Shown in pieces: positions 1-64,000 of a stretch of DNA of 64,000 nucleotides. How positions within the stretch are numbered: the stretch's first letter is position 1; each line of letters begins with the position of its first letter. The stretch is from Arthrobacter sp. RIT-PI-e. Its GTDB lineage: Bacteria > Actinomycetota > Actinomycetes > Actinomycetales > Micrococcaceae. The translations under genes were made by a program, and so were the position numbers. The stretch covers positions 1-64,000 of the forward strand of contig NZ_LGIU01000081.1 of NCBI RefSeq assembly GCF_001187915.1, written 5' to 3'. The notes under the pieces are model-generated. The model saw only the letters and a program-made list of their open reading frames with translations. It searched no databases and was not told where the DNA came from.

Positions 1-253
1 CCAGCACCGACTGCACGGTGCGGAAACCGAGCACCGCGAGGGACACGACGGCGACGACGCGGCCCGTGGTGCCCTCGGTGACGGCGTCGATCAGCAGCCC
101 CAGCAGCAGCGGACCCGCCAGGCCGGCGATCGCCGAACCCACGTAGAGCGCGATCACCACGCCGAGACCGCGCCGGTGGTGCCGGATCAGGCGCGTGGCC
201 TCGGCCCGCACCGCCCGCGGGCTCGCCACGGGGAGGGTACTCGTACTACTCAC
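1..253 (-). CDS. ABC transporter, transmembrane half (partial)
   Basis: Only the first 84 codons are in the window; the gene runs off the left edge. The GTG start at 253 overlaps the stop of the upstream ABC half-transporter (TAG at 246-248), so the two are translationally coupled. The visible part starts with a basic cytoplasmic stretch (about residues 1-33) followed by two hydrophobic segments with the motif GPLLLGLLIDAVTEG, typical of the first helices of an exporter-type (type IV) ABC membrane domain. By context it is probably the partner subunit of a heterodimeric ABC exporter and should carry its own ATPase domain beyond the edge. Substrate unknown. Confidence 0.75.
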   Translation of the reverse strand, partial: MSSTSTLPVASPRAVRAEATRLIRHHRRGLGVVIALYVGSAIAGLAGPLLLGLLIDAVTEGTTGRVVAVVSLAVLGFRTVQSVL

Positions 254-2001
254 TGCGGATCACCACGTTCCGGTAGGCGGGATTCTCGGCCATCAGGTCC
301 TGGTGGCTGCCGGAGGCGGTCACGCGCCCGTCCTCCATCAGCACCACCCGGTCCATCACCCGCAGGACCAGGGGGCTGGCGGTGACGACGACGGTGGTGC
401 GCCCCTCGCGACGACGGGCCCCCGCGAGGCGGTCGGCGATGCGCTGCTCGGTGTGCGCGTCCACCGCGCTGGTCGGTTCGATCAGCACCAGGTTCTCGGC
501 GTCGGTGAGGTACGCGCGGGCGAGCACCAGGCGTTGACGCTGACCGCCGGAGAAGCCGCGGCCGCGTTCGGTGACCTCGTGGTCGAGCCCGTCCTCGAGG
601 CCGTCCAGGATGTCCAGGGCGCTCGTGGCCTCGAGCGCCGCGAGGATCGCGGCGTCGTCGTGCCGGGACCGGGGGTCCAGCTGGCGGCGGGGGGAGCCGC
701 CGAACAGCTGCGGGCTCGCCTCGCTGACCACGATGCGCGAGCGGATGGCGGCGAGCGGCGCGTGCCGGAGCTCGGCGGAACCCCCGCGGGCCGCCCCCCC
801 GGCGGGGCGGCGTCCCCGGGCGGCCCGGGCGCGGGGCCGCCCCCGCCGATTCCGCCGGTTCACGCGAGACGACGGCGGTGAGCAGTCCCGGTTCCACGAC
901 GAGGCCCGGGCGCGCGTCCATCAGCGCCGATCCGGCGGATGGGGCGGCCACGGGCGTGCTGCTCTCGGTGACCCCGGGCTCCACGGACAGCACGGCGATG
1001 ATCTTCCGCGCGCCGACGTGGGCGCGGATGAAGCGGGCCACGGAATCGGCGGCCGTGCGGATCGGGGTCATGAGGAAGATGGAGAACCCGAACAGGGCCA
1101 CGAGGTCGCCGGGACTGATCTCGCCGGAGAGCACGAGGATGGCACCCACCCAGGTGAACACCACGCTGAAGGCTCCGGCGACGAACACCTGGGACGCCTC
1201 GAGATCGGCCAGTGACCGGGCCACGCGGATGCCCGAGTCCCGGGTCTCCGCGGACTTGGCACGGTAGCGGTCCACGAAGATGTGCTCACCGCCGATGCCG
1301 CGCAGCACACGCAGCCCGGCCACGGTGTCCGCACCCACCGCCGTCATCCGCCCGGACGCCTCGCGCTGCTCGCGCTGGCGCGCCTGCAGGGGACGCACCA
1401 CGAACAGCAGGAGCGCGCAGCACGCCGGGACGCCGAGGAGCACCACGAGACCCAGCAGGGACGAGGTCCGCCAGATCAGTGCGGTGACCACGAGCCACGC
1501 GGCCACGGCGCCCGCGAGCCGGGTGAGCACCTCGTAGACCTCCCCGAGCCGGAACGCGTCCGAGGCGGCCGTGGACACCACCTCGCCCGTGGAGAGCGCG
1601 GAGGGCAGGGCGTCACCGGTGCGGCTGATCTTGTGCCCCACGATCCGCACCGAGCGGAAGGCGCCCTGCATCCAGTTGCTGACCCCGGCACGGTGCGCGG
1701 CGACGTCGGACACGGCCTGCACCCCCATGAGGCCCAGCAGTGCCGCCGCCCACCAGGCGATGGCGCGGACGTTCCCGGCGATCACGCCGTCGTCGATCGC
1801 CCGCCCGAGGACGAAGGGCATCACCGCCTGGGACGCCATCCAGAGGGTGCCGAAGAACATGCCGGCGGCGAGTGTGGCCTTCTGCTGCCGGCCGAGCCAG
1901 AGCAGATAGCGGGTGGGGGAGCGCAGATCCGGGGAACCGGTCACGGGATAGGGGAAGGGACGCACGAGCACCAAGCCTAGACGTGATCCCGGCCGAGTCA
2001 T
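246..2001 (-). pseudogene. ABC exporter half-transporter with degenerate ATP site, frameshifted
   Basis: The N-terminal membrane domain (about 2001 to 900) is in one frame: six hydrophobic segments including FFGTLWMASQAVMPFVLG and a FSIFLMTPIRTAADSV end. The C-terminal ATPase half continues from about 790 to the stop at 246 in a different frame: signature GRGFSGGQRQRLVLARAYL, D-loop SAVDAHTE. The switch falls in a G/C-only stretch at about 780-860, so a consensus error is as likely as a true mutation. The Walker A region reads VSREPAESA, with no GxxGxGKS, and Walker B reads LVLIEPTSAVD, with Ile at the usual Asp. From memory, actinobacterial homologues share this pattern, which marks the degenerate half of a heterodimer. 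The start is uncertain: ATG at 2001 was chosen, and no strong Shine-Dalgarno is seen. Confidence 0.7.
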
Positions 2002-2097
2002 AGAGGTTTGCCAATCGCTTTTCCACGTCCTGTCCCGGTCCTCCGCCGTCGGCGTAGCCATTCGTTGTTCTACAGAGGCACGAAGTACCGTTGAGGG

Positions 2098-2992
2098 GTG
2101 TTGAAGACCGCCCTGAAGCCTCGCTGGATCCTCATGCTGATCCTCGCCATGGCGATCGCCGCGGTCTTCGTGCTCCTGAGCCAGTGGCAGTTCTCGTCCT
2201 CGCGGGATGCGCCCCCTCCCGCCCCCAGCGACACCGAGGCGGTCCGTCCGCTCACGGACGTGCTGGAGCCGCAAACCCCGCTCTTCGCCTCCGTGGCGGA
2301 CCAGATGGTCTCCTTCGACGCCGAGTTCGTACCCGGCACGCGGGTGCTCGTCCAGGACCGCCTGCTCGACGACCGCGACGGCCTCTGGGTGGTGCAGGCC
2401 GCTGACGTCGCGGCATCCGGACCGGACGGCGGCAGCGTGATCCCCGTGGTGCTCGGGTGGGTGCCGGACGCCGGGCAGCTCAGCGCCGTCCCGGAGCAGC
2501 AGGGTGCTGCCACGGTGGAGGGGCGGCTCATCCCGCCCGAAGCTCCCCGGGTCCAGCAGCCCGTCGAGGGGGAGATCCCCGCGATGTCCACGGCCGAGCT
2601 CACCAATCTGTGGGACCTGCCCTCCTACGCGGCGTTCGTGGTGGCCACGGACATCGCAGCCGACGACGGCGCCGCGATCGCCTTCACCGCCGGCATGGAG
2701 CAGGTGGTGGTGGGACCACAGCCGCAGGAGACGCCCGTCAACTGGCTCAACATCTTTTACGCGATCGAATGGGTGGTCTTCGCCGGCTTCGCCTTCTTCC
2801 TCTGGTGGCGCCTCGTCGCGGACGATCACCGCCGCACCCTCGAGGACGAGGCGGACGCGGCGGAGGACGACGACGGGACCGGTGCCGCCGATCCCATGAC
2901 CACCCGTCCGCCGACCACCGAGGCGACCACGACCGTCCCCGTCGGGGCGTCCGCCGCCCCGCGACCAGCCGAGAACGAAAGCCGTACCCACC
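2098..2992 (+). CDS. SURF1-family protein (cytochrome oxidase assembly factor)
   Basis: SURF1 proteins help assemble haem a into cytochrome c oxidase in the membrane. The product starts with a transmembrane helix (about residues 8-28) followed by WQFSSSR, where SURF1 has its GxWQ/RR-type motif. It has a periplasmic domain containing VLVQDRLLDDRDGLWVV and VVLGWVPDAG and a second helix near residues 215-240. GTG at 2098 follows GAGGGG. The frame has no stop before the next gene and stays open to 3603, straight through DUF3817. SURF1-like sequence ends well before 2990, so I set the end there and suspect a lost stop or one-base deletion near the acidic tail. SURF1 beside DUF3817 and guaA is usual in Micrococcaceae. 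Confidence 0.7.
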
Positions 2993-3541
2993 GTGACTCA
3001 GCCGACCGTCGATCCCACCTCCGGCACCCCCCGGACCGCCGCCACCCCCCGGACCGCCGCCACCGCGAACGGTCGCACCCCGACCGCGGGCGGGACCCCA
3101 CGCAAGGGCAAGCCCAGGCGGCGGTTCGGTGGAACGCACGCGCAGATCCGTTCGGCCCTCTCCTTCTACAAGGTCCTCGCGTACATCACCGGCGTGATGC
3201 TGCTGCTCGTGGTGGTGGAGATGGTGGCCAAGTACGGCTACGGCACCGAGATCGTGGCCGGTGGCGGGGCTGCACTGCAGTTCCTCCCCGAGACGGTCGC
3301 GGAGACGGCCGGGGGCTTCAACCTCTCCACGGCGGTGCTGATCGCCCACGGCTGGCTCTACGTGGTGTACCTGATCGCCGATTTCCGGCTCTGGCAGATC
3401 ATGCGCTGGCCCTTCGGGCGCTTCGTCCTGATCGCACTCGGCGGAGTGGTGCCGCTGCTCTCCTTCTTCGTCGAGAAGCGCGTGCACCGCCAGGCCGAGC
3501 AGGAGCTCGCGGCGCATCCCGAGGCCGCACCCCGCTACTGA
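2993..3541 (+). CDS. DUF3817 integral membrane protein
   Basis: A 182-residue product. The first about 50 residues are Pro/Thr/Ala/Arg-rich and contain a tandem TPRTAA repeat encoded by an 18-bp duplication near 3026-3061, probably disordered cytoplasmic tail. The rest is a DUF3817 domain with three hydrophobic segments, beginning SALSFYKVLAYITGVMLLLV, with an intervening GGFNLSTAVLIAHGWLYVVY, and ending ALGGVVPLLSFFVEKRVH. Function is unknown; actinobacterial members sit next to guaA and SURF1, as here. The GTG start is at the expected SURF1/DUF3817 junction. Stop at 3541, 65 bp before guaA. Confidence 0.85.
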   Translation: MTQPTVDPTSGTPRTAATPRTAATANGRTPTAGGTPRKGKPRRRFGGTHAQIRSALSFYKVLAYITGVMLLLVVVEMVAKYGYGTEIVAGGGAALQFLPETVAETAGGFNLSTAVLIAHGWLYVVYLIADFRLWQIMRWPFGRFVLIALGGVVPLLSFFVEKRVHRQAEQELAAHPEAAPRY

Positions 3542-3606
3542 CCGGCATCGTGCACGGCACCGTACGCAGTGTGCGGGGCGGGTTCCGTGCAGACTATTGT
3601 TGACGC

Positions 3607-5193
3607 GTGACTACCCCAGAGAACGGCTCCGAACACCGTCCTGTGCTCGTCGTGGACTACGGAGCGCAGTACGCCCAGCTGATCGCCCGCCGCGTACGCG
3701 AGGCGGACGTCTACTCGGAGATCGTGCCGCACACGCTCAGTGCGCAGGAGATCCTCGCGAAGAACCCGCAGGCCATCATCCTCTCCGGCGGACCCTCGAG
3801 CGTCTACGCCGAGGGAGCACCCACGGTGGAGCCCGCCCTGTTCGACGCCGGTGTGCCCGTGCTCGGCATCTGCTACGGCTTCCAGGCCATGGCCTCCGCG
3901 CTCGGCGGCACCGTGGCGAAGACCGGGCTGCGTGAGTACGGCGCCACGGACGTGCGGTCCGACGGCGAGTCACGGTCCATCCTGGACGGCGTCCCCGGCG
4001 AGCAGAACGCCTGGATGAGCCACGGCGACAGCGTGCAGGCCGCGCCCGAGGGCTTCGAGGTGCTCGCCAGCACGGCCGGCGCCCCGGTGGCTGCCTTCGC
4101 CCATGAGGGCAGGAGCCTCTACGGCGTGCAGTGGCACCCCGAGGTCAAGCACTCCCGGCACGGTCAGCGGGTCATCGAGAACTTCCTGTTCAAGGGGGCG
4201 CGAATCGACCCCAACTGGAGCACGCGCGACATCCTCGAGGAACAGGTGGGGAGGATCCGCGAGCAGATCGGCGACGCACGCGTGATCTGCGGACTCTCCG
4301 GCGGCGTGGACTCCGCCGTCGCCGCGGCGCTCGTGCAGCGTGCGGTGGGGGACCAGCTCACCTGCGTCTTCGTGGACCACGGGCTCCTCCGCGAGGGCGA
4401 GGCCGAGCAGGTGGAACGGGACTTCGTCGCGGCCACCGGCGTGAAGCTGTACGTGGCCAACGAGCAGAAGCGCTTCCTGGACGCGCTCGCGGGTGTGTCC
4501 GACCCGGAGACCAAGCGCAAGATCATCGGCCGGGAGTTCATCCGGGCCTTCGAGGAGGCCGAGCGCGCGATCGTCCGCGAGGCGGCCGCGGACGGCGAGC
4601 CCATCCGCTTCCTGGTCCAGGGCACGCTCTACCCCGACGTCGTCGAGTCCGGTGGCGGCGAGGGCGCCGCGAACATCAAGAGCCACCACAACGTGGGCGG
4701 ACTACCGGAGGACCTCCAGTTCGAACTCGTGGAACCGCTGCGCGCCCTGTTCAAGGACGAGGTGCGGGCGGTCGGTGCCCAGCTGGGGCTGCCGGCCGAG
4801 ATCGTGGGGCGCCAGCCCTTCCCCGGGCCGGGTCTCGGGATCAGGATCGTCGGTGAGGTCACCCACGAGCGTCTCGAACTGCTGCGGAAGGCGGACGCCA
4901 TCGCGCGCGCCGAGCTCACCGCGGCGGGGCTGGACAACGAGGTGTGGCAGATGCCGGTGGTGCTCCTCGCCGATGTGCGGAGCGTCGGTGTGCAGGGCGA
5001 CGGTCGCACGTACGGCCACCCCATCGTGTTGCGCCCGGTCTCCAGCGAGGACGCGATGACGGCGGACTGGTCACGTCTGCCGTACGATCTCCTGGCCCGG
5101 ATCTCGAACCGGATCACCAACGAGGTGGACGGCGTCAACCGTGTGGTGCTCGACGTCACGAGCAAGCCGCCGGGCACCATCGAATGGGAGTAG
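3607..5193 (+). CDS. guaA: GMP synthase (glutamine-hydrolysing)
   Basis: Converts XMP to GMP using ATP and glutamine, the last step of guanine nucleotide synthesis in the cytosol. The 528-residue length is normal. The class I glutamine amidotransferase domain comes first: nucleophile Cys89 in GICYGFQAM, and His177 and Glu179 in WHPEV. The ATP-pyrophosphatase P-loop follows (SGGVDS, residues 231-236). The C-terminal dimerisation domain begins at about residue 400 with [11 protein letters not shown] and ends KPPGTIEWE, the family's usual terminus. The GTG start at 3607 puts the amidotransferase fold ([12 protein letters not shown]) about 14 residues in. No oddities. Confidence 0.97.
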
Positions 5194-5286
5194 CCGCATC
5201 CGGGAGGGGGACCACCCCACCCGGGTCCGGCCCGGGCCGCGTTGCTATCCGCGGGGCCCGTTCGCTAGTCGGATAGCTTGGAAGAC

Positions 5287-8200
5287 ATGCCAATCTGGTC
5301 GAGATCAGCACGTGACAATGCAGGGAAGAAGGCTGTGGTGCCGGAGCAGGATCCTCGGGACGAGGCAGAGGCACCGGCGGACCGACCCCAGGACGCCGCG
5401 GGCGCGCCGGAGCAGCCGGAACCCGTGATACCCGGACCGTTGCCACAGGAGCCCTCCGACGACGGCGCCTCGCCGGGATCCGTGCAGCAGGAGCCGGGTG
5501 AGGAGCAGCCGGTGCAGTCCGAGGGCGATCCGGAGACCGCCGTCCCGCCTGCCGCCGACCCAGGTGCGGGCGACCGGTCTGCCGCGGACCCGGAGGTCAC
5601 CGACCGGTCCGCCGCCGACCCGGGTGCCGCCGACCCGGGTGCCGCCGACCCGTCGGCGCAGGACCTCGCGTCCTGGCTCGATGCCCTGGGTCCGCAGGTC
5701 AGCGGTGACACGCTCCTGCACTTCCGTCCGTCCGCGGGCACCAGCATCGACCTGACGCAGGCCCACCCCTCCGGTCTGGCGCAGATGATGGCGGGACGCC
5801 GCACCCGGCTCTCCACGCTGCTGCGCGACCCCGTCCAGTACAGCGCGGCCAAGGCCGCCGCGCGTGCCCTGCGCGCCAAGATCTTCGAACTCGGCACCGA
5901 GCGCGGGATCGACGTCGGATACCTCGCCGCGGGTACGGCGAGCTGGCGGGTCCAGGACGCCTCGGGCCGCTCCGAGACGCTGAACGCCCCCGTGCTCCTC
6001 ACCGCGGTGTCCCTCACGGTGCATGCCTCGCAGGACGACTACGAACTGCAGATCACGGAGCAGGCCCGGATGAACCCGGCCCTGGTCCGCCACCTGCGTG
6101 ACTGGCAGGGGCTCGACCTCGACCCGCAGGCCGTCGCCCGTCTGGCCTACGGCACGGCGCGCTTTGACCCGCACCCCGTGCTGGAGCGCGTGCGCCTGCT
6201 GAGCGAGGGTGTGCGCGGCATGTCCGTGGAGCACCGGATCCTCGTGGCAACCTTCGCCGACCTCGCCGGGGTCAAGGGTGATCCTGCGCTGCAGGCTGAC
6301 CACCCGGTCCTCGCCGCGCTGCTGGGTGCCGCGAGGGGTGACGACGACGCCGCCTCGGCCCTGGCGTCCGCGGAACAGGGCCTGGGCTTCCCGCACCCGG
6401 ACGAGCGCGATCCCGCGGAGGAGCTGCTGGTCCTCGATGCCGACCGCGCGCAGCAGGACGTCCTCGACCTCGCCTCGGCCGGGGTGAGCCTGGTGGTGGC
6501 CACCCCACCCGGGACGGGGCAGACGCAGACCGCACTCAACGTGGCCGTGCGTGCCGCGGCCGCAGGACGCCGTGTGGTGGTGGCCGCCGAGCGCCGCGGG
6601 ACCCTCAACGAGTTCGTCCAGGACCTCGACGGCGTGGACCTCGGCTCCCTCGTGCTGCAGCTCGGGAGCCGGTCCGGGCCGGCGCAGCTCCGCGAGGCCG
6701 TGATCCGCGCCCTGGTCCGGAACGAGAAGGCGGTGGAACCGCAGCTCGAGAAGCTCCACGACACGCTGACCGGCAACCGGTACCAGCTCCTGGAGCACGT
6801 GCGGAGTCTGCACGACGTCCGCAGCCGGTGGGGGTGCTCCCCCTACCAGGCGATGCAGTCCCTCGCGGGACTCACCGCGCTCGACCCCGCGCCGTCCACG
6901 ACGGTCCGGTTGAAGCGCAGTGTGCTCGACTCGATCGCCGATCGGCGCGAACTCACCGAGCGGCTCCGGCGTACCGCGGACCTGGGGAGTTTCACCGAGG
7001 CCTCCACGTGGAGCCCCTGGTACGGGGCCCAGCTGCTCAACCGGAAGGAGACCGAGCACGCGCACACGCTGACGGAGCAGCTCTCCACGGAGATCCCGGC
7101 ACTCCGGGGCGAGGTGCGGGGCGTCGCCGAGCACGCGGAGATCGCCCTCGGCGGCACCTTCCGGGAATGGGGGGAGCAGCTCGAACTCCTCGTGGCCGTG
7201 CGCGGGAGCCTCGACAAGTTCACGGCGGACATCTTCGACCGCCCCGTCACCGATCTCATCTCGGCCACCGCCCCGTCCTCCTGGCGGAAGGAACGGGACA
7301 TCGAGATGAGTTCCATGACGAGATCCAGGCTGCGGCGCGTGGCCAAGGAGTACATCCGGCCCGGCGTGCACATCGCCGATCTCCACACCTCCCTGCTCGA
7401 GGTGCAGCAGCAGCGCACCCGCTGGAGCCAGTACGCACTCACGGAGCGGCACCCGTCCGTCCCCACGGGTCTCGCGGAGATCCGCACCTCCTACCGTGAC
7501 GTGGAGATCCGGCTGGACGAGCTGACCGGTCTCCTGCGCACCACGCGCAGGCATCCGGATCTCGGCGCGCTGCCCCTCGACGACCTCGAGGCCCTCCTGA
7601 CGGATCTCGCCGCGGACAGGGAGACCCTGGAGACCCTGCCGGAGCGCACCCTGCTGATGGACGAGATGCGTGAGCAGGGACTCGGCGAGCTCCTGGACGA
7701 CCTCGCGGCCCGTGAGATCACGGCGGAGCGCGTGGGCGACGAACTGGAACTCGCCTGGTGGCAGTCCGCGCTCGAGGCCATGATCAGCGGCGACGACTAC
7801 CTCGCGATGTCCGACGGCGACAGTCTCCGCACGCTCGAGTCGGAGTTCCGTGCCGCCGACGACGCGCACATCGCCTCCGGCCCCGCCCGCATCCGGTGGG
7901 CCCTGGCCGAGCAGTGGCGCGCCGCGGTGGACAGTCACCCCGAGGACGCGGAACTGCTCCGCGAGGAGTTGAGAGCGGGCTCCCTGACGCTCGGGACCTT
8001 CTCCCGGCTGCACCCCGCGCTGACCTCCGCGTTGCTGCCCGTCTGGGCGGTCAGCCCGCTCACCGTCCGCGGGACCGTCCCGGACCACCAGCGGTTCGAC
8101 ACCGCGGTGATCCTCGACGGCGAGTCGATGTCGCTGCAGAGCGCGGTGCCGTGCATCGCCCGGTCCACGCAGGTGATCGTGTTCGGCGACGACCGCCTGG

Positions 8201-9354
8201 CGGCGCCCACCCGTTTCAGCATCGAGGTGCAGTCGGCCGACCGCGCCTCCACCCTGGAGGCCCCGCCGAGCGCCTTCGACTCGCTGCGCCGGATCCTCCC
8301 GGTACGCGGTCTCACGGAGATCTACCGGGCAGTGGACCGCAGCCTCGACACCTACCTGGGCGACTCGTTCTACGACGGCAAGCTCTCCCGCCTCCCGCAG
8401 GCCTCCGAGGTGACCGGGGAGGGCCGAGGTCTCGTGGTGGAGTACCTGCCGAACGGCACCGGGATGCCCAGTTCGGAGCACGAGGGTGTGGAGAGCGTGG
8501 ACGTCGAGGTCAAGCGCGTGGTCGAACTGGTCTTCGAGCACATCCGACGACGCCCCGGGTCTTCCCTCGCGGTGGTCACGGCGAGTGCACGGCATGCAGC
8601 GCGGGTGGGTGAGGCCATCCGGGTGCAGCTGGGACAGTTCCCGTGGGCGTCGGAGTTCTTCACCCCGGGGCGTGAGGCGTTCCGTGTGGTGCCGGTGGAG
8701 CGGGCCGGTGGGCTGGTGAGGGATCACATCGTGTTCTCCCTCGGGTTCGGGCGGACCCCCCACGGACGCACCCTGCACACGTTCGGGCCGCTGTCCGGTA
8801 GCGACGGGCGGCGTGCCTTCGTGATGGCGATGACCCGCGCACGGAGCCGGCTCCACATCGTGACCTGCGTACAGCCCTCGGACCTGGAGCCCGAGCGACT
8901 CACCGCCGGGGCCGCGGACTTCTTCGAACTGGTCCGGCGTGAGCTGGAGGAGGGCGCACCGGCCGAGGTACCCGTCCCCTCCGGGAACGAGGACCCGTTG
9001 GTGGCGGATCTCGTGGACCGTCTGCGCGAGCTCGGGGCCGAGGTGCAGGACCACTATGCAGGTGTCCTGGACATCGTCGCCGCGAAACCCGTGGGCCGGC
9101 GGGCCGACGGTATGCCGGCAACCGGCACGCACCGCCCTGCCCCGCTGGCCGTCGAGTCCGACGGCACCGCGCGCTACGGGGCGATGTCCGTCCGCGAGCG
9201 GAGCCGCCTCCGCCCCCAGGTGCTCGAGCGCATGGGCTGGCACTACTCGCCGCTGTGGACCATCGAGGTGTTCACCGATCCCGACGGATGTGCTGAGCGC
9301 GCCGCGGCCGTAATCGGACTGCCGGGGCGGGGGGCGCAGGAACAGCGGGGCTGA
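5287..9354 (+). CDS. Large SF1 helicase-like protein with C-terminal Vsr/MTES-1575-type nuclease domain
   Basis: A 1355-residue protein. Residues 1-120 are acidic, Pro/Ala/Asp-rich and repetitive, probably disordered. A P-loop region follows (ATPPGTGQTQTALN). The usual Walker A lysine is Gln412. The Walker B region reads FDTAVILDGESM (Asp944, Glu946) rather than the usual DEAS. Motif VI-like AMTRARSRL is present near residue 1185. The C-terminus has LDIVAAKP, ESDG, then RERSRLRPQVLERMGW and WTIEVFTDP, the layout of the Vsr-like endonuclease domain fused to DNA2/UvrD-like proteins, with Asp and ExD residues kept. I infer a nucleic-acid-binding protein whose ATPase may be impaired. The position after guaA is typical for Micrococcaceae. 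ATG at 5287 was preferred over TTG 5278. Biological role unknown. Confidence 0.75.
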   Translation: MPIWSRSARDNAGKKAVVPEQDPRDEAEAPADRPQDAAGAPEQPEPVIPGPLPQEPSDDGASPGSVQQEPGEEQPVQSEGDPETAVPPAADPGAGDRSAADPEVTDRSAADPGAADPGAADPSAQDLASWLDALGPQVSGDTLLHFRPSAGTSIDLTQAHPSGLAQMMAGRRTRLSTLLRDPVQYSAAKAAARALRAKIFELGTERGIDVGYLAAGTASWRVQDASGRSETLNAPVLLTAVSLTVHASQDDYELQITEQARMNPALVRHLRDWQGLDLDPQAVARLAYGTARFDPHPVLERVRLLSEGVRGMSVEHRILVATFADLAGVKGDPALQADHPVLAALLGAARGDDDAASALASAEQGLGFPHPDERDPAEELLVLDADRAQQDVLDLASAGVSLVVATPPGTGQTQTALNVAVRAAAAGRRVVVAAERRGTLNEFVQDLDGVDLGSLVLQLGSRSGPAQLREAVIRALVRNEKAVEPQLEKLHDTLTGNRYQLLEHVRSLHDVRSRWGCSPYQAMQSLAGLTALDPAPSTTVRLKRSVLDSIADRRELTERLRRTADLGSFTEASTWSPWYGAQLLNRKETEHAHTLTEQLSTEIPALRGEVRGVAEHAEIALGGTFREWGEQLELLVAVRGSLDKFTADIFDRPVTDLISATAPSSWRKERDIEMSSMTRSRLRRVAKEYIRPGVHIADLHTSLLEVQQQRTRWSQYALTERHPSVPTGLAEIRTSYRDVEIRLDELTGLLRTTRRHPDLGALPLDDLEALLTDLAADRETLETLPERTLLMDEMREQGLGELLDDLAAREITAERVGDELELAWWQSALEAMISGDDYLAMSDGDSLRTLESEFRAADDAHIASGPARIRWALAEQWRAAVDSHPEDAELLREELRAGSLTLGTFSRLHPALTSALLPVWAVSPLTVRGTVPDHQRFDTAVILDGESMSLQSAVPCIARSTQVIVFGDDRLAAPTRFSIEVQSADRASTLEAPPSAFDSLRRILPVRGLTEIYRAVDRSLDTYLGDSFYDGKLSRLPQASEVTGEGRGLVVEYLPNGTGMPSSEHEGVESVDVEVKRVVELVFEHIRRRPGSSLAVVTASARHAARVGEAIRVQLGQFPWASEFFTPGREAFRVVPVERAGGLVRDHIVFSLGFGRTPHGRTLHTFGPLSGSDGRRAFVMAMTRARSRLHIVTCVQPSDLEPERLTAGAADFFELVRRELEEGAPAEVPVPSGNEDPLVADLVDRLRELGAEVQDHYAGVLDIVAAKPVGRRADGMPATGTHRPAPLAVESDGTARYGAMSVRERSRLRPQVLERMGWHYSPLWTIEVFTDPDGCAERAAAVIGLPGRGAQEQRG
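5611..5653 (+). repeat. 15-bp tandem coding repeat
   Basis: The unit GCCGCCGACCCGGGT occurs twice in full and a third time for 13 bases, encoding Ala-Ala-Asp-Pro-Gly repeats in the disordered N-terminus of the helicase-like protein. Degenerate relatives of the unit precede it from about 5551. It is in frame, so copy-number change would only alter tail length. Confidence 0.7.
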
Positions 9355-9798
9355 GCGGGCGGGGTCACGGCGGGGGCGGCCGGGAAGCCTCCGGTGGGGC
9401 GGACCCCGGGGGGCGAGCCCCCGGAGGGGACACCCCGCGCCGGACGGGTTCCGGGCGGTCCGGCGGTTCCCGTGCTGGCGGGGGGGGACGAGCCCCGGGC
9501 CCGGGGGGGTCGGCCGAACGACCCCGCCGCCGGGCCCCCCGGCAGCGCCCGCCCCACTGGGGCTGACGCTTCGACGCAGCCGGTGCGCTGACGCTCCGAC
9601 GCAGACTGTGCGACGCAGACTGTGCGGTGCAGACGGTGCGGTGCAGCCGGTGCGCGTGACCGGTCCGCCGGCATCGGCGCGGAGGGAATCGGTCCGGAGG
9701 GATCCGCCCGGCACGACCGTCCGTCCGGATCCAGCCCCTGACGTCGCCGTCGGGCCGCGAGCGGTATGGGGGGCGACGGCTGAGCGCGGCGTGGTCCG
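9355..9798. other. 444-bp gap between convergent genes
   Basis: No credible gene is seen. The first 200 bp are almost pure G/C with long G and C runs (for example 9479-9487), one of the A/T-depleted patches in this window. The second half carries a set of 14-bp repeats (entered separately). Open frames here have no recognisable protein features. Confidence 0.6.
9573..9654 (+). repeat. Short tandem repeat array, 14-bp period
   Basis: Four head-to-tail copies start at 9598, 9612, 9626 and 9640, with a fifth at 9573. Copies read GACGCAGACTGTGCG (twice), GGTGCAGACGGTGCG, GGTGCAGCCGGTGCG and GACGCAGCCGGTGCG. All keep GCAG-N3-GTGCG. The array is non-coding and lies between convergent genes. It is too short and has no spacers, so it is not CRISPR. 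Binding site or slippage product cannot be told apart. Confidence 0.75.
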
Positions 9799-10479
9799 TC
9801 ATCGGCCGCTCGTGAGGATGAGGTGGACGTCCCCCGCGCTGGACGCCCCGGCGAGGGCGGCCGCCTCCTCCGGGCCGGCGGCCACCACCACGAGCCCGGC
9901 CTCCTCACCGCCACCGCCCCACATCCCGGACGTGGTGCCCGTGCCGCCCGGTGCGGTCCAGAGGACCGGCGCGGCGCGGGCCAGGACCGTGGAGTCCGCC
10001 GCGACGTCGTAGCCGTTGCCGGTCCGGAGGATCACGTCCACGAGCTGACCCGGGGCGAGGAGCCCGACGGTGCTCGGATCGGCGGGGCGGAGGGGCACGG
10101 CCCCCGTACCCGGGGCGGCCCCGGCCAGCAGCCCCGCTCCCCCCAGGGCGGGGGCCGGGACCGGGAAGCCCCGCGGAAGCGGTACGGCGAGCTGCTGCCC
10201 CACCAGCTCGTCCGTCCCCTGGAATCCCTGACCGGCCACGGCGTCCACCGGAAGATCGACGAGGGAGAGATCCGCCGCGGAGAGCACCGTGCCCACGGCG
10301 AGGTCGCGGGAGGCACTGATCACGGGCGTGGTGGGCGAACCGTCCCCGACGAGTGCCTCCACCGAGACCCCGGCCGCAGCACTGAGCAGCAGGCAGGTGA
10401 TCAGGCGTTTGCGGCGGTGCAGCATCCGGCGGAGGCGGTGGCCCAGCGGCGCACCCTGGGAACGGTTTCTCGGGTCCAT
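9799..10479 (-). CDS. SAF-domain protein, CpaB/RcpC-like
   Basis: A 226-residue product with a basic N-terminus (RRMLHRRKR), one membrane helix (LITCLLLSAAAGVSVEALV), then a SAF domain beginning VISASRDLAVGTVLSAADL and continuing through VGQQLAVPLPRGFPV. CpaB/RcpC proteins of this shape act in Flp pilus assembly at the envelope, but no other pilus gene is nearby. The C-terminal part is rich in Gly/Ala and ends DVHLILTSGR. ATG at 10479 follows AGGG at a suitable distance; an in-frame GTG lies 6 bp upstream. It is on the same strand as fmdB-like and the cyclo-ligase, an arrangement I recall from Micrococcaceae. Confidence 0.75.
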   Translation of the reverse strand: MDPRNRSQGAPLGHRLRRMLHRRKRLITCLLLSAAAGVSVEALVGDGSPTTPVISASRDLAVGTVLSAADLSLVDLPVDAVAGQGFQGTDELVGQQLAVPLPRGFPVPAPALGGAGLLAGAAPGTGAVPLRPADPSTVGLLAPGQLVDVILRTGNGYDVAADSTVLARAAPVLWTAPGGTGTTSGMWGGGGEEAGLVVVAAGPEEAAALAGASSAGDVHLILTSGR

Positions 10480-10678
10480 GCCCACACCCTAGGAAGCGTG
10501 CACTGCCCGATGGTCCTGCTGCTCGGTCATGTGGACAACCCGGTGCACCGCGGCTCCGCCGACAGGGATTCCCGCGGGCCGGGAGGCCTCCGTGCCGGAG
10601 CTCCCGCGAACCGGGAGGCCGCGGACCGGGATCCGATGACGAGGGGGAGCGGGATCCGATGACGGGCGGAGCGCCAGG

Positions 10679-11023
10679 TCAGGAGGCGGTGGACCCGCTG
10701 CTGGTCGAGGAGGTGGCCGGGGCCGGGGCGGACGATGACGACTCCGCGGGCTTGGCGGAGGCCGCCGGGGAGGACTCCTTGGCCGACTCCGAGGTCGATC
10801 CGGACGCAGAACCCGACGTGGATCCTGCTTCGGAGCTCGTCGAGGTCGCGCGGGAGTCGTTGCGGTAGAAACCTGACCCCTTGAACACCACGCCCACGCT
10901 GTTGAACTTCTTCCGCAGCGTGCCACCGCACTCGGGGCACACCGTCAGGGAGTCGTCGGAGAACGCCTGCTGGATGTCGAAGGCGTGGCCGCAGTCCTTG
11001 CAGGCATAGGCGTACATGGGCAT
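10679..11023 (-). CDS. FmdB-family zinc ribbon protein
   Basis: Small putative regulatory protein of 114 residues. It starts MPMYAYACKDCGHAFDIQQ and has the two CxxC pairs of the FmdB zinc ribbon (Cys8/Cys11 in CKDC, and CPEC near residues 29-32), followed by LRKKFNSVGVVFKGSGFY, the conserved end of the domain. The last about 55 residues are Ser/Ala/Thr/Pro-rich low-complexity tail. A good AGGAGG lies 8 bp before the ATG. Function of the family is poorly defined. Confidence 0.9.
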   Translation of the reverse strand: MPMYAYACKDCGHAFDIQQAFSDDSLTVCPECGGTLRKKFNSVGVVFKGSGFYRNDSRATSTSSEAGSTSGSASGSTSESAKESSPAASAKPAESSSSAPAPATSSTSSGSTAS

Positions 11024-11152
11024 GGAGATCCTCCTGGAAGGGTGTCGTGATTCCGGATGGCCTGCGTGGTTGCCCTCGTTCTGGCACTCTCCGGGGTCGA
11101 GTGCCAGTCTACACCGGGTGCGCGATGCTCCGGTGCCGCGAGGGAACCCCTG

Positions 11153-11835
11153 CTACCCGGGCTGGGCGGAGGGACGCACCTCGAGAAGACCGTCGGGGGT
11201 GAACACGCCGTTCATCGGCTGGTCCCACGAGTCCGCGGGAACCTCCCCTGCGGGGAGCAGCTCGGAGCGGTACACCACCGCGTAACGGGGCACGGCGTCG
11301 GGAGCATCACGCGGGTGCTGCGCGAGGAAGCGGTCGTAGTACCCGCCGCCCTGTCCCAGGCGGTTGCCCGCAGGGTCCGTGCCCAGTGCCGGCACCAGCA
11401 CGACGACCACGTGGGCCAGCTCGGAGAAGGCATGGCGGGCGCCGGACGGCTCGTCCACGGGGGCATATGCCGAGCGCTCCAGGGGGACCCCGGGAGTCCA
11501 GAAGACCCAGCTGAGCCGATGCTCCGGCTCACACACGGGCAGGACGATCCGGAAGCCGAGTTCATGGAGCTCCCCGAGGAGCGGTTCCGTGGCGGGCCCG
11601 GGCGGGGGCCCGAGGAAGGCGGGGACGACCGGGGGGGATCCGGCGCCGCGTCCTCCGTGGCATGGCCCGCCCCGTCCCCGCCCCCGGGCCGGGCCGGGGG
11701 GGGACGGAGGTGACCGCTCCCCGGGGGGGGCAGGGCATCCGACTGCTCCGGCCGCCCCGGCGGCGGGGGGGGTGCGGGGCCCCGCCGCAGTGCGGCGCGC
11801 AGTCGTGTCCTGGCAGGAGGTGGAGGAGGCGACAT
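11153..11835 (-). pseudogene. 5-formyltetrahydrofolate cyclo-ligase, frameshifted
   Basis: The enzyme converts 5-formyl-THF to 5,10-methenyl-THF with ATP. The C-terminal two-thirds, in the frame ending at 11153, is clear: VPAFLGPPPGPATEPLL, SWVFW, then the signature GNRLGQGGGYYDRFL and the ending ADSWDQPMNGVFTPDG. The start (MSPPPPPARTRLRAALRRG, ATG at 11835) is in another frame. Between about 11640 and 11790 the sequence is nearly A/T-free with runs of seven to nine C or G and no sensible protein in any frame. A consensus error is the simplest explanation. If the frame is truly broken, the cell would lack this activity here. Confidence 0.7.
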
Positions 11836-11895
11836 CACATCACCATTGTGCGCAACGTCGCGGCCCGGAGGTCCGTCTTATGTAGTGTGGTGCCC

Positions 11896-12798
11896 ATGAA
11901 TCTGCAATCACGCGTGACCAAGGCCGTCATCCCCGCGGCCGGTCTGGGGACCCGCTTCCTGCCCGCCACCAAGGCCATGCCCAAGGAGATGCTGCCGGTC
12001 GTGGACAAGCCGGCCATCCAGTACGTGGTCCAGGAGGCCGTGGATGCAGGACTGTCCGACGTCCTGATGATCACCGGGCGCAACAAGCGGGCGCTCGAGG
12101 ACCACTTCGACCGCGTGCCGTTCATCGAGCAGACCCTCGAGGCCAAGGGCGATCACGACAAGCTCGCCGCCGTCCGGCGCCCCTCGGAGCTCGGCGACAT
12201 CCACTACCTCCGTCAGGGCGACCCCAAGGGGCTCGGCCACGCGGTGCTCCGCGCCAAGCTGCACGTGGGCGACGAGCCGTTCGCGGTGCTCCTCGGCGAC
12301 GACCTGATCGACGAGCGCGATCCGCTGCTGCGCACCATGATCGAGGTGCAGGCCAGGACCGGTGGTTCCGTGATCGGTCTCATCGAGGTGGACCCGGCGC
12401 AGATCAGCTCCTACGGCTGCGCCGACATCACCGAGGTCGACGGTGAGGACCACGTCCGCGTGAACTCCCTCGTCGAGAAGCCGTCCGTCGAGGACGCACC
12501 CTCGAACCTGGCCCTGATCGGCCGTTACGTGCTCCACCCCCGGGTGTTCGAGGTCCTGGAGACCACGAAGCCGGGCCGCGGCGACGAGATCCAGCTGACC
12601 GACGCCCTGCAGACCCTCGCCGCCGCCGAGGGGGAGGGCGCGGGCGTGTACGGCGTCGTGTTCCGCGGCCGCCGCTACGACACCGGTGACAAGCTGAGCT
12701 ACCTGAAGGCCGTGGTGACGCTGGCCTCGGAGCGCGAGGACCTCGGGCCGGACCTCCGGGCATGGATCAAGGACTTCAGCAAAGATCTCGCGGACTAG
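11896..12798 (+). CDS. galU: UTP-glucose-1-phosphate uridylyltransferase
   Basis: Makes UDP-glucose from UTP and glucose-1-phosphate for cell-wall polysaccharides, glycolipids and trehalose. The 300-residue length is normal. The nucleotide-binding motif AAGLGTRFLPATKAMPKEM lies near residues 13-31, followed by VDKPAIQYVVQEA, LLGDDLID, LVEKP and RYDTGDKLSYLKA, in family order. The ATG at 11896 starts right before the beta-strand KAVIPAAG; the frame is open upstream but without protein features. It starts a +-strand pair with the GNAT gene, 6 bp downstream. Confidence 0.96.
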   Translation: MNLQSRVTKAVIPAAGLGTRFLPATKAMPKEMLPVVDKPAIQYVVQEAVDAGLSDVLMITGRNKRALEDHFDRVPFIEQTLEAKGDHDKLAAVRRPSELGDIHYLRQGDPKGLGHAVLRAKLHVGDEPFAVLLGDDLIDERDPLLRTMIEVQARTGGSVIGLIEVDPAQISSYGCADITEVDGEDHVRVNSLVEKPSVEDAPSNLALIGRYVLHPRVFEVLETTKPGRGDEIQLTDALQTLAAAEGEGAGVYGVVFRGRRYDTGDKLSYLKAVVTLASEREDLGPDLRAWIKDFSKDLAD

Positions 12799-12804
12799 CA
12801 CGTC

Positions 12805-13431
12805 ATGTGGTCGGCGACCAGCTGGCCCGTGACCCTCAGGGCCGGTTCGCTGGCCCTGAGGCCCATCCGGCACAGGGACAAGTCAGAGTGGACGGCGGTA
12901 CGGCACCGCAACGTCCGCTGGCTCGCGCCCTGGGAGGCGTCGAACCCGGATCCTGAGGGTTTCCTGCCCACCTTCCACCAGATGGTGCGCTCGCTGTCCG
13001 GCCAGGCACGCGCCGGCTCCGCGCTGCCCTTCGTCATCGTGGAACGGCAGGCGGGCGGCCGGGAGCGGCTCGTGGGACAGCTGACGGTCTCGAGCATCAC
13101 CTGGGGGTCGGCGATGACCGCCACGCTCGGCTACTGGGTGGACGCCGAGCGCGCCGGACGCGGGATCGCCCCCACCGCCGTCGCGCTGGCCACCGACCAC
13201 TGCTTCCGCGAGCTCGGCCTGCACCGGATGGAGATCAACATCCGGCCGGAGAACCGGCCGAGCCTGCGCGTGGTGGAGAAGCTGCATTTCCGCGACGAGG
13301 GGCTCCGGCCCCGGTACCTGCACATCGCCGGGGAGTGGGCCGACCACCGCAGTTTCGCGTTGACGGCTGAGGAGGTCCCCCGCGGTCTGCTGGAGCCGTG
13401 GTTGGAGGGATCCTCCCGTCGTCGGAGCTGA
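12805..13431 (+). CDS. GNAT acetyltransferase, RimJ/RimL type
   Basis: A 208-residue acetyl-CoA-dependent N-acetyltransferase. It has the RimJ/RimL arrangement: LRAGSLALRPIRHRD at the start, GQLTVSSITWGSAMTATLGYWV as the central strands, the acetyl-CoA loop AERAGRGIAPTAV, then LGLHRMEINIRPENRPSLRV and KLHFRDEGLRPRYLHI. Members of this group modify ribosomal protein N-termini or small amines; the substrate here cannot be told. Only 6 bp follow galU, so they are likely co-transcribed. Confidence 0.88.
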   Translation: MWSATSWPVTLRAGSLALRPIRHRDKSEWTAVRHRNVRWLAPWEASNPDPEGFLPTFHQMVRSLSGQARAGSALPFVIVERQAGGRERLVGQLTVSSITWGSAMTATLGYWVDAERAGRGIAPTAVALATDHCFRELGLHRMEINIRPENRPSLRVVEKLHFRDEGLRPRYLHIAGEWADHRSFALTAEEVPRGLLEPWLEGSSRRRS

Positions 13432-13655
13432 ACCGCCGTACGGATGCCCGCTGGGGCATACTGGTGACCGACACACCGCGGGCAATGCATCCCGAGCGCC
13501 TGATGTGCTCCTACGGTGCTGGAGGCGGGTTCCGTGGCAGCAGCCCGGACCCGGCCGGGGCGACGGGCCGGCCGCAGGGTCCCGGTGGTGATCCTGCGGG
13601 CGGTACCCGTGGAGCACGACGACCAGCAGCAGGGCCCGGACCCGGGGGGAACAGA

Positions 13656-14467
13656 ATGAGGACGACAGCGTCGGAGGAGAACCCGGCCCGGGTCGCCGCG
13701 GAGCCGGTGGAGGCATACGCGACGGGGCGTTCCCTGCCGTGGGGGTGGTCGATGCCGTCCGAGCCACGCCGGGGACGCATCGCCCTCGCACTCCTCGGCG
13801 CGGTGGTCCTCTGCGCCGCCGTGGTCACGGCGATCCTCGGGATGCTCGGGATCGTCTCCCCGCTGGTCCCTCTCCTGTGCCTGGTCGTGGTCGGTGCCGC
13901 CGTCGGGGGTCTACGGATGCTCGCGATCCGTGACCGGCACGCCCGCGCCGCGCGGGCTTTCGCGGAGGCCATGGCCCCGATGACCCTCCCCGCGCCACGA
14001 CCCGCCGTCGCGGAGCCGCCGGCCCCCGCCGTGCCACGGCGACCCACGGTGCTGTTCGACGCCGAGAACGCCGCACCGCGGCAGGCCAGTCCCATGGCGC
14101 TGCGCACCGCAGCGCTCGCCGGCACCCCCGGCTCCTCCGCGGCGGACGTCAACCGTGCAGAGGACGCGCCGTCCGCGGTTCGGCCGGCGCAGGCCGGGGC
14201 CGCCCCCGACGCCGCCCCGGTCCCGCCCGCCTCCTGGGCCCCCGTGGGGGTCCCCCGCCCCCCCTACGTGGGGGCGGCGAAGGCCGAACGCCCGGCGCCT
14301 GCCCGCTGGAGCGGCCGGAGGTCCCGCGGGCGTCGCCCAGGCCGCCCAACAAGACCGCCGAGGCCGCGGCCCGCCGCGCGGGGTCGGAGGATCAGCGCGC
14401 GGCGATCAGCGACGTCCCGCGGCCCCGGATCGATCTCGACAACGTCCTGCAGCGCCGCCGCGCCTAG
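13656..14467 (+). pseudogene. Two-helix membrane protein of unknown function, apparently frameshifted
   Basis: From ATG 13656 the frame encodes a basic segment (SEPRRGRIALALLG), two hydrophobic helices (GAVVLCAAVVTAILGML and LVPLLCLVVVGAAVGGL), RDRHARAARAFAEAM and a long Pro/Ala-rich tail. The tail then runs past any natural end. In a second frame, from about 14311, comes LERPEVPRASPRPPNKTAEA ending IDLDNVLQRRRA and TAG at 14465, which looks like the true terminus (I recall a similar Val-Leu-x-Arg-Arg-Arg end in Micrococcaceae homologues downstream of galU-GNAT). The shift lies in about 14190-14310, another G/C-run patch. The N-terminus is also uncertain and could start upstream of 13656. Confidence 0.55.
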
Positions 14468-14524
14468 GGTTCCACCCGTGCGAGCACGAGCGGGCTGGCC
14501 CGCGCAGGGGCCGAGGACCGGGAG

Positions 14525-15388
14525 CTACGCGGTGGTGACGCGCGTGTCCATGCGGAGGACGGCGGTCCCGTCGGCATCGTCCAGGGTCAGTGAGACCTCG
14601 ACCCCCACCCCGCGCAGGGACGTCAGGTGCGTGCCACCGCAGGGGATCTCGGCGCGCTGCCCGGGGAGGTCGCAGATCCAGCGGCGGCGGTCGGTGAGCG
14701 CCGGTCCGTCCGCCTCGATGCCGATCGCGGCGCCCGTAGCCGTCCACCCGGCCAGGGTCGCGTTGACCGTGGCGGCCACGGCACCGGTGTCCAGCCCGTC
14801 CACCGTGAACCCCTTCCGGCGCAGGGACTTCCCCAGCCGGTAGTGGTCCTCCGAGCCGAACTCGCCGATGGTGGTGGTGTCGATCGCGAGGGCGTCGAAG
14901 TTCGGGGAGCCGAGTGCGTCGGGGGCCACCTCCTTCTTCCAGCGGTCCGCGAGCGCCCGGTTCAGGGCGAGGGAGGCGAGGTGGCAGCCGGTGTGGCCTG
15001 CGGAGACCGCGGCGCGGTGCCGGGCGTCCACGCGCGTGACGACGTCGTCGCCCTCCCGGAGAGCGGTGCCCTCGAGCACGTGCGCGACGACGAACGCCCA
15101 GCCCTCCGTACCCTTGCGCACCGGCACATCGGCGCCGAGGTGCAGGACGGCGCCGTCGGTGGCCCCCACCACGCAGTCCACCACCGGTGACGAGGAGGTC
15201 CCGGAGACCAGCTCGCCGCGGTCGGCGCCCTGGTCGGGCCAGGCGGAGTCCACGGCGTGGAACGCCGTGGTGTCGAGGAGGACGGCGCTCCGGCCGTCGG
15301 CGAGGTGCTCCACGTGGAGCACCGTCCCGGGGGTCTCCACCGTCCCCCGGGGGTAGGTCACGGAGGTGTCGGTGCTCGGCAGTGTCAT
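14525..15388 (-). CDS. AlaX-like alanyl-tRNA editing / metal-dependent hydrolase
   Basis: Related to the editing domain of alanyl- and threonyl-tRNA synthetases; free-standing members hydrolyse mischarged tRNA (often Ser-tRNA-Ala). The 287-residue product has an N-terminal OB-like strand region (GTVLHVEHLADGRSAVLLDTT-like start), the first metal motif region RHRAAVSAGHTGCHLASLAL, and the second, CGGTHL, near residue 250. The usual HxxxH reads HTGCH, which keeps both His. GAGGAGC precedes the ATG. The Lrp-type gene starts upstream on the same strand, 15 bp away, so the two probably form one unit. Confidence 0.85.
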   Translation of the reverse strand: MTLPSTDTSVTYPRGTVETPGTVLHVEHLADGRSAVLLDTTAFHAVDSAWPDQGADRGELVSGTSSSPVVDCVVGATDGAVLHLGADVPVRKGTEGWAFVVAHVLEGTALREGDDVVTRVDARHRAAVSAGHTGCHLASLALNRALADRWKKEVAPDALGSPNFDALAIDTTTIGEFGSEDHYRLGKSLRRKGFTVDGLDTGAVAATVNATLAGWTATGAAIGIEADGPALTDRRRWICDLPGQRAEIPCGGTHLTSLRGVGVEVSLTLDDADGTAVLRMDTRVTTA

Positions 15389-15403
15389 GGTGCTCCTCGG
15401 GGG

Positions 15404-15886
15404 TCAGGTGTCGGCGGGCCGCTGCGCCAGGCGTTCGAGCAGCGGTTCGGTGCGGTAGGGGATGTGCTCGTGCAGGGCGAGGACGGTCTCGGTGCGGATG
15501 ACGCCCTTGATCCGCAGGACCGAGCGCAGTGCCGACTGCAGGTGGTGCGTGTCCGTGGCCGCGACCCGGCACCAGACGTCGCCCCGGCCCGAGATCTCGT
15601 GGACCTCCAGGACCTGGTGCAGGGTGCGCAGCCCCGCGATCACGCCGTCGAGCTCCCGGTGGGCCACCTCGATGGTGACGAAGGCGACGACGTCGTACCC
15701 GAGCGCCTCGAGGTCGAGCTCGCGCCCGTTGCGGCGCAGGGTCCCGGCGCGCAGCAGGCGGCGGATCCGGGTCTGCGCGGTGTTGCGGGCGATGCCGAGG
15801 AGTTCGCTGAGCTCGCTCACCTGGGCGCGGGGATCCCGGACGAGTTCCAGGAGGAGGCGGAGGTCCAGGGAGTCCAGACTGCTCAC
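15404..15886 (-). CDS. Lrp/AsnC-family transcriptional regulator
   Basis: A 160-residue DNA-binding regulator. The winged helix-turn-helix comes first: LDLRLLLELVRDPRAQVSEL, then LGIARNTAQTRIRRLLRAG. It is followed by the RAM ligand-binding domain: YDVVAFVTIEVAHREL, VLEVHEISGRGDVWCRV, IKGVIRTETVLAL. GTG at 15886 is preferred because GGAGA sits about 9 bp upstream; another GTG at 15895 abuts that site. It lies directly before the AlaX-like gene and may control it, responding to an amino acid. Confidence 0.9.
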   Translation of the reverse strand: MSSLDSLDLRLLLELVRDPRAQVSELSELLGIARNTAQTRIRRLLRAGTLRRNGRELDLEALGYDVVAFVTIEVAHRELDGVIAGLRTLHQVLEVHEISGRGDVWCRVAATDTHHLQSALRSVLRIKGVIRTETVLALHEHIPYRTEPLLERLAQRPADT

Positions 15887-16030
15887 AAAGATCACTCTCC
15901 ATCAGTCGGTGCAGCTCGTGTTGCGCGCGGTGCTCAAACCGGTGGACGAATGTGTCGCACGGCGGTCAACCGGCTTCATCCTATAGTCAGCCGTCACCGG
16001 CGTGCCGGGACACCGAACAGGAGGAGCGCC

Positions 16031-17275
16031 ATGAGTGTGATCGACGAGATCCGCATGAGACCCGCCCCCGTGGCCCCCCGGAGCTGGGACGCCTCCCTGG
16101 CGGTCCGGCTCGCCCTCGCGGTGACGGTGATCTCCACGCTCCTGGTCGGGGCCAACCTGGCCACCCCGATCTACCCGCTGATCCAGGTCGATCTCGAGCT
16201 GTCCCCGTTCGCGGTGACGGTGGCGTTCGCCTCCTACGTGGTGGCGCTGATCGGGGGGCTCCTGCTCGCCGGGCACTGGTCGGACCACATCGGGCGCCGT
16301 GCGGCGCTCGTGCTGGCCGTGCTGGCCGGCTTGGCAGGGACCACCTGCTTCGCCCCGGCACCCTCGCTGCCCGTGCGGGCGGCCGGACGGACGCGCCGGG
16401 GCGCCGCGGCGGCCCTCGCCCCCGGGGCGGGCGCCGCCGCGCCCCGCGCCCTCCTGCCCCCCCGCCCCGAGTGGGCCTCCCGGTTCCCCCTCCGCGCCTC
16501 CGCCGGGGGAGTGGCCGCCGGTCCGGTGATCGGCGGGCTGCTCTCCCTGCTGCCGAACCCCACACGCACGCCGTTCCTCGTGTACCTCGTGGTGCTCGCG
16601 GCTCTGCTGGTGCCGCTCGTCCTGCTGCGGGCGCGGCCGGCCCCCACGCCCGCCCCCCCCCCGAACCCGCCCCCCGTCCCCAGGCCACGGCGGCCCGCGG
16701 TCCCGCGGGCTGCGCGCAGCTCCTTCCGCATGGCCGCCACGGTGGGGTTCCTCAGCTTCGCGGTGTTCGGCTTCACGCTCAGCCTCGCCCCCACCTGGTT
16801 CGCGGGGATCGCCGGGACCACCTCGCGCCCGCTCGTCGGCGTGCTCGCGGCCCTCGTGCTGGGGTCCTCGGCGGCGAGTCAGCTGCTCTCGCCGCGCGGC
16901 AGGTTCGGGGCGCCGGCGGGGCGCGCGGGGGTGGCGCCCGGCGTCGGCCTCCTGCCTCTCGCGGAGGTCACCGCGAGTCTCCCGCTGCTGGTGGTCGCCT
17001 GCCTCCTGGCAGGAGCCGGGCAGGGCATGGCCTTCCGCGTGGTGTTCAACGAGGTCTCGCTCAAGGTGGCTCCGGCGCTGCACGCCCAGACGGTGAGCGC
17101 CGTGTACGTGATCACCTATCTCGGCAGCGCCGTCCCGGTCCTCGGTCTCGGTGCGGCAGCGGGGATCTGGGGCCTGGACACCTCGGTCACGGTGTTCGCC
17201 CTGCTCGTCTCCGCAGCGTGCGCCGCCCTCGCCGTCGGCTCGCTCGTGCAGCGCTCCCGACGTCGCACCCGGTAG
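16031..17275 (+). CDS. MFS transporter, with a locally degraded segment
   Basis: A 414-residue major facilitator family permease. Features are GANLATPIYPLIQVDLELSP at the start, the loop 2-3 signature GHWSDHIGRRAALVL (about residues 84-98), and twelve expected hydrophobic segments ending near SACAALAVGSLVQ. ATG 16031 follows GAGGAG. Residues about 117-160 (16381-16500) and 203-225 are unusual: Ala/Pro/Arg-rich with almost no A/T in the DNA, where transmembrane helices 4-6 should be. The frame is intact, so I keep it as a CDS, but this stretch may be mis-called sequence. Substrate unknown; drug or metabolite efflux are guesses. Confidence 0.75.
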   Translation: MSVIDEIRMRPAPVAPRSWDASLAVRLALAVTVISTLLVGANLATPIYPLIQVDLELSPFAVTVAFASYVVALIGGLLLAGHWSDHIGRRAALVLAVLAGLAGTTCFAPAPSLPVRAAGRTRRGAAAALAPGAGAAAPRALLPPRPEWASRFPLRASAGGVAAGPVIGGLLSLLPNPTRTPFLVYLVVLAALLVPLVLLRARPAPTPAPPPNPPPVPRPRRPAVPRAARSSFRMAATVGFLSFAVFGFTLSLAPTWFAGIAGTTSRPLVGVLAALVLGSSAASQLLSPRGRFGAPAGRAGVAPGVGLLPLAEVTASLPLLVVACLLAGAGQGMAFRVVFNEVSLKVAPALHAQTVSAVYVITYLGSAVPVLGLGAAAGIWGLDTSVTVFALLVSAACAALAVGSLVQRSRRRTR

Positions 17276-17357
17276 CACCTGCAGGCCCGGAGCGTCCTGC
17301 GGTCGTGTCCGGCGGCCCTCACGGTTAGACTCGGACATTCCGACAGCTTGAACTGAC

Positions 17358-17378
17358 TGCCGGGCGTCCCGCCCGGCA
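17358..17378 (+). promoter_or_regulatory. Perfect 9-bp hairpin upstream of the betaine operon
   Basis: TGCCGGGCG and CGCCCGGCA are exact reverse complements separated by three bases. It lies 97 bp before the first gene of the ABC operon and 83 bp after the MFS gene. There is no T-run, so it could be a terminator for the MFS gene, a leader structure, or an operator. Confidence 0.4.
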
Positions 17379-17474
17379 GGTATCCAGACGGCAAGCCGGT
17401 GCCGCACCGCGAGAGCGTGCGCTCCGCGGGTGCAGCCCGGCCGAGAAGCTCCTGCCACGAAAGGCACAGCTGCC

Positions 17475-18626
17475 ATGACCCACCCCGAGCAGGTTTCCAG
17501 CCCGTACGCGATCGAGTTCCGCAACGTCTCCAAGAGCTACGACGGCGGCCGCCCGGCGGTCGAGAACCTCACCATGGACGTGGAGCGCGGGAAGATCACG
17601 GTCTTCGTGGGACCGTCCGGCTGCGGGAAGACCACGTCGCTGCGGATGATCAACCGCATGGTGGAACCCACCTCCGGGCAGATCCTCCTCGACGGCCGCG
17701 ACGTGACCGGGCGGAAGGCCAGCGAGCTGCGCCGCTCCATGGGCTACGTGATGCAGTCCTCCGGGCTCCTGCCGCACCGTACCGTCCTGGACAACATCGC
17801 CACGGTACCGAGGCTCAACGGGGTGAAGAAGGCCGAGGCCCGGGCACGTGCCCGGCAGCTCCTCGAGGTGGTGGGCCTGGCCCCGGCCCTGGGGAACCGC
17901 TACCCCGCGCAGCTCTCCGGCGGGCAGCAGCAGCGCGTCGGTGTGGCGCGGGCGCTCGCCGCGGACCCGCCCGTGCTCCTCATGGACGAGCCGTTCAGTG
18001 CGGTGGACCCCGTGGTCCGCGCGGAGCTCCAGGAGGAGCTGCTGCGCCTGCAGCGGGACCTCGCCAAGACCATCGTGTTCGTCACCCACGACATCGACGA
18101 GGCGACGGTGCTCGGGGACAAGGTGGCGGTGTTCGCCGTCGGCGGCCGGCTGGCGCAGTTCGCCGCACCCGAGGAACTCCTCCGCGCACCCGTGGACGAT
18201 TTCGTGGCGGCTTTCGTGGGCCGCGACCGCGGCTTCCGCCACCTGTCCTTCCAGGACGGCAAGGACATCCCGGTCCACCCCGTCGAGACCATCGAGCTCG
18301 ACCGGCTGGACGATCCCACGGTCTCGGTGCGCTCACCGTGGACCCTCCTGGTGGACGCCGAGGGGCGTCCGCACGGCTGGGTGCCCAGGGCCACCCGCAG
18401 CAGCATCACGAGCAAGGCGGAGGCCGTGCCGGGAGGTTCGCTGTACACGCGGGGGGACACGCTGCGGCGGGCCCTGGACGCCGCGCTGTCCTCGCCGTCG
18501 GGCCTGGGCGTGACCGTGGACGACGACGGCCGGGTGCTCGGCGTGGTGCAGGCCGCGGAGGTCTTCGAGCTCATCGAGGCCGCCCGGCTGGACCGCGGGC
18601 GTGCCGACCACGACACGGCGGTCTGA
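17475..18626 (+). CDS. Glycine betaine/choline-type ABC transporter, ATP-binding subunit (OpuCA/ProV-like)
   Basis: Energises uptake of quaternary amine osmolytes. The 383-residue product has Walker A GPSGCGKTTSLRMI (about residues 42-55), the Q-loop YVMQSSGLLPHRTV, signature LSGGQQQRVGVARAL, Walker B VLLMDEPFSAVDP and the H-loop FVTHDIDEA. A C-terminal part of about 130 residues with a CBS-like pattern (VTVDDDGRVLGVVQA) matches OpuCA-type subunits, where CBS domains sense ionic strength. First of four co-directional genes with 1-4 bp overlaps or gaps. ATG 17475 was chosen since homology begins at once (YAIEFRNVSKSY). Confidence 0.92.
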   Translation: MTHPEQVSSPYAIEFRNVSKSYDGGRPAVENLTMDVERGKITVFVGPSGCGKTTSLRMINRMVEPTSGQILLDGRDVTGRKASELRRSMGYVMQSSGLLPHRTVLDNIATVPRLNGVKKAEARARARQLLEVVGLAPALGNRYPAQLSGGQQQRVGVARALAADPPVLLMDEPFSAVDPVVRAELQEELLRLQRDLAKTIVFVTHDIDEATVLGDKVAVFAVGGRLAQFAAPEELLRAPVDDFVAAFVGRDRGFRHLSFQDGKDIPVHPVETIELDRLDDPTVSVRSPWTLLVDAEGRPHGWVPRATRSSITSKAEAVPGGSLYTRGDTLRRALDAALSSPSGLGVTVDDDGRVLGVVQAAEVFELIEAARLDRGRADHDTAV

Positions 18627-18627
18627 C

Positions 18628-19323
18628 GTGGACTGGTTCCTCGCCAACCTCGACTTCGTCTGGCTGCACACGCGCCTGCACCTGTTCCAGGCGATCGTGC
18701 CGCTTCTCCTCGGAGTGGTCGTCGCGATCCCGCTCGCGCAGCTCGCGCGGCTGAACCGCGTACTGGGCTCGGTGCTGCTCACCGGCTCCTCGATCCTCTA
18801 CACGATCCCGTCGCTGGCGATGTTCGTGTTCCTCCCGGTGGTGCTCGGCACCTCCGTGATCGATCCCGTCAACGTGATCGTGGCGCTCACCGTCTACGCC
18901 GTGTCCCTCCTGGTGAGATCCACGCTGGACGCTCTCACCTCGATCGACGACGGCGTCCGCCAGGCCGCGGTGGCCCTCGGCTACCGGCCCCTGCGGCGCT
19001 TCCTCACGGTGGATCTGCCGCTGTCCATCCCCGTGCTCATCGCCGGGCTCCGCGTGGTCTCGGTCACCAACATCTCGCTGGTCAGCGTGGGTGCGCTGAT
19101 CGGTGTGCCCAGTCTCGGCACCCTGTTCACGGACGGTCTCTTCCGCTCGTTCCCCACCGAGATCGCCGTCGGCATCACCATCATCCTGCTGCTGGCCCTG
19201 GTCATGGACCTGCTCCTGGTCCTCGCCGAGCGCCTCCTGACCCCGTGGACCCGGAAGGCACCGGCCCGCGGCAGGCGGACGCGCGGCGCGGTGGCCCTCG
19301 ACGCGAAGGTGGCGGGCAGCTGA
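18628..19323 (+). CDS. Betaine-type ABC transporter permease 1 (OpuCB-like)
   Basis: A 231-residue inner-membrane subunit with about six helices. It carries the BPD permease EAA-type loop near DGVRQAAVALGYRPLRRF followed by LPLSIPVLIAGL, which contacts the ATPase, and the family's early motif SILYTIPSLAMFVFLP. GTG 18628 follows the ATPase stop by one base; an upstream in-frame GTG (18601) would overlap the ATPase gene. The C-terminal tail is basic (TRKAPARGRRTRG). It pairs with the second permease downstream. Confidence 0.9.
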   Translation: MDWFLANLDFVWLHTRLHLFQAIVPLLLGVVVAIPLAQLARLNRVLGSVLLTGSSILYTIPSLAMFVFLPVVLGTSVIDPVNVIVALTVYAVSLLVRSTLDALTSIDDGVRQAAVALGYRPLRRFLTVDLPLSIPVLIAGLRVVSVTNISLVSVGALIGVPSLGTLFTDGLFRSFPTEIAVGITIILLLALVMDLLLVLAERLLTPWTRKAPARGRRTRGAVALDAKVAGS

Positions 19324-20066
19324 TGAACTACTCCAGCAACAACCTCTTCGTCCAGATGTTCGAGTGGCTCACGGCCCCGCAGAACTGGGAAGGCTCCCGC
19401 GGCATCCCCACCCGGGTGCTCGAGCACCTCGGGTACACGGGCCTCACGCTGCTGATCGCGCTGGTCATCGCCGTGCCGATCGGCCTGTACGTGGGGCATA
19501 CCGGACGCGGGCGCGTGGTGGTGGTCTCCGGCATCGGGATCCTCCGGGCGCTGCCCACGCTCGGCATGGTGTTCCTCTTCGTGCTGCTCTCGGGCCTCGG
19601 TCTGATGCCGCCCATCTGGGCATTGGTGCTGCTCGCCGTCCCCCCGCTGCTGAGCGGGGTCTACGCCGGGATCTCCTCGGTCAATCGCACGGTGGTGGAC
19701 GCAGCGCGGAGCATGGGCATGAGCGAGCTCCAGATCGTCTTCCGGGTCGAGATCCCCAACGGCCTGCCGGTGATCCTGGGCGGGGTCCGGGCCGCTACGC
19801 TGCAGGTCATCGCGACCGCCGCCGTCGTCGCCTTCATCAACCTCGGCGGGCTCGGGGTGTTCCTCGTCGAAGGGACCCAGCTCGCCGACTACGGGCGGCT
19901 CTTCGGCGGCGCCGTGGTGATCACCGTCCTCGCGATCGTGGTCGACCTGCTCATGGGGCTCCTGCAGCGGGTCGCCGTCTCCCCGGGGCTGGGCACACCC
20001 CGCCGCGGGGCCAAAGGATCTGGCCGGCAGAAGGCCGTCGCCAGTGCACAAGGAGGAACAACATGA
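19323..20066 (+). CDS. Betaine-type ABC transporter permease 2 (OpuCD-like)
   Basis: A 247-residue permease. ATG 19323 overlaps the previous stop (TGATG). It has the same fold as its neighbour: GILRALPTLGMVFLFVLLSG, EAA-type loop VVDAARSMGMSELQIVFRVE, then IPNGLPVILGGVRAA. In this transporter class the two permeases flank the membrane pore as a heterodimer. The last 35 residues are basic and polar (RRGAKGSGRQK), a cytoplasmic tail. The stop overlaps the ATG of the binding-protein gene. Confidence 0.9.
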   Translation: MNYSSNNLFVQMFEWLTAPQNWEGSRGIPTRVLEHLGYTGLTLLIALVIAVPIGLYVGHTGRGRVVVVSGIGILRALPTLGMVFLFVLLSGLGLMPPIWALVLLAVPPLLSGVYAGISSVNRTVVDAARSMGMSELQIVFRVEIPNGLPVILGGVRAATLQVIATAAVVAFINLGGLGVFLVEGTQLADYGRLFGGAVVITVLAIVVDLLMGLLQRVAVSPGLGTPRRGAKGSGRQKAVASAQGGTT

Positions 20067-21037
20067 AGAACCTGTCAGCACCACGCGCCCGTCGGCGCGC
20101 CTTGATGGGACTGGCTGGCGGCCTGACGGCCGCGCTGGCGTTGACTGCCTGCGGTGCCAACAGCGACCCCACGGACACCTCGGGATCGAACGACGACGCG
20201 GCCGGATCGAGCGGATCCCTCACCATCGGATCGGCCGATTTCCCCGAGAGCCAGATCATCGCCGAGATCTACGCCGGTGCCCTGAACGCCGCGGGTGTGG
20301 AGGCCACCACCCGGCCGAACATCGGCTCCCGCGAGATCTACTACGGGGCCATGGAGGACGGCTCGATCGACCTCATCCCCGACTACAGCGGCAACCTGCT
20401 GCTGTTCGTGGACAGCAGCGCTCCCGAGGCGTCCGCCGAGGACATCATCGGGGCACTGCCGGAGGCGCTGACCGAGCGCTCCCCGGACGTGAACCTGGGG
20501 ATCCTCGAACCGGCGTCGGCGGAGAGCAAGGACGCCCTCGTGGTCACGGCCGCGACCGCGGAGCGGTACGACCTCACCTCCATCGCGGACCTCGCCGAGG
20601 TCTGCGACGAGATCACCATCGGTGCGCCGAGCACGTTCCAGGAGCGCGCCTACGGCCTGCCCGGGCTCGAGGACAAGTACGGGTGCGTACCCGGCGGCTT
20701 CGAGGCCCTCAACGACGGCGGTGGGGACATCACCCTGCAGGCGCTGCTGAACGACGACGTGCAGGCCGCGGACATCTACACCACCACGCCCTCCATCGAC
20801 GACAACGATCTGCTGGTGCTGGAGGACCCGGAGAACAACTTCATCGCCCAGCAGGTGGTGCCGCTGATCAACCTGGACACCGTCGGCGAGGATGCTCGGG
20901 AGGTCCTCGACCGGGTGTCCGCCGAGCTGACCACCGACGACCTCCTGGCACTGAACCGCGAGGTGAGCGGCGAGGAGAAGCGGAACCCCTCCGACGCCGC
21001 CGCGGACTGGCTGGCGGACAAGGGGCTCGTGGGCTGA
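20063..21037 (+). CDS. Betaine/quaternary-amine-binding lipoprotein (OsmF/OpuCC-like)
   Basis: The extracellular solute receptor of the operon. A lipoprotein signal with basic RARRRA, hydrophobic core and lipobox LTAC gives Cys30 as the lipidated residue. The mature part shows the OpuAC/QAT signature: GSADFPESQIIAEIYAGAL, RPNIGSREIYYGAMEDG, IDLIPDYSGNLL, then GAPSTFQERAYGLPGL and NEVSGEEKRNPSD-like end. 324 residues, usual size. An RBS (AGGAGG) lies at the end of permease 2. A long GC hairpin follows the stop. Confidence 0.9.
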   Translation: MKNLSAPRARRRALMGLAGGLTAALALTACGANSDPTDTSGSNDDAAGSSGSLTIGSADFPESQIIAEIYAGALNAAGVEATTRPNIGSREIYYGAMEDGSIDLIPDYSGNLLLFVDSSAPEASAEDIIGALPEALTERSPDVNLGILEPASAESKDALVVTAATAERYDLTSIADLAEVCDEITIGAPSTFQERAYGLPGLEDKYGCVPGGFEALNDGGGDITLQALLNDDVQAADIYTTTPSIDDNDLLVLEDPENNFIAQQVVPLINLDTVGEDAREVLDRVSAELTTDDLLALNREVSGEEKRNPSDAAADWLADKGLVG

Positions 21038-21061
21038 CACGGCCGCCTGAGCGCAGTACCC

Positions 21062-21110
21062 GGTGAGGGCCCGGGAGGAGGCAGTTCATGCCGCCCTCCG
21101 GGCCCTCACC
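21062..21110 (+). terminator. Long hairpin after the betaine operon
   Basis: GGTGAGGGCCCGG (21062-21074) pairs exactly with CCGGGCCCTCACC (21098-21110), a 13-bp stem with further partial pairing towards a 23-base loop. It lacks a T-run, and its right arm ends only 17 bp before the aminotransferase ATG, so it might instead shape translation of that gene. Confidence 0.55.
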
Positions 21111-21127
21111 TGTGACATCCTGATCCA

Positions 21128-22345
21128 ATGGCCACGTACAAGCAGTCGGAGAAGCTCCGCAACGTCCTCTACGACATCCGGGGACCGCTCCTGGAGCACG
21201 CCATGACCATGGAGGCCCAGGGCCACCGGATCCTGAAGCTCAACATCGGCAACCCGGCACCCTTCGGCTTCGAGGCGCCGGACGCCATCCTCGTGGACAT
21301 GATCCGCAACCTGCCGAAGGCCCAGGGCTACAGCGACTCCCGCGGGATCTACTCGGCGCGGACGGCCGTGGTGCAGTACTACCAGGGCCGCGGCATCACC
21401 TCGATCGACGTGGACGACGTCTACCTCGGCAACGGGGTGAGCGAGCTGATCACCCTGTCCATGCAGGCCCTGCTCGACACCGGCGACGAGATCCTGATCC
21501 CCACCCCCGACTACCCGCTGTGGACGGCGTCCGTGGCGCTCGCAGGCGGGACGCCGGTGCACTACCTCTGCGACGAGGAGAACCACTGGTGGCCGGACCT
21601 CGAGGACCTGGCCGCCAAGATCACCCCGCGCACCAAGGGGATCGTGCTCATCAACCCCAACAACCCCACCGGTGCCGTGTACCCGCGCGCCGTCCTCGAG
21701 GGCATGGTGCGCCTGGCGCAGGAGAACGGGCTGATCATCTTCGCCGACGAGATCTACGAGAAGATCCTGTACGACGACGCCGTGCACGTCAACGCGGCAG
21801 CCGTGGCCGGCGACGACGTCCTGTGCCTGACCTTCAGCGGTCTGTCCAAGGCCTACCGGATCGCCGGGTTCCGAAGCGGCTGGATGGCCATCTCGGGCCC
21901 GAAGCGGGATGCCGCCAACTACATCGAGGGCATCAACCTCCTGGCCAACATGCGCCTGTGCGCCAACGTGCCGGCCCAGCACGCCATCCAGACGGCCCTC
22001 GGCGGCTACCAGAGCATCAACGACCTGATCCTGCCCGGCGGACGCCTGAAGCAGCAGCGCGACAGGGCGGCCGAGCTGCTCAACGCGATCGACGGGGTGA
22101 GCTGCGAGGTGGCGCAGGGGGCGCTCTACCTCTTCCCGAAGCTGGATCCCGAGGTGTACCCGATCGAGGACGACGAGAAGTTCGCCCTCGATCTGCTCAA
22201 GCAGCAGAAGATCCTGATCTCCCACGGCAGCGCCTTCAACTGGGTGAACACCGACCACTTCCGGATGGTTACCCTGCCGAGCGTGGAGGTCATCGAGGAC
22301 GCCATGGAACGTCTCGCCGACTTCCTCTCCACCTACCAGCCCTGA
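21128..22345 (+). CDS. PLP-dependent aminotransferase, AlaA-like
   Basis: A 405-residue fold-type I aminotransferase closely resembling E. coli AlaA (glutamate-pyruvate aminotransferase, alanine synthesis). It shows DIRGPLLEHAMTMEAQGH at the start, NIGNPAPFGFEAP, PTPDYPLWTASVALAGG, INPNNPTGAVYP, FADEIYEKILYD and the PLP lysine Lys241 in SGLSKAYRIAGFRSGWM. The usual C-terminal HFRMVTLP is present. It stands between the betaine operon and PPK2, 21 bp upstream of the latter, so the two may be co-transcribed. Confidence 0.92.
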   Translation: MATYKQSEKLRNVLYDIRGPLLEHAMTMEAQGHRILKLNIGNPAPFGFEAPDAILVDMIRNLPKAQGYSDSRGIYSARTAVVQYYQGRGITSIDVDDVYLGNGVSELITLSMQALLDTGDEILIPTPDYPLWTASVALAGGTPVHYLCDEENHWWPDLEDLAAKITPRTKGIVLINPNNPTGAVYPRAVLEGMVRLAQENGLIIFADEIYEKILYDDAVHVNAAAVAGDDVLCLTFSGLSKAYRIAGFRSGWMAISGPKRDAANYIEGINLLANMRLCANVPAQHAIQTALGGYQSINDLILPGGRLKQQRDRAAELLNAIDGVSCEVAQGALYLFPKLDPEVYPIEDDEKFALDLLKQQKILISHGSAFNWVNTDHFRMVTLPSVEVIEDAMERLADFLSTYQP

Positions 22346-22366
22346 CCGGCAGCCACGAAAGGCATC

Positions 22367-23218
22367 ATGGCCAAGAAGAAGAAGCCCACCGATCTCCGCG
22401 ATCTCCTGAGGTCCACGCCGGAGCTCTCCCTGGCAGGCATCGACCCGCGGTCCACCCCGGGGTTCGACGGCGGCAAGAAGAAGGGTGCTGCGGCCCTGGC
22501 GGACGGGGCCGGCAGGCTCGAGACACTCCAGGAGCAGCTCTTCGCCGAGAGCCGGTTCGGAGGCGAATCGGCCGTGCTCCTCGTCCTGCAGGGCATGGAC
22601 ACCTCCGGCAAGGGCGGGATCGTCCGGCACGTGATCGGGGTGGTGGATCCCCAGGGCATCCACCACCACGCGTTCAAGTCGCCCACCCCGGAGGAGCTCA
22701 GGCACTCCTTCCTCTGGCGGGTGCGGCGCCAGCTGCCGGGCCACGGGATGATCGGCGTGTTCGACCGCTCCCACTACGAGGACGTCCTCATCCACCGTGT
22801 GCGTGGACTCTCCCCCGCCGAGGAGATCGAGAAGCGGTACGCGGCCATCCGGAAGTTCGAGGACGGCATCGCGGCCTCCGGCACCCGGGTGCTGAAGGTG
22901 ATGCTGCACATCAGCAAGCAGGAACAGGAGAGCCGGCTCGCCAAGCGGCTGCGGCGCGAGGACAAGTACTGGAAGTACAGCCCCGTGGACGTCGACGAGC
23001 GCGCCTACTGGGACCAGTACCAGGAGGCCTACGGTCTGGCGATCGGGCGCACGGACACCGACGACGCCCCATGGTACGTGGTACCGGCGGATCGCAAGTG
23101 GTACGCACGGCTCGCCGTGCAGCGCCTGCTCACCGCTACCCTCGAGGACATGGACCTCGCGTGGCCGGCGCCGGCGTTCGATGTCAAGGCCGAGAAGAAG
23201 CGGCTCGCGGCCTCCTGA
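22367..23218 (+). CDS. ppk2: Polyphosphate kinase 2 family protein
   Basis: PPK2 enzymes transfer phosphate between polyphosphate and nucleotides. The 283-residue single-domain product has Walker A GMDTSGKGG (Asp77, Lys82), then HHHAFKSPTPEELRHSFLWR, the Walker B-like FDRSHYEDVLIHRV and the lid arginines in RLKRLRREDKYWKYS-type sequence. The short N-terminus (KKKKPTDLRDLLR) and one domain fit class I or III, which phosphorylate NDP or AMP/ADP; I cannot choose between them. The start ATG 22367 follows GAAAGG. Confidence 0.92.
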   Translation: MAKKKKPTDLRDLLRSTPELSLAGIDPRSTPGFDGGKKKGAAALADGAGRLETLQEQLFAESRFGGESAVLLVLQGMDTSGKGGIVRHVIGVVDPQGIHHHAFKSPTPEELRHSFLWRVRRQLPGHGMIGVFDRSHYEDVLIHRVRGLSPAEEIEKRYAAIRKFEDGIAASGTRVLKVMLHISKQEQESRLAKRLRREDKYWKYSPVDVDERAYWDQYQEAYGLAIGRTDTDDAPWYVVPADRKWYARLAVQRLLTATLEDMDLAWPAPAFDVKAEKKRLAAS

Positions 23219-23273
23219 CCAGCACCGTCCGGATCGCTGGTGCCGGTGATCTGCGATCCGAAGGGTAGCAACC

Positions 23274-24116
23274 GTGAGCGAGCAGCGCAGACGGGATCTG
23301 GGGGAGACCGACGCCCCTGTCGAGGACGAGCTGAAGGAATCCTTCGACGCGACGATCACGGAGGGTGCCGAGCGGCTGCAGCGGACCTTCCGGAACATCC
23401 TCGTCACCGGGGTGTTCGGCGGGTTCGAGATCGGCCTCGGGGTGATGGCCTACCTGGCCGTGCTGCACGAGACCGACAACCACCTGCTCGCCGGGATCGC
23501 CTTCAGCGTGGGTCTGGTGGCCCTGCTCCTGGCCCACAGCGAGCTGTTCACGGAGAACTTCCTCATGCCGGTCGCAGCCCTGGTGGCCCGGGAGGGCACC
23601 GGATGGCAGCTGGTGAAGCTGTGGGGCGGCACCCTCGTGGCGAATCTCGTAGCCGGGTGGATGTTCGTGTGGATCGTGATGCAGGCGTTCCCGCAGTGGA
23701 CCGGGATCGTGGACGAGGGTGCCCGCCACTTCGTCGACGCACCGTTCTCCCTCCAGACCGTGGCGCTCGCGGTCCTCGGTGGCAGCACCATCACGCTCAT
23801 GAGCCGCATGCAGCAGGGCACCACGAACGAGGTGGCCAAGATCGTCGCCACGGTGATCGGCGGTTTCCTGCTGGCGGGTCTGCAGCTCTTCCCCTCGGTC
23901 CTCGACTCGCTGCTGATCTTCGCCGCGATCCACTCCGGGTCCGACGTCACCTACGGGCAGTGGCTCGGCTGGTTCGGGTACACCCTGCTGTTCAACGTGC
24001 TCGGCGGGCTCGTGCTCGTCACTCTCCTGCGGCTCGTCCGGACCAAGGAGCTCCTCGAGGAGCGCCGTGCGGCCGGGACCATCGCGTCGGACCCGGACCC
24101 GGACCCGGAGGACTGA
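23274..24116 (+). CDS. Formate/nitrite transporter (FNT) family channel
   Basis: A 280-residue inner-membrane protein with six hydrophobic segments. FNT features are the N-terminal amphipathic DELKESFDATITEGAERLQR, the first helix LVTGVFGGFEIGLGVM, the conserved HSELFTENFLMPVAALV, LWGGTLVANLVAGW, and the last pair ending GYTLLFNVLGGLVLV. FNT pentamers pass formate, nitrite or hydrosulfide; the variant sequence resembles the YfdC branch, whose substrate is not established. GTG 23274 follows a weak site. The acidic tail (DPDPDPED) is unusual but short. Confidence 0.88.
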   Translation: MSEQRRRDLGETDAPVEDELKESFDATITEGAERLQRTFRNILVTGVFGGFEIGLGVMAYLAVLHETDNHLLAGIAFSVGLVALLLAHSELFTENFLMPVAALVAREGTGWQLVKLWGGTLVANLVAGWMFVWIVMQAFPQWTGIVDEGARHFVDAPFSLQTVALAVLGGSTITLMSRMQQGTTNEVAKIVATVIGGFLLAGLQLFPSVLDSLLIFAAIHSGSDVTYGQWLGWFGYTLLFNVLGGLVLVTLLRLVRTKELLEERRAAGTIASDPDPDPED

Positions 24117-24257
24117 GGCGAAGCCGGTGGACTCGCGGCCCGCGCGGACCGGACTCGATCATTCCCGTACGCTGCCGGAGCGTTCGACCCTGCCACCGCC
24201 TCCCGGCTACGGTGGGAGCGGCGACCGGGCCGGCCGGTCACCTCGACGAGGGGGATG

Positions 24258-24506
24258 ATGAACGGTGGGAACACCTTGATGAGTGTCGGAACCTGGACGA
24301 GTGTGTTCCTGCTGATCGGGCTCCTGGGACTGGTGCTGTTCGTCGCGGCACTCGTGAGCATCGCGCGGACCCCGCAGTCCTCGTCCCTGGGTCAACCGCT
24401 GTGGATCCTCATCGTGCTCGCCTTCCCCGTGATCGGACCCGTCCTGTGGTTCCTCGTGGGCAAAGGCACCGCCTCCGGCGGGACCCTGCAGCGGCCGGAG
24501 AGCTGA
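24258..24506 (+). CDS. Small membrane protein with PLDc_N-type domain
   Basis: An 82-residue protein with two helices: VFLLIGLLGLVLFVAALVSI and ILIVLAFPVIGPVLWFLVG. The second, with FPVIGPVLWF, is the hallmark of the short PLDc_N domain found at the start of cardiolipin synthases and alone in many actinobacteria. The function of stand-alone copies is unknown. Three starts are possible: 24255, 24258 (after GAGGGGG) and 24279 (which loses eight polar residues). Confidence 0.75.
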   Translation: MNGGNTLMSVGTWTSVFLLIGLLGLVLFVAALVSIARTPQSSSLGQPLWILIVLAFPVIGPVLWFLVGKGTASGGTLQRPES

Positions 24507-24564
24507 GGCCTCGACCGCGCGCCGGGCCGCCGTCGGCTGCTCCCGGTGGGTCGACCCCTCCGGG

Positions 24565-24801
24565 TCAGGAACTCTCGGCCTTGTCCCGGGCAGCCGTCAG
24601 GCGGGCCTTCGCGCCCTCGAGCCACACCTCGCAGCGGTCCGCGAGCGCCTCACCTCGTTCCCAGAGGGCGAGCGAGGTCTCGAGGCTGACGCCGCCCGCC
24701 TCGAGCCGGCCCACCACGGAGACGAGTTCCTCCCGCGCCTGCTCGTAGGACAGCGTGTCCACCTCGGCCTGCGAGGGAGTGCTCTCGGTGTTGTCGGTCA
24801 T
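24565..24801 (-). CDS. xseB: Exodeoxyribonuclease VII small subunit
   Basis: A 78-residue partner of XseA; ExoVII degrades single-stranded DNA from both ends. The conserved core is LSYEQAREELVSVVGRLEAG followed by LETSLALWERGEALADRCE, with two predicted helices that form coiled coils with the large subunit. ATG 24801 follows AAGGA; the open frame extends upstream but without family features. It lies 67 bp after xseA on the same strand. Confidence 0.95.
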   Translation of the reverse strand: MTDNTESTPSQAEVDTLSYEQAREELVSVVGRLEAGGVSLETSLALWERGEALADRCEVWLEGAKARLTAARDKAESS

Positions 24802-24868
24802 GGGTCGATCCTTTCCGAAGATGTCGTGGTGATCAGGGGGCACTGTGCCGTGGGGGTGGTGGGCGCCG

Positions 24869-26161
24869 TCATGCCGGTGCACCGCCGTCGTGGTCCCCGT
24901 CCGCCACGGCCCCGAACTGCCCGCCCGCGACCCGGATCCGTAGGGCCGCGCCGCCGTGTGCTTCTCCCGGCTCCCTGACCACCGTGCCGTCGATCAGCTG
25001 GACCACGGCGTACCCACGGTCCAGGGTCCGCTGCGGGGAGAGGGACCGGACCCGCTCGCGCAGGTGGTGGACCACGTCCGCGTCGCGCTCCACCACCGCC
25101 GTCGTGCTCCTCAGGGACCGGCTCCGCAACCGCTCGAGATCGGCCTCGCGGACCTCGATCATGCCCTCCGGTCTCGCGAGCGACGGCCGGGAGCGCAGAT
25201 TGGTGAGGCTCTCGCTCTCCCGGTGCACCAGGACCCTGATGGAGCGTTCGAGCGAGCCGCGGGCGTACCGGATCCGTTCCAGTTCCTCGGAGACATCGGG
25301 CACCACCCGCTTCGCGGCGTCGGTGGGGGTGGAGGCCCGGAGGTCGGCCACCTCGTCCAGGAGCGGGCGGTCCGCCTCGTGGCCGATCGCGCTGACCACG
25401 GGGGTACCGGCGGCGGCGACGGCGCGCACCAGGGTCTCGTCGCTGAAGGGGAGGAGGTCCTCGAGCGCGCCACCACCGCGCGCGATGACGATGACGTCGA
25501 TCTCGGGATCGCGGTCCAGCTCGGCGAGTGCCGCGGTGACCTGTGCCACGCTGTTCACGCCCTGGACCGCCACCTCGCGTACCTCGAACTCCACCGCGGG
25601 CCAGCGGAGCGCGGCGTTGCGCATCACGTCCTTCATGGCGTCCGAGTCCCGCCCGGTGATGAGCCCGATCCGGTGGGGGAGGAGCGGGAGGCGCTTCTTG
25701 CGGGCGGGGGAGAACAGTCCTTCGCCGGCCAGGACCTGGCGGAGGCGTTCGATCCGCGCCAGCAGGTCACCGATGCCCACCGGGCGGATGTCGCTGGTCT
25801 GCATGGACAGGCGACCGGTCTTCAACCAGAAGTCGGGCTTGAGCCGTGCCACCACACGGGACCCGCGTTCCAGGGGGGACGAGGCGCGATCCAGCACACT
25901 GCTGAACACGGACAGGGACAGCGACACCTCGGAGTCGACGTCGCGCAAGGTGATGAAGCACATGCCGGCGCGGCGGTTGAGCTCGATCACCTGACCCTCC
26001 ACCCATGCCGCCGGCGCGCGGTCGATGTGCGCCTTGAGCTTCTGGGACAGCAGGTGCAGCGGCCAGGGGGAGTCCGGTGAGGTCTCGGCCGCGGTCTCCG
26101 GGACGGTGGAACCGGATCGCTCGACGGCAGCGGGTACTCCGTGCTCCGCCTCGCTGGTCAT
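24869..26161 (-). CDS. xseA: Exodeoxyribonuclease VII large subunit
   Basis: Catalytic subunit of ExoVII, 430 residues. An N-terminal OB fold (AAWVEGQVIELNRRAGMCFI, about residues 50-130) binds ssDNA. The catalytic domain shows LPLLPHRIGLITGRDSDA, the conserved IVIARGGGALEDLLPFSDE and SAIGHEADRPLLDEVADLRA. A long helical stretch (about residues 280-370) is the coiled-coil region that binds XseB, and the end has LDRGYAVVQLIDG. The first 30 residues are polar and poorly conserved. Upstream of xseB as usual. Confidence 0.95.
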   Translation of the reverse strand: MTSEAEHGVPAAVERSGSTVPETAAETSPDSPWPLHLLSQKLKAHIDRAPAAWVEGQVIELNRRAGMCFITLRDVDSEVSLSLSVFSSVLDRASSPLERGSRVVARLKPDFWLKTGRLSMQTSDIRPVGIGDLLARIERLRQVLAGEGLFSPARKKRLPLLPHRIGLITGRDSDAMKDVMRNAALRWPAVEFEVREVAVQGVNSVAQVTAALAELDRDPEIDVIVIARGGGALEDLLPFSDETLVRAVAAAGTPVVSAIGHEADRPLLDEVADLRASTPTDAAKRVVPDVSEELERIRYARGSLERSIRVLVHRESESLTNLRSRPSLARPEGMIEVREADLERLRSRSLRSTTAVVERDADVVHHLRERVRSLSPQRTLDRGYAVVQLIDGTVVREPGEAHGGAALRIRVAGGQFGAVADGDHDGGAPA

Positions 26162-26361
26162 GGTTCTCCTGTTCCGCCGGGAGGTGGCCCTCCCGCTGAT
26201 CCGATCGTGCCGAATGGTCGATGACTCCCATCTCTACCACCTACGGACCTGCAACCGCTGCCGGAGGCGCCCCTGTGTGCATCCTGCGAGGACAGCGGGT
26301 CCTGCGCGCCGGGGATGGGTTCCACGGCATAATCGGGTGCTACCTCACAGTAAAGGACTCC

Positions 26362-27204
26362 ATGCGGACCCTCGTCTCAGCCCTCCTGGCCCTCCTGTCG
26401 CTCGTCGCCGTGGCCGTCGGTCTCGCGTCCCTGTGGGTCGAGCAGAACCTGGTGGACGAGTCCGGGTTCGTGGCCCTCGCCGCCCCACTGGGCGACGACC
26501 CGGCGTTCCAGGGGGCCCTGGTGGACTCGCTGGTGCAGGACGTCACCTCCGACACGGGTCTGCCCGAGCAGTTCACGGCGTTCGTGGAACCGCTCGTCCG
26601 GGACGCCGCCACCGCGGTCACCGGTTCGGCAGGCTACCCCGGCGCCTGGGACCGGACCCTCCGGCTGTCCCACGACCTCACCTTCGCGCAGGCACCCGAT
26701 CCGTCGGAGCCGGCACCGGCCGTGCTGTCCCTCGACCTCGCGCCGGTGATCGACCTGGTGACCGAGAACATCTCCTCCGGGCTGGGCCTCGAGGTCCCCG
26801 TCCCCGGGAGTACCACGATCGAGGTGGGGTCCGTCCCGCGCGGGGGTACGTTCAGCGCCGTCGCCGAGGCGGTGCAGGGATGGCCGCTCCACCTCGCCGG
26901 CGCCGGGATCCTGGCCGTCCTGGCGCTGCTCGTCGCCCGACGTCGTGGTATCACGCTCGCGCTGCTGGGCCTCGGTGTGGTGCTGATCGGAGTTGCGGGA
27001 TCCCTGCTGGCGGGCATTCTCCCGGGGATCGCCGTCGCCGCCCCCGGCGTCGACGGCGTCGCCGAGGTGTTCGTCCGTGGGCTGGCCGAGCAGGCCGGCA
27101 CGGACCTCGCCGCGTCCAGCATCCCCGTGGTGGTCGGAGGGCTCCTCGCGACCGTGCTCGGCATCGTGGTGCAGCTCGTCCTGGGGCGACGGCGTCGGGG
27201 ATAG
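26362..27204 (+). CDS. Membrane protein of unknown function
   Basis: A 280-residue protein. It begins with a signal-anchor helix (TLVSALLALLSLVAVAVGLASL), then an extracytoplasmic region of about 155 residues rich in acidic and small residues, starting VEQNLVDESGFVALAAPL. Three hydrophobic segments follow from about residue 180, with a final basic RRRRG. The helix-plus-large-outer-domain layout resembles a group of uncharacterised actinobacterial envelope proteins, but I assign no function. An AAAGGA site precedes ATG 26362. It shares the upstream region with xseA (divergent) and runs towards ispH. Confidence 0.75.
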   Translation: MRTLVSALLALLSLVAVAVGLASLWVEQNLVDESGFVALAAPLGDDPAFQGALVDSLVQDVTSDTGLPEQFTAFVEPLVRDAATAVTGSAGYPGAWDRTLRLSHDLTFAQAPDPSEPAPAVLSLDLAPVIDLVTENISSGLGLEVPVPGSTTIEVGSVPRGGTFSAVAEAVQGWPLHLAGAGILAVLALLVARRRGITLALLGLGVVLIGVAGSLLAGILPGIAVAAPGVDGVAEVFVRGLAEQAGTDLAASSIPVVVGGLLATVLGIVVQLVLGRRRRG

Positions 27205-27266
27205 CCCACAGCGGAACGGGCGCCGATGCACGGAGCCGTGCCGGGCCGACCGGATAGGATCGGGGC

Positions 27267-28364
27267 ATGACCAGTACCACCGTCCAGGTCCCCATGCCCA
27301 CGATCCCGCGCAGGCGCCGTTCACCGGAGGACGTCCTCGCGGCCGCCCCCGTCCTCGGGGAGAAGAAGGTGCTGCTGGCCGCCCCGCGGGGGTACTGCGC
27401 CGGTGTGGACCGTGCCGTGATCGCCGTCGAGAAGGCGCTCGAGCACTACGGTCCGCCCGTGTACGTGCGCAAGCAGATCGTGCACAACCTGCACGTGGTG
27501 TCCACGCTCGAGGAGAAGGGTGCCGTCTTCGTCGACGAGACGGACGAGGTGCCCGAGGGGGCGCTCGTGGTGTTCTCCGCCCACGGGGTCTCACCCGCCG
27601 TCGTGCAGTCCGCCGAGGACCGCGGCCTGCGGACCATCGACGCCACCTGCCCCCTGGTCACCAAGGTGCACAAGGAGGCCCAGCGCTTCGCCCGCGACGA
27701 CTTCGACATCCTCCTCATTGGGCACGAGGGCCATGAGGAGGTCGAGGGCACCGCCGGCGAGGCGCCCGAGCACATCCAGATCGTCAACGGCCCCGAGGAC
27801 GTGGACAAGGTGCAGGTCCGCGACCCCGAGCGGTTGATCTGGCTCTCGCAGACCACCCTGAGCGTGGACGAGACCATGCTGACCGTGAACCTGCTCAAGG
27901 AACGGTTCCCCACGCTGCAGGACCCGCCGAGCGACGACATCTGCTATGCCACCTCCAACCGGCAGGCGGCGATCAAGAAGATCTCGCCCGAGACGGAACT
28001 CGTGATCGTGGTGGGCTCCGCCAACTCCTCGAACTCCGTGCGGCTGGTGGAGGTGGCCCTGGAGTACGGGGCGAAGAAGGCCTACCGCGTGGACTTCGCC
28101 AACGAGGTGGACGAGTCCTGGTTCGAGGGCGTCTCGACCATCGGCATCTCCTCCGGCGCCTCCGTGCCCGAGAACCTGGTGCAGGACGTCCTGCGGTTGC
28201 TGGCCGAGTACGGCTACGGGCAGGTCGAGGAAGTGGTGACCGCTCAGGAGGACATCATCTTCTCGCTGCCCAAGGAGATCCGTTCCGCGCTCAAGGCCAT
28301 GGACGATCCCGCCAAGGGCCGTGGCGGGCGTGGCCCCCGTCCCGATCGTTCCTCGCTGAACTGA
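27267..28364 (+). CDS. ispH: 4-hydroxy-3-methylbut-2-enyl diphosphate reductase
   Basis: Last enzyme of the MEP isoprenoid pathway; a [4Fe-4S] protein that makes IPP and DMAPP from HMBPP. The three cluster cysteines are in place: Cys44 ([12 protein letters not shown]), Cys128 ([11 protein letters not shown]) and Cys226 ([11 protein letters not shown]). Also present are the catalytic-region motifs [14 protein letters not shown] and the end [11 protein letters not shown]. 365 residues; the first 30 are a variable basic extension, so the true start could be slightly internal. It overlaps nothing and precedes ychF. Confidence 0.97.
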
Positions 28365-28427
28365 GTCCGGTCCCCGGAGGGACACCCCTGTGCCCGGGTG
28401 GTCGACGGCCCGGTAGACTCGTCTCCC

Positions 28428-29513
28428 GTGGCTCTTACTATCGGCATCGTCGGACTGCCCAACGTCGGCAAATCAACACTCTTCAACGCACTGACGCGGA
28501 ATAACGTCCTGGCGGCGAACTACCCGTTCGCGACCATCGAGCCGAACGTGGGCGTGGTCAACCTGCCGGACCCGCGCCTGGCACGCCTCGCCGAGGTCTT
28601 CGGCTCCGCGCGGCTCCTTCCCGCCACGGTGTCCTTCGTGGACATCGCGGGCATCGTGAAGGGTGCGTCCGAGGGGGAGGGGCTCGGCAACCAGTTCCTC
28701 GCTAACATCCGTGAGGCCGAGGCGATCGCCCAGGTGATCCGCGTGTTCGACGACCCCGACGTGATCCACGTGGACGGCAAGGTGGACCCGCGCTCCGACA
28801 TGGAGACCATCAACACGGAGCTGATCCTCGCCGACCTGCAGACGCTGGAGAAGGCGATCCCGCGTGTCGAGAAGGAAGTGAAGATCAAGAAGCGCGAGGC
28901 CGCGCAGCTCGCCGCGATGCAGGCGGCGCAGACCGTCCTGGAGCGCGGCGACACCGTCTTCTCGTCCATCGCGAAGGACAAGCTGGAGATGGAGCACCTC
29001 CGCGAGCTCAGCCTGCTCACCGCCAAGCCGTTCATCTACGTGTTCAACGTGGACGACGCCGTGCTCGGCAGCCCGGACCGCCAGCAGGAGCTCCGCGACC
29101 TCGTGGCTCCCGCCGACGCCATCTTCCTCGACGCGAAGCTCGAGGCCGACCTCGTGGAGCTCGACGAGGCCGAGGCCCGCGAGATGCTCGAGATGAGCGG
29201 CCAGGAGGAGTCCGGGCTGGACCAGCTGGCGCGCGTCGGCTTCCACACCCTCGGCCTGCAGACCTACCTGACGGCGGGTCCGAAGGAGAGCCGGGCCTGG
29301 ACCATCAAGAAGGGGGCGACGGCGCCCGAGGCGGCCGGCGTCATCCACTCCGACTTCCAGCGCGGCTTCATCAAGGCCGAGGTGGTCTCCTTCGAGGACA
29401 TCGTGGACGCCGGCTCCATGAGCGAGGCCAAGTCCCGCGGCAAGGTCCGCATCGAGGGCAAGGAGTACGTCATGTCCGACGGCGACGTGGTGGAGTTCCG
29501 CTTCAACGTCTAG
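28428..29513 (+). CDS. ychF: Redox-responsive ATPase / GTPase-like YchF
   Basis: OBG-family P-loop protein that prefers ATP (OLA1/YchF). Motifs are GLPNVGKSTLFNALT (G1), NYPFATIEPNVGVV, DIAGIVKGASEGEGLGNQFL (G3), FNVDD in place of NKxD (the YchF variant) and a C-terminal TGS-like domain ending GDVVEFRFNV. 361 residues, normal. GTG 28428 starts directly before the first strand; an upstream in-frame ATG adds ten residues without homology. Its last codons recur 8.5 kb downstream (38013-38037), so its 3' end may be an integration site. Confidence 0.95.
   Translation: MALTIGIVGLPNVGKSTLFNALTRNNVLAANYPFATIEPNVGVVNLPDPRLARLAEVFGSARLLPATVSFVDIAGIVKGASEGEGLGNQFLANIREAEAIAQVIRVFDDPDVIHVDGKVDPRSDMETINTELILADLQTLEKAIPRVEKEVKIKKREAAQLAAMQAAQTVLERGDTVFSSIAKDKLEMEHLRELSLLTAKPFIYVFNVDDAVLGSPDRQQELRDLVAPADAIFLDAKLEADLVELDEAEAREMLEMSGQEESGLDQLARVGFHTLGLQTYLTAGPKESRAWTIKKGATAPEAAGVIHSDFQRGFIKAEVVSFEDIVDAGSMSEAKSRGKVRIEGKEYVMSDGDVVEFRFNV
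29489..29513 (+). repeat. Left copy of ychF 3'-end repeat (attL-like)
   Basis: The 25 bases ending in the ychF stop codon match 38013-38037 at 24 positions. The single difference is TTC here against TTT there, a silent Phe change. The sequence encodes VEFRFNV-stop plus one upstream G. Confidence 0.6.
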
Positions 29514-30166
29514 TCCGACATGCCTGACATGCGTCGTCCGGACAACCGGGAAATCGGTAGCACTCCGGCTCCGGGGGATCTCTGAGCAGCCGGCTCGATA
29601 GGGCACCGACATGAGACTCGGGGTGCCCCGCCCGGGTGGATCCTCCTGGGTTGGGCACCTCGTGTGCCGGCAAAGAGAATCGTCATGGTTCGGTTTCGGG
29701 CTTTCACCGAGAGGGCGTGTGATTCCGGCTCGTCTGCCTCGACGAAGAGCACCGTTGACTGTCACGACGACTCACTGGCCGGTCTGTTGTGTTCATGGAT
29801 GCAGGTCGAGCCCCTGGACCGAGTGACGTGGAGAACCCGGATCGAACTGGTGAACGCGATGTTCGACCACCCAGGGATCTGGCACACGGTGAACGCTGTC
29901 ATAGCCAGCTCGGTTGGCTCAGTCCTGTGGGGCGCGATCGCCACCGCATCATCACCGTTGTATGTGCATCCGAGACATACGAACCATGTAAAGCCCAGGT
30001 CGCATCACAGACCTGGTAGGACTCGGGACACACCGTCTCCAAGAACAACATCAGGGCAGCTCGCTCCGACGTCCGGGAGGACACCGGAGGTCGACAATGA
30101 CAGGTCAGGGCGGGGCCGCCCTGACCTGTCACTGTCAGTTCCTCGTGCTACGGGCGTGAGCGAGGA
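29514..30166. other. 653-bp gene-poor stretch after ychF
   Basis: No gene that I can support. Codon use and composition differ from flanking genes, with A/T-rich words and mixed third positions. Open frames of up to about 230 codons on the plus strand show no domain features and run into the antisense of the MFS gene. It may be remains of a lost gene of the inserted element. A perfect 34-bp inverted repeat near the right end is entered separately. Confidence 0.5.
30098..30131 (-). terminator. Perfect 34-bp inverted repeat downstream of the MFS gene
   Basis: Arms TGACAGGTCAGGGCGG and CCGCCCTGACCTGTCA are exact complements with only GG between. It lies 36 bp past the stop of the minus-strand MFS gene, where a terminator for the island unit is expected. 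No T-run follows on either strand. Confidence 0.55.
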
Positions 30167-31579
30167 TCACGCGCGGGCATCCGTGCGGCGGCGGTGCGCT
30201 TCGATCGCGATCTTCTCATCCTTGTTGATGATGACGAAGAACACGACTGTGATCACGACGAAGACGAGCAGCATGACGAAGGTGACGTCCCAGCCGAAGT
30301 TCTGGACCACCAGACCGATTCCGGAGGACGCGAGTGTTGCCCCGAGGACGTAGCCGAACAAACCGGTGAACCCGGCTGCGGTGCCGGCGACCCGACGCGG
30401 GGAGAGGTCGAGTGCCTGGAGGCCGATGAGCATCACGGGACCGTAGATCAGCCCGCCGATGAAGGTCACCGCCACGAGCGAGACCCACAGGGGTGCCGAC
30501 GCCGGCGTGAGCCAGTAGACGGCCACGGCGATGCCGACGGCCACCATGAAGGTGATACCCGTGAGCGACCGGTTGCCCCGGAAGATCTTGTCCGATGCCC
30601 ACCCGCACAGCAGTGTTCCGACGATCCCTGCGAGCTCGAACAGGGAGAAGCCGGCGATGCCGCCGGCCAGTGATGCCCCACGGACCTGGGAGAGGTAGAT
30701 CGGTGTCCAGGTCAGCACGCCGTACCGCAGGGCGTAGACGAAGACGTTGGCCAGTGCGAGCAGGACCATCGTCCGGTTCCGGATCACGTGCTTGCGGACC
30801 ACGGCCCACATGCCCAGCTCGGCGTCACCGGCGGCATCCTCGACCTTGGCGGGATCGTCGCGGTACTCCTCGATCGTCGGCAATCCCTGGGACTCGGGTG
30901 TGTCGCGGACGAGGAAGAAGGCGACGACCGCCACCACGATCGCCACGAGCGCGGGCAGCCAGAAGGCCGCCGTCCAGTCGTTGCCCGTGAGGGAGAGGCC
31001 GATGGCCGCGAGTACTCCGACGGCGAATCCGCCGACATTGTGGGCGACGTTCCAGATGGAGGTCTTGATGCCGCGTTCGTTGGTCGAGAACCAGTGGACG
31101 AGGACCCGGCCGCAGGGCGGCCAGCCCATGCCCTGGACCCAGCCGTTAATGAACATGACGATCGCGAACAGTGCGAGGGATGCCGAGACTGCGGGGACGA
31201 AGGCGACCACGAGGTTGGCAACAGCTGAGAGGAGCAGCCCGATCGGCAGGAAGTACCGTGCATTGGATCGGTCGGACACCGTTGCGGAGAGGAACTTGGA
31301 GAACCCGTAGGCGATCAGCGCGGCATTGGCGATGATCCCGATGCCCAGCTCGTCCAGCCGGCCTTCGTCGATGAGCAGCGATCCCACGAGCGGGATGTTG
31401 TTGCGGATCAGGTAGTACCCGGCGTACCCGATGAAGATGCCGAGGAACACCTGGAGGCGGAGCCTCGGGTAGCGTTTCGCGACGGTCGTGTCGTCCAGGC
31501 GTTCGGTGGGCGGGGGTGCGGCGAGGAACCTCATGAGTCCCTTGTCGGCCCGGGTGCCGCTGGTGGTGGAGTGAGGCAT
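30167..31579 (-). CDS. Organophosphate antiporter, UhpT/GlpT-type MFS
   Basis: A 470-residue MFS permease of the organophosphate:phosphate antiporter group. Family traits are LRLQVFLGIFIGYAGYYLIRNN in helix 1 (the group's FxGYxxYYxxRxN pattern with the phosphate-binding Arg), GLLLSAVANLVVAF, the very conserved MFINGWVQGMGWPPCGRVLVHW, RGIKTSIWNVAHNVGG and ALRYGVLTWTPIYL. Twelve helices are expected. Such carriers take up hexose phosphates, glycerol-3-phosphate or phosphoglycerate in exchange for Pi. ATG 31579 follows CAGGA. The gene is last in the minus-strand unit, 71 bp after the ABC ATPase gene. Confidence 0.9.
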   Translation of the reverse strand: MPHSTTSGTRADKGLMRFLAAPPPTERLDDTTVAKRYPRLRLQVFLGIFIGYAGYYLIRNNIPLVGSLLIDEGRLDELGIGIIANAALIAYGFSKFLSATVSDRSNARYFLPIGLLLSAVANLVVAFVPAVSASLALFAIVMFINGWVQGMGWPPCGRVLVHWFSTNERGIKTSIWNVAHNVGGFAVGVLAAIGLSLTGNDWTAAFWLPALVAIVVAVVAFFLVRDTPESQGLPTIEEYRDDPAKVEDAAGDAELGMWAVVRKHVIRNRTMVLLALANVFVYALRYGVLTWTPIYLSQVRGASLAGGIAGFSLFELAGIVGTLLCGWASDKIFRGNRSLTGITFMVAVGIAVAVYWLTPASAPLWVSLVAVTFIGGLIYGPVMLIGLQALDLSPRRVAGTAAGFTGLFGYVLGATLASSGIGLVVQNFGWDVTFVMLLVFVVITVVFFVIINKDEKIAIEAHRRRTDARA

Positions 31580-31650
31580 GATTCCTGTCTTTCGGTGATG
31601 CTGCGCGGGTGGTGCAGGTGCAGGTGCAGGTGCGGGAAGGTGCGGGGTGG

Positions 31651-32802
31651 TCAATCCTCGGCCGGGAGCAGCCAGGCCCTGTCCTGTTCGAAGGACACCC
31701 GGACGAACGTGCCGGACTCCAGAATGTCCCCTGGGACCGGGTCGTAGATCACGGCCGTGACATTGCCTCCCACGGTCTCGATCTCGTACTCGACCCAGGC
31801 TCCGTAGAACACGGACTTGAGGACACGCCCGTTGTTACCGGACACCTCGCGGGCATCCGGGAGCGGCGACAGGGCGACGGACTCGGGCCGGACCATCAGA
31901 CAGACCTGGCTGTCGGCGCCGATCCCCTCATGGGCGGGGACGGTGTAGGTGGCGCCGAGGGCGCGGACCGTGGCGCGGGCGCCGTCGGTGTCCCGGGTCA
32001 ACTGCTCGATCGAGGTGTCGAGGAAGTTCGCGCGGCCGATGAAGTCGGCCACGAACACCGACGCCGGCTTCCGGTACACGGTCTCCGGTGTGGCCACCTG
32101 CTCGATGCGGCCCTGGCGCATCACGACGATCCGGTCCGAGAGGCTCATCGCCTCGTCCTGGTCGTGCGTGACGTAGACGCTGGTGATCCCGAGCTTGTGC
32201 TGGAGGGCACGGATCTCCGTGCGCATCTGCACTCGGAGCTTGGCATCGAGGTTGGACAGCGGTTCGTCGAAGAGCAGGACCTTGGGCTTCATCACCATGG
32301 CGCGGGCCAGTGCCACCCGCTGCTGCTGACCGCCGGAGAGCTGGTTGGGGGCACGGTCCGCGAGTTTCGTCAGGCTCATGGAGGCCAGGGCGAACGCCAC
32401 CTCCTCCTGGACCCGCTTCTTCGGCAGCTTCTGCAGGCGCAAGCCGTAGGCGACGTTGTCGAAGACGCTCATGTGCGGGAACAGGGCGTAGGACTGGAAC
32501 ACCATCGCCATGGGCCGTTTGTCCGGGGTGAGTGCCACCATGTCCTCGCCGTCGAGGGTCAGGGATCCGTGGGAGGGCGTCTCGAAGCCCGCGATCATGC
32601 GCAGGGTGGTGGTTTTCCCGCATCCTGACGGGCCCAGGAGGGTGAGGAACTCCCCCGGACGGATGTCGAGGTCGATGCCGGCGACCGCCGGTTCGGCGCT
32701 GATGCCGCCGGGGTACTGCTTGACGAGGTTGTCGAGGTGCAGGCTGCCCGAGGGGTTCGTGCCGGGGGCGGTCTCGCTCGGAGTGCTGAGGATCGTTGCC
32801 AT
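31651..32802 (-). CDS. ABC transporter ATP-binding subunit (AfuC/PotA-like)
   Basis: A 383-residue ATPase of an importer. The sequence has Walker A GPSGCGKTTTLRMIAGFE, Q-loop MVFQSYALFPHMSVFDNVAYG, signature LSGGQQQRVALARAM, Walker B VLLFDEPLSNLDAKLR and the H-loop YVTHDQDEAMSLSDR. A C-terminal TOBE domain follows (CLMVRPESVALSPL, about residues 290-380). This set is typical of ATPases for iron(III), polyamine or sugar-phosphate importers. It follows the permease gene by 34 bp and so is in the same operon. Confidence 0.92.
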   Translation of the reverse strand: MATILSTPSETAPGTNPSGSLHLDNLVKQYPGGISAEPAVAGIDLDIRPGEFLTLLGPSGCGKTTTLRMIAGFETPSHGSLTLDGEDMVALTPDKRPMAMVFQSYALFPHMSVFDNVAYGLRLQKLPKKRVQEEVAFALASMSLTKLADRAPNQLSGGQQQRVALARAMVMKPKVLLFDEPLSNLDAKLRVQMRTEIRALQHKLGITSVYVTHDQDEAMSLSDRIVVMRQGRIEQVATPETVYRKPASVFVADFIGRANFLDTSIEQLTRDTDGARATVRALGATYTVPAHEGIGADSQVCLMVRPESVALSPLPDAREVSGNNGRVLKSVFYGAWVEYEIETVGGNVTAVIYDPVPGDILESGTFVRVSFEQDRAWLLPAED

Positions 32803-32836
32803 GATTTTTCTCCGGGTTCTGCGGGAGGTGGAGGAG

Positions 32837-34576
32837 TCAGTTGACGCGCGTGGGAGCTCGGCGGTCCCGGATCAGGAGGTTCATCAGTCCGATCACCCCG
32901 AGCACGATCGCGATGAGGATGGTGCAGTAGGCGAAGGCGTTGCCGAACCGGCCGGAATCGACCTCGGACAGGATCTGCGAGGTCATGATCTTCGTCTGCG
33001 GCGTGGTGATGAAGATGATCGGGGAGAGGGTGGTCATGGCCCGGGCGAAGGCGTAGGTCAGACCCGAGAGCAGGGCGGGGCGGATCAGCGGGAGGGTGAT
33101 GCTGCGGAAGGTGCGCAGCCCGGACGCCCCCAGCGAGGTGGACGCCTCGTCGATCGCGGGGTCGATCTGCTGGAGCGCGGCGATGCCCGAGCGCTGCCCG
33201 GACGGCATGGAGCGGATGACGTAGACCATGACGATGGCCAGGGCGCCGCCGAAGATGGCACCGCCCCCGGCCAGGGCCGGAAGCAGCTGGATGTTGCCGA
33301 TGATGAAGGGCTTGTTGAAGGCCAGTGCGTACCCGATGCCGAGCACGGTACCCGGCACGGCGAGACCCAGCATGCCCAGGAAGTCCAGGGCGCCGCGGCC
33401 CCGGCGTACCTTCCGGACCACCAGCCACGCCAGGATCATTCCGAGGACGCCGGCCACCGGGGTGGCGATCAGCGCGAGGATGGTGGTGGTGAACATGGCG
33501 TCCGATCCGATGCCCGAGAGCACGTACCGGTAGTTCGCGAGCGTGAACGTGTTGTTCACGCCGAGGATGGCGGTGAAGGCTCCCACGAAGACGGTGACGT
33601 AGATGGCCACGATCAAGGTCGCGATCGCGAGGACCACCGTGAGCAGGGGGATCCGGGCCAGGGGCGAGCGCAGCAGCGTGACGTTGCCTGACGGCTTTCC
33701 GGTCACCGACACCACACTGCGCCGTTCGGCCCAGTACCGCTGCACGAGGAAGACGAGGAGCCCGGGAAGCAGGAGCACCAGGGAGTATGCCGCACCGCTC
33801 GCGACGTCGTACTCGCCCGTGATGGCGATGTAGGCGCGGGAGGAGAGCACGGTGAAGTCGCCGCCGATCACGAGGGGGTTCGCGAGGTCCGCGATCGCTT
33901 CGACGAAGAGCAGCAGGAAGCAGCTCGCGAATCCCGGGACGAGCATGGGGACGGTGACACTGCGGAAGATCTTCCAGCGGTCGGCGCCGAGGCTGGACGC
34001 CGCCTCGTCCGTGGCGGGGTCCAGGCTGCGGAGCATGCCGAGGAGGTTCATGTACGCCACGGGGAAGAAGGACAGGGACAGCACCAGCGTCAGCCCGGTG
34101 AGCCCGTAGATGTTGTAGTCCAGGCCCAGCATCTTGTTGGTGACGAGCCCGCTCCGCCCGAAGAGGGTGATGACGGCCGTGGCCACCGCGAAGGGCGGCG
34201 AGACGATGGGCAGGAGCGCGATCAGGTGGAGCAGCTTCTTGCCCCGGAAGTCGAGTCTCGCCTGCGCGTAGGCGAAGGCGAAACCGATCGCCGTGCCGAC
34301 TGCGCCTACGAGCACACCCAGCACCACGGTGTTCAGCAGCACAGCCCGGTTGGCCGGCGACGTCGCGATGTTCCGCAGCGTCTCGAGGCCCTCCGCGCCG
34401 AACGCCTGGGTCAGGATGCGCACCAGCGGGTAGCCGATGAGGATCGCGAGGATGAGGACGACGGCGGTGATCACCAGCTTGGTCACGGCGTCCATCCTCG
34501 CCCCGCCCTGGCGGGATCCCTTGCGGGGGGGTGCGGCGGCCGGCAGGGCGGCGGCGGGGGGCGTGTCGAGGCTCAC
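32837..34576 (-). CDS. ABC transporter two-domain permease (AfuB/FbpB-like)
   Basis: A 579-residue permease in which two six-helix BPD domains are fused. Each half has an EAA loop: DEAASSLGADRWKIFRSVTV near residue 190 and DEASTSLGASGLRTFRSITL near residue 490. Both are followed by the usual Pro-Leu step. This fused layout is the FbpB/AfuB/PhnV-type subunit. The first 25 residues are Pro/Ala-rich, encoded by a patch with G runs at 34500-34560, so the start could be at the internal MDAVTKLVI. It pairs with the lipoprotein 51 bp upstream. Confidence 0.9.
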   Translation of the reverse strand: MSLDTPPAAALPAAAPPRKGSRQGGARMDAVTKLVITAVVLILAILIGYPLVRILTQAFGAEGLETLRNIATSPANRAVLLNTVVLGVLVGAVGTAIGFAFAYAQARLDFRGKKLLHLIALLPIVSPPFAVATAVITLFGRSGLVTNKMLGLDYNIYGLTGLTLVLSLSFFPVAYMNLLGMLRSLDPATDEAASSLGADRWKIFRSVTVPMLVPGFASCFLLLFVEAIADLANPLVIGGDFTVLSSRAYIAITGEYDVASGAAYSLVLLLPGLLVFLVQRYWAERRSVVSVTGKPSGNVTLLRSPLARIPLLTVVLAIATLIVAIYVTVFVGAFTAILGVNNTFTLANYRYVLSGIGSDAMFTTTILALIATPVAGVLGMILAWLVVRKVRRGRGALDFLGMLGLAVPGTVLGIGYALAFNKPFIIGNIQLLPALAGGGAIFGGALAIVMVYVIRSMPSGQRSGIAALQQIDPAIDEASTSLGASGLRTFRSITLPLIRPALLSGLTYAFARAMTTLSPIIFITTPQTKIMTSQILSEVDSGRFGNAFAYCTILIAIVLGVIGLMNLLIRDRRAPTRVN

Positions 34577-34627
34577 GGGGAACTCCTTCGGCCGGGGAGG
34601 GCGGCGGCCGGCGGGGGGGGATGCCGG

Positions 34628-35686
34628 CTACTCGCGCGGCTGGGCCGCGATCTCCTCGTCGAAGCGCGTGGTGAGCTCCTTCTTGGCGGCGGCCGCGGCC
34701 TCGAAGTCGTAGTCCACGAGGTTGGTCGTATCGAGGTCGATCATGCGGTCGTCCTGTACCGAGTCGGGATTGGTCAGCACCTGGTAGGAACCCACCGTCG
34801 GGCCGATGTCCTGGGCCTCGGGGGTGAGCGACCAGTCGACGTAGGCCTGGGCCGCCGCGAGGTTGTCGGTGCCCTTGACGATCCCCACGCCGCCCACCTC
34901 GTAGCCGGTGCCCTCCTCGGGCAGGGAGACCTCGAGGTCGTTCATGCCCGCTTCCTTGTACTTGACGCAGTCGTGCGTGAACACCAGGCCCACCGCCACC
35001 TCGCCCCGCCCCGCGGCCTGGCCCGGCGCGGTACCGCTCTTGGAGTACTGCAGCACGTTGTTGTGGAGCTTGCGCATGTAGTCGAACGCGGCGTCCTCGT
35101 CGCCCCCGGCCAGGGTCACCTGCGTCCACAAGGTGGTGAATGCGGTACCCGAGGTCGAGGGGTGCGCCGTCGACACCTGGCCCTTGAGCTCGGGGACCAG
35201 CAGGTCCGACCACGCCGTCGGTACGTCGACGCCGAGACCGTCGAGCTTCGCCTGATTGGAGCAGAAGCCGAGGGCCCCGACGTAGACACCCGTCCAGTAG
35301 TCGTCCTCGTCCCGGTACTTCTCGGGGATCTGCGCCGCGTTCGGGGACTCGTACCGCTCCAGCAGGCCTGCATCGGCGGCGGTACCGTAGCCGTCGGCGG
35401 GACCGCCGTGCCACACGTCGAACTCGGGTGAGTCCTTGGCCGCCTCGAGGCGGGCGACCGTCTCGCCGGAGGACAGGCGGACGAAATCGGTCCGGACGCC
35501 GGTCTTCTCGGTGAAGGCGGTGGTCATGGCCTGGCACCAGTCCTCCATGGCTCCACAGGCCACGGTGAGGGTGCCGCCGAGTTCACCGTCCGTCGATGTC
35601 TGCTGGGTGTCGTCGACCACGCAGCCGGAGAGGCCGAGCGTGATGGTGCCGAGGAGGGCCGCGGTGAGCGCTGCGGTGCGCTTCAT
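34628..35686 (-). CDS. ABC transporter substrate-binding lipoprotein (AfuA-like)
   Basis: A 352-residue extracellular receptor. The signal peptide ends in lipobox LSGC (Cys22). The mature protein opens GGTLTVACGAMEDWCQAM and has the AfuA/Fe(III)-type order: SGETVARLEAAKDSPEFDVWHGG, VYVGALGFCSNQ, PTAWSDLLVPELKGQV, then HPSTSGTAFTTLWTQV, where related proteins hold phosphate or iron anions. AfuA homologues are known that bind hexose phosphates rather than iron, and the antiporter neighbour makes phosphorylated ligands more likely here. Three mature cysteines are unusual. ATG 35686 follows AAAGGCAAGCC. Confidence 0.9.
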   Translation of the reverse strand: MKRTAALTAALLGTITLGLSGCVVDDTQQTSTDGELGGTLTVACGAMEDWCQAMTTAFTEKTGVRTDFVRLSSGETVARLEAAKDSPEFDVWHGGPADGYGTAADAGLLERYESPNAAQIPEKYRDEDDYWTGVYVGALGFCSNQAKLDGLGVDVPTAWSDLLVPELKGQVSTAHPSTSGTAFTTLWTQVTLAGGDEDAAFDYMRKLHNNVLQYSKSGTAPGQAAGRGEVAVGLVFTHDCVKYKEAGMNDLEVSLPEEGTGYEVGGVGIVKGTDNLAAAQAYVDWSLTPEAQDIGPTVGSYQVLTNPDSVQDDRMIDLDTTNLVDYDFEAAAAAKKELTTRFDEEIAAQPRE

Positions 35687-35826
35687 GGGCTTGCCTTTCG
35701 TGGGGGGAAGCGTCGTCGCTGCCCGTCGGCCACCCGGATACCGGGTAGAGGATTCATCCCACCGTATCGATCGGTCGTGGGCCTGAACGGTGACGACGGT
35801 CACGCTCGGTCACAGCCCTGTGACCT

Positions 35827-36534
35827 TCACGTCCCGGACGCACCCCGGTCCCGCCCGGGACGAGGCAGCTCGTAGCCCACCCCCCGGACGGCCCGGACGG
35901 CCCGCGGCATCCCCTCGCCGTGCAGGGCCTTCCGCACGCGGTACAGCGCTGTCTTCAGCATCTCGCGGCCACCTGGGCCCTCGTCGATCTGCCATCCGGA
36001 CAGGAGGAGGTCGCGGAAGGTGACGGGTTGGCCCTGCGCGCTCGCGAGGCGTCGCAGGAGCCTCAGTTCCAGGGCGGAGAGATGCAGGTAGCGGCCGTGG
36101 ACGGTCGCGGTGTCCTGACCGATGCGCAGCGGTCCGTGCACCAGTTCCACGTGCGAGGGTGTGACGGCGGTACGGCGGACGATCGCCTCGGCTCGCAGGG
36201 CGAGCTCGCGCGGGTGGAAGGGTTTGGTCACGTAGTCGTCCGCCCCCGCCTCGAGTCCGGCAATCCTGTCCTGCACGCCGCTCTTGGCCGTGAGCAGGAG
36301 GACGGGGACTGCACCCGTCTCCCGGATGCGCCGGCACAGGGAGAGACCCGAGGACTGTGGGAGCATCACGTCCAGTACCACGAGGTCGAACCGGCGGTCC
36401 CGGAAGAGGGTCCACGCCGACTCGGCGTCCCTGGCGGAGACACTCGCGAACCCCTGGGTCTCGAGGGCGAAGGTCACGATGTCCAGCATCTGCGGTTCGT
36501 CGTCCACCACCAGGGCGAGATGCGGATACTCCAT
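35827..36534 (-). CDS. OmpR-type response regulator
   Basis: A 235-residue regulator. The receiver domain has acidic pocket Asp11/Asp12, the phosphorylation site Asp55 (LVVLDVMLP), LLTAK and GADDYVTKPFHPRELALR. A winged-helix effector follows from about residue 135 (LHLSALELRLLRRLASAQGQ, VRKALHGEGMPRAVRAVRG, GYEL). Its ATG overlaps the kinase stop (ATGA), so the pair is coupled. It is read towards the AfuA-like gene, 140 bp away, so it probably controls the transport genes. Confidence 0.93.
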   Translation of the reverse strand: MEYPHLALVVDDEPQMLDIVTFALETQGFASVSARDAESAWTLFRDRRFDLVVLDVMLPQSSGLSLCRRIRETGAVPVLLLTAKSGVQDRIAGLEAGADDYVTKPFHPRELALRAEAIVRRTAVTPSHVELVHGPLRIGQDTATVHGRYLHLSALELRLLRRLASAQGQPVTFRDLLLSGWQIDEGPGGREMLKTALYRVRKALHGEGMPRAVRAVRGVGYELPRPGRDRGASGT

Positions 36535-37514
36535 CAGGCGCCTACCGCCGTCGACCGGGGGAGCACCATGCCCGGTGTGCGCTCCGGCAGGCTGAACAGC
36601 ATGGTGGTCCCGCGTCCGGGCGTACTGTCGACGAACACGTCACCTCCGTGCATCTGGACGATCTGCCGGGTGATCACCAGCCCGAGTCCCGTGCCGTCCT
36701 GCAGTGGCCTGCCGCTGGAGAACCGGGTGAACAGTTCCCTGCGCTGGGTCTCCGGCATGCCGTCGCCGTCGTCGTTCACGGAGATGAGCACCTGGTCGTC
36801 GGCGTTGACGATCCGTACGGTGATGAGGCTGGCATTGGCCGCGTGGGCCACCGCGTTGTTGATGAGGTTGGTCATGGCCTGCCGGATCAGGGCGCTGTCG
36901 GCCCAGGCCCTCGGCGGTGCTCCGGGGCAGTCGAGGGCGAACTGGACGGGGTGCAGCTGGCGTAGCTCACTGATCACCGTGGAGGCCAGTACGCGCAGGT
37001 TGACCCGGTGGAGGTGGAGTTCGAACATCCCGGCGTCGATCCGCGCCTGGGTCAGCAGATCCTCCGCGAGGGCGATCACCGCGTGGCAGTTGCCGCTGAT
37101 GGTCGTGACGAAGCGGGCCTGGCTGTCGGTCAGCGGTCCGGGGGAACGCTCTCCGAGGAGGTCGGCTGCGCCTCGGATCAGGGCGAGGGGGGTGCGGATC
37201 TCGTGGCTCACCACGGAGATCTGGTCCGCATTGCGCTGCGCGATGCTGCGCAGGCGGCTGATCTCGGCGCGGTCCGAGAGCCAGGACCGCACGATCAGGA
37301 ACAGCGCGATGATGGAGCCGATGGCCAGGGTGTCGAACGTGAGGGCGGCGAGGGTGTCACCGGCCGGGACGATGCTGCTGAGGAGGAACAATCCAGCCAG
37401 AAGGGCGAAGAAGAGGGCCGCGCCGATCCGGACCACGCGCGGCAGGGGCATGCGGCTGGCCAGGAACAGGCCGAGCATCGCTCCCGCGGCCGAGCAGTAG
37501 TAGAGCCAGTTCAC
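36534..37514 (-). CDS. Sensor histidine kinase
   Basis: A 326-residue membrane kinase. It has two or three hydrophobic segments in the first 77 residues with almost no outside loop, so it may sense inside the membrane or through the transporter. The HisKA domain carries His104 in VVSHEIRTPLALI. The HATPase domain has N-box NLINNAVAHA, G1 NDDGDGMPE, and G2 GTGLGLVITRQIVQMHGG. First gene of the island unit, overlapping the regulator gene by one base. Input signal unknown. Confidence 0.92.
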   Translation of the reverse strand: MNWLYYCSAAGAMLGLFLASRMPLPRVVRIGAALFFALLAGLFLLSSIVPAGDTLAALTFDTLAIGSIIALFLIVRSWLSDRAEISRLRSIAQRNADQISVVSHEIRTPLALIRGAADLLGERSPGPLTDSQARFVTTISGNCHAVIALAEDLLTQARIDAGMFELHLHRVNLRVLASTVISELRQLHPVQFALDCPGAPPRAWADSALIRQAMTNLINNAVAHAANASLITVRIVNADDQVLISVNDDGDGMPETQRRELFTRFSSGRPLQDGTGLGLVITRQIVQMHGGDVFVDSTPGRGTTMLFSLPERTPGMVLPRSTAVGA

Positions 37515-38012
37515 CTAAGCAGTGTAGATGTCACGGAACCCATCGATTCTGGCGCATGGGTCTGTTGTCAGGATGGGACACGCTGCAGGCTGACCTGCCT
37601 TCACGAAGCAGGATCGAGACAGCACTGTCGATCGTGGCCGGTTCCGGCCTTGCTGCGGTCGACTCCTCTTGGGGGATACGGATCACGAAGCAGGGCGAAC
37701 AGCTCCGGCGGTCCGTGGAAGGTTCCGAGTGGATACGGCTGATGCCGAGTGCGATCAGCGACCTGCCAGCAGGACATGAGTCGAAGTGCACGCCGCTGAG
37801 TCTGCCCGAGTCGGTCTATGCCCCGGCGCGTGAGGACTACGTGAACCTGGGTAGTCGCAGGGCTGAAGCAAGATCGCGACATCGCTGGTGGTAGCCCACC
37901 CCTTGTCGGCGCTCCCGTCGGTGACGCGGCCGGGCGAGGGTCGCCGGACGCTGAGGCCGAGGACGGTGTCGGGGTCGTGGATCGTCTGTGATGTTGTCCG
38001 ATGACGGAATGC
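37515..38012. other. 498-bp gene-poor stretch before the right repeat
   Basis: No supported gene. It should contain the promoter of the kinase gene on the minus strand. Short frames on both strands (up to about 110 codons) have no recognisable motif. Composition is mixed and lower in G/C than the core genome, as in the left flank of the island. Confidence 0.5.
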
Positions 38013-38037
38013 GGTGGAGTTCCGCTTTAACGTCTAG
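38013..38037 (+). repeat. Right copy of ychF 3'-end repeat (attR-like)
   Basis: 24 of 25 bases equal to 29489-29513. Read in the ychF frame it encodes VEFRFNV and the TAG stop, preceded by a stop three codons upstream, so it is a tail fragment and not a gene. About 20 bases before it show weaker likeness to the ychF sequence (TGTCCGA followed by a G-rich match). Confidence 0.6.
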
Positions 38038-38063
38038 CGTTATTGACGCTTGTCGTTATACAT
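38038..38063 (+). promoter_or_regulatory. Candidate higBA promoter/operator
   Basis: Two direct copies of CGTTAT start at 38038 and 38054 and the second overlaps a -10-like TATACA (38057-38062). HigA-type antitoxins repress their own operon by binding such sites over the promoter. No good -35 is seen at the correct distance, so this is tentative. Confidence 0.3.
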
Positions 38064-38070
38064 TGATTTG

Positions 38071-38352
38071 GTGATCAGGTCGTTCGGCAGCAAGGACACC
38101 GAACGAATCTGGCATGAGCAGTACGTCAAGCGTGTAGACCGGACGGTGCAACGGGCGACCCTGCGGAAGCTCGAGTTGATCCATGCGGCGAAGGATGTCG
38201 AGGACCTGCGGATTCCCCCGGGGAATCGGCTGGAGCGACTCGCCGGCGATCGTCGTGGTCAGCACAGCATCAGGGTGAACGCCCAGTGGCGTCTCTGCTT
38301 CGTCTGGAGAGATGGAGGTGTGGAAGATGTCGAACTCGTCGACTACCACTGA
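38071..38352 (+). CDS. higB: HigB/RelE-family toxin
   Basis: A 93-residue mRNA interferase of the HigB (YoeB/RelE-like) family that cleaves mRNA at the ribosome. It starts VIRSFGSKDTERIWHEQY and has ATLRKLELIHAAKDVEDLRI, PPGNRLERLAGDRRGQHSIR and the C-terminal WRLCFVWRDGGVEDVELVDYH, with the family's Arg and His residues retained. The GTG at 38071 matches the usual IRSF start. It overlaps the antitoxin gene by 26 bp. It starts only 34 bp after the right copy of the ychF tail. Confidence 0.92.
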   Translation: MIRSFGSKDTERIWHEQYVKRVDRTVQRATLRKLELIHAAKDVEDLRIPPGNRLERLAGDRRGQHSIRVNAQWRLCFVWRDGGVEDVELVDYH

Positions 38353-38647
38353 GAACGACCTGATCGAGCCGATCCATCCTGGGGAGATCCTCATGGAGGA
38401 CTTCATCGAGGCCTTCGGGATAACACAGAACAAGCTCGCAGTTTCGATCGGAGTGCCGCCGCGGCGCATCAACGAGATCGTGCACGGCAAGCGCGGCATC
38501 ACGGCCGATACAGCGATCCGCCTCGCCCGGTACTTCGGCACGTCCGAGGAGCTGTGGATGAATCTGCAGTCCAACTACGAGCTTCGACTTGAGCGCCGAG
38601 TGCTGAGTAAGAAGGTTGCCGCGATCACGCCCCTGGAGGTGGCGTGA
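38327..38647 (+). CDS. higA: HigA-family antitoxin, XRE/VapI-type
   Basis: A 106-residue antitoxin and autorepressor. The VapI/HigA core is PIHPGEILMEDFIEAFGITQ, then a helix-turn-helix (NKLAVSIGVPPRRINEIVHG) and RGITADTAIRLARYFGTSEE, LWMNLQSNYEL. ATG 38327 has GGAGG eight bases upstream inside higB. Toxin first, antitoxin second is the higBA order. Confidence 0.92.
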   Translation: MSNSSTTTENDLIEPIHPGEILMEDFIEAFGITQNKLAVSIGVPPRRINEIVHGKRGITADTAIRLARYFGTSEELWMNLQSNYELRLERRVLSKKVAAITPLEVA

Positions 38648-38927
38648 ACGTCAGAGCATCTGTGGTCGTCCATCGCGGCGAGGCCGGCGGATGATTCAGT
38701 AAGGGTCCGGAGCGTCGAGGTTTCCAGGTGTGTTCTGTGTCATGAGTCCGTGTGCTTGGTAACCATCAACCCTACTAGCTGTAGTTCCCCCCTGTCCGCC
38801 GGGCGGGTTCGATCCGGACAAGGGCATGGTGTCGTTACCTGCCTTGTCGAGGTGGACGATCGGGTGCGCAACGAAGGTCCCGGAGCTCGATTGTCCCGAC
38901 CGTGGACGGGAATGTCAGGATGGCCAT

Positions 38928-39584
38928 ATGGATCTGAGCTACTTCTGGAACGGGTGGTCCCCGCTCTGGCACACCTTGCTCATCGGCTCTGTCGGCTACC
39001 TGACCTTGGTCTTCCTGCTGCGTGGGACGGGGCCGCGCACGATGGCGAAGATGACCCCGTTGGACTTCGTCATCGCGGTGAGCCTCGGCTCGGTGTTCGG
39101 CCGCGTCGTCACTGCGGTGGAAGTGAGTCTCGCCCAGGCGGTCCTGGCATTGATCCTGCTGGTGGCGGTCCAATGGGCGCTGGCCACCGCTCGCTCCCGG
39201 TGGAACTCCGCCCGCCGGATCCTCGACTCGCCCCCGGTTCGGCTCTACTACGACGGTGAGGTCCGGCTGAAGGCGTTGCGTCGGCACCGGCTCACCGAAG
39301 TCGACATCCACACCGCCGCCCGCCAGTCCGGGCACGGCTCGCTGGCTGACGTCCAGGCGGTGATCCTGCACCAGGACGGCTCGGTCGGTGTCATCGGACA
39401 GGGTTCGATGGGAGACGGCTCCAGTGTGCTGCCGTTCGTCGAGCGCGCCATCGTTGAGCTCCAGCGCATAGTCACACACCCGCTCCTGGCGCAGTCGCTG
39501 CTCGACACGCGGGGCGCGGGCCACTGTCGCCTTGGACGTCACCGACTCCGCGGGAAAAGCGCGGCTGTCCCGGTCCAGAGGTGA
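38928..39584 (+). CDS. DUF421 membrane protein, YetF/YcaP-like
   Basis: A 218-residue protein with three membrane helices: HTLLIGSVGYLTLVFLLRG, PLDFVIAVSLGSVFGRVV, and AQAVLALILLVAVQWALA. The cytoplasmic DUF421 domain follows (PVRLYYDGEVRLKALRRHRL, VDIHTAARQSGHGSLADVQA, VILHQDGSVGVIG). The last about 40 residues are basic and unlike the family, perhaps a run-on after a small frame change. ATG 38928 follows AGGA at a good distance. Function unknown. Confidence 0.8.
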   Translation: MDLSYFWNGWSPLWHTLLIGSVGYLTLVFLLRGTGPRTMAKMTPLDFVIAVSLGSVFGRVVTAVEVSLAQAVLALILLVAVQWALATARSRWNSARRILDSPPVRLYYDGEVRLKALRRHRLTEVDIHTAARQSGHGSLADVQAVILHQDGSVGVIGQGSMGDGSSVLPFVERAIVELQRIVTHPLLAQSLLDTRGAGHCRLGRHRLRGKSAAVPVQR

Positions 39585-39590
39585 CCCTGA

Positions 39591-39620
39591 TTGGTTTCTT
39601 CTCCGTGTAGTGCGTAAGGT
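39591..39620 (+). promoter_or_regulatory. Promoter of tRNA-fMet
   Basis: TTGGTT (39591-39596) and TAAGGT (39615-39620) are separated by 18 bp, and the -10 lies 11 bp before the mature tRNA start, a normal distance for a stable RNA promoter. Confidence 0.45.
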
Positions 39621-39631
39621 CGATGATGCGC

Positions 39632-39705
39632 CGCGGGGTGGAGCAGTTCGGTAGCTCGCTGGGCTCATAACCCAGAGGTCACAGGTTCAAATCCTGTCCC
39701 CGCAA
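39632..39705 (+). tRNA. Initiator tRNA-Met (CAT)
   Basis: A full cloverleaf. The acceptor CGCGGGG pairs with CCCCGC, leaving C1 opposite A72 unpaired. The anticodon loop CTCATAA is held by a stem with three GGG/CCC pairs. The T arm is ACAGGTTCAAATCCTGT. C1-A72 mismatch plus three G:C pairs identify the initiator rather than the elongator. The 3' sequence continues ACAAG, so CCA is not fully encoded. Confidence 0.95.
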
Positions 39706-39739
39706 CAAGAGGGCACCTACTCACGATCATGCTGAGTAG

Positions 39740-40611
39740 GTGCCCGAACTGCATCAGGCCGTGTTCACGGTGCCACACGGTGATGGGTCTGCTGCACCGA
39801 CAGGTTGCAGTTCGGCCTGTCCCGTGGTTCCCGCTCTGGGGCAGGGAACGTGGAACCTGGGCGATTCTCCTTCCAGCCGGAATGCTGAGATCGAAGCGCT
39901 GCGTACGGGTATCGATCTTGGTCTGACTGTGATCGATACCGCCGAGATGTACGGTGATGGACACAGTGAGGTCCTTGTCGGAGAAGCCATCAGGGGCAGG
40001 CGCGATGAGGTTTTCCTGGTGAGCAAGGTCCTACCCTCGAACGCGTCCGCGGCAGGCACGATCAAGGCCTGTCATGCAAGCCTGGACTGTCTGGGCACTG
40101 ACTGCTTGGACCTGTATCTCCTGCACTGGCGGGGGAGATTCCCGTTCGAGGAGACCGTCGCAGCGTTCGATTCCCTCGTCGAAGAGGGCTCGATCCGTGC
40201 GCGGGTATGAGCAACCTCGACACCGACGAGCTGCAGAGTCTACCTGAGGGGTGCCAGACCGATCAGGTGCTGTACAACCTGACCCGTCGCGGTCCGGAGT
40301 TCGACCTGATGCCATGGTCCGCGTCAACGAAGATGCCCGTGATGGCCTCTTCGCCCGTCGAGCAGGGACGACTACTCGGCAACCCGGATCTGACACAGAT
40401 CGCACGTGAGCTCGGCGCGACGCCCGCGCAGGTCGCTCTGGCGTGGACGATGCGCACCGGCAGCGTGCTCGCGATCCCGAAGGCCTCGACCGCCGAGCAT
40501 GTGCTCGAGAATGCCGCCGCCCGCGACCTCCACCTCCGCGACACCGATCTCGAACGCCTCGATCGGGCGTTCCCGCCGCCGACGCACCCGGAGCCCCTCG
40601 AAATGCTGTGA
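39740..40611 (+). pseudogene. Aldo/keto reductase, frameshifted
   Basis: Two frames together make one AKR. Frame one (to 40210) has [38 protein letters not shown] (catalytic Asp and Tyr), the catalytic-lysine strand [13 protein letters not shown] and [16 protein letters not shown]. Frame two (from about 40200) continues SNLDTDEL, DQVLYNLTRRGPEFDLMPW, GATPAQVALAWTMRTGSVLA and AIPKAS. The break is at about 40195-40210, where a Trp-Gly-Val-Ser-Asn sequence is expected; about one base has been lost. The first 28 codons of frame one do not look like AKR. NADPH-dependent reduction of a carbonyl is the family reaction. The surrounding sequence is not a homopolymer patch, so real decay is more likely than in other cases here. 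Confidence 0.75.
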
Positions 40612-40871
40612 TACACCTCAGCGTCGGGATCACCGCCGGCCCGCCTGCCCGCCTGCCCGTTGTTGTTGCGTCCGATGTTCTCAGCTCGGGACGCTGGGTG
40701 CGGCTGTTCGAATTACCCGGTGATTCCGGACCCGGCGACGGCGAGCCCGACCAAGCAGTCGGCGGCTGTTCGAGCAGATGAGAATTCCGTGGCTGGATCG
40801 TGTCAGCTCATCTCGCCTGTCACCACAGCACGCGTGACAGCACGAGAAGAGGCCGCCTGGTAGCCTGCAGC

Positions 40872-41066
40872 ATGAGAACCACGAGCCGGAGGATGTACGA
40901 CGCCGTGGTGCTGGCTGCTGCGGTCACGGGGATCGCCTTCTTCTGGCTCCTGGCCCAGGGGTCCGTCAGTCAGAGCCTCGTCGCCGTGGTCATACCACTT
41001 TGCTTCGGCGTCATCGTCGTCACCATCCTGACCGCGGTCCTTCACCACCAGCGTCGGCAGCCCTGA
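40872..41066 (+). CDS. Small hypothetical membrane protein
   Basis: A 64-residue frame with two hydrophobic segments (AVVLAAAVTGIAFFWLLAQ and LVAVVIPLCFGVIVVTILTAVL) joined by a short polar loop and ending HHQRRQP. Start ATG 40872; no strong RBS. Not recognised. It stands alone between the AKR remnant and the LacI gene. The codon pattern fits coding but certainty is modest. Confidence 0.4.
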   Translation: MRTTSRRMYDAVVLAAAVTGIAFFWLLAQGSVSQSLVAVVIPLCFGVIVVTILTAVLHHQRRQP

Positions 41067-41207
41067 CGACGTCGGGCTCCGACCTTTCACCACGTAGCGG
41101 TTCCGAGGGCAGGGCGTGTGCGTAGTAGTTCCCCGACCTGGCCGACGTGGAGACCGGCTGCACTGCGGCAGTCTGATCACACTATCGAGAAGGGCGAGCT
41201 CGGATGC

Positions 41208-42212
41208 TCAGCAACGAGTTGTCCCCCGGACCACCAGAGTGCTCGGGCTGGTGAGTTGCTGCGGCGCGACGTCGCGGTCCTCGATGCGTTGGTCGATCAG
41301 CCGTACGGCGTGCTCGACCATCCAGTCGTGACCCGGATCGATGGTCGTCAGTCCAGGGGGGACGTGCTCGCCGAAGGACAGGTTGTCGAAGCCGACGAGT
41401 TGCAGGTCTTCCGGGATCCGACGTCCAGCATCGCGTGCGCCGGCCATCGCGCCGAAGGCGACCTGGTCGGTGACGGCGAAGATGCCGTCCACGTCCGGGC
41501 TCCTCAGCAGGCGTTCCCGTACCAGTTCCCGGGCACAGGCGACCTCGAGCTCGGGCAGACGTAGTACGCCGTCCGGACTGGGCGTCAGGCCGGCATCGGT
41601 GTGCGCTCTCTCCCAGCCCTTCGTCCGGATGGCCTGCATCGACTGTTGGTCCTCGTGGCTCCCGCCGACGATCAGGACATTCCGGGCTCCGCATCCGAGA
41701 AGATGAACCGTCGCCAGGCGAGCACCGGCTTCGTTGTCGAGGCGGACGTGGTCGAAACGTACGGGCATGCCCTGTTCCCCGAGCAACACGACGGGCACGG
41801 AGGTCCGGAGGTTGTCCACGTCCTCGTACCGAAGGCCCACGACGTTCAGGAGTACGGCGTCGTAGGTCGCGAGCCGTGCGTGGGACAGAGCAGCCAGTTC
41901 CCCTTCCGCACTGGCGCCACTCTGCTCGACACTCAGGTGGCGTCCTGTCTCGGCGAGGGCGGTGGCGAGTCGTGCGGCCAGTTCACCGAAGTAGGGATGA
42001 TCGAAACGGGGCACGATCAGGCCGATGTTCCCCGTCAGGCCCTTCCGTAGCCGTCGGGCAGTGAGGTTGACCTCGTATCCCAGGCGCTCCACCGCCTCCA
42101 TGACACGCACCCGCGTCTGTGCTCCCGCTCCCGGCTGGCCGTTGATGACGTTGGACACCGTCATCAGTGAGACGCCGGACGCTTGTGCGACATCGCGCAT
42201 GGTGATGGTCAT
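41208..42212 (-). CDS. LacI-family transcriptional repressor
   Basis: A 334-residue regulator. The N-terminal headpiece is TMRDVAQASGVSLMTVSNVI with hinge RRLRKGLTGNIGLIVPRFDH. The periplasmic-binding-like sensor domain follows (VVLLGEQGMPVRFDHVRLDN, GIFAVTDQVAFGAMAGARDAG, LVGFDNLSFGEHVPPGLTTI). It is divergent from the arabinoside transport operon and a LacI-type palindrome lies in between, so it most likely represses that operon until an arabinose sugar binds. The neighbour also implies an arabino-oligosaccharide or arabinose inducer. Confidence 0.9.
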   Translation of the reverse strand: MTITMRDVAQASGVSLMTVSNVINGQPGAGAQTRVRVMEAVERLGYEVNLTARRLRKGLTGNIGLIVPRFDHPYFGELAARLATALAETGRHLSVEQSGASAEGELAALSHARLATYDAVLLNVVGLRYEDVDNLRTSVPVVLLGEQGMPVRFDHVRLDNEAGARLATVHLLGCGARNVLIVGGSHEDQQSMQAIRTKGWERAHTDAGLTPSPDGVLRLPELEVACARELVRERLLRSPDVDGIFAVTDQVAFGAMAGARDAGRRIPEDLQLVGFDNLSFGEHVPPGLTTIDPGHDWMVEHAVRLIDQRIEDRDVAPQQLTSPSTLVVRGTTRC

Positions 42213-42311
42213 GAATCTCCTCGTGGACGCCTGAGATCATCTTGGAGCACAGAGTTCGCGACGATCAAGGGGTCTGCGTCCGGATCGTTATCCTTCTTCG
42301 TTTCTCGGGTC

Positions 42312-42341
42312 TTGACCACATCTGTTTCCTGCAGTTAGCCT
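42312..42341 (+). promoter_or_regulatory. Promoter of the arabinoside operon
   Basis: TTGACC (42312-42317) and TAGCCT (42336-42341), spacer 18 bp. Transcription would begin near 42348, just before the operator and about 90 bp before the first gene. Confidence 0.45.
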
Positions 42342-42354
42342 CGTCCACACACGA

Positions 42355-42370
42355 ACTGTAACGATATAGT
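42355..42370 (+). promoter_or_regulatory. LacI-family operator
   Basis: ACTGTAACGATATAGT is an imperfect 16-bp palindrome with 12 of 16 symmetrical positions and a central CG, the usual form of LacI-family sites. It lies just downstream of the predicted start of transcription, in the gap between the divergent lacI-type gene and the transport operon. Confidence 0.5.
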
Positions 42371-42437
42371 CCGAACGTGCGAGATGCAGTCGGATCCATC
42401 GCCAGCGCCGTATTTCATGCGAATAAAGGAGTTCACC

Positions 42438-43682
42438 ATGAAGTCTCGTGCCCTACGCGTCCTCGCCCTCGCGGCCGGCGCCTCGCTCACCTTCGCCGTC
42501 GCAGGATGTGGATCCGGAGGCGCGGATGACGGAACCACCACCGTCTCGTTCCTCTCCTGGACCGGGCAGGAACAGATGGAACCCATGATCGAGGCCTTCC
42601 AGGAGGCCAACCCGGATGTGAGGATCGAGGCCTCGTACGCGCCGCCGGTGGCCGAGTACATCCAGACCCTGCAGACCCGAGTGCTCTCGGGGACGGCGCC
42701 CGACGTCTTCGTCGTCGCCGCCGAGAACAAGACCAACCTGATCCAGTCCGGGGCGGTCGTCGACCTCACGGGTGAACCGTTCATGGAGGGTGTGCAGTCG
42801 TTCAACCTGGACACCTACGGCAGTGACGGGGCGCAGTACGGACTGTCGCTGTCCTCCTGGGCAGCGGGGTACGCATACAACGAGGACATGCTCGCCGAGG
42901 TCGGTTACGACGGCATCCCCGAGACGTGGGACGAGTTCCTGACGATGCTGCAGAAGCTCAAGGACGCCGGTCACACGCCGTTCCTCGAGAGCGTGGACCA
43001 GATGCCGACGACGGTCTCGGCGATGCTCGGAGCGCAGACCGCCCAGATGGACCCGGCCATGGACGAGCTCATCTTCTCCGGCGAGTCCACCTTCGCCGAG
43101 CAGTGGACGCCGATCCTCGAGGACTACAACCAGCTCTACACCGAGGACCTCGTGTCCTCCGACGTCGTCGCCCTCGACGGTGACCAGGTGCGCGACGAGT
43201 TCGCCAATGAGCGCGTGGCCGTCATCAACGCAGGACCGTGGATCATCAACGCGGTGGAGGAGGCCAACCCGGACCTCAACTGGTCCTTCGCCCAGGTACC
43301 CGGTCGTGACGGCGGCATGCCGTTCCAGGCCGGAGCCGCTGCCCCCGGGTACGCGATCAGCGCCAACGCGGACGAGGAGACGCAGGCGGCAGCCAAGACG
43401 TTCCTCACCTGGCTCGCATCGGAGGACGGTGTCCAGATGTTCCACGAGGCCACGAACGACGTGACGGTCACCGACAACTTCCAGCCCGAGGTCAACCCGG
43501 TCTTCGAGCCGCTGGTCGAGCCGATCCGTGAGGGAGAGCTCTACCTCCCCATGATCTCCTGGCAGCGGGACGAGGATCGACTGAACATCGAGGTGGTTGC
43601 GCAGATCCAACGGATGATCCAGGGTGCGGTCTCGCCCGAACAGGTCGCCTCCGCCCTCGATTCGCAGCTCTCCGGCTCCTGA
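42438..43682 (+). CDS. Sugar ABC transporter binding lipoprotein (CUT1)
   Basis: A 414-residue receptor of the carbohydrate uptake type 1 class. Lipobox VAGC gives Cys24. The mature part has TTVSFLSWTGQEQMEPMIEA, FQEANPDVRIEASYAPP, the typical GTAPDVFVVAAEN, YGLSLSSWAAGYAYNEDML, GIPETWDEFLTMLQKLKDAG and the C-terminal NADEETQAAAKTFLTWLAS. AAAGGAG precedes ATG 42438. Head of a four-gene operon with two permeases and GH51; it likely binds arabinose or arabino-oligosaccharides (inferred from GH51). Confidence 0.92.
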   Translation: MKSRALRVLALAAGASLTFAVAGCGSGGADDGTTTVSFLSWTGQEQMEPMIEAFQEANPDVRIEASYAPPVAEYIQTLQTRVLSGTAPDVFVVAAENKTNLIQSGAVVDLTGEPFMEGVQSFNLDTYGSDGAQYGLSLSSWAAGYAYNEDMLAEVGYDGIPETWDEFLTMLQKLKDAGHTPFLESVDQMPTTVSAMLGAQTAQMDPAMDELIFSGESTFAEQWTPILEDYNQLYTEDLVSSDVVALDGDQVRDEFANERVAVINAGPWIINAVEEANPDLNWSFAQVPGRDGGMPFQAGAAAPGYAISANADEETQAAAKTFLTWLASEDGVQMFHEATNDVTVTDNFQPEVNPVFEPLVEPIREGELYLPMISWQRDEDRLNIEVVAQIQRMIQGAVSPEQVASALDSQLSGS

Positions 43683-43741
43683 ACTCCGGCCCGGGTGTGG
43701 TGGGACTGCCCTGGCCCACCACACCCGCAACGAGGTAAATC

Positions 43742-44692
43742 ATGCTGACACTTGTCTCGCGCAACTCTCCCGCAGCCCCCTCCGGCAACCGACGCCGTCG
43801 TTCGATCGAAGGAGGCTGGAAGCAGATCACCATCAACCGGGCCTTCCTGTTGCCTGCGGTGGTCGTCTTCGTCTTCCTGTTCATCATCCCGCTGGCCCAG
43901 GGCTTCTACTGGAGCCTCACCGATTTCACGGGCTACAACCCGGAGGCCAATTTCATCGGCATGGCCAACTATGCCGAGATCCTCCGTGATCCCTCGATGC
44001 TCTCGGCCCTGGCCTTCACGGTGCTCTTCGCCGTCGGGACGACCGTGATCGTCACCTGCCTGGCGATCCCGCTCGCCGTGCAGTTGAACAAGGTGTTCCT
44101 GGGCCGCAACTTCGTCCGCTCGCTCTGGTTCTTCCCCGCCGTGCCCAGTATGGCGATCCTCGGACTGGTGTGGAGCTACATCCTCTCGCCGTTGCCGTCG
44201 GGGGTCCTCAACACCACGCTGAACAACTGGTTCGGGATCGACGCCGTGTCCTGGCTCTCCGACAACTCGCTGGCGCGGATGTCGGTCATCCTCGTCGGTG
44301 TCTGGGCGCAGGTGGGCTGGCATGCCGTGCTCTACGTCGCCTACCTCCAGGCGATCCCCACCGAGTACTACGAAGTGGCGAAGATCGACGGCGCCAGCGC
44401 CCGTCAGCAGTTCTTCAGCATCACCCTGCCCCTGCTGACCCCGGCGATGGTCATCAGCTCCTTCCTGCTGCTCACCGGCGGCCTCAAGGTGTTCGAGCTC
44501 CCCTACACCCTCACCAACGGGGGCCCGGGCTTCGCGACGAACACGATCACGCAGGCGCTCATCACCTCCGGCGTCAGCCAGGGCCGCTACGGACTGGCAT
44601 CGGCGCTCGCCGTGATGTTCACGATCGTCGTCGCGATCGTGGGATTCAGCCAGCTGAAGGTGACCACCATGATCAGTAGGAGGTTCTCGTGA
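43742..44692 (+). CDS. Sugar ABC transporter permease, MalF-type
   Basis: A 316-residue CUT1 permease with six helices. It begins with a polar tail, then ITINRAFLLPAVVVFVFLFI, QGFYWSLTDFTGYNPEANFIG, and carries the EAA loop EYYEVAKIDGASARQQFFSI followed by LPLLTPAMVISSF. The end has NTITQALITSGVSQGRYG. The stop overlaps the GTG of the next permease. No ATPase gene is present in this operon; CUT1 systems in actinobacteria often share a distant MsiK-type ATPase. Confidence 0.92.
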   Translation: MLTLVSRNSPAAPSGNRRRRSIEGGWKQITINRAFLLPAVVVFVFLFIIPLAQGFYWSLTDFTGYNPEANFIGMANYAEILRDPSMLSALAFTVLFAVGTTVIVTCLAIPLAVQLNKVFLGRNFVRSLWFFPAVPSMAILGLVWSYILSPLPSGVLNTTLNNWFGIDAVSWLSDNSLARMSVILVGVWAQVGWHAVLYVAYLQAIPTEYYEVAKIDGASARQQFFSITLPLLTPAMVISSFLLLTGGLKVFELPYTLTNGGPGFATNTITQALITSGVSQGRYGLASALAVMFTIVVAIVGFSQLKVTTMISRRFS

Positions 44693-45513
44693 AGGCTCCA
44701 CTGTGGCGACGCGGCACGCTCAGCGTCGGGATGCTCGCGCTCGCCCTCATCATCGGCGTCCCGCTCTACTACATCGTCATCAACACCTTCAAGACCCAGG
44801 CGGACATGGTCGCGTCTCCGCTCGGGTTCCCCACCGAGTGGTCCTTCGAGAACTGGACGCAGGTCCTCACCAACCCGACCATCTACCAGGCCTTCGGCAA
44901 CACCCTCTATGTCACCGTGCTGGGAGTGCTGCTGCAGGTGTTCATCGGGGCGATGGCCGCCTACGCCATGCTCATCGCCCACGGCCGGCTCACCAAGATC
45001 CTCGCCGCCGTCCTCCTGCTCGGATTCATGATCCCCGGGCAGTCGACCCTCATCCCGCTCTACCGCACGCTCGTGGGACTCAGCCTGGTCAACAACCTCA
45101 ACGGACTCGTGCTCATGTATCTCGGGGGCTCCATCTTCTGCTTCTTCCTCATCCAGGGCTACATGCGAACGATCCCCTACGAGATCATCGAGGCCGCCCG
45201 GGTGGACGGCGCCGGTACCTTCCAGGTGTTCTGGGGCATCATCCTGCCGCTGATCAAGCCCATCCTCATCACGGTCAGCGTCTTCCAGACCATGTGGGTC
45301 TGGAACGATTTCCTCCTGCCGACGGTCTTCATCTCCTCGCCGCAGAAACAGACGATCGTGCTGCAGGTCTACCGCGCGGTATCGGAGTTCTCGACCGACT
45401 GGCCTGCCTTCATGACCGTCACCGTCGTCGCCCTGGTACCCATGGTGATCTTCTTCATCTTCACCCAACGCCACATCGTCAACGGACTGCTGGCAGGAAG
45501 TGTCAAGGGATGA
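44689..45513 (+). CDS. Sugar ABC transporter permease, MalG-type
   Basis: A 274-residue partner permease. Features are LALIIGVPLYYIVINTFKTQ, PLGFPTEWSFENWTQVL, FGNTLYVTVLGVLLQVFIGA, the EAA loop YEIIEAARVDGAGTFQVFWG and LPLIKPILITVSVF, and QTIVLQVYRAV with the MalG-type end RHIVNGLLAGSVKG. GTG 44689 overlaps the previous stop and its own stop overlaps the GH51 start, so the three are coupled. Confidence 0.92.
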   Translation: MKAPLWRRGTLSVGMLALALIIGVPLYYIVINTFKTQADMVASPLGFPTEWSFENWTQVLTNPTIYQAFGNTLYVTVLGVLLQVFIGAMAAYAMLIAHGRLTKILAAVLLLGFMIPGQSTLIPLYRTLVGLSLVNNLNGLVLMYLGGSIFCFFLIQGYMRTIPYEIIEAARVDGAGTFQVFWGIILPLIKPILITVSVFQTMWVWNDFLLPTVFISSPQKQTIVLQVYRAVSEFSTDWPAFMTVTVVALVPMVIFFIFTQRHIVNGLLAGSVKG

Positions 45514-47087
45514 CCACCACCACCGAGAAGGACCCCACCATGACTCCCCGCACCGATCTCCTCACCGCCGTGATCAACCTGGACCTCCCGGGGCCACGCA
45601 TCTCCCGCCACATCTACGGCCACTTCGCCGAGCACCTCGGACGGTGCATCTACGGAGGGTTCTACGTCGGCGAGGACTCGAGCATCCCGAACGAGGGAGG
45701 GATCCGGCTCGACGTCGTCGAGGCGCTGCGTGCCCTCAAGATCCCCAACCTCCGGTGGCCCGGCGGATGCTTCGCCGACGAGTACCACTGGCGCGACGGC
45801 ATCGGGCCGCGCGACGAACGCCCCCGCATGGTCAACTCGCACTGGGGCGACATCGTCGAGGACAACTCGTTCGGTACGCACGAGTTCATGCAGCTGTGCG
45901 AACTGCTCGGAGCCGACCCCTACGTCAGCGGAAACGTGGGGTCGGGCACGGTGCAGGAGATGAGCGAGTGGGTGGAGTACCTCACACGGGCCGACGAATC
46001 GCCGATGGCCACCCTGAGGCGCTCGAACGGCCGCGACGAACCCTGGGACCTGCCGTTCTTCGGCCTCGGCAACGAAGCCTGGGGCTGCGGCGGCAACATG
46101 ACCGCGCCCGGGTACGCGCACCTCGCCCGGCAGTACGCCACCTACGTGCGCAACCACGGTGACCGTCCCGTCTACAAGATCGCGGCCGGGGCCAATGTGG
46201 AGGACTACCGCTGGACCGAGACGCTGATGAAGGCGCTCGCCGACCTGGGGGGAGCCGGTGCCACACAGCACCAGCACTTCCAGGCCCTGTCGCTGCACTA
46301 CTACACCTACAACCAGTCGTGGGAGGACAAGGGCGATGCGACCAGCTTCGACACCGAGGCGTACTACACCACGATGAAACGGGCCCGGCGGATGGAAGAG
46401 CTCATCCGCAACCACGCCGCGGTGATGGACAGCTACGATCCGGAGCGCACGATCGGCCTCGTCGTGGACGAGTGGGGTACCTGGTGGAACGTGGAGGAGG
46501 GCACCAACCCGGGCTTCCTGTACCAACAGAACACCCTGCGCGATGCCCTGGTGGCCTCCGTGCACTTCGACATCTTCCATCGTTTCGCCGACCGCGTGGT
46601 TATGGCGAACATCGCCCAGACCGTCAACGTGCTGCAGGCCATGATCCTCACGGATCCGGACTCCGGAGCGCTCGTGCTCACCCCGAGCTACCACGTCTTC
46701 GAGATGAACTCCGGACACCACGACGCCGACTCGTTGTCGGTGGGCATCAAGGGGACCGTGCCGACCCGCGACGTCGAGGGCAGCGCACTGCCGCTGTTCT
46801 CCGCATCGGCGTCCGTCACCGGCGACACCGCCCTGGTGTCGCTCTCCAACCTGGACGAGAGCACGGCACGCACGGTGGTGCTCGATCTGCGCGGCCGCAC
46901 CGTGACGGGAAGCTCTGCACGGGTCCTGAATGCCCCGACGCTGCAGACGCACAACACTCCGGAGAATCCGGACGCGGTTGCACCAGTGGCGCACACCGGG
47001 ATCCGGGACCATGCGCACGGCCTCGAGGTGGACCTTCCCGCGCACTCCTACGTGACGGTCCAGCTGCACCTCGGCTCGGCTGGATGA
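45510..47087 (+). CDS. GH51 alpha-L-arabinofuranosidase
   Basis: Releases arabinofuranose from arabino-oligosaccharides; with no signal peptide it acts in the cytosol on imported sugars. 525 residues. The (beta/alpha)8 barrel has ISRHIYGHFAEHLGRCIYGG, LRWPGGCFADEYHWRDGIG, the acid/base Glu189 in GLGNEAWG and nucleophile Glu321 in VVDEWGTWW, with YHVFEMNSGHH near the start of the C-terminal beta domain. These match GH51 clan A enzymes. ATG 45510 overlaps the permease stop; a second ATG at 45540 would drop ten residues. Confidence 0.95.
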   Translation: MTTTTEKDPTMTPRTDLLTAVINLDLPGPRISRHIYGHFAEHLGRCIYGGFYVGEDSSIPNEGGIRLDVVEALRALKIPNLRWPGGCFADEYHWRDGIGPRDERPRMVNSHWGDIVEDNSFGTHEFMQLCELLGADPYVSGNVGSGTVQEMSEWVEYLTRADESPMATLRRSNGRDEPWDLPFFGLGNEAWGCGGNMTAPGYAHLARQYATYVRNHGDRPVYKIAAGANVEDYRWTETLMKALADLGGAGATQHQHFQALSLHYYTYNQSWEDKGDATSFDTEAYYTTMKRARRMEELIRNHAAVMDSYDPERTIGLVVDEWGTWWNVEEGTNPGFLYQQNTLRDALVASVHFDIFHRFADRVVMANIAQTVNVLQAMILTDPDSGALVLTPSYHVFEMNSGHHDADSLSVGIKGTVPTRDVEGSALPLFSASASVTGDTALVSLSNLDESTARTVVLDLRGRTVTGSSARVLNAPTLQTHNTPENPDAVAPVAHTGIRDHAHGLEVDLPAHSYVTVQLHLGSAG

Positions 47088-47169
47088 AGGTTCCAGACAC
47101 TCCGACCTGAGACGGGCTCACGCGCGATCAAGCCGTGCCGCCTCGCATGGAAGTTCTGGGGGCCTGGAC

Positions 47170-47210
47170 CTCCTACCGCTCCGCTCCCCACCGGGTCGGT
47201 GCGGTAGGAG
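47170..47210 (+). terminator. Terminator between convergent genes
   Basis: CTCCTACCGC (47170-47179) and GCGGTAGGAG (47201-47210) are exact complements with a 21-base loop. It lies between the GH51 stop and the end of the convergent LLM gene and could serve both. No T-run. Confidence 0.55.
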
Positions 47211-47255
47211 TCCGGCGGCGGTCCTGGTTCTACTCCTCCATGGGGAGGGATCGGT

Positions 47256-48293
47256 TCACGCCGGCGCCCAGCCCAGCGCCGGCCCCAGATGCGTGGCGAT
47301 GTCCGTGAGGATCTGCACGTAGTCCTCGTGCTCGAAGCTGAAGGGAAGGGCGAACGCCACCTCGTCCACCTCCCGGAACCCTGCGTGCGCGTACAGCTGC
47401 TCCGCGATCTCCTCGCTGGTGCCGATGAGATCCGGGGCGAACAGCATGCCCCGCGGTCCCTGCCGTGATGTCGTCCGCGGTGTGCGCTCGTCGACGTACC
47501 GTCGGTACTTCTCCCGCTGCTCCGTCGTCGCAGAATCGGTGGGGATCACCACCAGCCCCTGCGAGACCCGGGCCTGGTCGGGGGTCCTCCCGTTCGCCGC
47601 GGCAGCGGCGCGGTAGGCGCGGATCTGAGCCTGCTGCACCCGGTCGAACACCGGCTCCTCCTCCGCCTCGGGGAAGATCACGCTGCTGGAGAGCAGATTG
47701 AAGCCGTGCTCACCGGCCCAGAGAGCCGACTTCATGCTCCCCGCCCCGTACCAGAGGCGCTGCCGCAACCCGGGGGAGTGCGGCTCCACCCGGTTCGAGA
47801 ACTCCTCCACCACGCCCTGCTTCCCGGACAGCTCGCGGACCGGATCCCCGGCCACCAGACGGGCGAACCGCTCCAGCCGTGCGTAACCGAAGTCCTCGAC
47901 GTCGGCCGAGTCCGGGTACAGCTCGCCCTGCACCGTCCCGTAGTGCATCGGTTCGCCGACGCTCAGGCCGGGATTGACGCGTCCGCCCGCGAGGAGATCC
48001 ACGGTGGCGAGATCCTCGGCCAGGCGCAGGGGGTTCTCCCATCCGAGGGGCGTCACGGCGGTGCCGATGGCGATGCGCGAGGTGCGTTGGCTCGCGGCGG
48101 CCATCATCGCGACCGGGGAGGAGATCCCGAACTGCAGGTGGCGGTGACGCAGCCAGGCGCTGTCGAACCCGAGGCGTTCACCGAGCTCGATGATCCGCAG
48201 GGTCGATTCGTGTCCGGCGGCCGGGTCCGCCGGATCGAACACGCCGATGGTGAGGAAGCCGAGCATGGCGAGAGGCTGCGTCGAATCGGGCAT
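47256..48293 (-). CDS. LLM-class flavin-dependent oxidoreductase
   Basis: A 345-residue luciferase-like monooxygenase fold using FMNH2 or F420. It begins MLGFLTIGVFDPADPAAG, then LGFDSAWLRHRHLQFGISSP (first family strand), RIAIGTAVTPLGWENPLRLA, ATVDLLAGGRVNPGLSVGEP, and ends GTSEEIAEQLYAHAG, EVAFALPFSFEHEDYVQIL. The substrate cannot be inferred; sulfonate, aldehyde or drug-like oxidations occur in the family. It follows a small gene of unknown function by 72 bp on the same strand. Confidence 0.9.
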   Translation of the reverse strand: MPDSTQPLAMLGFLTIGVFDPADPAAGHESTLRIIELGERLGFDSAWLRHRHLQFGISSPVAMMAAASQRTSRIAIGTAVTPLGWENPLRLAEDLATVDLLAGGRVNPGLSVGEPMHYGTVQGELYPDSADVEDFGYARLERFARLVAGDPVRELSGKQGVVEEFSNRVEPHSPGLRQRLWYGAGSMKSALWAGEHGFNLLSSSVIFPEAEEEPVFDRVQQAQIRAYRAAAAANGRTPDQARVSQGLVVIPTDSATTEQREKYRRYVDERTPRTTSRQGPRGMLFAPDLIGTSEEIAEQLYAHAGFREVDEVAFALPFSFEHEDYVQILTDIATHLGPALGWAPA

Positions 48294-48365
48294 CGGGATC
48301 CTTGGTGGGAAGGGGCTACGGATGGTCGCCAGGACAGGGCCGGAACACGGAGGTGAACAGCCGGA

Positions 48366-48680
48366 TCACCACATCCGGCTGTTGGTCTCCGCCACGAAAC
48401 CGCGGCCGTCGGAGAACCAGTGGATCGTGGGGCTCCTGCGTGCCGTCGGTGTGGTGAGTTCCGCGAAGAGGTCGGCGTTGAACCTGTTGTACAGCTCGGG
48501 GGAACTGAGCACGGTGTCCTCGGTGATCACGAAGACCGGCCCCTTGAGGCCCTTGCTCTGGATGGAGAGGTGCACTTCCGCATGCTGGTCGAGCCGGGCT
48601 CGTAGGGCGCCGATCGCGGCCTGGACATTCGCGTCGTCGTCCCAGACCGCGGCATGGCGGTCCACGAAAAGCCAGGCCAT
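48366..48680 (-). CDS. Hypothetical protein, 104 residues
   Basis: Not recognised. ATG 48680 follows GAGGAG seven bases upstream, a strong site. The product starts MAWLFVDRHAAVWDDDANVQ, has alternating strands and helices (LRARLDQHAEVHLSIQSKG, GPVFVITEDTVLSS) and ends with TIHWFSDGRGFVAE. It has no signal peptide, helices or cysteines. It probably shares a transcript with the LLM oxidoreductase downstream, so a link with that activity is possible. Confidence 0.65.
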   Translation of the reverse strand: MAWLFVDRHAAVWDDDANVQAAIGALRARLDQHAEVHLSIQSKGLKGPVFVITEDTVLSSPELYNRFNADLFAELTTPTARRSPTIHWFSDGRGFVAETNSRMW

Positions 48681-48984
48681 GGTGCTCCTCGTCGTCAGGA
48701 TGGAATACGTACTCGTACGCCCAGCAAAGCACCGCGCACCGACACCCATCAAGCGTTCCCGCCCGGCTCGCCTACACGTTGCGGTGCACGAGCGCCGGAG
48801 GGTATCCATGAACACAAGGTTGCAGCTGGATAACAACCCCTTTATCGGTCGCGGATGGATACCTGTTGGTAACAAATTGCACCTAGGCTCGTGGCTACGT
48901 GAGCGACGTCACCGCTCCGGTCCCGTGCCGGCCGTCACGCACCACCGTGTGGAGCCGGAACACCATCAAGGAAAAGGAGACGGA
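48681..48984. other. Divergent intergenic region, 304 bp
   Basis: Lies between the small minus-strand gene and the first peptide-binding lipoprotein. It should hold both promoters. A quasi-repeated TACGTAC / TCGTACG word at 48707-48720 and GTTGGTAACAAATTG near 48872 stand out, but I cannot assign boxes with confidence. No gene is seen. Confidence 0.4.
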
Positions 48985-50778
48985 ATGCGTTTCGGACGTA
49001 CTTCCAAGGCTGTGGGAGTGGCTGCAGCCGCAGCTCTCGCACTGAGCGCCTGTGCTGCCAACACCGGCACCGAGACACCCAGCGAGACTCCTGAGGGGGA
49101 GGCCTCGGGTGGCAGCATCCGCGTCGTGGAGGTCAACGCCTTCAGCTCGTTCAACTCGAACAGCTCCACGGGCAACGTGGACATCAACGGCAAGATCGCC
49201 TACGCCACGCACTCCGGTTTCGTGTACCTCAACAATGACCTCGAGATCGTGGAGAACGAGGACTTCGGCACCATGGAGGTGCTCTCCGAGGACCCGCTCA
49301 GCGTGCGCTACACGGTCAACGAGGGGGTCAACTGGTCCGACGGCGAACCAGTCGACGGCGGAGACCTACTGCTCACCTGGGCCTACTCCTCCGGTTTCTT
49401 CGACGACTCCAACAACGAGGAAGGCGACGCCGCGACCGGTACCACCTACTTCGACTACGCAGGTGACACCAGCGGTCTCGGTCTGACCGAGCGCCCCGAG
49501 ATCGGCGAGGACGGGCGTTCCATCACGCTCAACTACTCGGAGCCTTACGCGGACTACCAGATCGCCTTCGGTCTCCTGAGCGACGGCGGTATCGCCACCC
49601 CCGCGCACGTCCTCGCGGAGAAGGCGGGGATCGGCGACGAGGACGCGCTGATCGAAGCCATCCAGAGTGCTCCGGAAGGCGACCTGGAGAACCCTACCGA
49701 GCGACCTGACATCCAGGCCCTCGCGGACTTCTGGAACACCGGCTTCGACACGAAGTCACTGCCGTCCGATCAGTCGCTGTACCTGTCCAACGGCCCGTTC
49801 ATCGCCTCGGCGGTCACCCCCGAACAGTCCATGACACTGGTGCGCAACGAGGACTACACCTGGGGACCCACTCCGCAGGCGGACGAGGTCATCGTCCGCT
49901 ACATCGGTGAGGCGCCGGGGCAGATCCAGGCCCTGCAGAACGGCGAGGTGGACATCATCGCGCCGCAGGCCTCCGCCGACACCGTGGAGCAGCTCGAGGG
50001 CCTCGAGGGCATCACCGTGCAGCGCGGCAACCAGCTCTCCTACGACCACCTCGACCTCAACTACAGCGGCGTCTTCGAGGACGAGAACGTCCGGGAGGCC
50101 TTCATGAAGGTGATCCCCCGCGAGCAGCTCGTGGACACCATCATCCGCAAGCTGAACCCCGAGGCGGAGCCGCTCGACTCGCAGCTGTTCCTCCAGGACG
50201 CGGCCGCGTACGAGGAAAGCGCCTCGAACAACGGGTCCGACGCCTACGCGGAGGTGGACATCGAGGGAGCACGCGAGCTGCTCGACGGTGCCACCCCGGA
50301 GGTCCGCATCATGTACAACCGGGACAACCCCAACCGGTTGAACAGTTACACGCTGATCGCCGAATCCGCCCGCGAGGCCGGTTTCAACGTCGTCGACGGC
50401 GGCCTCGGTGCCTCCGACTGGGGAGCTGCACTCGGAGGCGGAACCTACGACGCGGCGATCTACGGATGGATCCAGACGGGCGCGGGTGTGTCGGGCGTCC
50501 CGCAGATCTTCAAGACCGGCAGCGGATCCAACTTCAACGGGTTCTCGAGCCCGGAGGCCGACGAGCTGATGGACGAGTTGATCGTGACCACGGATCCTGA
50601 CGAGCAGAATGCCCTGCAGGTGCAGATCGACAAGTTGATCTGGGACTCCAAGTACGGTCTGCCCCTCTTCCAGGTCCCCGGCATCGAGGCGTACAGCGAT
50701 GCGGTGACCGGCATCGAGTACATGCCGAACCAGACGGGTGTCTGGTGGAACGTCTGGGACTGGGAAGTGGTCCAGTAG
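48985..50778 (+). CDS. Peptide/solute ABC transporter binding lipoprotein 1 (SBP_bac_5)
   Basis: A 597-residue DppA/OppA-type receptor. Lipoprotein signal MRFGRTSKAVGVA with lipobox LSAC (Cys23). Domain features are GKIAYATHSGFVYLNNDLEI, VRYTVNEGVNWSDGEPVDGG, LVRNEDYTWGPTPQADEVIV, IQALQNGEVDIIAPQASADT, and late YDAAIYGWIQTGAGVSGVPQ and GSGSNFNGFSSPEADELMDE. GGAGA precedes ATG 48985. The first residues are nearly the same as those of lipoprotein 2 at 56404, so the operons are paralogous. A strong terminator follows, before the permeases. Confidence 0.92.
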   Translation: MRFGRTSKAVGVAAAAALALSACAANTGTETPSETPEGEASGGSIRVVEVNAFSSFNSNSSTGNVDINGKIAYATHSGFVYLNNDLEIVENEDFGTMEVLSEDPLSVRYTVNEGVNWSDGEPVDGGDLLLTWAYSSGFFDDSNNEEGDAATGTTYFDYAGDTSGLGLTERPEIGEDGRSITLNYSEPYADYQIAFGLLSDGGIATPAHVLAEKAGIGDEDALIEAIQSAPEGDLENPTERPDIQALADFWNTGFDTKSLPSDQSLYLSNGPFIASAVTPEQSMTLVRNEDYTWGPTPQADEVIVRYIGEAPGQIQALQNGEVDIIAPQASADTVEQLEGLEGITVQRGNQLSYDHLDLNYSGVFEDENVREAFMKVIPREQLVDTIIRKLNPEAEPLDSQLFLQDAAAYEESASNNGSDAYAEVDIEGARELLDGATPEVRIMYNRDNPNRLNSYTLIAESAREAGFNVVDGGLGASDWGAALGGGTYDAAIYGWIQTGAGVSGVPQIFKTGSGSNFNGFSSPEADELMDELIVTTDPDEQNALQVQIDKLIWDSKYGLPLFQVPGIEAYSDAVTGIEYMPNQTGVWWNVWDWEVVQ

Positions 50779-50823
50779 TACACCCAGGCGTACACACCGC
50801 ACGGCTGCCGCCTCGGCGGTAGG

Positions 50824-50866
50824 AAAGGCGCCGGGATCGGGGGACTGACCCGTCCCGGCGCCTTTT
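50824..50866 (+). terminator. Rho-independent terminator within ABC operon 1
   Basis: AAAGGCGCCGGGA (50824-50836) pairs with TCCCGGCGCCTTT and runs into TTTT (50863-50866). It lies between the binding-protein gene and dppB-like, so most transcripts should stop after the receptor gene. Confidence 0.85.
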
Positions 50867-51026
50867 CTCGTGCCCTGCGTCTCCTGCCCCGACGAGCACC
50901 CTCCTCCCTCCCGGAGCTCAGGGAGTCATTGGGAAAGGCCACATTCCGCTGTGCAAAGCCCTGCACTACACTTTCGCGATAGCACGGGAACGCCTTCCCG
51001 ACACCACTAGCGAGGCTCGAGATCCA

Positions 51027-52568
51027 ATGCTGACCTACATCGTCCGACGTCTCGTGACGGCCGTCCTCATCCTCTTCGGAGCATCCTTCGTCGTCTACCA
51101 GCTGACGGCCCTCTCCGGGGATCCGCTTGAGGACCTCCGCGGCAGCAACGCCCCCAACCGCGACCAGCTCATCCAGCAGAGGATCGATCTGCTGGACCTG
51201 GACACCCCGGCGCCGCTGCGCTACTTCGGGTGGCTGGCGGGCGCGGCGAAGTGCCTCGTCCCGTTCGCGGCCACCTGCGACCTCGGACAGAGCATCCAGG
51301 GCGAGCCCGTGGCGACCGCCCTGGTCCGTGCGATGGGCAACACCATCACGCTCGTGACGGCGGCCACCTTCCTCGCGATCGTCATCGGGGTGTCCCTGGG
51401 CATCATCACCGCCCTGCGCCAGTACAGCGGCCTGGACTACGGCGTGACCTTCATGTCCTTCCTCTTCTTCTCCCTGCCGATCTTCTGGCTCGCCGTGCTG
51501 CTCAAGGAGTTCGGGGCGATCGGGTTCAACAACTTCCTGGCCGATCCGCAGATATCGGGCTCCACCATCCTCGTGGTCGCCATCGCGAGCGGACTGATCT
51601 GGTCGCTGTTCGCCAGCCGGCCCTGGGCTCGGAAGGGGATCGCCTTCGTCCTGGGCGCCGTGGTGGCCGCGGCCCTCCTGTTCGTGCTCGGTGCGGTGGA
51701 CTGGTTCTCGACCCCCGGTCTCGGCCCTGTGGTGCTCCTCGTCACCGGGGTCGGCGCGGCCTTCGGGATCGTGCTGCTCACGGCAGGGCTGCGGAACCGT
51801 AAGGCCCTGCTCTCCGCGCTGATCATGGTGGCACTCGGCCTGGTGGCCTACTACGTGGTCAACCCGTTCCTCAACGGCGCGACCGTCTGGCTGATCGTGG
51901 GGCTCGCGATCGCCACCGTGCTGGTGGGCCTCGCCGTCGGTTACGTCATGGGCGGGTACGACCGCGGTCAGAGCATGCGTGCTGCGGCGTCGACCGGTCT
52001 GCTCATGGGGCTGCTGATCGTCGTGGACCGCTTCATGGTCACCTGGCCGTCCTACGTGGACAACCCCCGCATCCGTGGAAGGCCCATTGCCACGGTCGGC
52101 GCGGAGACCCCCGGCCTCGACGGCGGTTTCTGGATCAACGGCCTCGACACCTTCACGCACCTCCTGCTCCCCACGCTGGCCCTCCTCCTCGCCTCCCTCG
52201 CCGGCTACAGCCGCTACTCCCGGGCGTCGATGCTGGAGATCATGAACATGGACTACATCCGCACCGCCCGGGCCAAGGGCCTCAGCGAGCGCACGGTGAT
52301 CATGCGGCACGCGTTCCGCAACGCGCTCATCCCGCTCGCCACCCTCGTGGCCTTCGACATCGGCGCGCTGATCGGCGGAGCGATCATCACCGAGCAGGTC
52401 TTCGCCTTCGCGGGGATGGGCCAGCTGTTCGTCCAGGCGCTGCAGCGGGTGGACCCGGATCCCATCATGGGCTTCTTCCTGGTGGCCGGCATCCTCGCGC
52501 TGGTGTTCAACCTCCTGGCCGACATCGTGTACTCCTTCCTCGATCCTCGCGTAAGGGTGAAAGCATGA
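51027..52568 (+). CDS. Peptide-type ABC permease 1B (DppB-like) with large membrane insert
   Basis: A 513-residue permease where DppB is about 310-340. The N-terminal third (MLTYIVRRLVTAVLILFGAS, YFGWLAGAAKCLVPFAATCD, MGNTITLVTAATFLAIVIGV) and the C-terminal part (THLLLPTLALLLASLAGYSR, EIMNMDYIRTARAKGLSERT with EAA loop, GALIGGAIITEQVFAFAGMG) are typical. About 170 residues between (about 170-345) form five or six extra hydrophobic segments. No frameshift is seen, so the insert is real. Stop overlaps the next ATG. Confidence 0.9.
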   Translation: MLTYIVRRLVTAVLILFGASFVVYQLTALSGDPLEDLRGSNAPNRDQLIQQRIDLLDLDTPAPLRYFGWLAGAAKCLVPFAATCDLGQSIQGEPVATALVRAMGNTITLVTAATFLAIVIGVSLGIITALRQYSGLDYGVTFMSFLFFSLPIFWLAVLLKEFGAIGFNNFLADPQISGSTILVVAIASGLIWSLFASRPWARKGIAFVLGAVVAAALLFVLGAVDWFSTPGLGPVVLLVTGVGAAFGIVLLTAGLRNRKALLSALIMVALGLVAYYVVNPFLNGATVWLIVGLAIATVLVGLAVGYVMGGYDRGQSMRAAASTGLLMGLLIVVDRFMVTWPSYVDNPRIRGRPIATVGAETPGLDGGFWINGLDTFTHLLLPTLALLLASLAGYSRYSRASMLEIMNMDYIRTARAKGLSERTVIMRHAFRNALIPLATLVAFDIGALIGGAIITEQVFAFAGMGQLFVQALQRVDPDPIMGFFLVAGILALVFNLLADIVYSFLDPRVRVKA

Positions 52569-53599
52569 GCACTCAGACCCCCTCCGACCTCCCGCGCGGC
52601 GAAGCCGCGACGGTCACCGGGCCCACGCACCCGACTCCCGAGGCGGAGGCGAAGGGGCTCTCCCAGGGGCAGATCGTCCGGAAGAAGTTCCTCGGGAACA
52701 CCGCGGCCATCGTCAGCCTGATCGTCTTCGCCGCCGTCGTGGTCCTCTCCTTCACCTCCGTGGGGTTCGCGGGAATCCCCGGCTGGTGGAAGTACAACCA
52801 CACGCAGTTCGTGGCCCTGCTCGACGGCGGCGCGCCCACGGTCACCGGTCCGTTCAGCTGGGGGGAGCACCCGTTCGGGCAGGACTCGATCGGCCGTGAC
52901 TACTTCGCGATGACCATGCGCGGTACGCAGAACTCGATCATCATCATGGTGATCATCGGCACGCTCGCCGGGCTGGTCGGCGTGGTAGTCGGAGCCTGCT
53001 CGGGGTACTTCCGCGGCTGGACCGAAGCCGTGCTGATGCGTTTCACCGACGTCATCATCATCATCCCCGTGGTCCTCGCAGCAGCGACCCTCGGCCAGGC
53101 GGTCAACCGCTTCGTCGGATCCGGTGCCCAGATCTGGCTGCTCGGCATCTTCCTCGGCTTGGTGCTGTGGACGGGGCTCGCGCGGCTGGTGCGTGGCGAG
53201 TTCCTCACCCTGCGGGAGCGCGAGTTCGTCGACGCGGCGAAGATCGCCGGTGCCTCGAACGCGCGAATCATCTTCAAGCACATCCTGCCCAACGCGGTGG
53301 GGGTGATCATCGTCAACACCACGCTGCTGATGTCCTCCGCGATCCTGCTCGAGACGGCACTCAGCTACATCGGCTTCGGGGTCAAGGCACCGGACGTCTC
53401 GCTCGGCCTCATCATCAGCCAGAACCAGGAGGCCTTCCAGACCAGGCCCTGGCTGTTCTGGTTCCCGGGCCTGTTCATCGTGCTGATCTGCCTCTGCATC
53501 AACTTCATCGGCGACGGCCTCCGTGATGCCTTCGACCCGCGGCAGAAGAAGTTCAATGCGGCACGCGCCAGGAACGCGGCGAAGCCGGTCTCCGCGTGA
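52565..53599 (+). CDS. Peptide-type ABC permease 1C (DppC-like)
   Basis: A 344-residue permease. A polar N-terminus (residues 1-40) leads into VRKKFLGNTAAIVSLIVFAA, then GEHPFGQDSIGRDYFAMTMR (the DppC GTDxxGRD motif) and the EAA loop EFVDAAKIAGASNARIIFKH, followed by ILPNAVGVIIVNTTLL, ETALSYIGFGVKAPDVSLG and a FIGDGLRDAFDPR end. It pairs with the upstream DppB-like subunit; ATG 52565 overlaps that gene's stop. Confidence 0.92.
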   Translation: MSTQTPSDLPRGEAATVTGPTHPTPEAEAKGLSQGQIVRKKFLGNTAAIVSLIVFAAVVVLSFTSVGFAGIPGWWKYNHTQFVALLDGGAPTVTGPFSWGEHPFGQDSIGRDYFAMTMRGTQNSIIIMVIIGTLAGLVGVVVGACSGYFRGWTEAVLMRFTDVIIIIPVVLAAATLGQAVNRFVGSGAQIWLLGIFLGLVLWTGLARLVRGEFLTLREREFVDAAKIAGASNARIIFKHILPNAVGVIIVNTTLLMSSAILLETALSYIGFGVKAPDVSLGLIISQNQEAFQTRPWLFWFPGLFIVLICLCINFIGDGLRDAFDPRQKKFNAARARNAAKPVSA

Positions 53600-53607
53600 G
53601 CTGCACC

Positions 53608-54234
53608 CTAGGCGCTGCCCGCCAGGGTGACGATGCTCGCCGCCACCAGGACCACCGCTGCGACCAGCGGTGCCACGTTGGGGCGTCGTCGTACACGGCC
53701 GGGGGCATCGACGTCCACCGCGCCGCGCTCCACGAGCTCCTGCCAGCGGCTGCGCACCAGGTACGCCGCGGAGCCCGAATCGGTGTTGCGGAGGTCTCCC
53801 GGCCGGACCGATCCGCCGACGCCGTAACTGGTGGACGGCAGGTCGGTAAGGTGCTCGGGTCTGCCGGCATGTGTTCCCCAGACACCGGGTGCCGGTGCGG
53901 CCCACGCGGTGTAGGAGCCTCCGGGCGTCACCAGCTTCAGCGCGTACCTGGTGTCGATGTCGATCAGCGACGCCCAGGGCACGTGGACGGTGGAGACCGG
54001 GTTGCGCAGGATCACCGACTCCGGGGTGAGCAGCACCGCCGGGTACCAGAAGAGCCACCAGCCCAGGTAGGCCACACCCACCAGCGGCCATCCGGTGAGG
54101 AGCCCGGACGGACCCTCGGACAGCACCACGGACATCAGCCCGCCGCCGGTGACCAGCACCGCGACGGCCGTGAACCAGATGCTGGTGCGTGGTTTGAACA
54201 CCGTGGGACCGGGCGCTCCCTGCGAACTCTCCAT
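53608..54234 (-). CDS. Membrane protein with PH-like domain, antisense in operon 1
   Basis: A 208-residue product. It has two adjacent helices (TAVAVLVTGGGLMSVVLS and WPLVGVAYLGWWLFWYPAVL), then a domain VILRNPVSTVHVPWASLIDI with DTRYALKLVTPGGSYTAWAA, which resembles bacterial PH-like domains, a polar linker and a last helix (VAPLVAAVVLVAASIVTLAG). Start ATG 54234. It is read against the flanking ABC genes and ends 9 bp from the dppC-like stop. It separates the permeases from their ATPase gene. Function unknown. Confidence 0.7.
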   Translation of the reverse strand: MESSQGAPGPTVFKPRTSIWFTAVAVLVTGGGLMSVVLSEGPSGLLTGWPLVGVAYLGWWLFWYPAVLLTPESVILRNPVSTVHVPWASLIDIDTRYALKLVTPGGSYTAWAAPAPGVWGTHAGRPEHLTDLPSTSYGVGGSVRPGDLRNTDSGSAAYLVRSRWQELVERGAVDVDAPGRVRRRPNVAPLVAAVVLVAASIVTLAGSA

Positions 54235-54323
54235 GGCTCCATGGTTCCAGCAGCACACCCCGATGCAGCAATCCAGGAGCGTCGCCGGCCCCGCGGCCGC
54301 TCCGTCCGTAAGGAGATCACCCC

Positions 54324-56147
54324 ATGAGTACCCAGGTCATCGGCAGTACCGGCAACGGTGGGTCGAACCGCTCCGCCTCCGGGCCCGTGCTCGAGGTCCG
54401 GAACCTCAACGTCGACTTCGGTGTGGACAAGCAGTGGGTGCCGGCGGCGATCGACCTCACCTACGAGGTGAACGCCGGGGAGGTGCTCGCGATCGTGGGG
54501 GAGTCCGGGTCCGGTAAGAGCGCCAGCTCCATGTCGCTCCTCGGCCTGCTGCCCTCCAACAGCCGGGTCACGGGGGAGGTGCTGCTCAACGGCACCTCGA
54601 TCCTCTCCGCGTCCCCGGCGAAGCTCCGGCAGATCCGCGGGAACGACGTCGCGGTGATCTTCCAGGAGCCCATGACCGCGCTCAACCCCGTGTACACCGT
54701 GGGTTTCCAGATCGTGGAGACCCTGCGCCTGCACAACGAGATCTCACCGGCGGAGGCCGAGCAGCGGGCCCTGCGGCTCCTGCAGATGGTCGAGCTGCCC
54801 GATCCGCAGAAGGCGTTCAGGTCCTACCCGCACCAGCTCTCCGGCGGTCAGCGCCAGCGCGCCATGATCGCGCAGTCGCTCTCCTGCGATCCCAAGCTCC
54901 TGATCGCGGACGAGCCGACCACCGCGCTGGACGTCACCGTCCAGGCCGAGATCCTCGACCTGATGCGGAACCTCCGGAACCAGCTCAACAGCGCGATCGT
55001 GCTCATCACGCACGACATGGGCGTGGTGGCGGACCTCGCGGACCGGATCGCCGTGATGCGCAAGGGCCGCATCGTGGAGACCGGCACGGCGGACCAGATC
55101 TTCAATAACCCCCAGCACGAGTACACGAAGGCGCTGCTCGCCGCCGTCCCGCACCTGGGGCAGGGGGACGGGGAGCACGACGTCGACATCACCGCAGCGC
55201 TGGCCGCCGCCACCCACACCGAGCTGGAGACGGTGGGCCACGACGAGCTCGAGCGTCGCGAGCAGCACCTGCTCGCCCAGGACCGGGAGGCGGAGGTCCC
55301 CACGCCGACCACCGATCCCGTCCTGGAGCTGGTGGACGTGGCGATCGAGTACCCGAAGCAGGGCCGCGTGCCCGCCTTCCGTGCGGTGGAGGGCGCCAAC
55401 CTCACCGTGCACCCCGGTCAGGTAATCGGTCTCGTGGGTGAGTCCGGTTCCGGCAAGACGACGATCGGCCGGGCCGCGGTGGGGCTCCTGCCGGTGGCGG
55501 CCGGTTCGCTGAAGGTGGTGGGCACGGACATCTCTGGGTTCAGGCCCACGTCCAAGGAACTCGGCAAGGTACGGCGCCACGTGGGCATGGTGTTCCAGGA
55601 CCCGTCGTCGTCGCTGAACCCCCGGCTGCCGATCGGCGAGAGCATCGGGGAGCCGATGTTCCTGGCCGGCGAGGCCAAGGGCGGTGAACTGCAGAAACGC
55701 ATCGAGGCCCTCCTGGACCAGGTGGAGCTTCCCCGCGCATACCGCAACCGGTATCCGCACGAGCTCTCCGGCGGCCAGAAGCAGCGCGTGGGCATCGCAC
55801 GTGCCCTGTCCCTCAGGCCGAAGCTGATGGTGGCGGACGAGCCGACGTCGGCCCTGGACGTGTCCGTCCAGGCGAAGGTGCTGGAGCTGTTCCAGAACCT
55901 GCAGAAGGAACTCGGCTTCGCATGCCTGTTCGTCACCCACGACCTCGCCGTGGTGGACGTCCTCGCCGACTACATCTGCGTGATGCAGCGGGGGAAGATC
56001 GTGGAACAGGGCACGCGCGACCAGATCCTGCGCCGCCCCCAGGACCCCTACACGCAGCGTCTGCTCGCGGCCGTGCCGCTCCCCGACCCGGAGAAGCAGC
56101 GGGAGCGCCGCGAGCTGCGGGCTGCGCTCCAGGCCTCCACCGACTGA
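54324..56147 (+). CDS. Peptide-type ABC transporter, fused double ATPase 1 (DppD-DppF)
   Basis: A 607-residue protein with two complete ATPase domains. Domain one: Walker A GESGSGKSASSMSLL, Q-loop VIFQEPMTALNPVYTVGFQI, LSGGQRQRAMIAQSL, LIADEPTTALDVTVQ. Domain two (from about residue 325): GESGSGKTTIGRAAVG, FQDPSSSLNPRLPIGE, LSGGQKQRVGIARAL, MVADEPTSALDVSVQ. Both end with the oligopeptide-type tail (EYTKALLAAVPHL and DPYTQRLLAAVPLP). Both sites look functional. ATG 54324 follows AAGGAG. It belongs to operon 1 although a minus-strand gene intervenes. Confidence 0.93.
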   Translation: MSTQVIGSTGNGGSNRSASGPVLEVRNLNVDFGVDKQWVPAAIDLTYEVNAGEVLAIVGESGSGKSASSMSLLGLLPSNSRVTGEVLLNGTSILSASPAKLRQIRGNDVAVIFQEPMTALNPVYTVGFQIVETLRLHNEISPAEAEQRALRLLQMVELPDPQKAFRSYPHQLSGGQRQRAMIAQSLSCDPKLLIADEPTTALDVTVQAEILDLMRNLRNQLNSAIVLITHDMGVVADLADRIAVMRKGRIVETGTADQIFNNPQHEYTKALLAAVPHLGQGDGEHDVDITAALAAATHTELETVGHDELERREQHLLAQDREAEVPTPTTDPVLELVDVAIEYPKQGRVPAFRAVEGANLTVHPGQVIGLVGESGSGKTTIGRAAVGLLPVAAGSLKVVGTDISGFRPTSKELGKVRRHVGMVFQDPSSSLNPRLPIGESIGEPMFLAGEAKGGELQKRIEALLDQVELPRAYRNRYPHELSGGQKQRVGIARALSLRPKLMVADEPTSALDVSVQAKVLELFQNLQKELGFACLFVTHDLAVVDVLADYICVMQRGKIVEQGTRDQILRRPQDPYTQRLLAAVPLPDPEKQRERRELRAALQASTD

Positions 56148-56403
56148 CCGGGCATCCACCGATGGAGGGTTCCCGGTGGGCCGTTACCAGATCGTGATCC
56201 GACCGTCGGGCGGGGGATGAGCCGCGTCGTCATGCGTTCGACCATCGAACCTGGGTGTCAGCTGACAACCGGGCCTCCCCGGATGTTCCGAGAAGCAACC
56301 AAACAGGCATATGATTTCCCGATGTGAGTTCGATCTCGCTGTCCGCGGGGCGACGACCACCGGCCATCCCAGGGCCGGACCCACCCAACAAAGAGGAGGC
56401 GGA

Positions 56404-58044
56404 ATGCGTTTCACGCGCACTTCCAAGATGCTGAGCGTGGCTGCTGTCGCAGCCCTGTCGCTCAGTGCATGCGGCGGCGGCAGCAACGAGGAGGCGGGTA
56501 CCGCGAGCGGCGACAACGACGCCGTGATCGTGGTGGACGGTTCCGAGCCCCAGAACCCGCTGATCCCCACCAGCACCAACGAGGTGGGTGGCGGGGCGAT
56601 CCTCGACCTGCTCTTCGTGGGCCTGGTCAGCTACGACGCCGACGGCGCCACGCAGAACGAGGTCGCCGAGTCCATCGAGACCGACGACGCCCAGAACTAC
56701 ACGATCACGCTCAAGGAGGGCCAGACCTTCACCAACGGTGACCCCGTCACCGCGAGCTCCTTCGTGGACGCGTGGAACTACGGTGCCGCGGCGAAGAACG
56801 CCCAGCTGGCCAGCTACTTCTTCGAGAGCATCGAGGGCTACGACGAGGTCAGCGCCGAGGGCGCCACCGTGGACACCATGAGCGGACTCACCGTCGTGGA
56901 CGACACCACCTTCACCGTCGCGCTCGCGCAGCCGGAGTCCGACTGGCCGCTGCGCCTGGGCTACAGTGCCTTCTTCCCGATGCCCGCCGCGGCACTGGAG
57001 GACCCGGCGACCTACGGCGAGAACCCCGTGGGCAACGGACCCTACAAGTTCGCCTCCGAGGGCGCCTGGCAGCACAACCAGCAGATCGAACTGGTCCCCA
57101 ACGAGGACTACGAGGGTCCGCAGGCCGCGCAGAACGCCGGCATCACCTTCAAGATCTACCAGAGCGACACGACGGCCTACCAGGACCTGATCTCGGACAA
57201 CCTCGACGTCCTCAAGATCATCCCCACCAGTGACGTCAAGAACTTCAAGAACGACCTCGGCGAGAACTCGATCGAGTCGCCGTACGCGGGCAACCAGACC
57301 ATCGCGATCCCGTACTACCTCCCGAACTGGGACGGCGAGGCCGGCAAGCTGCGCCGCCAGGCCCTCTCGATGGCCATCGACCGCGAGGAGATCACCACGG
57401 TGATCTTCAACAACGGCCGCACCCCGGCCAAGGACTTCACCGCTCCCGTCCTGGACGGCTACCAGTCGGACCTGCCGGGCAGCGAGAACCTCGAGTTCAA
57501 CCCGGACCGCGCCAAGGAGCTGTGGGAAGAGGCCGAGGCCATCGAGCCCTACGACGAGTCCGAGCCCCTGACCATCGGCTACAACGCCGACAAGGGCGAC
57601 CACAAGACGTGGGTCGAGGCCGTGGTCAACAGCGTCAAGAACAACCTCGGCATCGAGCTCTCCGGCAAGCCGTACGCCACCTTCAAGGAGGCTCGTACGG
57701 AAGCGACCGAGGGAACTCTCACCGGTGCCCTCCGTGCCGGCTGGCAGGCCGACTACCCGTCGCTGTACAACTTCCTCGGACCGATCTACGCCTCGGGCGC
57801 CGGGTCCAACGATGCCCGGTACGACAACCCCGAATTCGACCAGGAGCTGAGCGACGGACTCGCGGCGGCCTCGGTCGAGGAGGGCAACGAGGCCATGAAC
57901 AGGGCCCAGGAGAAGCTCCTCGAGGACCTCCCTGCCATCCCGCTGTGGTACCAGGTGGCCCAGGGTGGCTGGAGCAACAACGTCAACCCCGTCGAGTTCG
58001 GCTGGAACGGTGTTCCGCTCTACTACGCCATCACCGGCAAGTAA
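56404..58044 (+). CDS. Peptide/solute ABC transporter binding lipoprotein 2 (SBP_bac_5)
   Basis: A 546-residue OppA/DppA-type receptor. Lipobox LSAC (Cys23). The mature protein opens VIVVDGSEPQNPLIPTSTNE, then YTITLKEGQTFTNGDPVTAS, SFVDAWNYGAAAKNAQLASY, NPVGNGPYKFASEGAWQHNQ, FKIYQSDTTAYQDLISDNLD, RRQALSMAIDREEI and LPAIPLWYQVAQGGWSNNVN. This is the OppA-like order, distinct from lipoprotein 1, so the two transporters probably take different peptides. AGAGGAGG precedes ATG 56404. A rho-independent terminator follows. Confidence 0.93.
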   Translation: MRFTRTSKMLSVAAVAALSLSACGGGSNEEAGTASGDNDAVIVVDGSEPQNPLIPTSTNEVGGGAILDLLFVGLVSYDADGATQNEVAESIETDDAQNYTITLKEGQTFTNGDPVTASSFVDAWNYGAAAKNAQLASYFFESIEGYDEVSAEGATVDTMSGLTVVDDTTFTVALAQPESDWPLRLGYSAFFPMPAAALEDPATYGENPVGNGPYKFASEGAWQHNQQIELVPNEDYEGPQAAQNAGITFKIYQSDTTAYQDLISDNLDVLKIIPTSDVKNFKNDLGENSIESPYAGNQTIAIPYYLPNWDGEAGKLRRQALSMAIDREEITTVIFNNGRTPAKDFTAPVLDGYQSDLPGSENLEFNPDRAKELWEEAEAIEPYDESEPLTIGYNADKGDHKTWVEAVVNSVKNNLGIELSGKPYATFKEARTEATEGTLTGALRAGWQADYPSLYNFLGPIYASGAGSNDARYDNPEFDQELSDGLAAASVEEGNEAMNRAQEKLLEDLPAIPLWYQVAQGGWSNNVNPVEFGWNGVPLYYAITGK

Positions 58045-58057
58045 CCCGTAACGGTCG

Positions 58058-58094
58058 AGGGGCCCGCTGCGCATCATCGGGCGGGCCCCTTTTC
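58058..58094 (+). terminator. Rho-independent terminator within ABC operon 2
   Basis: AGGGGCCCGC (58058-58067) pairs with GCGGGCCCCT (58081-58090), followed by a T-run. It has the same position as the terminator of operon 1: between receptor and first permease. Confidence 0.85.
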
Positions 58095-58182
58095 CGTGCA
58101 CTTAGACAAAGGTTCATCCCCTCATGAACAACCCCTCCTCGCGTCCCGTCCGGACGCGCCGCGCGCCGGGAGGTGCGCACTG

Positions 58183-59109
58183 ATGGCCTGGTACATCGTC
58201 CGCCGCTTCCTGCAGCTGATCCCGGTCTTCCTGGGTGCCACCCTGCTGGTGTACTTCCTCGTCTTCAGCCTCCCCGGCGACGCGACCGCGGCCATCTGCG
58301 GTGAGCGCGGATGCACCCCGGCCGTCGTCGCGGGTCTGCGCGAGCAGTACAACCTGGACGAGCCGTTCTGGATCCAGTACCTGCTCTACCTGAAGGGCGT
58401 GCTGACCTTCGATCTCGGCACGAACTTCTCGGGCCGCCCGATCGCGACCATCATCGCGGAGGTCTTCCCCACCACCGCCAGGCTCGCCATCATGGCCCTG
58501 GTCATCGAAGCCGTCTTCGGCATCCTCTTCGGCCTCGTGGCGGGTCTCCGGAAGGGCAAGATCTTCGACTCCTCCGTCCTGATCCTGTCGCTGGTGGTCA
58601 TCGCCGTGCCCATCTTCGTGCTCGGCTTCCTCATGCAGTTCCTCATCGGGGTCAAGCTGCAGTGGACCAGTCCCACGGTGAGCGGCGACGCCACTTTCAC
58701 CGAGCTCCTGCTCCCTGCGGTGGTGCTGGGTCTGGTGTCCTTCGCCTACGTGCTGCGCCTGACCCGCACCAGCATCATCGAGAACGTCAATGCGGACTAC
58801 GTCCGGACCGCCACGGCCAAGGGCCTGAGCCGCAGGCGCGTGGTCAGCGTCCACGTGCTCCGCAACTCCCTGATCCCGGTGGTCACCTTCCTCGGGGCGG
58901 ACCTCGGCGCCCTCATGGGTGGCGCGATCGTCACCGAGGGCATCTTCAACGTCAACGGGGTCGGCAACACCCTGTACCGCGCCGTACTGAACGGGGACGG
59001 GCCGATGGTCGTCTCGATCGTCACCTTCCTGATCCTCATCTTCTGCCTCGCGAACCTGCTGGTGGACCTCCTGTACGCATGGCTGGACCCAAGGATTCGA
59101 TATGCCTGA
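58183..59109 (+). CDS. Peptide-type ABC permease 2B (OppB/DppB-like)
   Basis: A 308-residue permease of normal length, without the insert seen in permease 1B. MAWYIVRRFLQLIPVFLGAT, the outside loop GLREQYNLDEPFWIQYLLYL, TARLAIMALVIEAVFGILFG, RLTRTSIIENVNADYVRTAT (EAA loop), KGLSRRRVVSVHVLRNSLIP and GALMGGAIVTEGIFNVNGVG. ATG 58183 follows GGGAGG; the frame is open 29 codons further upstream. It overlaps the next gene by 8 bp. Confidence 0.93.
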   Translation: MAWYIVRRFLQLIPVFLGATLLVYFLVFSLPGDATAAICGERGCTPAVVAGLREQYNLDEPFWIQYLLYLKGVLTFDLGTNFSGRPIATIIAEVFPTTARLAIMALVIEAVFGILFGLVAGLRKGKIFDSSVLILSLVVIAVPIFVLGFLMQFLIGVKLQWTSPTVSGDATFTELLLPAVVLGLVSFAYVLRLTRTSIIENVNADYVRTATAKGLSRRRVVSVHVLRNSLIPVVTFLGADLGALMGGAIVTEGIFNVNGVGNTLYRAVLNGDGPMVVSIVTFLILIFCLANLLVDLLYAWLDPRIRYA

Positions 59110-60136
59110 ACCAACATCATCGTCCGCACCGAGCGGAGCCGGGGCACCGATCCCCACCGAGGCTCCCACCCCCGTGGCCCGGACCAAGACCTCAGCCCAC
59201 CCGATCGAGCACTTCGTCGCGGACCTGGACGAGACGCCCGTGCGGGCCACCGACAGCGCCGTGTCCGACGCCGCACCCCGCAGCCTCTGGGGGGAGGCCT
59301 GGCGGAGCCTGCGCAAGCAGCCGCTGTTCATCATCAGTGCCCTCCTGATCCTCGGGGTGATCTTCGTGGCGCTGTTCCCGGGGGTGTTCACCAGCGAGCC
59401 ACCGAACGACAACTGCCAGCTCGCCAACTCCGACGGCGGGCCCGCTCCCGGACACCCGCTCGGCTTCACCGTGCAGGGGTGCGACATCCTGGCACGCGTG
59501 GTCTGGGGCACGCAGTCCTCGCTGACGGTCGGGCTCTTCGCCACCCTCGGCGTCGTGGTGATCGGCGGATTCATCGGCGCCCTGGCCGGCTTCTTCGGTG
59601 GCTGGGTGGATGCGATCCTCGCCCGCGTGGGTGACATCTTCTTCGCCCTGCCGCTGATCCTCGGCGCGATCGTGGTGGTGCAGCTGCCCGCCTTCCAGCA
59701 GAACCGGAACGTGTGGACGCTCGTGGTCATCCTGGTCACCTTCGGCTGGCCGCAGATCGCGCGCATCACCCGAGCCGCGGTGATCGAGGTACGCAACGCG
59801 GACTTCGTGACGGCCGCCCGCTCGCTCGGGGTCTCACCCATGGGCTCCCTCGTGAAGCACGTGATCCCGAACGCCCTCGCACCCGTGATCGTCATCGCGA
59901 CCATCTCCCTGGGCACGTTCATCGTGGCGGAGTCCACGCTGTCCTTCCTGGGAATCGGGCTCCCGCCGGACGTCATGTCCTGGGGGAACGACATCTTCTC
60001 GGCGAAGCCGTCCCTGCGCAGCAACCCGATGGCCATCTTCTGGCCGGGGCTCGCGCTCTCGATCACCGTTCTGAGCTTCATCATGCTGGGCGACGCCCTG
60101 CGTGACGCTCTCGACCCGAAGGCACGCAAACGATGA
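59102..60136 (+). CDS. Peptide-type ABC permease 2C (OppC/DppC-like)
   Basis: A 344-residue permease. A polar N-terminal tail of about 65 residues, then SLRKQPLFIISALLILGVIF, the outside motif HPLGFTVQGCDILARVVWGT, TQSSLTVGLFATLGVVVIGG, EAA loop DFVTAARSLGVSPMGSLVKH followed by VIPNALAPVIVIATISLG, and STLSFLGIGLPPDVMSWGND. A Cys in the outside loop replaces the usual Asp-x-x-Gly-Arg. The stop overlaps the ATPase start. Confidence 0.92.
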   Translation: MPEPTSSSAPSGAGAPIPTEAPTPVARTKTSAHPIEHFVADLDETPVRATDSAVSDAAPRSLWGEAWRSLRKQPLFIISALLILGVIFVALFPGVFTSEPPNDNCQLANSDGGPAPGHPLGFTVQGCDILARVVWGTQSSLTVGLFATLGVVVIGGFIGALAGFFGGWVDAILARVGDIFFALPLILGAIVVVQLPAFQQNRNVWTLVVILVTFGWPQIARITRAAVIEVRNADFVTAARSLGVSPMGSLVKHVIPNALAPVIVIATISLGTFIVAESTLSFLGIGLPPDVMSWGNDIFSAKPSLRSNPMAIFWPGLALSITVLSFIMLGDALRDALDPKARKR

Positions 60137-61878
60137 GCTCCAGTACCGGCAAGGAGAGCGGCCGCCGGGCCGCGGGCAAGGACACCAGGGCGGAGCAGCC
60201 GCCCTCGGGAGTGCCGCAACCACTGCTCGAGCTCCGCGACCTCGCCATCACCTTCACGACGTCGAACGGGGACGTCCCGGCGGTGCGCAACGCGCACCTG
60301 ACCGTGATGCCCGGCGAGACCGTCGCGATCGTGGGGGAGTCGGGATCCGGCAAGTCGACGACGGCGCTGGCCGCCATCGGACTGCTGCCCGGCAACGGGC
60401 GGGTCTCGAACGGCAGCATCGTCTTCGACGGCGAGGACATCACCCACGCCTCGGAGAAGCGCATCGTGGAGCTCCGCGGCTCCTCGATCGGCATGGTGCC
60501 GCAGGATCCGATGTCCAACCTCAACCCGGTGTGGAAGATCGGGTTCCAGGTCAAGGAGACACTGAAGGCCAACGGGCTGCCCAGCGGACCGCAGGACGTG
60601 GCCAAGGTCCTCTCCGAGGCAGGCCTGCCCGACGCCGCAGCGCGTGCCAACCAGTACCCGCACGAGTTCTCGGGCGGTATGCGCCAGCGTGCGCTGATCG
60701 CCATCGGGCTCTCCTGCAGGCCGCGCCTGCTGATCGCCGACGAACCGACGTCGGCCCTGGACGTGACCGTGCAGCGGCAGATCCTCGACCACCTCGACAC
60801 CATGACGGAGGAGCTCGGTACCGCCGTGCTGCTCATCACGCACGATCTCGGCCTCGCGGCCGAACGCGCCCACAAGGTGGTCGTGATGTACAAGGGGCAG
60901 GTCGTGGAGGCCGGCCCGGCGCTCGAGCTGCTGACCAACCCCCGGCACCCGTACACCCAGAAGCTCGTCTCCTCCGCCCCGTCCATCGCATCGCGACGGA
61001 TCGAGTCGGCGAAGCAGGCCGGGGTGGAGTCGGAGGACCTCCTGGCGCCCGCCGTGTCGAAGGCGGCGTCCCTGGACAAGATCATCGAGGTGGAGGACCT
61101 CACCAAGGTCTTCAAGATCCGCGGCAGCTGGGGCAGGTCCACGGACTTCACGGCCGTGGACGACGTCTCGCTCTCCATCGCCCGCGGTACCACCACCGCC
61201 GTGGTCGGGGAGTCCGGGTCCGGGAAGTCCACCGTGGCCAAGATGGTGCTGGGACTGGAGAGCGCCACCTCCGGCAGCATCAAATTCGACGGTGTGGACA
61301 TCACCACGCTGAAGCGCAAGGAGCTGTTCGACTTCCGGCGCCGTGTGCAGCCGATCTTCCAGGACCCGTACGGTTCGCTGGACCCGATGTACAACATCTA
61401 CCGGACCATCGAGGAGCCCCTGCGGGTCCACAACGTGGGCAATGCGAAGAGCCGGGAGAAGAAGGTCCGGGAGCTGCTGGACCAGGTGGCCCTGCCGTCC
61501 TCCATGATGCAGCGGTTCCCCAACGAGCTCTCGGGCGGCCAGCGCCAGCGTGTGGCGATCGCGCGGGCGCTGGCGCTGGATCCCGAGGTGGTCATCTGTG
61601 ACGAGGCCGTCTCGGCGCTCGACGTCCTGGTGCAGGCCCAGATCCTGAACCTGCTCGCGGACCTGCAGTCGGAGCTCGGCCTCAGCTACCTCTTCATCAC
61701 GCACGACCTCGCGGTGGTCCGGCAGATCGCCGACCACGTGGTGGTCATGCAGAAGGGGAAGCTGGTGGAACAGGGCACCACCGACGCGGTATTCGACAGC
61801 CCGCAGACCGCGTACACCCAGGCACTGCTCGCGGCGATCCCCGGAGCAGGTCTCGTCCTGCCGCCCGAGGTCGCCTGA
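60133..61878 (+). CDS. Peptide-type ABC transporter, fused double ATPase 2
   Basis: A 581-residue protein with two ATPase domains. Domain one: GESGSGKSTTALAAIGLLPG, PQDPMSNLNPVWKIGFQ, FSGGMRQRALIAIGL, LIADEPTSALDVTVQ. Domain two (from about residue 315): GESGSGKSTVAKMVLGLE, FQDPYGSLDPMYNIYRTIEE, LSGGQRQRVAIARAL and VICDEAVSALDVLVQ, where the Walker B carries DEAVSAL, common in oligopeptide ATPases of actinobacteria. Ends with AYTQALLAAIPGAG. Last gene of operon 2. Confidence 0.93.
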   Translation: MSSSTGKESGRRAAGKDTRAEQPPSGVPQPLLELRDLAITFTTSNGDVPAVRNAHLTVMPGETVAIVGESGSGKSTTALAAIGLLPGNGRVSNGSIVFDGEDITHASEKRIVELRGSSIGMVPQDPMSNLNPVWKIGFQVKETLKANGLPSGPQDVAKVLSEAGLPDAAARANQYPHEFSGGMRQRALIAIGLSCRPRLLIADEPTSALDVTVQRQILDHLDTMTEELGTAVLLITHDLGLAAERAHKVVVMYKGQVVEAGPALELLTNPRHPYTQKLVSSAPSIASRRIESAKQAGVESEDLLAPAVSKAASLDKIIEVEDLTKVFKIRGSWGRSTDFTAVDDVSLSIARGTTTAVVGESGSGKSTVAKMVLGLESATSGSIKFDGVDITTLKRKELFDFRRRVQPIFQDPYGSLDPMYNIYRTIEEPLRVHNVGNAKSREKKVRELLDQVALPSSMMQRFPNELSGGQRQRVAIARALALDPEVVICDEAVSALDVLVQAQILNLLADLQSELGLSYLFITHDLAVVRQIADHVVVMQKGKLVEQGTTDAVFDSPQTAYTQALLAAIPGAGLVLPPEVA

Positions 61879-61910
61879 TACCCGCAGAACCTGTTCGGCC
61901 CCACGCACCC

Positions 61911-61938
61911 AGGCGGTCCTTCCCCGGAAGGGCCGCCT
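61911..61938 (+). terminator. Bidirectional hairpin between convergent genes
   Basis: AGGCGGTCCTTCC pairs with GGAAGGGCCGCCT (one G-T pair) around a two-base loop. It lies between operon 2 and the convergent dehydratase gene. No T-run. Confidence 0.6.
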
Positions 61939-62007
61939 GCGGTGTTCCGGGGAAGGAATGGTCCGGAACGCCGCAGACCGTCCGCGGGCACCGTGCGGCG
62001 GTGAGGA

Positions 62008-63186
62008 TCAGCGGGTGCCGAACTCTACGGACTCCGTGGTCCAGGCGAGGGCCTGCTCGCTCAGCGTGAAACCCAGCCCGGGCCGGAGGGGCACGATCAT
62101 GCGCCCGTCGCGTGTCTCGAGGCGCTCGTTGAACAGGGGGTTCAGCCACTCGAAGTGCTCCACCCACGGCTCGCGGGGGTACGCCGCCGCCAGGTGGAGA
62201 TGGATCTCCATGGCGAAGTGCGGGGCCAGCTGGAGACCTGCATGGTCCGCCAGTGCGGCCAGGCGGAGGAAGGGGGTGATACCGCCGATGCGCGGTGCAT
62301 CCGGCTGGATGATGTCCGCCGACCGGTGCGTGATGAGGCTGACGTGGTCGTTGACGCTGGACAGCATCTCCCCGGTGGCCACAGGGGTGTCCAGGGCCCG
62401 CGCCAGCTCCGCGTGACCCTCGGCGTCGTAGGCGTCGAGGGGCTCCTCGATCCAGGTCAGGTCGAACTGCTCCAACGCGCGTCCCATGCGGAGCGCCGTG
62501 GGCCGGTCCCACTGCTGATTCGCATCCACCATGAGCGGCACGTCCGGACCCAGGTGCTCACGGATCCCCGACACCCGGGCGAGGTCCACGCGGGGATCGG
62601 GATGACCCACCTTGATCTTGATTCCGCCGATCCCGTCCGCCAGCGACGAGCTCGCTCGCTCCTTCACCTCCTCGAGCGGAGCCTGCAGGAACCCGCCGGA
62701 GGTGTTGTAGGTCCGCACGGAGTCACGGTAGGAGCCGAGGAGCTTCGCCAGCGGGAGGTGCGCACGCTTGGCCAGCAGATCGTAGAGCGCTATGTCCAGC
62801 GCTGCGATGGCCTGGGTGGCCACACCGCTGCGGCCCACGGAGGCGCCGGCCCAGAGGAGTTGCTGGTAGATCCTCCCGATGTCGCTGGGGTCCTCACCGA
62901 GGAGGTTCTCGGCCACGTCCCTGGCATGGGCGTACTGGGCCGGTCCGCCCGCGCGCTTCGAGTAGCTGAAGCCGAGCCCGCTGTACCCCTGCTCGGTGGT
63001 GATGGTGCTGAAGAGGAACACGATCTCGGTCATCGGCTTCTGCCGGCCCGTCAGGACCTTCGCGTCACTGATCGGCACCTCGAGCGGCAGGGTGAGCGTG
63101 GAGAGCTCGACGTGGCGTATCCGGTCCTGGTGCACGTCCTCGACCGTGGCGCCGGCCGGCATGCTGCTTCGTGGTGCTGTGCTCAT
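62008..63186 (-). CDS. L-talarate/galactarate dehydratase-like enolase-superfamily enzyme
   Basis: A 392-residue mandelate racemase-type dehydratase. The barrel carries the KxK pair Lys190/Lys192 (GGIKIKVGH), metal ligands Asp221 (VDANQQ), Glu247 (TWIEEPLDAYD) and Glu273 (TGEML), and His323 (LAPHFAMEIHLHLAAAYP). All sit a constant distance from the residues I recall for Salmonella L-talarate/galactarate dehydratase, and PDAPRIGGITPFL matches too. These enzymes dehydrate aldarates in the cytosol; the exact acid sugar is unproven. It is divergent from a sugar ABC permease, with palindromes in between. Confidence 0.85.
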   Translation of the reverse strand: MSTAPRSSMPAGATVEDVHQDRIRHVELSTLTLPLEVPISDAKVLTGRQKPMTEIVFLFSTITTEQGYSGLGFSYSKRAGGPAQYAHARDVAENLLGEDPSDIGRIYQQLLWAGASVGRSGVATQAIAALDIALYDLLAKRAHLPLAKLLGSYRDSVRTYNTSGGFLQAPLEEVKERASSSLADGIGGIKIKVGHPDPRVDLARVSGIREHLGPDVPLMVDANQQWDRPTALRMGRALEQFDLTWIEEPLDAYDAEGHAELARALDTPVATGEMLSSVNDHVSLITHRSADIIQPDAPRIGGITPFLRLAALADHAGLQLAPHFAMEIHLHLAAAYPREPWVEHFEWLNPLFNERLETRDGRMIVPLRPGLGFTLSEQALAWTTESVEFGTR

Positions 63187-63328
63187 TCGTGCTCCTCAGA
63201 CAAGGGATGGATGGGGGATGGTCGATGTCACCGGTATGCAGGGCACGCACGTGGTCGGCGGCTCTGCCATCGGGATCGATGGGGAGAATTATTTGCTGAC
63301 AACGTACAACGCGGCTCACGAGATGATC

Positions 63329-63366
63329 AATTGATATCACCGGACGATCTCGATTCGATATCAATT
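63329..63366. promoter_or_regulatory. Paired operator, two TTGATATCAA-like palindromes
   Basis: AATTGATATC (63329-63338) and GATATCAATT (63357-63366) are exact inverted copies. Each also nearly forms the palindrome TTGATATCAA on its own (TTGATATCAC and TCGATATCAA). Centres are about 26 bp apart, or 2.5 helical turns. It is likely the binding site of a dimeric regulator of the divergent genes. Confidence 0.5.
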
Positions 63367-63408
63367 ACCCACATCGGAAGCAATACCCTCGAGGCCCGTA
63401 TCGAAGAA

Positions 63409-63426
63409 CCTCCACCATGGTGGAGG
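63409..63426. promoter_or_regulatory. Perfect 18-bp palindrome
   Basis: CCTCCACCATGGTGGAGG is fully self-complementary, with no loop. It lies between the paired operator and the promoter. A protein-binding site is more likely than a hairpin. Confidence 0.45.
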
Positions 63427-63514
63427 GACGGGGCCGCGAATCTGGGCTCGGAGACGCTGAACCTCCCTGTTTGGGACGCTGCCAACGCCGGAATCGTGCA
63501 GGTAATCGCTTTCC

Positions 63515-63543
63515 TTGACGTGGGGTGGATCACACGCTATCGT
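63515..63543 (+). promoter_or_regulatory. Promoter of the sugar ABC operon
   Basis: TTGACG (63515-63520) and TATCGT (63538-63543), spacer 17 bp. The expected start of transcription is near 63550, leaving a leader of about 155 bases before the permease gene. Confidence 0.55.
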
Positions 63544-63557
63544 CGACTAGCAGTCGC

Positions 63558-63573
63558 TGAGAAACCGTTTTCA
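63558..63573 (+). promoter_or_regulatory. Possible LacI-family operator
   Basis: TGAGAAACCGTTTTCA is an imperfect palindrome (GAAA-N-CG-TTTTC core) placed right after the predicted transcription start, the same arrangement as in the arabinoside operon at 42355-42370. Confidence 0.35.
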
Positions 63574-63632
63574 CACGGCTCGGACTTATGCGATCCCGCA
63601 AGAAACAATGACGATTCAAGAGGAGGGTCGGC

Positions 63633-63722
63633 ATGAGGACATTGTCCCCGAGAATGAGCAGAACAATTCCCGCGCCATTCCCCGTTCCAAGGGAAAGGAC
63701 GGGCGATGTCAGCTTTAGGTGA
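63633..63722 (+). CDS. Possible 29-residue leader peptide
   Basis: ATG 63633 has an AGGAGG six bases upstream, better than the site of the permease gene itself. The frame encodes MRTLSPRMSRTIPAPFPVP followed by ten more residues and ends at TGA 63720-63722, 14 bases inside the permease gene. It could couple translation to the permease or be chance. There are no membrane or signal features. Confidence 0.25.
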   Translation: MRTLSPRMSRTIPAPFPVPRERTGDVSFR

Positions 63723-64000
63723 ATTGTCCCGGATGAAACGCGGGCCCAAGGGTCCCAAGCGTCCGCTGACCGACGCGGAGAAGAAGGAGGAGCGGGCGTC
63801 CTACCTCTTCCTCGCCCCGTGGCTCCTGGGCCTCGGCCTCATCACGATCGGCCCCATGGCCGCATCCCTCTACCTCTCGTTCACCGACTACAACCTGCTG
63901 CAGCCACCGGAGTGGATCGGGCTCGACAACTACATCCGGATGATGCAGGACGCCCGGCTCCTGAACTCGCTGAAGGTCACCTTCCTCTACGTGTTCATCT
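63706..64000 (+). CDS. Sugar ABC transporter permease, MalF/UgpA-type (partial)
   Basis: The first 98 codons, cut by the right edge. A basic polar tail (MKRGPKGPKRPLTDAEKKEE) leads into a first helix ASYLFLAPWLLGLGLITIGP, then SLYLSFTDYNLLQPPEWIGL and DNYIRMMQDARLLNSLKVTF, the standard CUT1 MalF-type beginning. AAAGGA precedes ATG 63706. By its divergent dehydratase neighbour it may import an acid-sugar-containing saccharide. Confidence 0.85.
   Translation, partial: MSALGELSRMKRGPKGPKRPLTDAEKKEERASYLFLAPWLLGLGLITIGPMAASLYLSFTDYNLLQPPEWIGLDNYIRMMQDARLLNSLKVTFLYVFI

Follow-up and report, generated by a model that had tools for sequence, protein, structure and literature searches.

The ychF 3' end in Arthrobacter borders an island that is most likely an integrase-less unit of a serine-recombinase attachment array

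The window, a stretch of 64,000 nucleotides from Arthrobacter sp. RIT-PI-e, contains ychF and, directly downstream, an island of 8.5 kb that runs from a GT at 29490 to a GT at 38014 (Table 1; genes were called with a codon-score script). The ychF gene ends at 29513 with GGTGGAGTTCCGCTTCAACGTCTAG (tail copy 1, 29489-29513), and a second tail copy, GGTGGAGTTCCGCTTTAACGTCTAG, was confirmed at 38013-38037, where the original prediction had placed it with one silent change. The six genes between the tails all lie on the minus strand, as that prediction also held, and the ends are compositionally odd (GC about 0.61 in the left and 0.62-0.64 in the right end, versus 0.64-0.72 in the interior). A HigBA pair just past 38037 forms the next unit; in records of Brevibacterium, Microbacterium, Cryobacterium and Demequina, HigBA adjoins ychF or another tail copy. 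The aldo-keto reductase further downstream is a possible array remnant.

Table 1. Features at the ychF locus (positions in the window).
Feature	Position	Strand	Basis or remark
ychF, target gene, ends VVEFRFNV*	28428..29513	+	sequence
attB-type site at ychF	29490..29513	+	central GT 29490-29491; B' right half with CAACGTCTAG at +13
island left end, low GC, no clear gene	29514..30166	.	aligns with G130
MFS transporter	30167..31579	-	PF07690
ABC transporter ATPase	31651..32802	-	read from sequence
ABC permease	32837..34576	-	read from sequence
solute-binding protein	34628..35686	-	PF13416/PF13343
response regulator	35827..36534	-	read from sequence
histidine kinase	36534..37514	-	PF00512, PF02518
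island right end, beyond operon homology	37528..37986	.	alignment to relatives
P half-site (foreign arm) of distal attR-type site	37987..38013	+	motif 6/10 at +18
central GT and second ychF tail (B' half, VEFRFNV*)	38014..38037	+	motif 9/10 at +13
HigB toxin, first gene of next unit (unit start GT 38014)	38071..38352	+	PF05015
HigA antitoxin	38312..38647	+	HTH_3
aldo-keto reductase, two overlapping frames	39824..40611	+	homologue single-frame near ychF arrays in G158 and G130

Allowing up to 3 mismatches, the tail matched twice in the window (versus 0 matches in 100 dinucleotide shuffles), and the same two matches and no others were found across the 3.46-Mb assembly. A 58-bp weight matrix, applied to both strands of the window, identified exactly these two places with scores of 38.9 and 62.9. 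No third site was found with this matrix on either strand, and no score elsewhere reached 8 (control maxima: -13 in 20 mononucleotide shuffles, -11 in the reversed window). Upstream of its 25 bp, the second copy diverges from ychF; the foreign arm found there is conserved across sites of this type. No integrase gene was found in the window, in agreement with the original prediction, and the genome encodes no relative of the ychF-site integrase P0001 at E <= 1e-60.

The regions downstream of ychF were compared among close relatives, as had been proposed. In the sister relatives G248 and G285, ychF has one tail and the island is absent on the stretch examined. Both possess the 7.3-kb operon, but at loci away from ychF, and G699 likewise carries it at another locus. 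In G285 the homology spans 30251-37527 and ends inside the island ends; the left end aligns with nothing beside the operon in any of the three genomes. Both the short extent of the homology and the other locations would fit an operon that was assembled at ychF by ordinary rearrangement, with the second tail arriving with the HigBA unit alone. However, G130 carries the same island in the same place, its alignment is continuous from ychF through 37561, and the model outlined below assigns the P arm at 38014 to the unit lying to the left of that site; we therefore consider such a rearrangement quite unlikely. G130 also comes near to the case that the original prediction named as contradicting an insertion, namely a relative with the same genes in this place and no second tail. 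It is not fully such a case, because it keeps a second tail further out, in degenerate form (score 28).

The window's island is one case of a family-wide pattern: the predicted island stands, but it is not a lone one, being a unit of an array type seen in many Actinomycetes. At least two tail copies were present in 112 of 295 family genomes (up to 3 mismatches, hand count made twice), a figure that includes some chance second matches on other contigs, while the reversed control pattern matched in 9 of 295. Arrays comprised up to 9 tail copies within about 17 kb. Among the units listed, from loci mostly picked for several tails, the median distance between tails was 1.7 kb, mostly with 1-3 genes. 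Toxin-antitoxin, acetyltransferase, regulator and some anti-phage genes make up the cargo among the families listed, which are the first 25 of 151 (Pfam) and of 60 (PADLOC) and derive from 135 proteins with a length of 70 aa or more (of 143 non-redundant ones, and 175 in all). HigBA units begin at a tail in many genomes among the units listed, and in L134 and L132 they start at sites scoring only 24-28. Degenerate sites occur within arrays.

Since array loci were mostly chosen for several tails, the direction of the sites was assessed in the 80 named ychF loci as an unselected sample. Which sequence matches were ychF itself was told by eye, from the letters. In 79 of these (L037 was left unscored), 30 sites with scores of at least 40 lay downstream of ychF and on its strand in 698 kb; none was found upstream in 808 kb and none on the opposite strand.

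Most distal copies share a layout in which a foreign arm bearing the motif CAACSTCTRG at +18 is followed by a central GT and then by the ychF tail, where this motif recurs at +13. Counting matches at 7 or more of 10 positions, 86 of 115 P halves (sites scoring below 40 dropped) and 6 of the 9 attL P' halves from integrase-bearing elements have the motif at +18. It stands at +13 in 81 of 82 ychF tails and in 106 of 115 distal ones; 423 random stretches gave a flat control. The B half of ychF hardly matches it. Poor matches also occur in integrase-linked P halves (L094 and L101 5/10, L099 6/10) and P' halves (L122 4/10, L142 5/10, L147 6/10). According to excerpts of PMC3783163, serine integrases have their motif 5 bp farther out in attP than in attB half-sites. 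The offset between +18 and +13 matches this published spacing of the ZD motif in the attP and attB of large serine recombinases.

Comparison of G095 with G181 bounded the exchange between the base before the GT and tail base +18, and the GT fits. Array sites are of P-B' type; the ychF of arrays mostly keeps B-B' and nearly always ends in VEFRFNV*. Because the weight matrix had been trained on tail-pattern sites, distal tails were also analysed at sites chosen by the P half alone. There, 71 of 114 tails encoded VEFRFNV*, and variation was 0.36 at third codon positions versus 0.15 and 0.11 at the others. Two natural ychF C-termini were found, VEFRFNV and VEFRTGLTSGGKK. Given the conservation of ychF and the possibility that a short tail recombines, homologous recombination or a chance duplication of the ychF end might produce repeated tails without any site-specific recombinase. 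But the distal copies have a conserved non-ychF arm at fixed spacing, they are confined to one side and one strand, and matching integrases adjoin such sites, which makes this explanation hardly credible.

A search for integrases at ychF ends, also suggested by the original prediction, revealed serine integrases. Each of the four full-length homologues with 52-56% identity begins next to a tail with 0 mismatches, versus none of eight more distant homologues (36-41% identity) with a tail in the flanks examined. Among nine longer relatives, ychF was in view for seven (the stretch examined excludes it in L121 and L123), always no more than 11 kb away and with its C-terminus rewritten; no distal tail was seen on the stretch examined in L140, L141, L142 and L149. 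Fifteen relatives from both groups are 42-65% identical to P0001, and PF00239 plus PF07508 were detected in both (Pfam on one member each). Integrases of Int1 or Int2 type were present in 13 of 295 family genomes (E <= 1e-60, five best candidates per genome scored) and are far rarer than repeated tails, which speaks against the reading proposed below. In phmmer searches with P0001-P0003, integrases appeared only in phage-like or island contexts and in L024, with weak matches in L033, L055 and L131; the latter contains a 53-bit integrase-like fragment to which Pfam assigns no family. No intact integrase was found within the arrays examined. A cognate PF00239-PF07508 integrase lies beside the site in Int elements and is absent from the unit in the window.

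An inverted repeat, CGGAAC-N8-GTTCCG, had first suggested a tyrosine recombinase. A motif scan detected none in loci L007-L092 or in the window. This candidate was rejected because PF00589 matched just twice (presumably XerC and XerD) in each of the array-bearing genomes G095 and G191, and because the integrases next to the site are of the serine type. Most likely, the enzyme is a large serine recombinase; ychF as an integrase target, as originally read, stands. The predicted island with a rebuilt ychF 3' end is likewise borne out. The ychF end is a landing site on which phage-like elements accumulate together with islands and series of small gene cassettes, each of which rebuilds the last codons.

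Several units recur in different surroundings. One 3,073-bp cassette is 100% identical from GT to GT in two species, in which the preceding ychF is 89% identical over 600 bp and the right flanks are unrelated. Five further shared units have 88-97% identity, but L135 and L136 also share a left neighbour (98%), and right-arm identity is just 62% in L133/L135 and 58% in L136/L135. Small units recur GT-to-GT across species with different neighbours (L042/L046, L031/L046). In G032, an Int2 island at ychF is followed by a P-B' site (score 54) and then by genes that align at 83% over 1,732 bp with part of a unit in the L129 array. While the P arms match those of Int elements, the cargo shows no clear derivation from them. 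Each P-B' site might instead be the scar of a separate phage or island integration, with the integrase and most genes deleted and the units left immobile. Integrase-bearing elements do use the ychF site, and degenerate sites as well as the fragment in L131 would be in line with such decay. Yet recurrence between different neighbours, once at 100%, argues against it, and ychF should bear P' if an element were resident, whereas in arrays it nearly always ends in VEFRFNV*. We regard pure decay as decidedly improbable.

Taken together, the 8.5-kb island most likely represents one unit, devoid of an integrase, of an attachment array for serine recombinases. We think it probable that the ychF 3' end serves as attB of a family of large serine recombinases; units such as this large one may hitch-hike with integrase-bearing elements. 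Strand exchange would take place at the GT within the final GTG-GAG codons or directly beside it, which obliges any insert to bring a working ychF C-terminus. Three kinds of tenants may use the site: phage-like elements carrying Int1 (about 455 aa); islands carrying the longer Int2 (about 508-544 aa), of which some also hold restriction or helicase genes for defence; and units that lack an integrase and mostly consist of 1-3 genes. Each of the latter would start with a ychF tail and close with a P arm, its end thus being an attR-type (P-B') site; the window's island would be a large unit of this kind, with the HigBA unit next. An integrase-bearing element would insert at ychF, upstream of the units, creating attL (B-P'). 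Integrase and directionality factor could then recombine attL with any downstream attR, so the excised circle would take up the element and neighbouring units. Small HTH_17 genes in the elements of L120 and L146 are candidate directionality factors. After integration of the circle elsewhere, excision via the nearest attR only would leave the units behind, with ychF restored and the integrase gone. Carriage with an integrase-bearing neighbour is our best guess for unit movement. It is near to the original suggestion of an element decayed or mobilised in trans. Site layout, unit limits and the link to integrases are established here; catalysis by these enzymes and the route of movement are inferred.

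According to parts of PMC3783163, the serine integrases studied do not recombine other site pairings, and array growth thus needs either this two-step route or rule-breaking enzymes. An enzyme of the latter sort could directly join ychF (B-B') with a circle bearing P-B'. As the products are of the same kinds as the substrates, one enzyme could insert and remove units without a directionality factor. The P-B' array sites beside a ychF that is mostly B-B', the resemblance of unit sizes and toxin-antitoxin or acetyltransferase cargo to integron cassettes, and the many HigBA units starting at a tail all fit this reading. However, attB x attR is barred for the integrases covered there, and no intact integrase was found in the arrays examined; direct joining is therefore unlikely. 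More broadly, we can only tentatively suggest an integron-like cassette system of Actinomycetes with the ychF 3' end as platform, in which serine integrases borne by phages or islands insert and shuffle cassettes of 1-3 genes, every one of them bringing a replacement C-terminus; the exchange would be reversible, as the site types are alike before and after the reaction.

If true, several Actinomycete families would have a gene-exchange site in common, with toxin-antitoxin and some anti-phage genes, and the question arises whether serine integrases, held to be strictly one-way, can drive cassette accumulation. Since an attP arm and a conserved-gene tail as attB half can be read from sequence, arrays could be mined for defence genes and integrases. 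To our knowledge, classical integrons have seldom been reported in Actinomycetes. Judged by titles and abstract starts among the matches listed, no description of ychF cassette arrays was found in the open-access literature.

Phage serine integrases share PF00239 plus PF07508 and the attP/attB offset with the ychF-site enzymes; 62 phage records match P0001 at E <= 1e-40, all below 60% identity, and P0001-type integrases presumably resemble those of phiRv1 and Bxb1. Pneumococcal prophages sit upstream of ychF, at a different site, according to excerpts of PMC8637289 and PMC10383233. Integrons and sedentary chromosomal arrays, as far as sections of PMC11551772 describe them, are similar in their rows of small cassettes ending in a site, their single platform and their toxin-antitoxin cargo. 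In contrast, the ychF sites are of serine-recombinase type rather than IntI/attC, the platform is a coding 3' end, and no integrase gene, and thus no tyrosine integrase of IntI type, was seen there. SCC (rlmH, Ccr) and enterococcal ECC likewise use large serine recombinases at the 3' end of a conserved gene, with att sites of ~50 bp and extra att copies in complex islands (PMC6222049, in part). But the target here is ychF, not rlmH, each integrase is a single protein encoded on a phage-like element or an island, and units mostly measure 1-3 kb versus 21-78 kb for ECC in the same source; the arrays are one-sided, have foreign P arms and span several actinobacterial genera. CIMEs and site-specific accretion (ICESt1-type elements, Streptomyces islands) offer a further parallel: in the portions of PMC5704250 concerned, units devoid of integration genes retain att sites, stack up in tandem at the end of a gene and can be carried with a related element. 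The unit in the window has no integrase and keeps its attR-type site, with B-B' rather than attL on the ychF side. Whereas CIMEs keep both attL and attR according to that source, ychF units show only attR-type sites, mostly hold 1-3 genes and occur many per genome.

The recurrence of the last 25 bases of ychF, with one silent change, was confirmed. With ≤3 mismatches allowed, the ychF tail matches these two places and no others, whether in the window or across the assembly as a whole; 100 shuffles gave no match, and a weight-matrix scan of the window revealed no further site. The original prediction of a coherent, one-strand gene block with compositionally odd ends also held: six genes, all on the minus strand, lie between the tails, and GC is low at both ends of the interval.

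Locations of features in the window and in compared genomes, loci and virus contigs
Feature	Location	Strand
ychF tail, last 25 bases	window 29489-29513	
Second ychF tail	window 38013-38037	
MFS transporter, ABC ATPase, permease, solute-binding protein, response regulator, kinase	window, between the tails	-
HigBA upstream region, overlapping the second ychF tail	window 38014-38060	
Aldo-keto reductase in two overlapping frames	window 39824-40611	
Tyrosine integrase (PF00589) and adjoining ychF tail	phage contig L098: 6832-6990, 6981-7736	
Second half-site, examples	L132:1330; L046:13562	
Cluster of P-B′ sites	G141:C1:3854507-3859448	

Each site is centred on a GT, from which we count the foreign arms (P, P′) and the ychF halves (B, B′). 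Distal sites have the consensus CCAGAGGTTG, 17 further bases ending in CGGAACGTG, the GT and then the ychF tail, while the last ychF codons (N-V-stop) read CAACGTCTAG. Most P halves (86 of 115) carry the motif CAACSTCTRG, scored as ≥7 of 10 bases, at +18 outward from the GT; in distal tails (106 of 115) and ychF tails (81 of 82) it sits at +13. The window's site at 38014 matches it at 6/10 (+18) and 9/10 (+13). The ZD motif of LI integrase sits 5 bp further inward in attB than in attP (PMC3783163). By this rule, the last codons of ychF represent the B′ half and the distal sites are attR-type (P-B′). The sequence of the distal tails suggests that they were once ends of ychF. With selection of sites based solely on the P half, VEFRFNV* is encoded in 71 of 114 distal tails, and variation is 0.36 at third codon positions versus 0.15 and 0.11 at the others. 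A second half-site resembling GTTCCGNTTCAACCTC follows the tail in 27 of 207 sites (24 of 2,820 random places), mostly 26 or 21 bp beyond the GT. In the window, the HigBA upstream region overlaps the second tail, where, as read from the sequence, TAACG and CGTTA lie opposed on either side of TCTAG; given this pair, an operator may include the att tail.

The tail pattern (≤3 mismatches) matched 262 of 295 family genomes, and a reversed control pattern nine. By hand count, 112 of the 295 carry at least two matches, often in same-strand clusters (nine within ~17 kb in genome G004). Around named ychF loci (79 of 80 scored), 698 kb of sequence downstream of the gene contains 30 sites, all on the ychF strand, 808 kb upstream contains none, and the opposite strand has none; 16 of the 79 show one or more. 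Of 396 genomes sampled from the phylum, 52 matched, mostly at ychF itself as judged by eye. Sites outside ychF occurred in the own genome and in G600, G609, G685, G618, G443 and G343, genomes that all belong to one taxonomic class. Clusters of P-B′ sites remote from or unlinked to ychF, in genome G141 and locus L127, resemble platform-less arrays.

There is strong support for the action of a serine integrase at ychF, its catalysis being inferred. Six virus contigs match the site, and in three (L093, L094, L096) a serine integrase adjoins it. The L096 enzyme, P0001, has PF00239 and PF07508; it shares 65% identity with the L093 integrase and 52% with that of L094. Relatives at E ≤ 1e-60 occur in 17 of 295 family genomes (best five candidates per genome scored). 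Four full-length homologues (52-56% identity), whose elements we call phage-like on a reading of their genes, each start beside a perfect tail; for the two with ychF on the fetched stretch, the C-termini are rewritten to VEFRHNTTSPQKK* and VEFRFNATGSGNK*. Longer relatives were found in nine genomes; for all seven where ychF could be seen, it is no more than 11 kb away and has a rewritten tail, for example VEFRTGLTSGGKK*. The rewritten C-terminus in islands L143, L145, L147, L140, L141, L142 and L149 is mostly ~VEFR(S/T/H)G(L/I)TS..KK. The fetched stretches of L143 (2 mismatches), L144, L146 and L147 contain a distal tail; those of L140, L141, L142 and L149 have none. Flanks examined for eight more distant relatives held no tail. 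PADLOC was applied to ten island proteins, covering L143, L145, L147, L149 and L140. Restriction or helicase defence matches occurred in three of these five: type III restriction in L143, type I restriction in L145, and helicase and HmaC-like matches in L147, which also encodes ArdA. L149 gave methyltransferase matches only, and two L140 proteins gave none. Enzymes of a second class may share the ychF end as a target, since in another phage contig, L098, a tyrosine integrase lies beside 40-odd bases of the tail. The window's own genome has ten tyrosine-integrase matches, several partial (contigs C64, C32, C82, C87, C75, C29 and C33).

Units, the DNA between successive GT sites, have a median size of 1,676 bp (100 units, from loci mostly chosen for having arrays; quartiles 1,003-2,888, range 221-11,130). 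Gene calling gave 175 genes in 92 units no larger than 6 kb: one gene in 35 units, two in 26, three in 13, none in nine and more in nine. Among the Pfam matches listed for 135 unit proteins are GNAT acetyltransferases (8), TetR (5), HTH_3 (5), MerR (4), methyltransferases (4), PIN (3) and nucleotidyltransferases (3); the PADLOC matches listed include one each to AbiEi, AbiD, PifA and type IV restriction models. The window's HigBA unit starts at 38014; its relatives begin at a GT site in L034, L129 (twice), L064 (twice), L043, L031, L048, L127, L134, L132 and L087, with pairwise identities of 67-88%; in L043, L048 and L064 one copy each is joined directly to ychF.

Some units recur in different surroundings. 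A 3,073-bp unit is 100% identical from GT to GT in G095 and G181, where the preceding 600 bp of ychF are 89% identical and the DNA beyond is unrelated. Units common to L042/L046 (97%) and L031/L046 (91%) have different neighbours on both sides, and one common to L135/L136 (97%) also shares its left neighbour (98%). A unit common to L133 and L135 (88%) follows ychF in one and a P site in the other, with right arms 62% identical; the L136/L135 unit (88%) likewise has a diverged right arm (58%).

On the ychF side the window's operon is flanked by B-B′, and at 38014 by P-B′. Nearly the whole operon occurs in five of 38 genus genomes, own genome included. G130 carries it at ychF, with 88% identity and no break between ychF and window position 37561; the outer site there is degenerate. 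G248 and G285, which match each other at 98% in this region, carry it beside another gene, remote from ychF, and the stretches fetched show one tail only at their ychF. In G699, the 15 kb around the operon contain neither ychF nor site. The six-gene operon is thus an accessory one with several genomic locations. The window's aldo-keto reductase has single-frame homologues near the ychF arrays of G158 and G130.

How could units lacking an integrase spread? A direct integron-like reaction at ychF is the bolder alternative, but attB with attR is not a pairing that known serine integrases recombine (PMC3783163). Cis-mobilisation is therefore our preferred reading: an Int element sitting at ychF would recombine its own attL with a distant attR, carrying units along, and would later leave alone while the units stay. 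G032 shows the arrangement needed for cis-mobilisation, namely an island with the longer integrase, a P-B′ site and then genes aligning with part of another array's unit. For ICE-like islands, accretion and transfer of tandems are established (PMC5704250).
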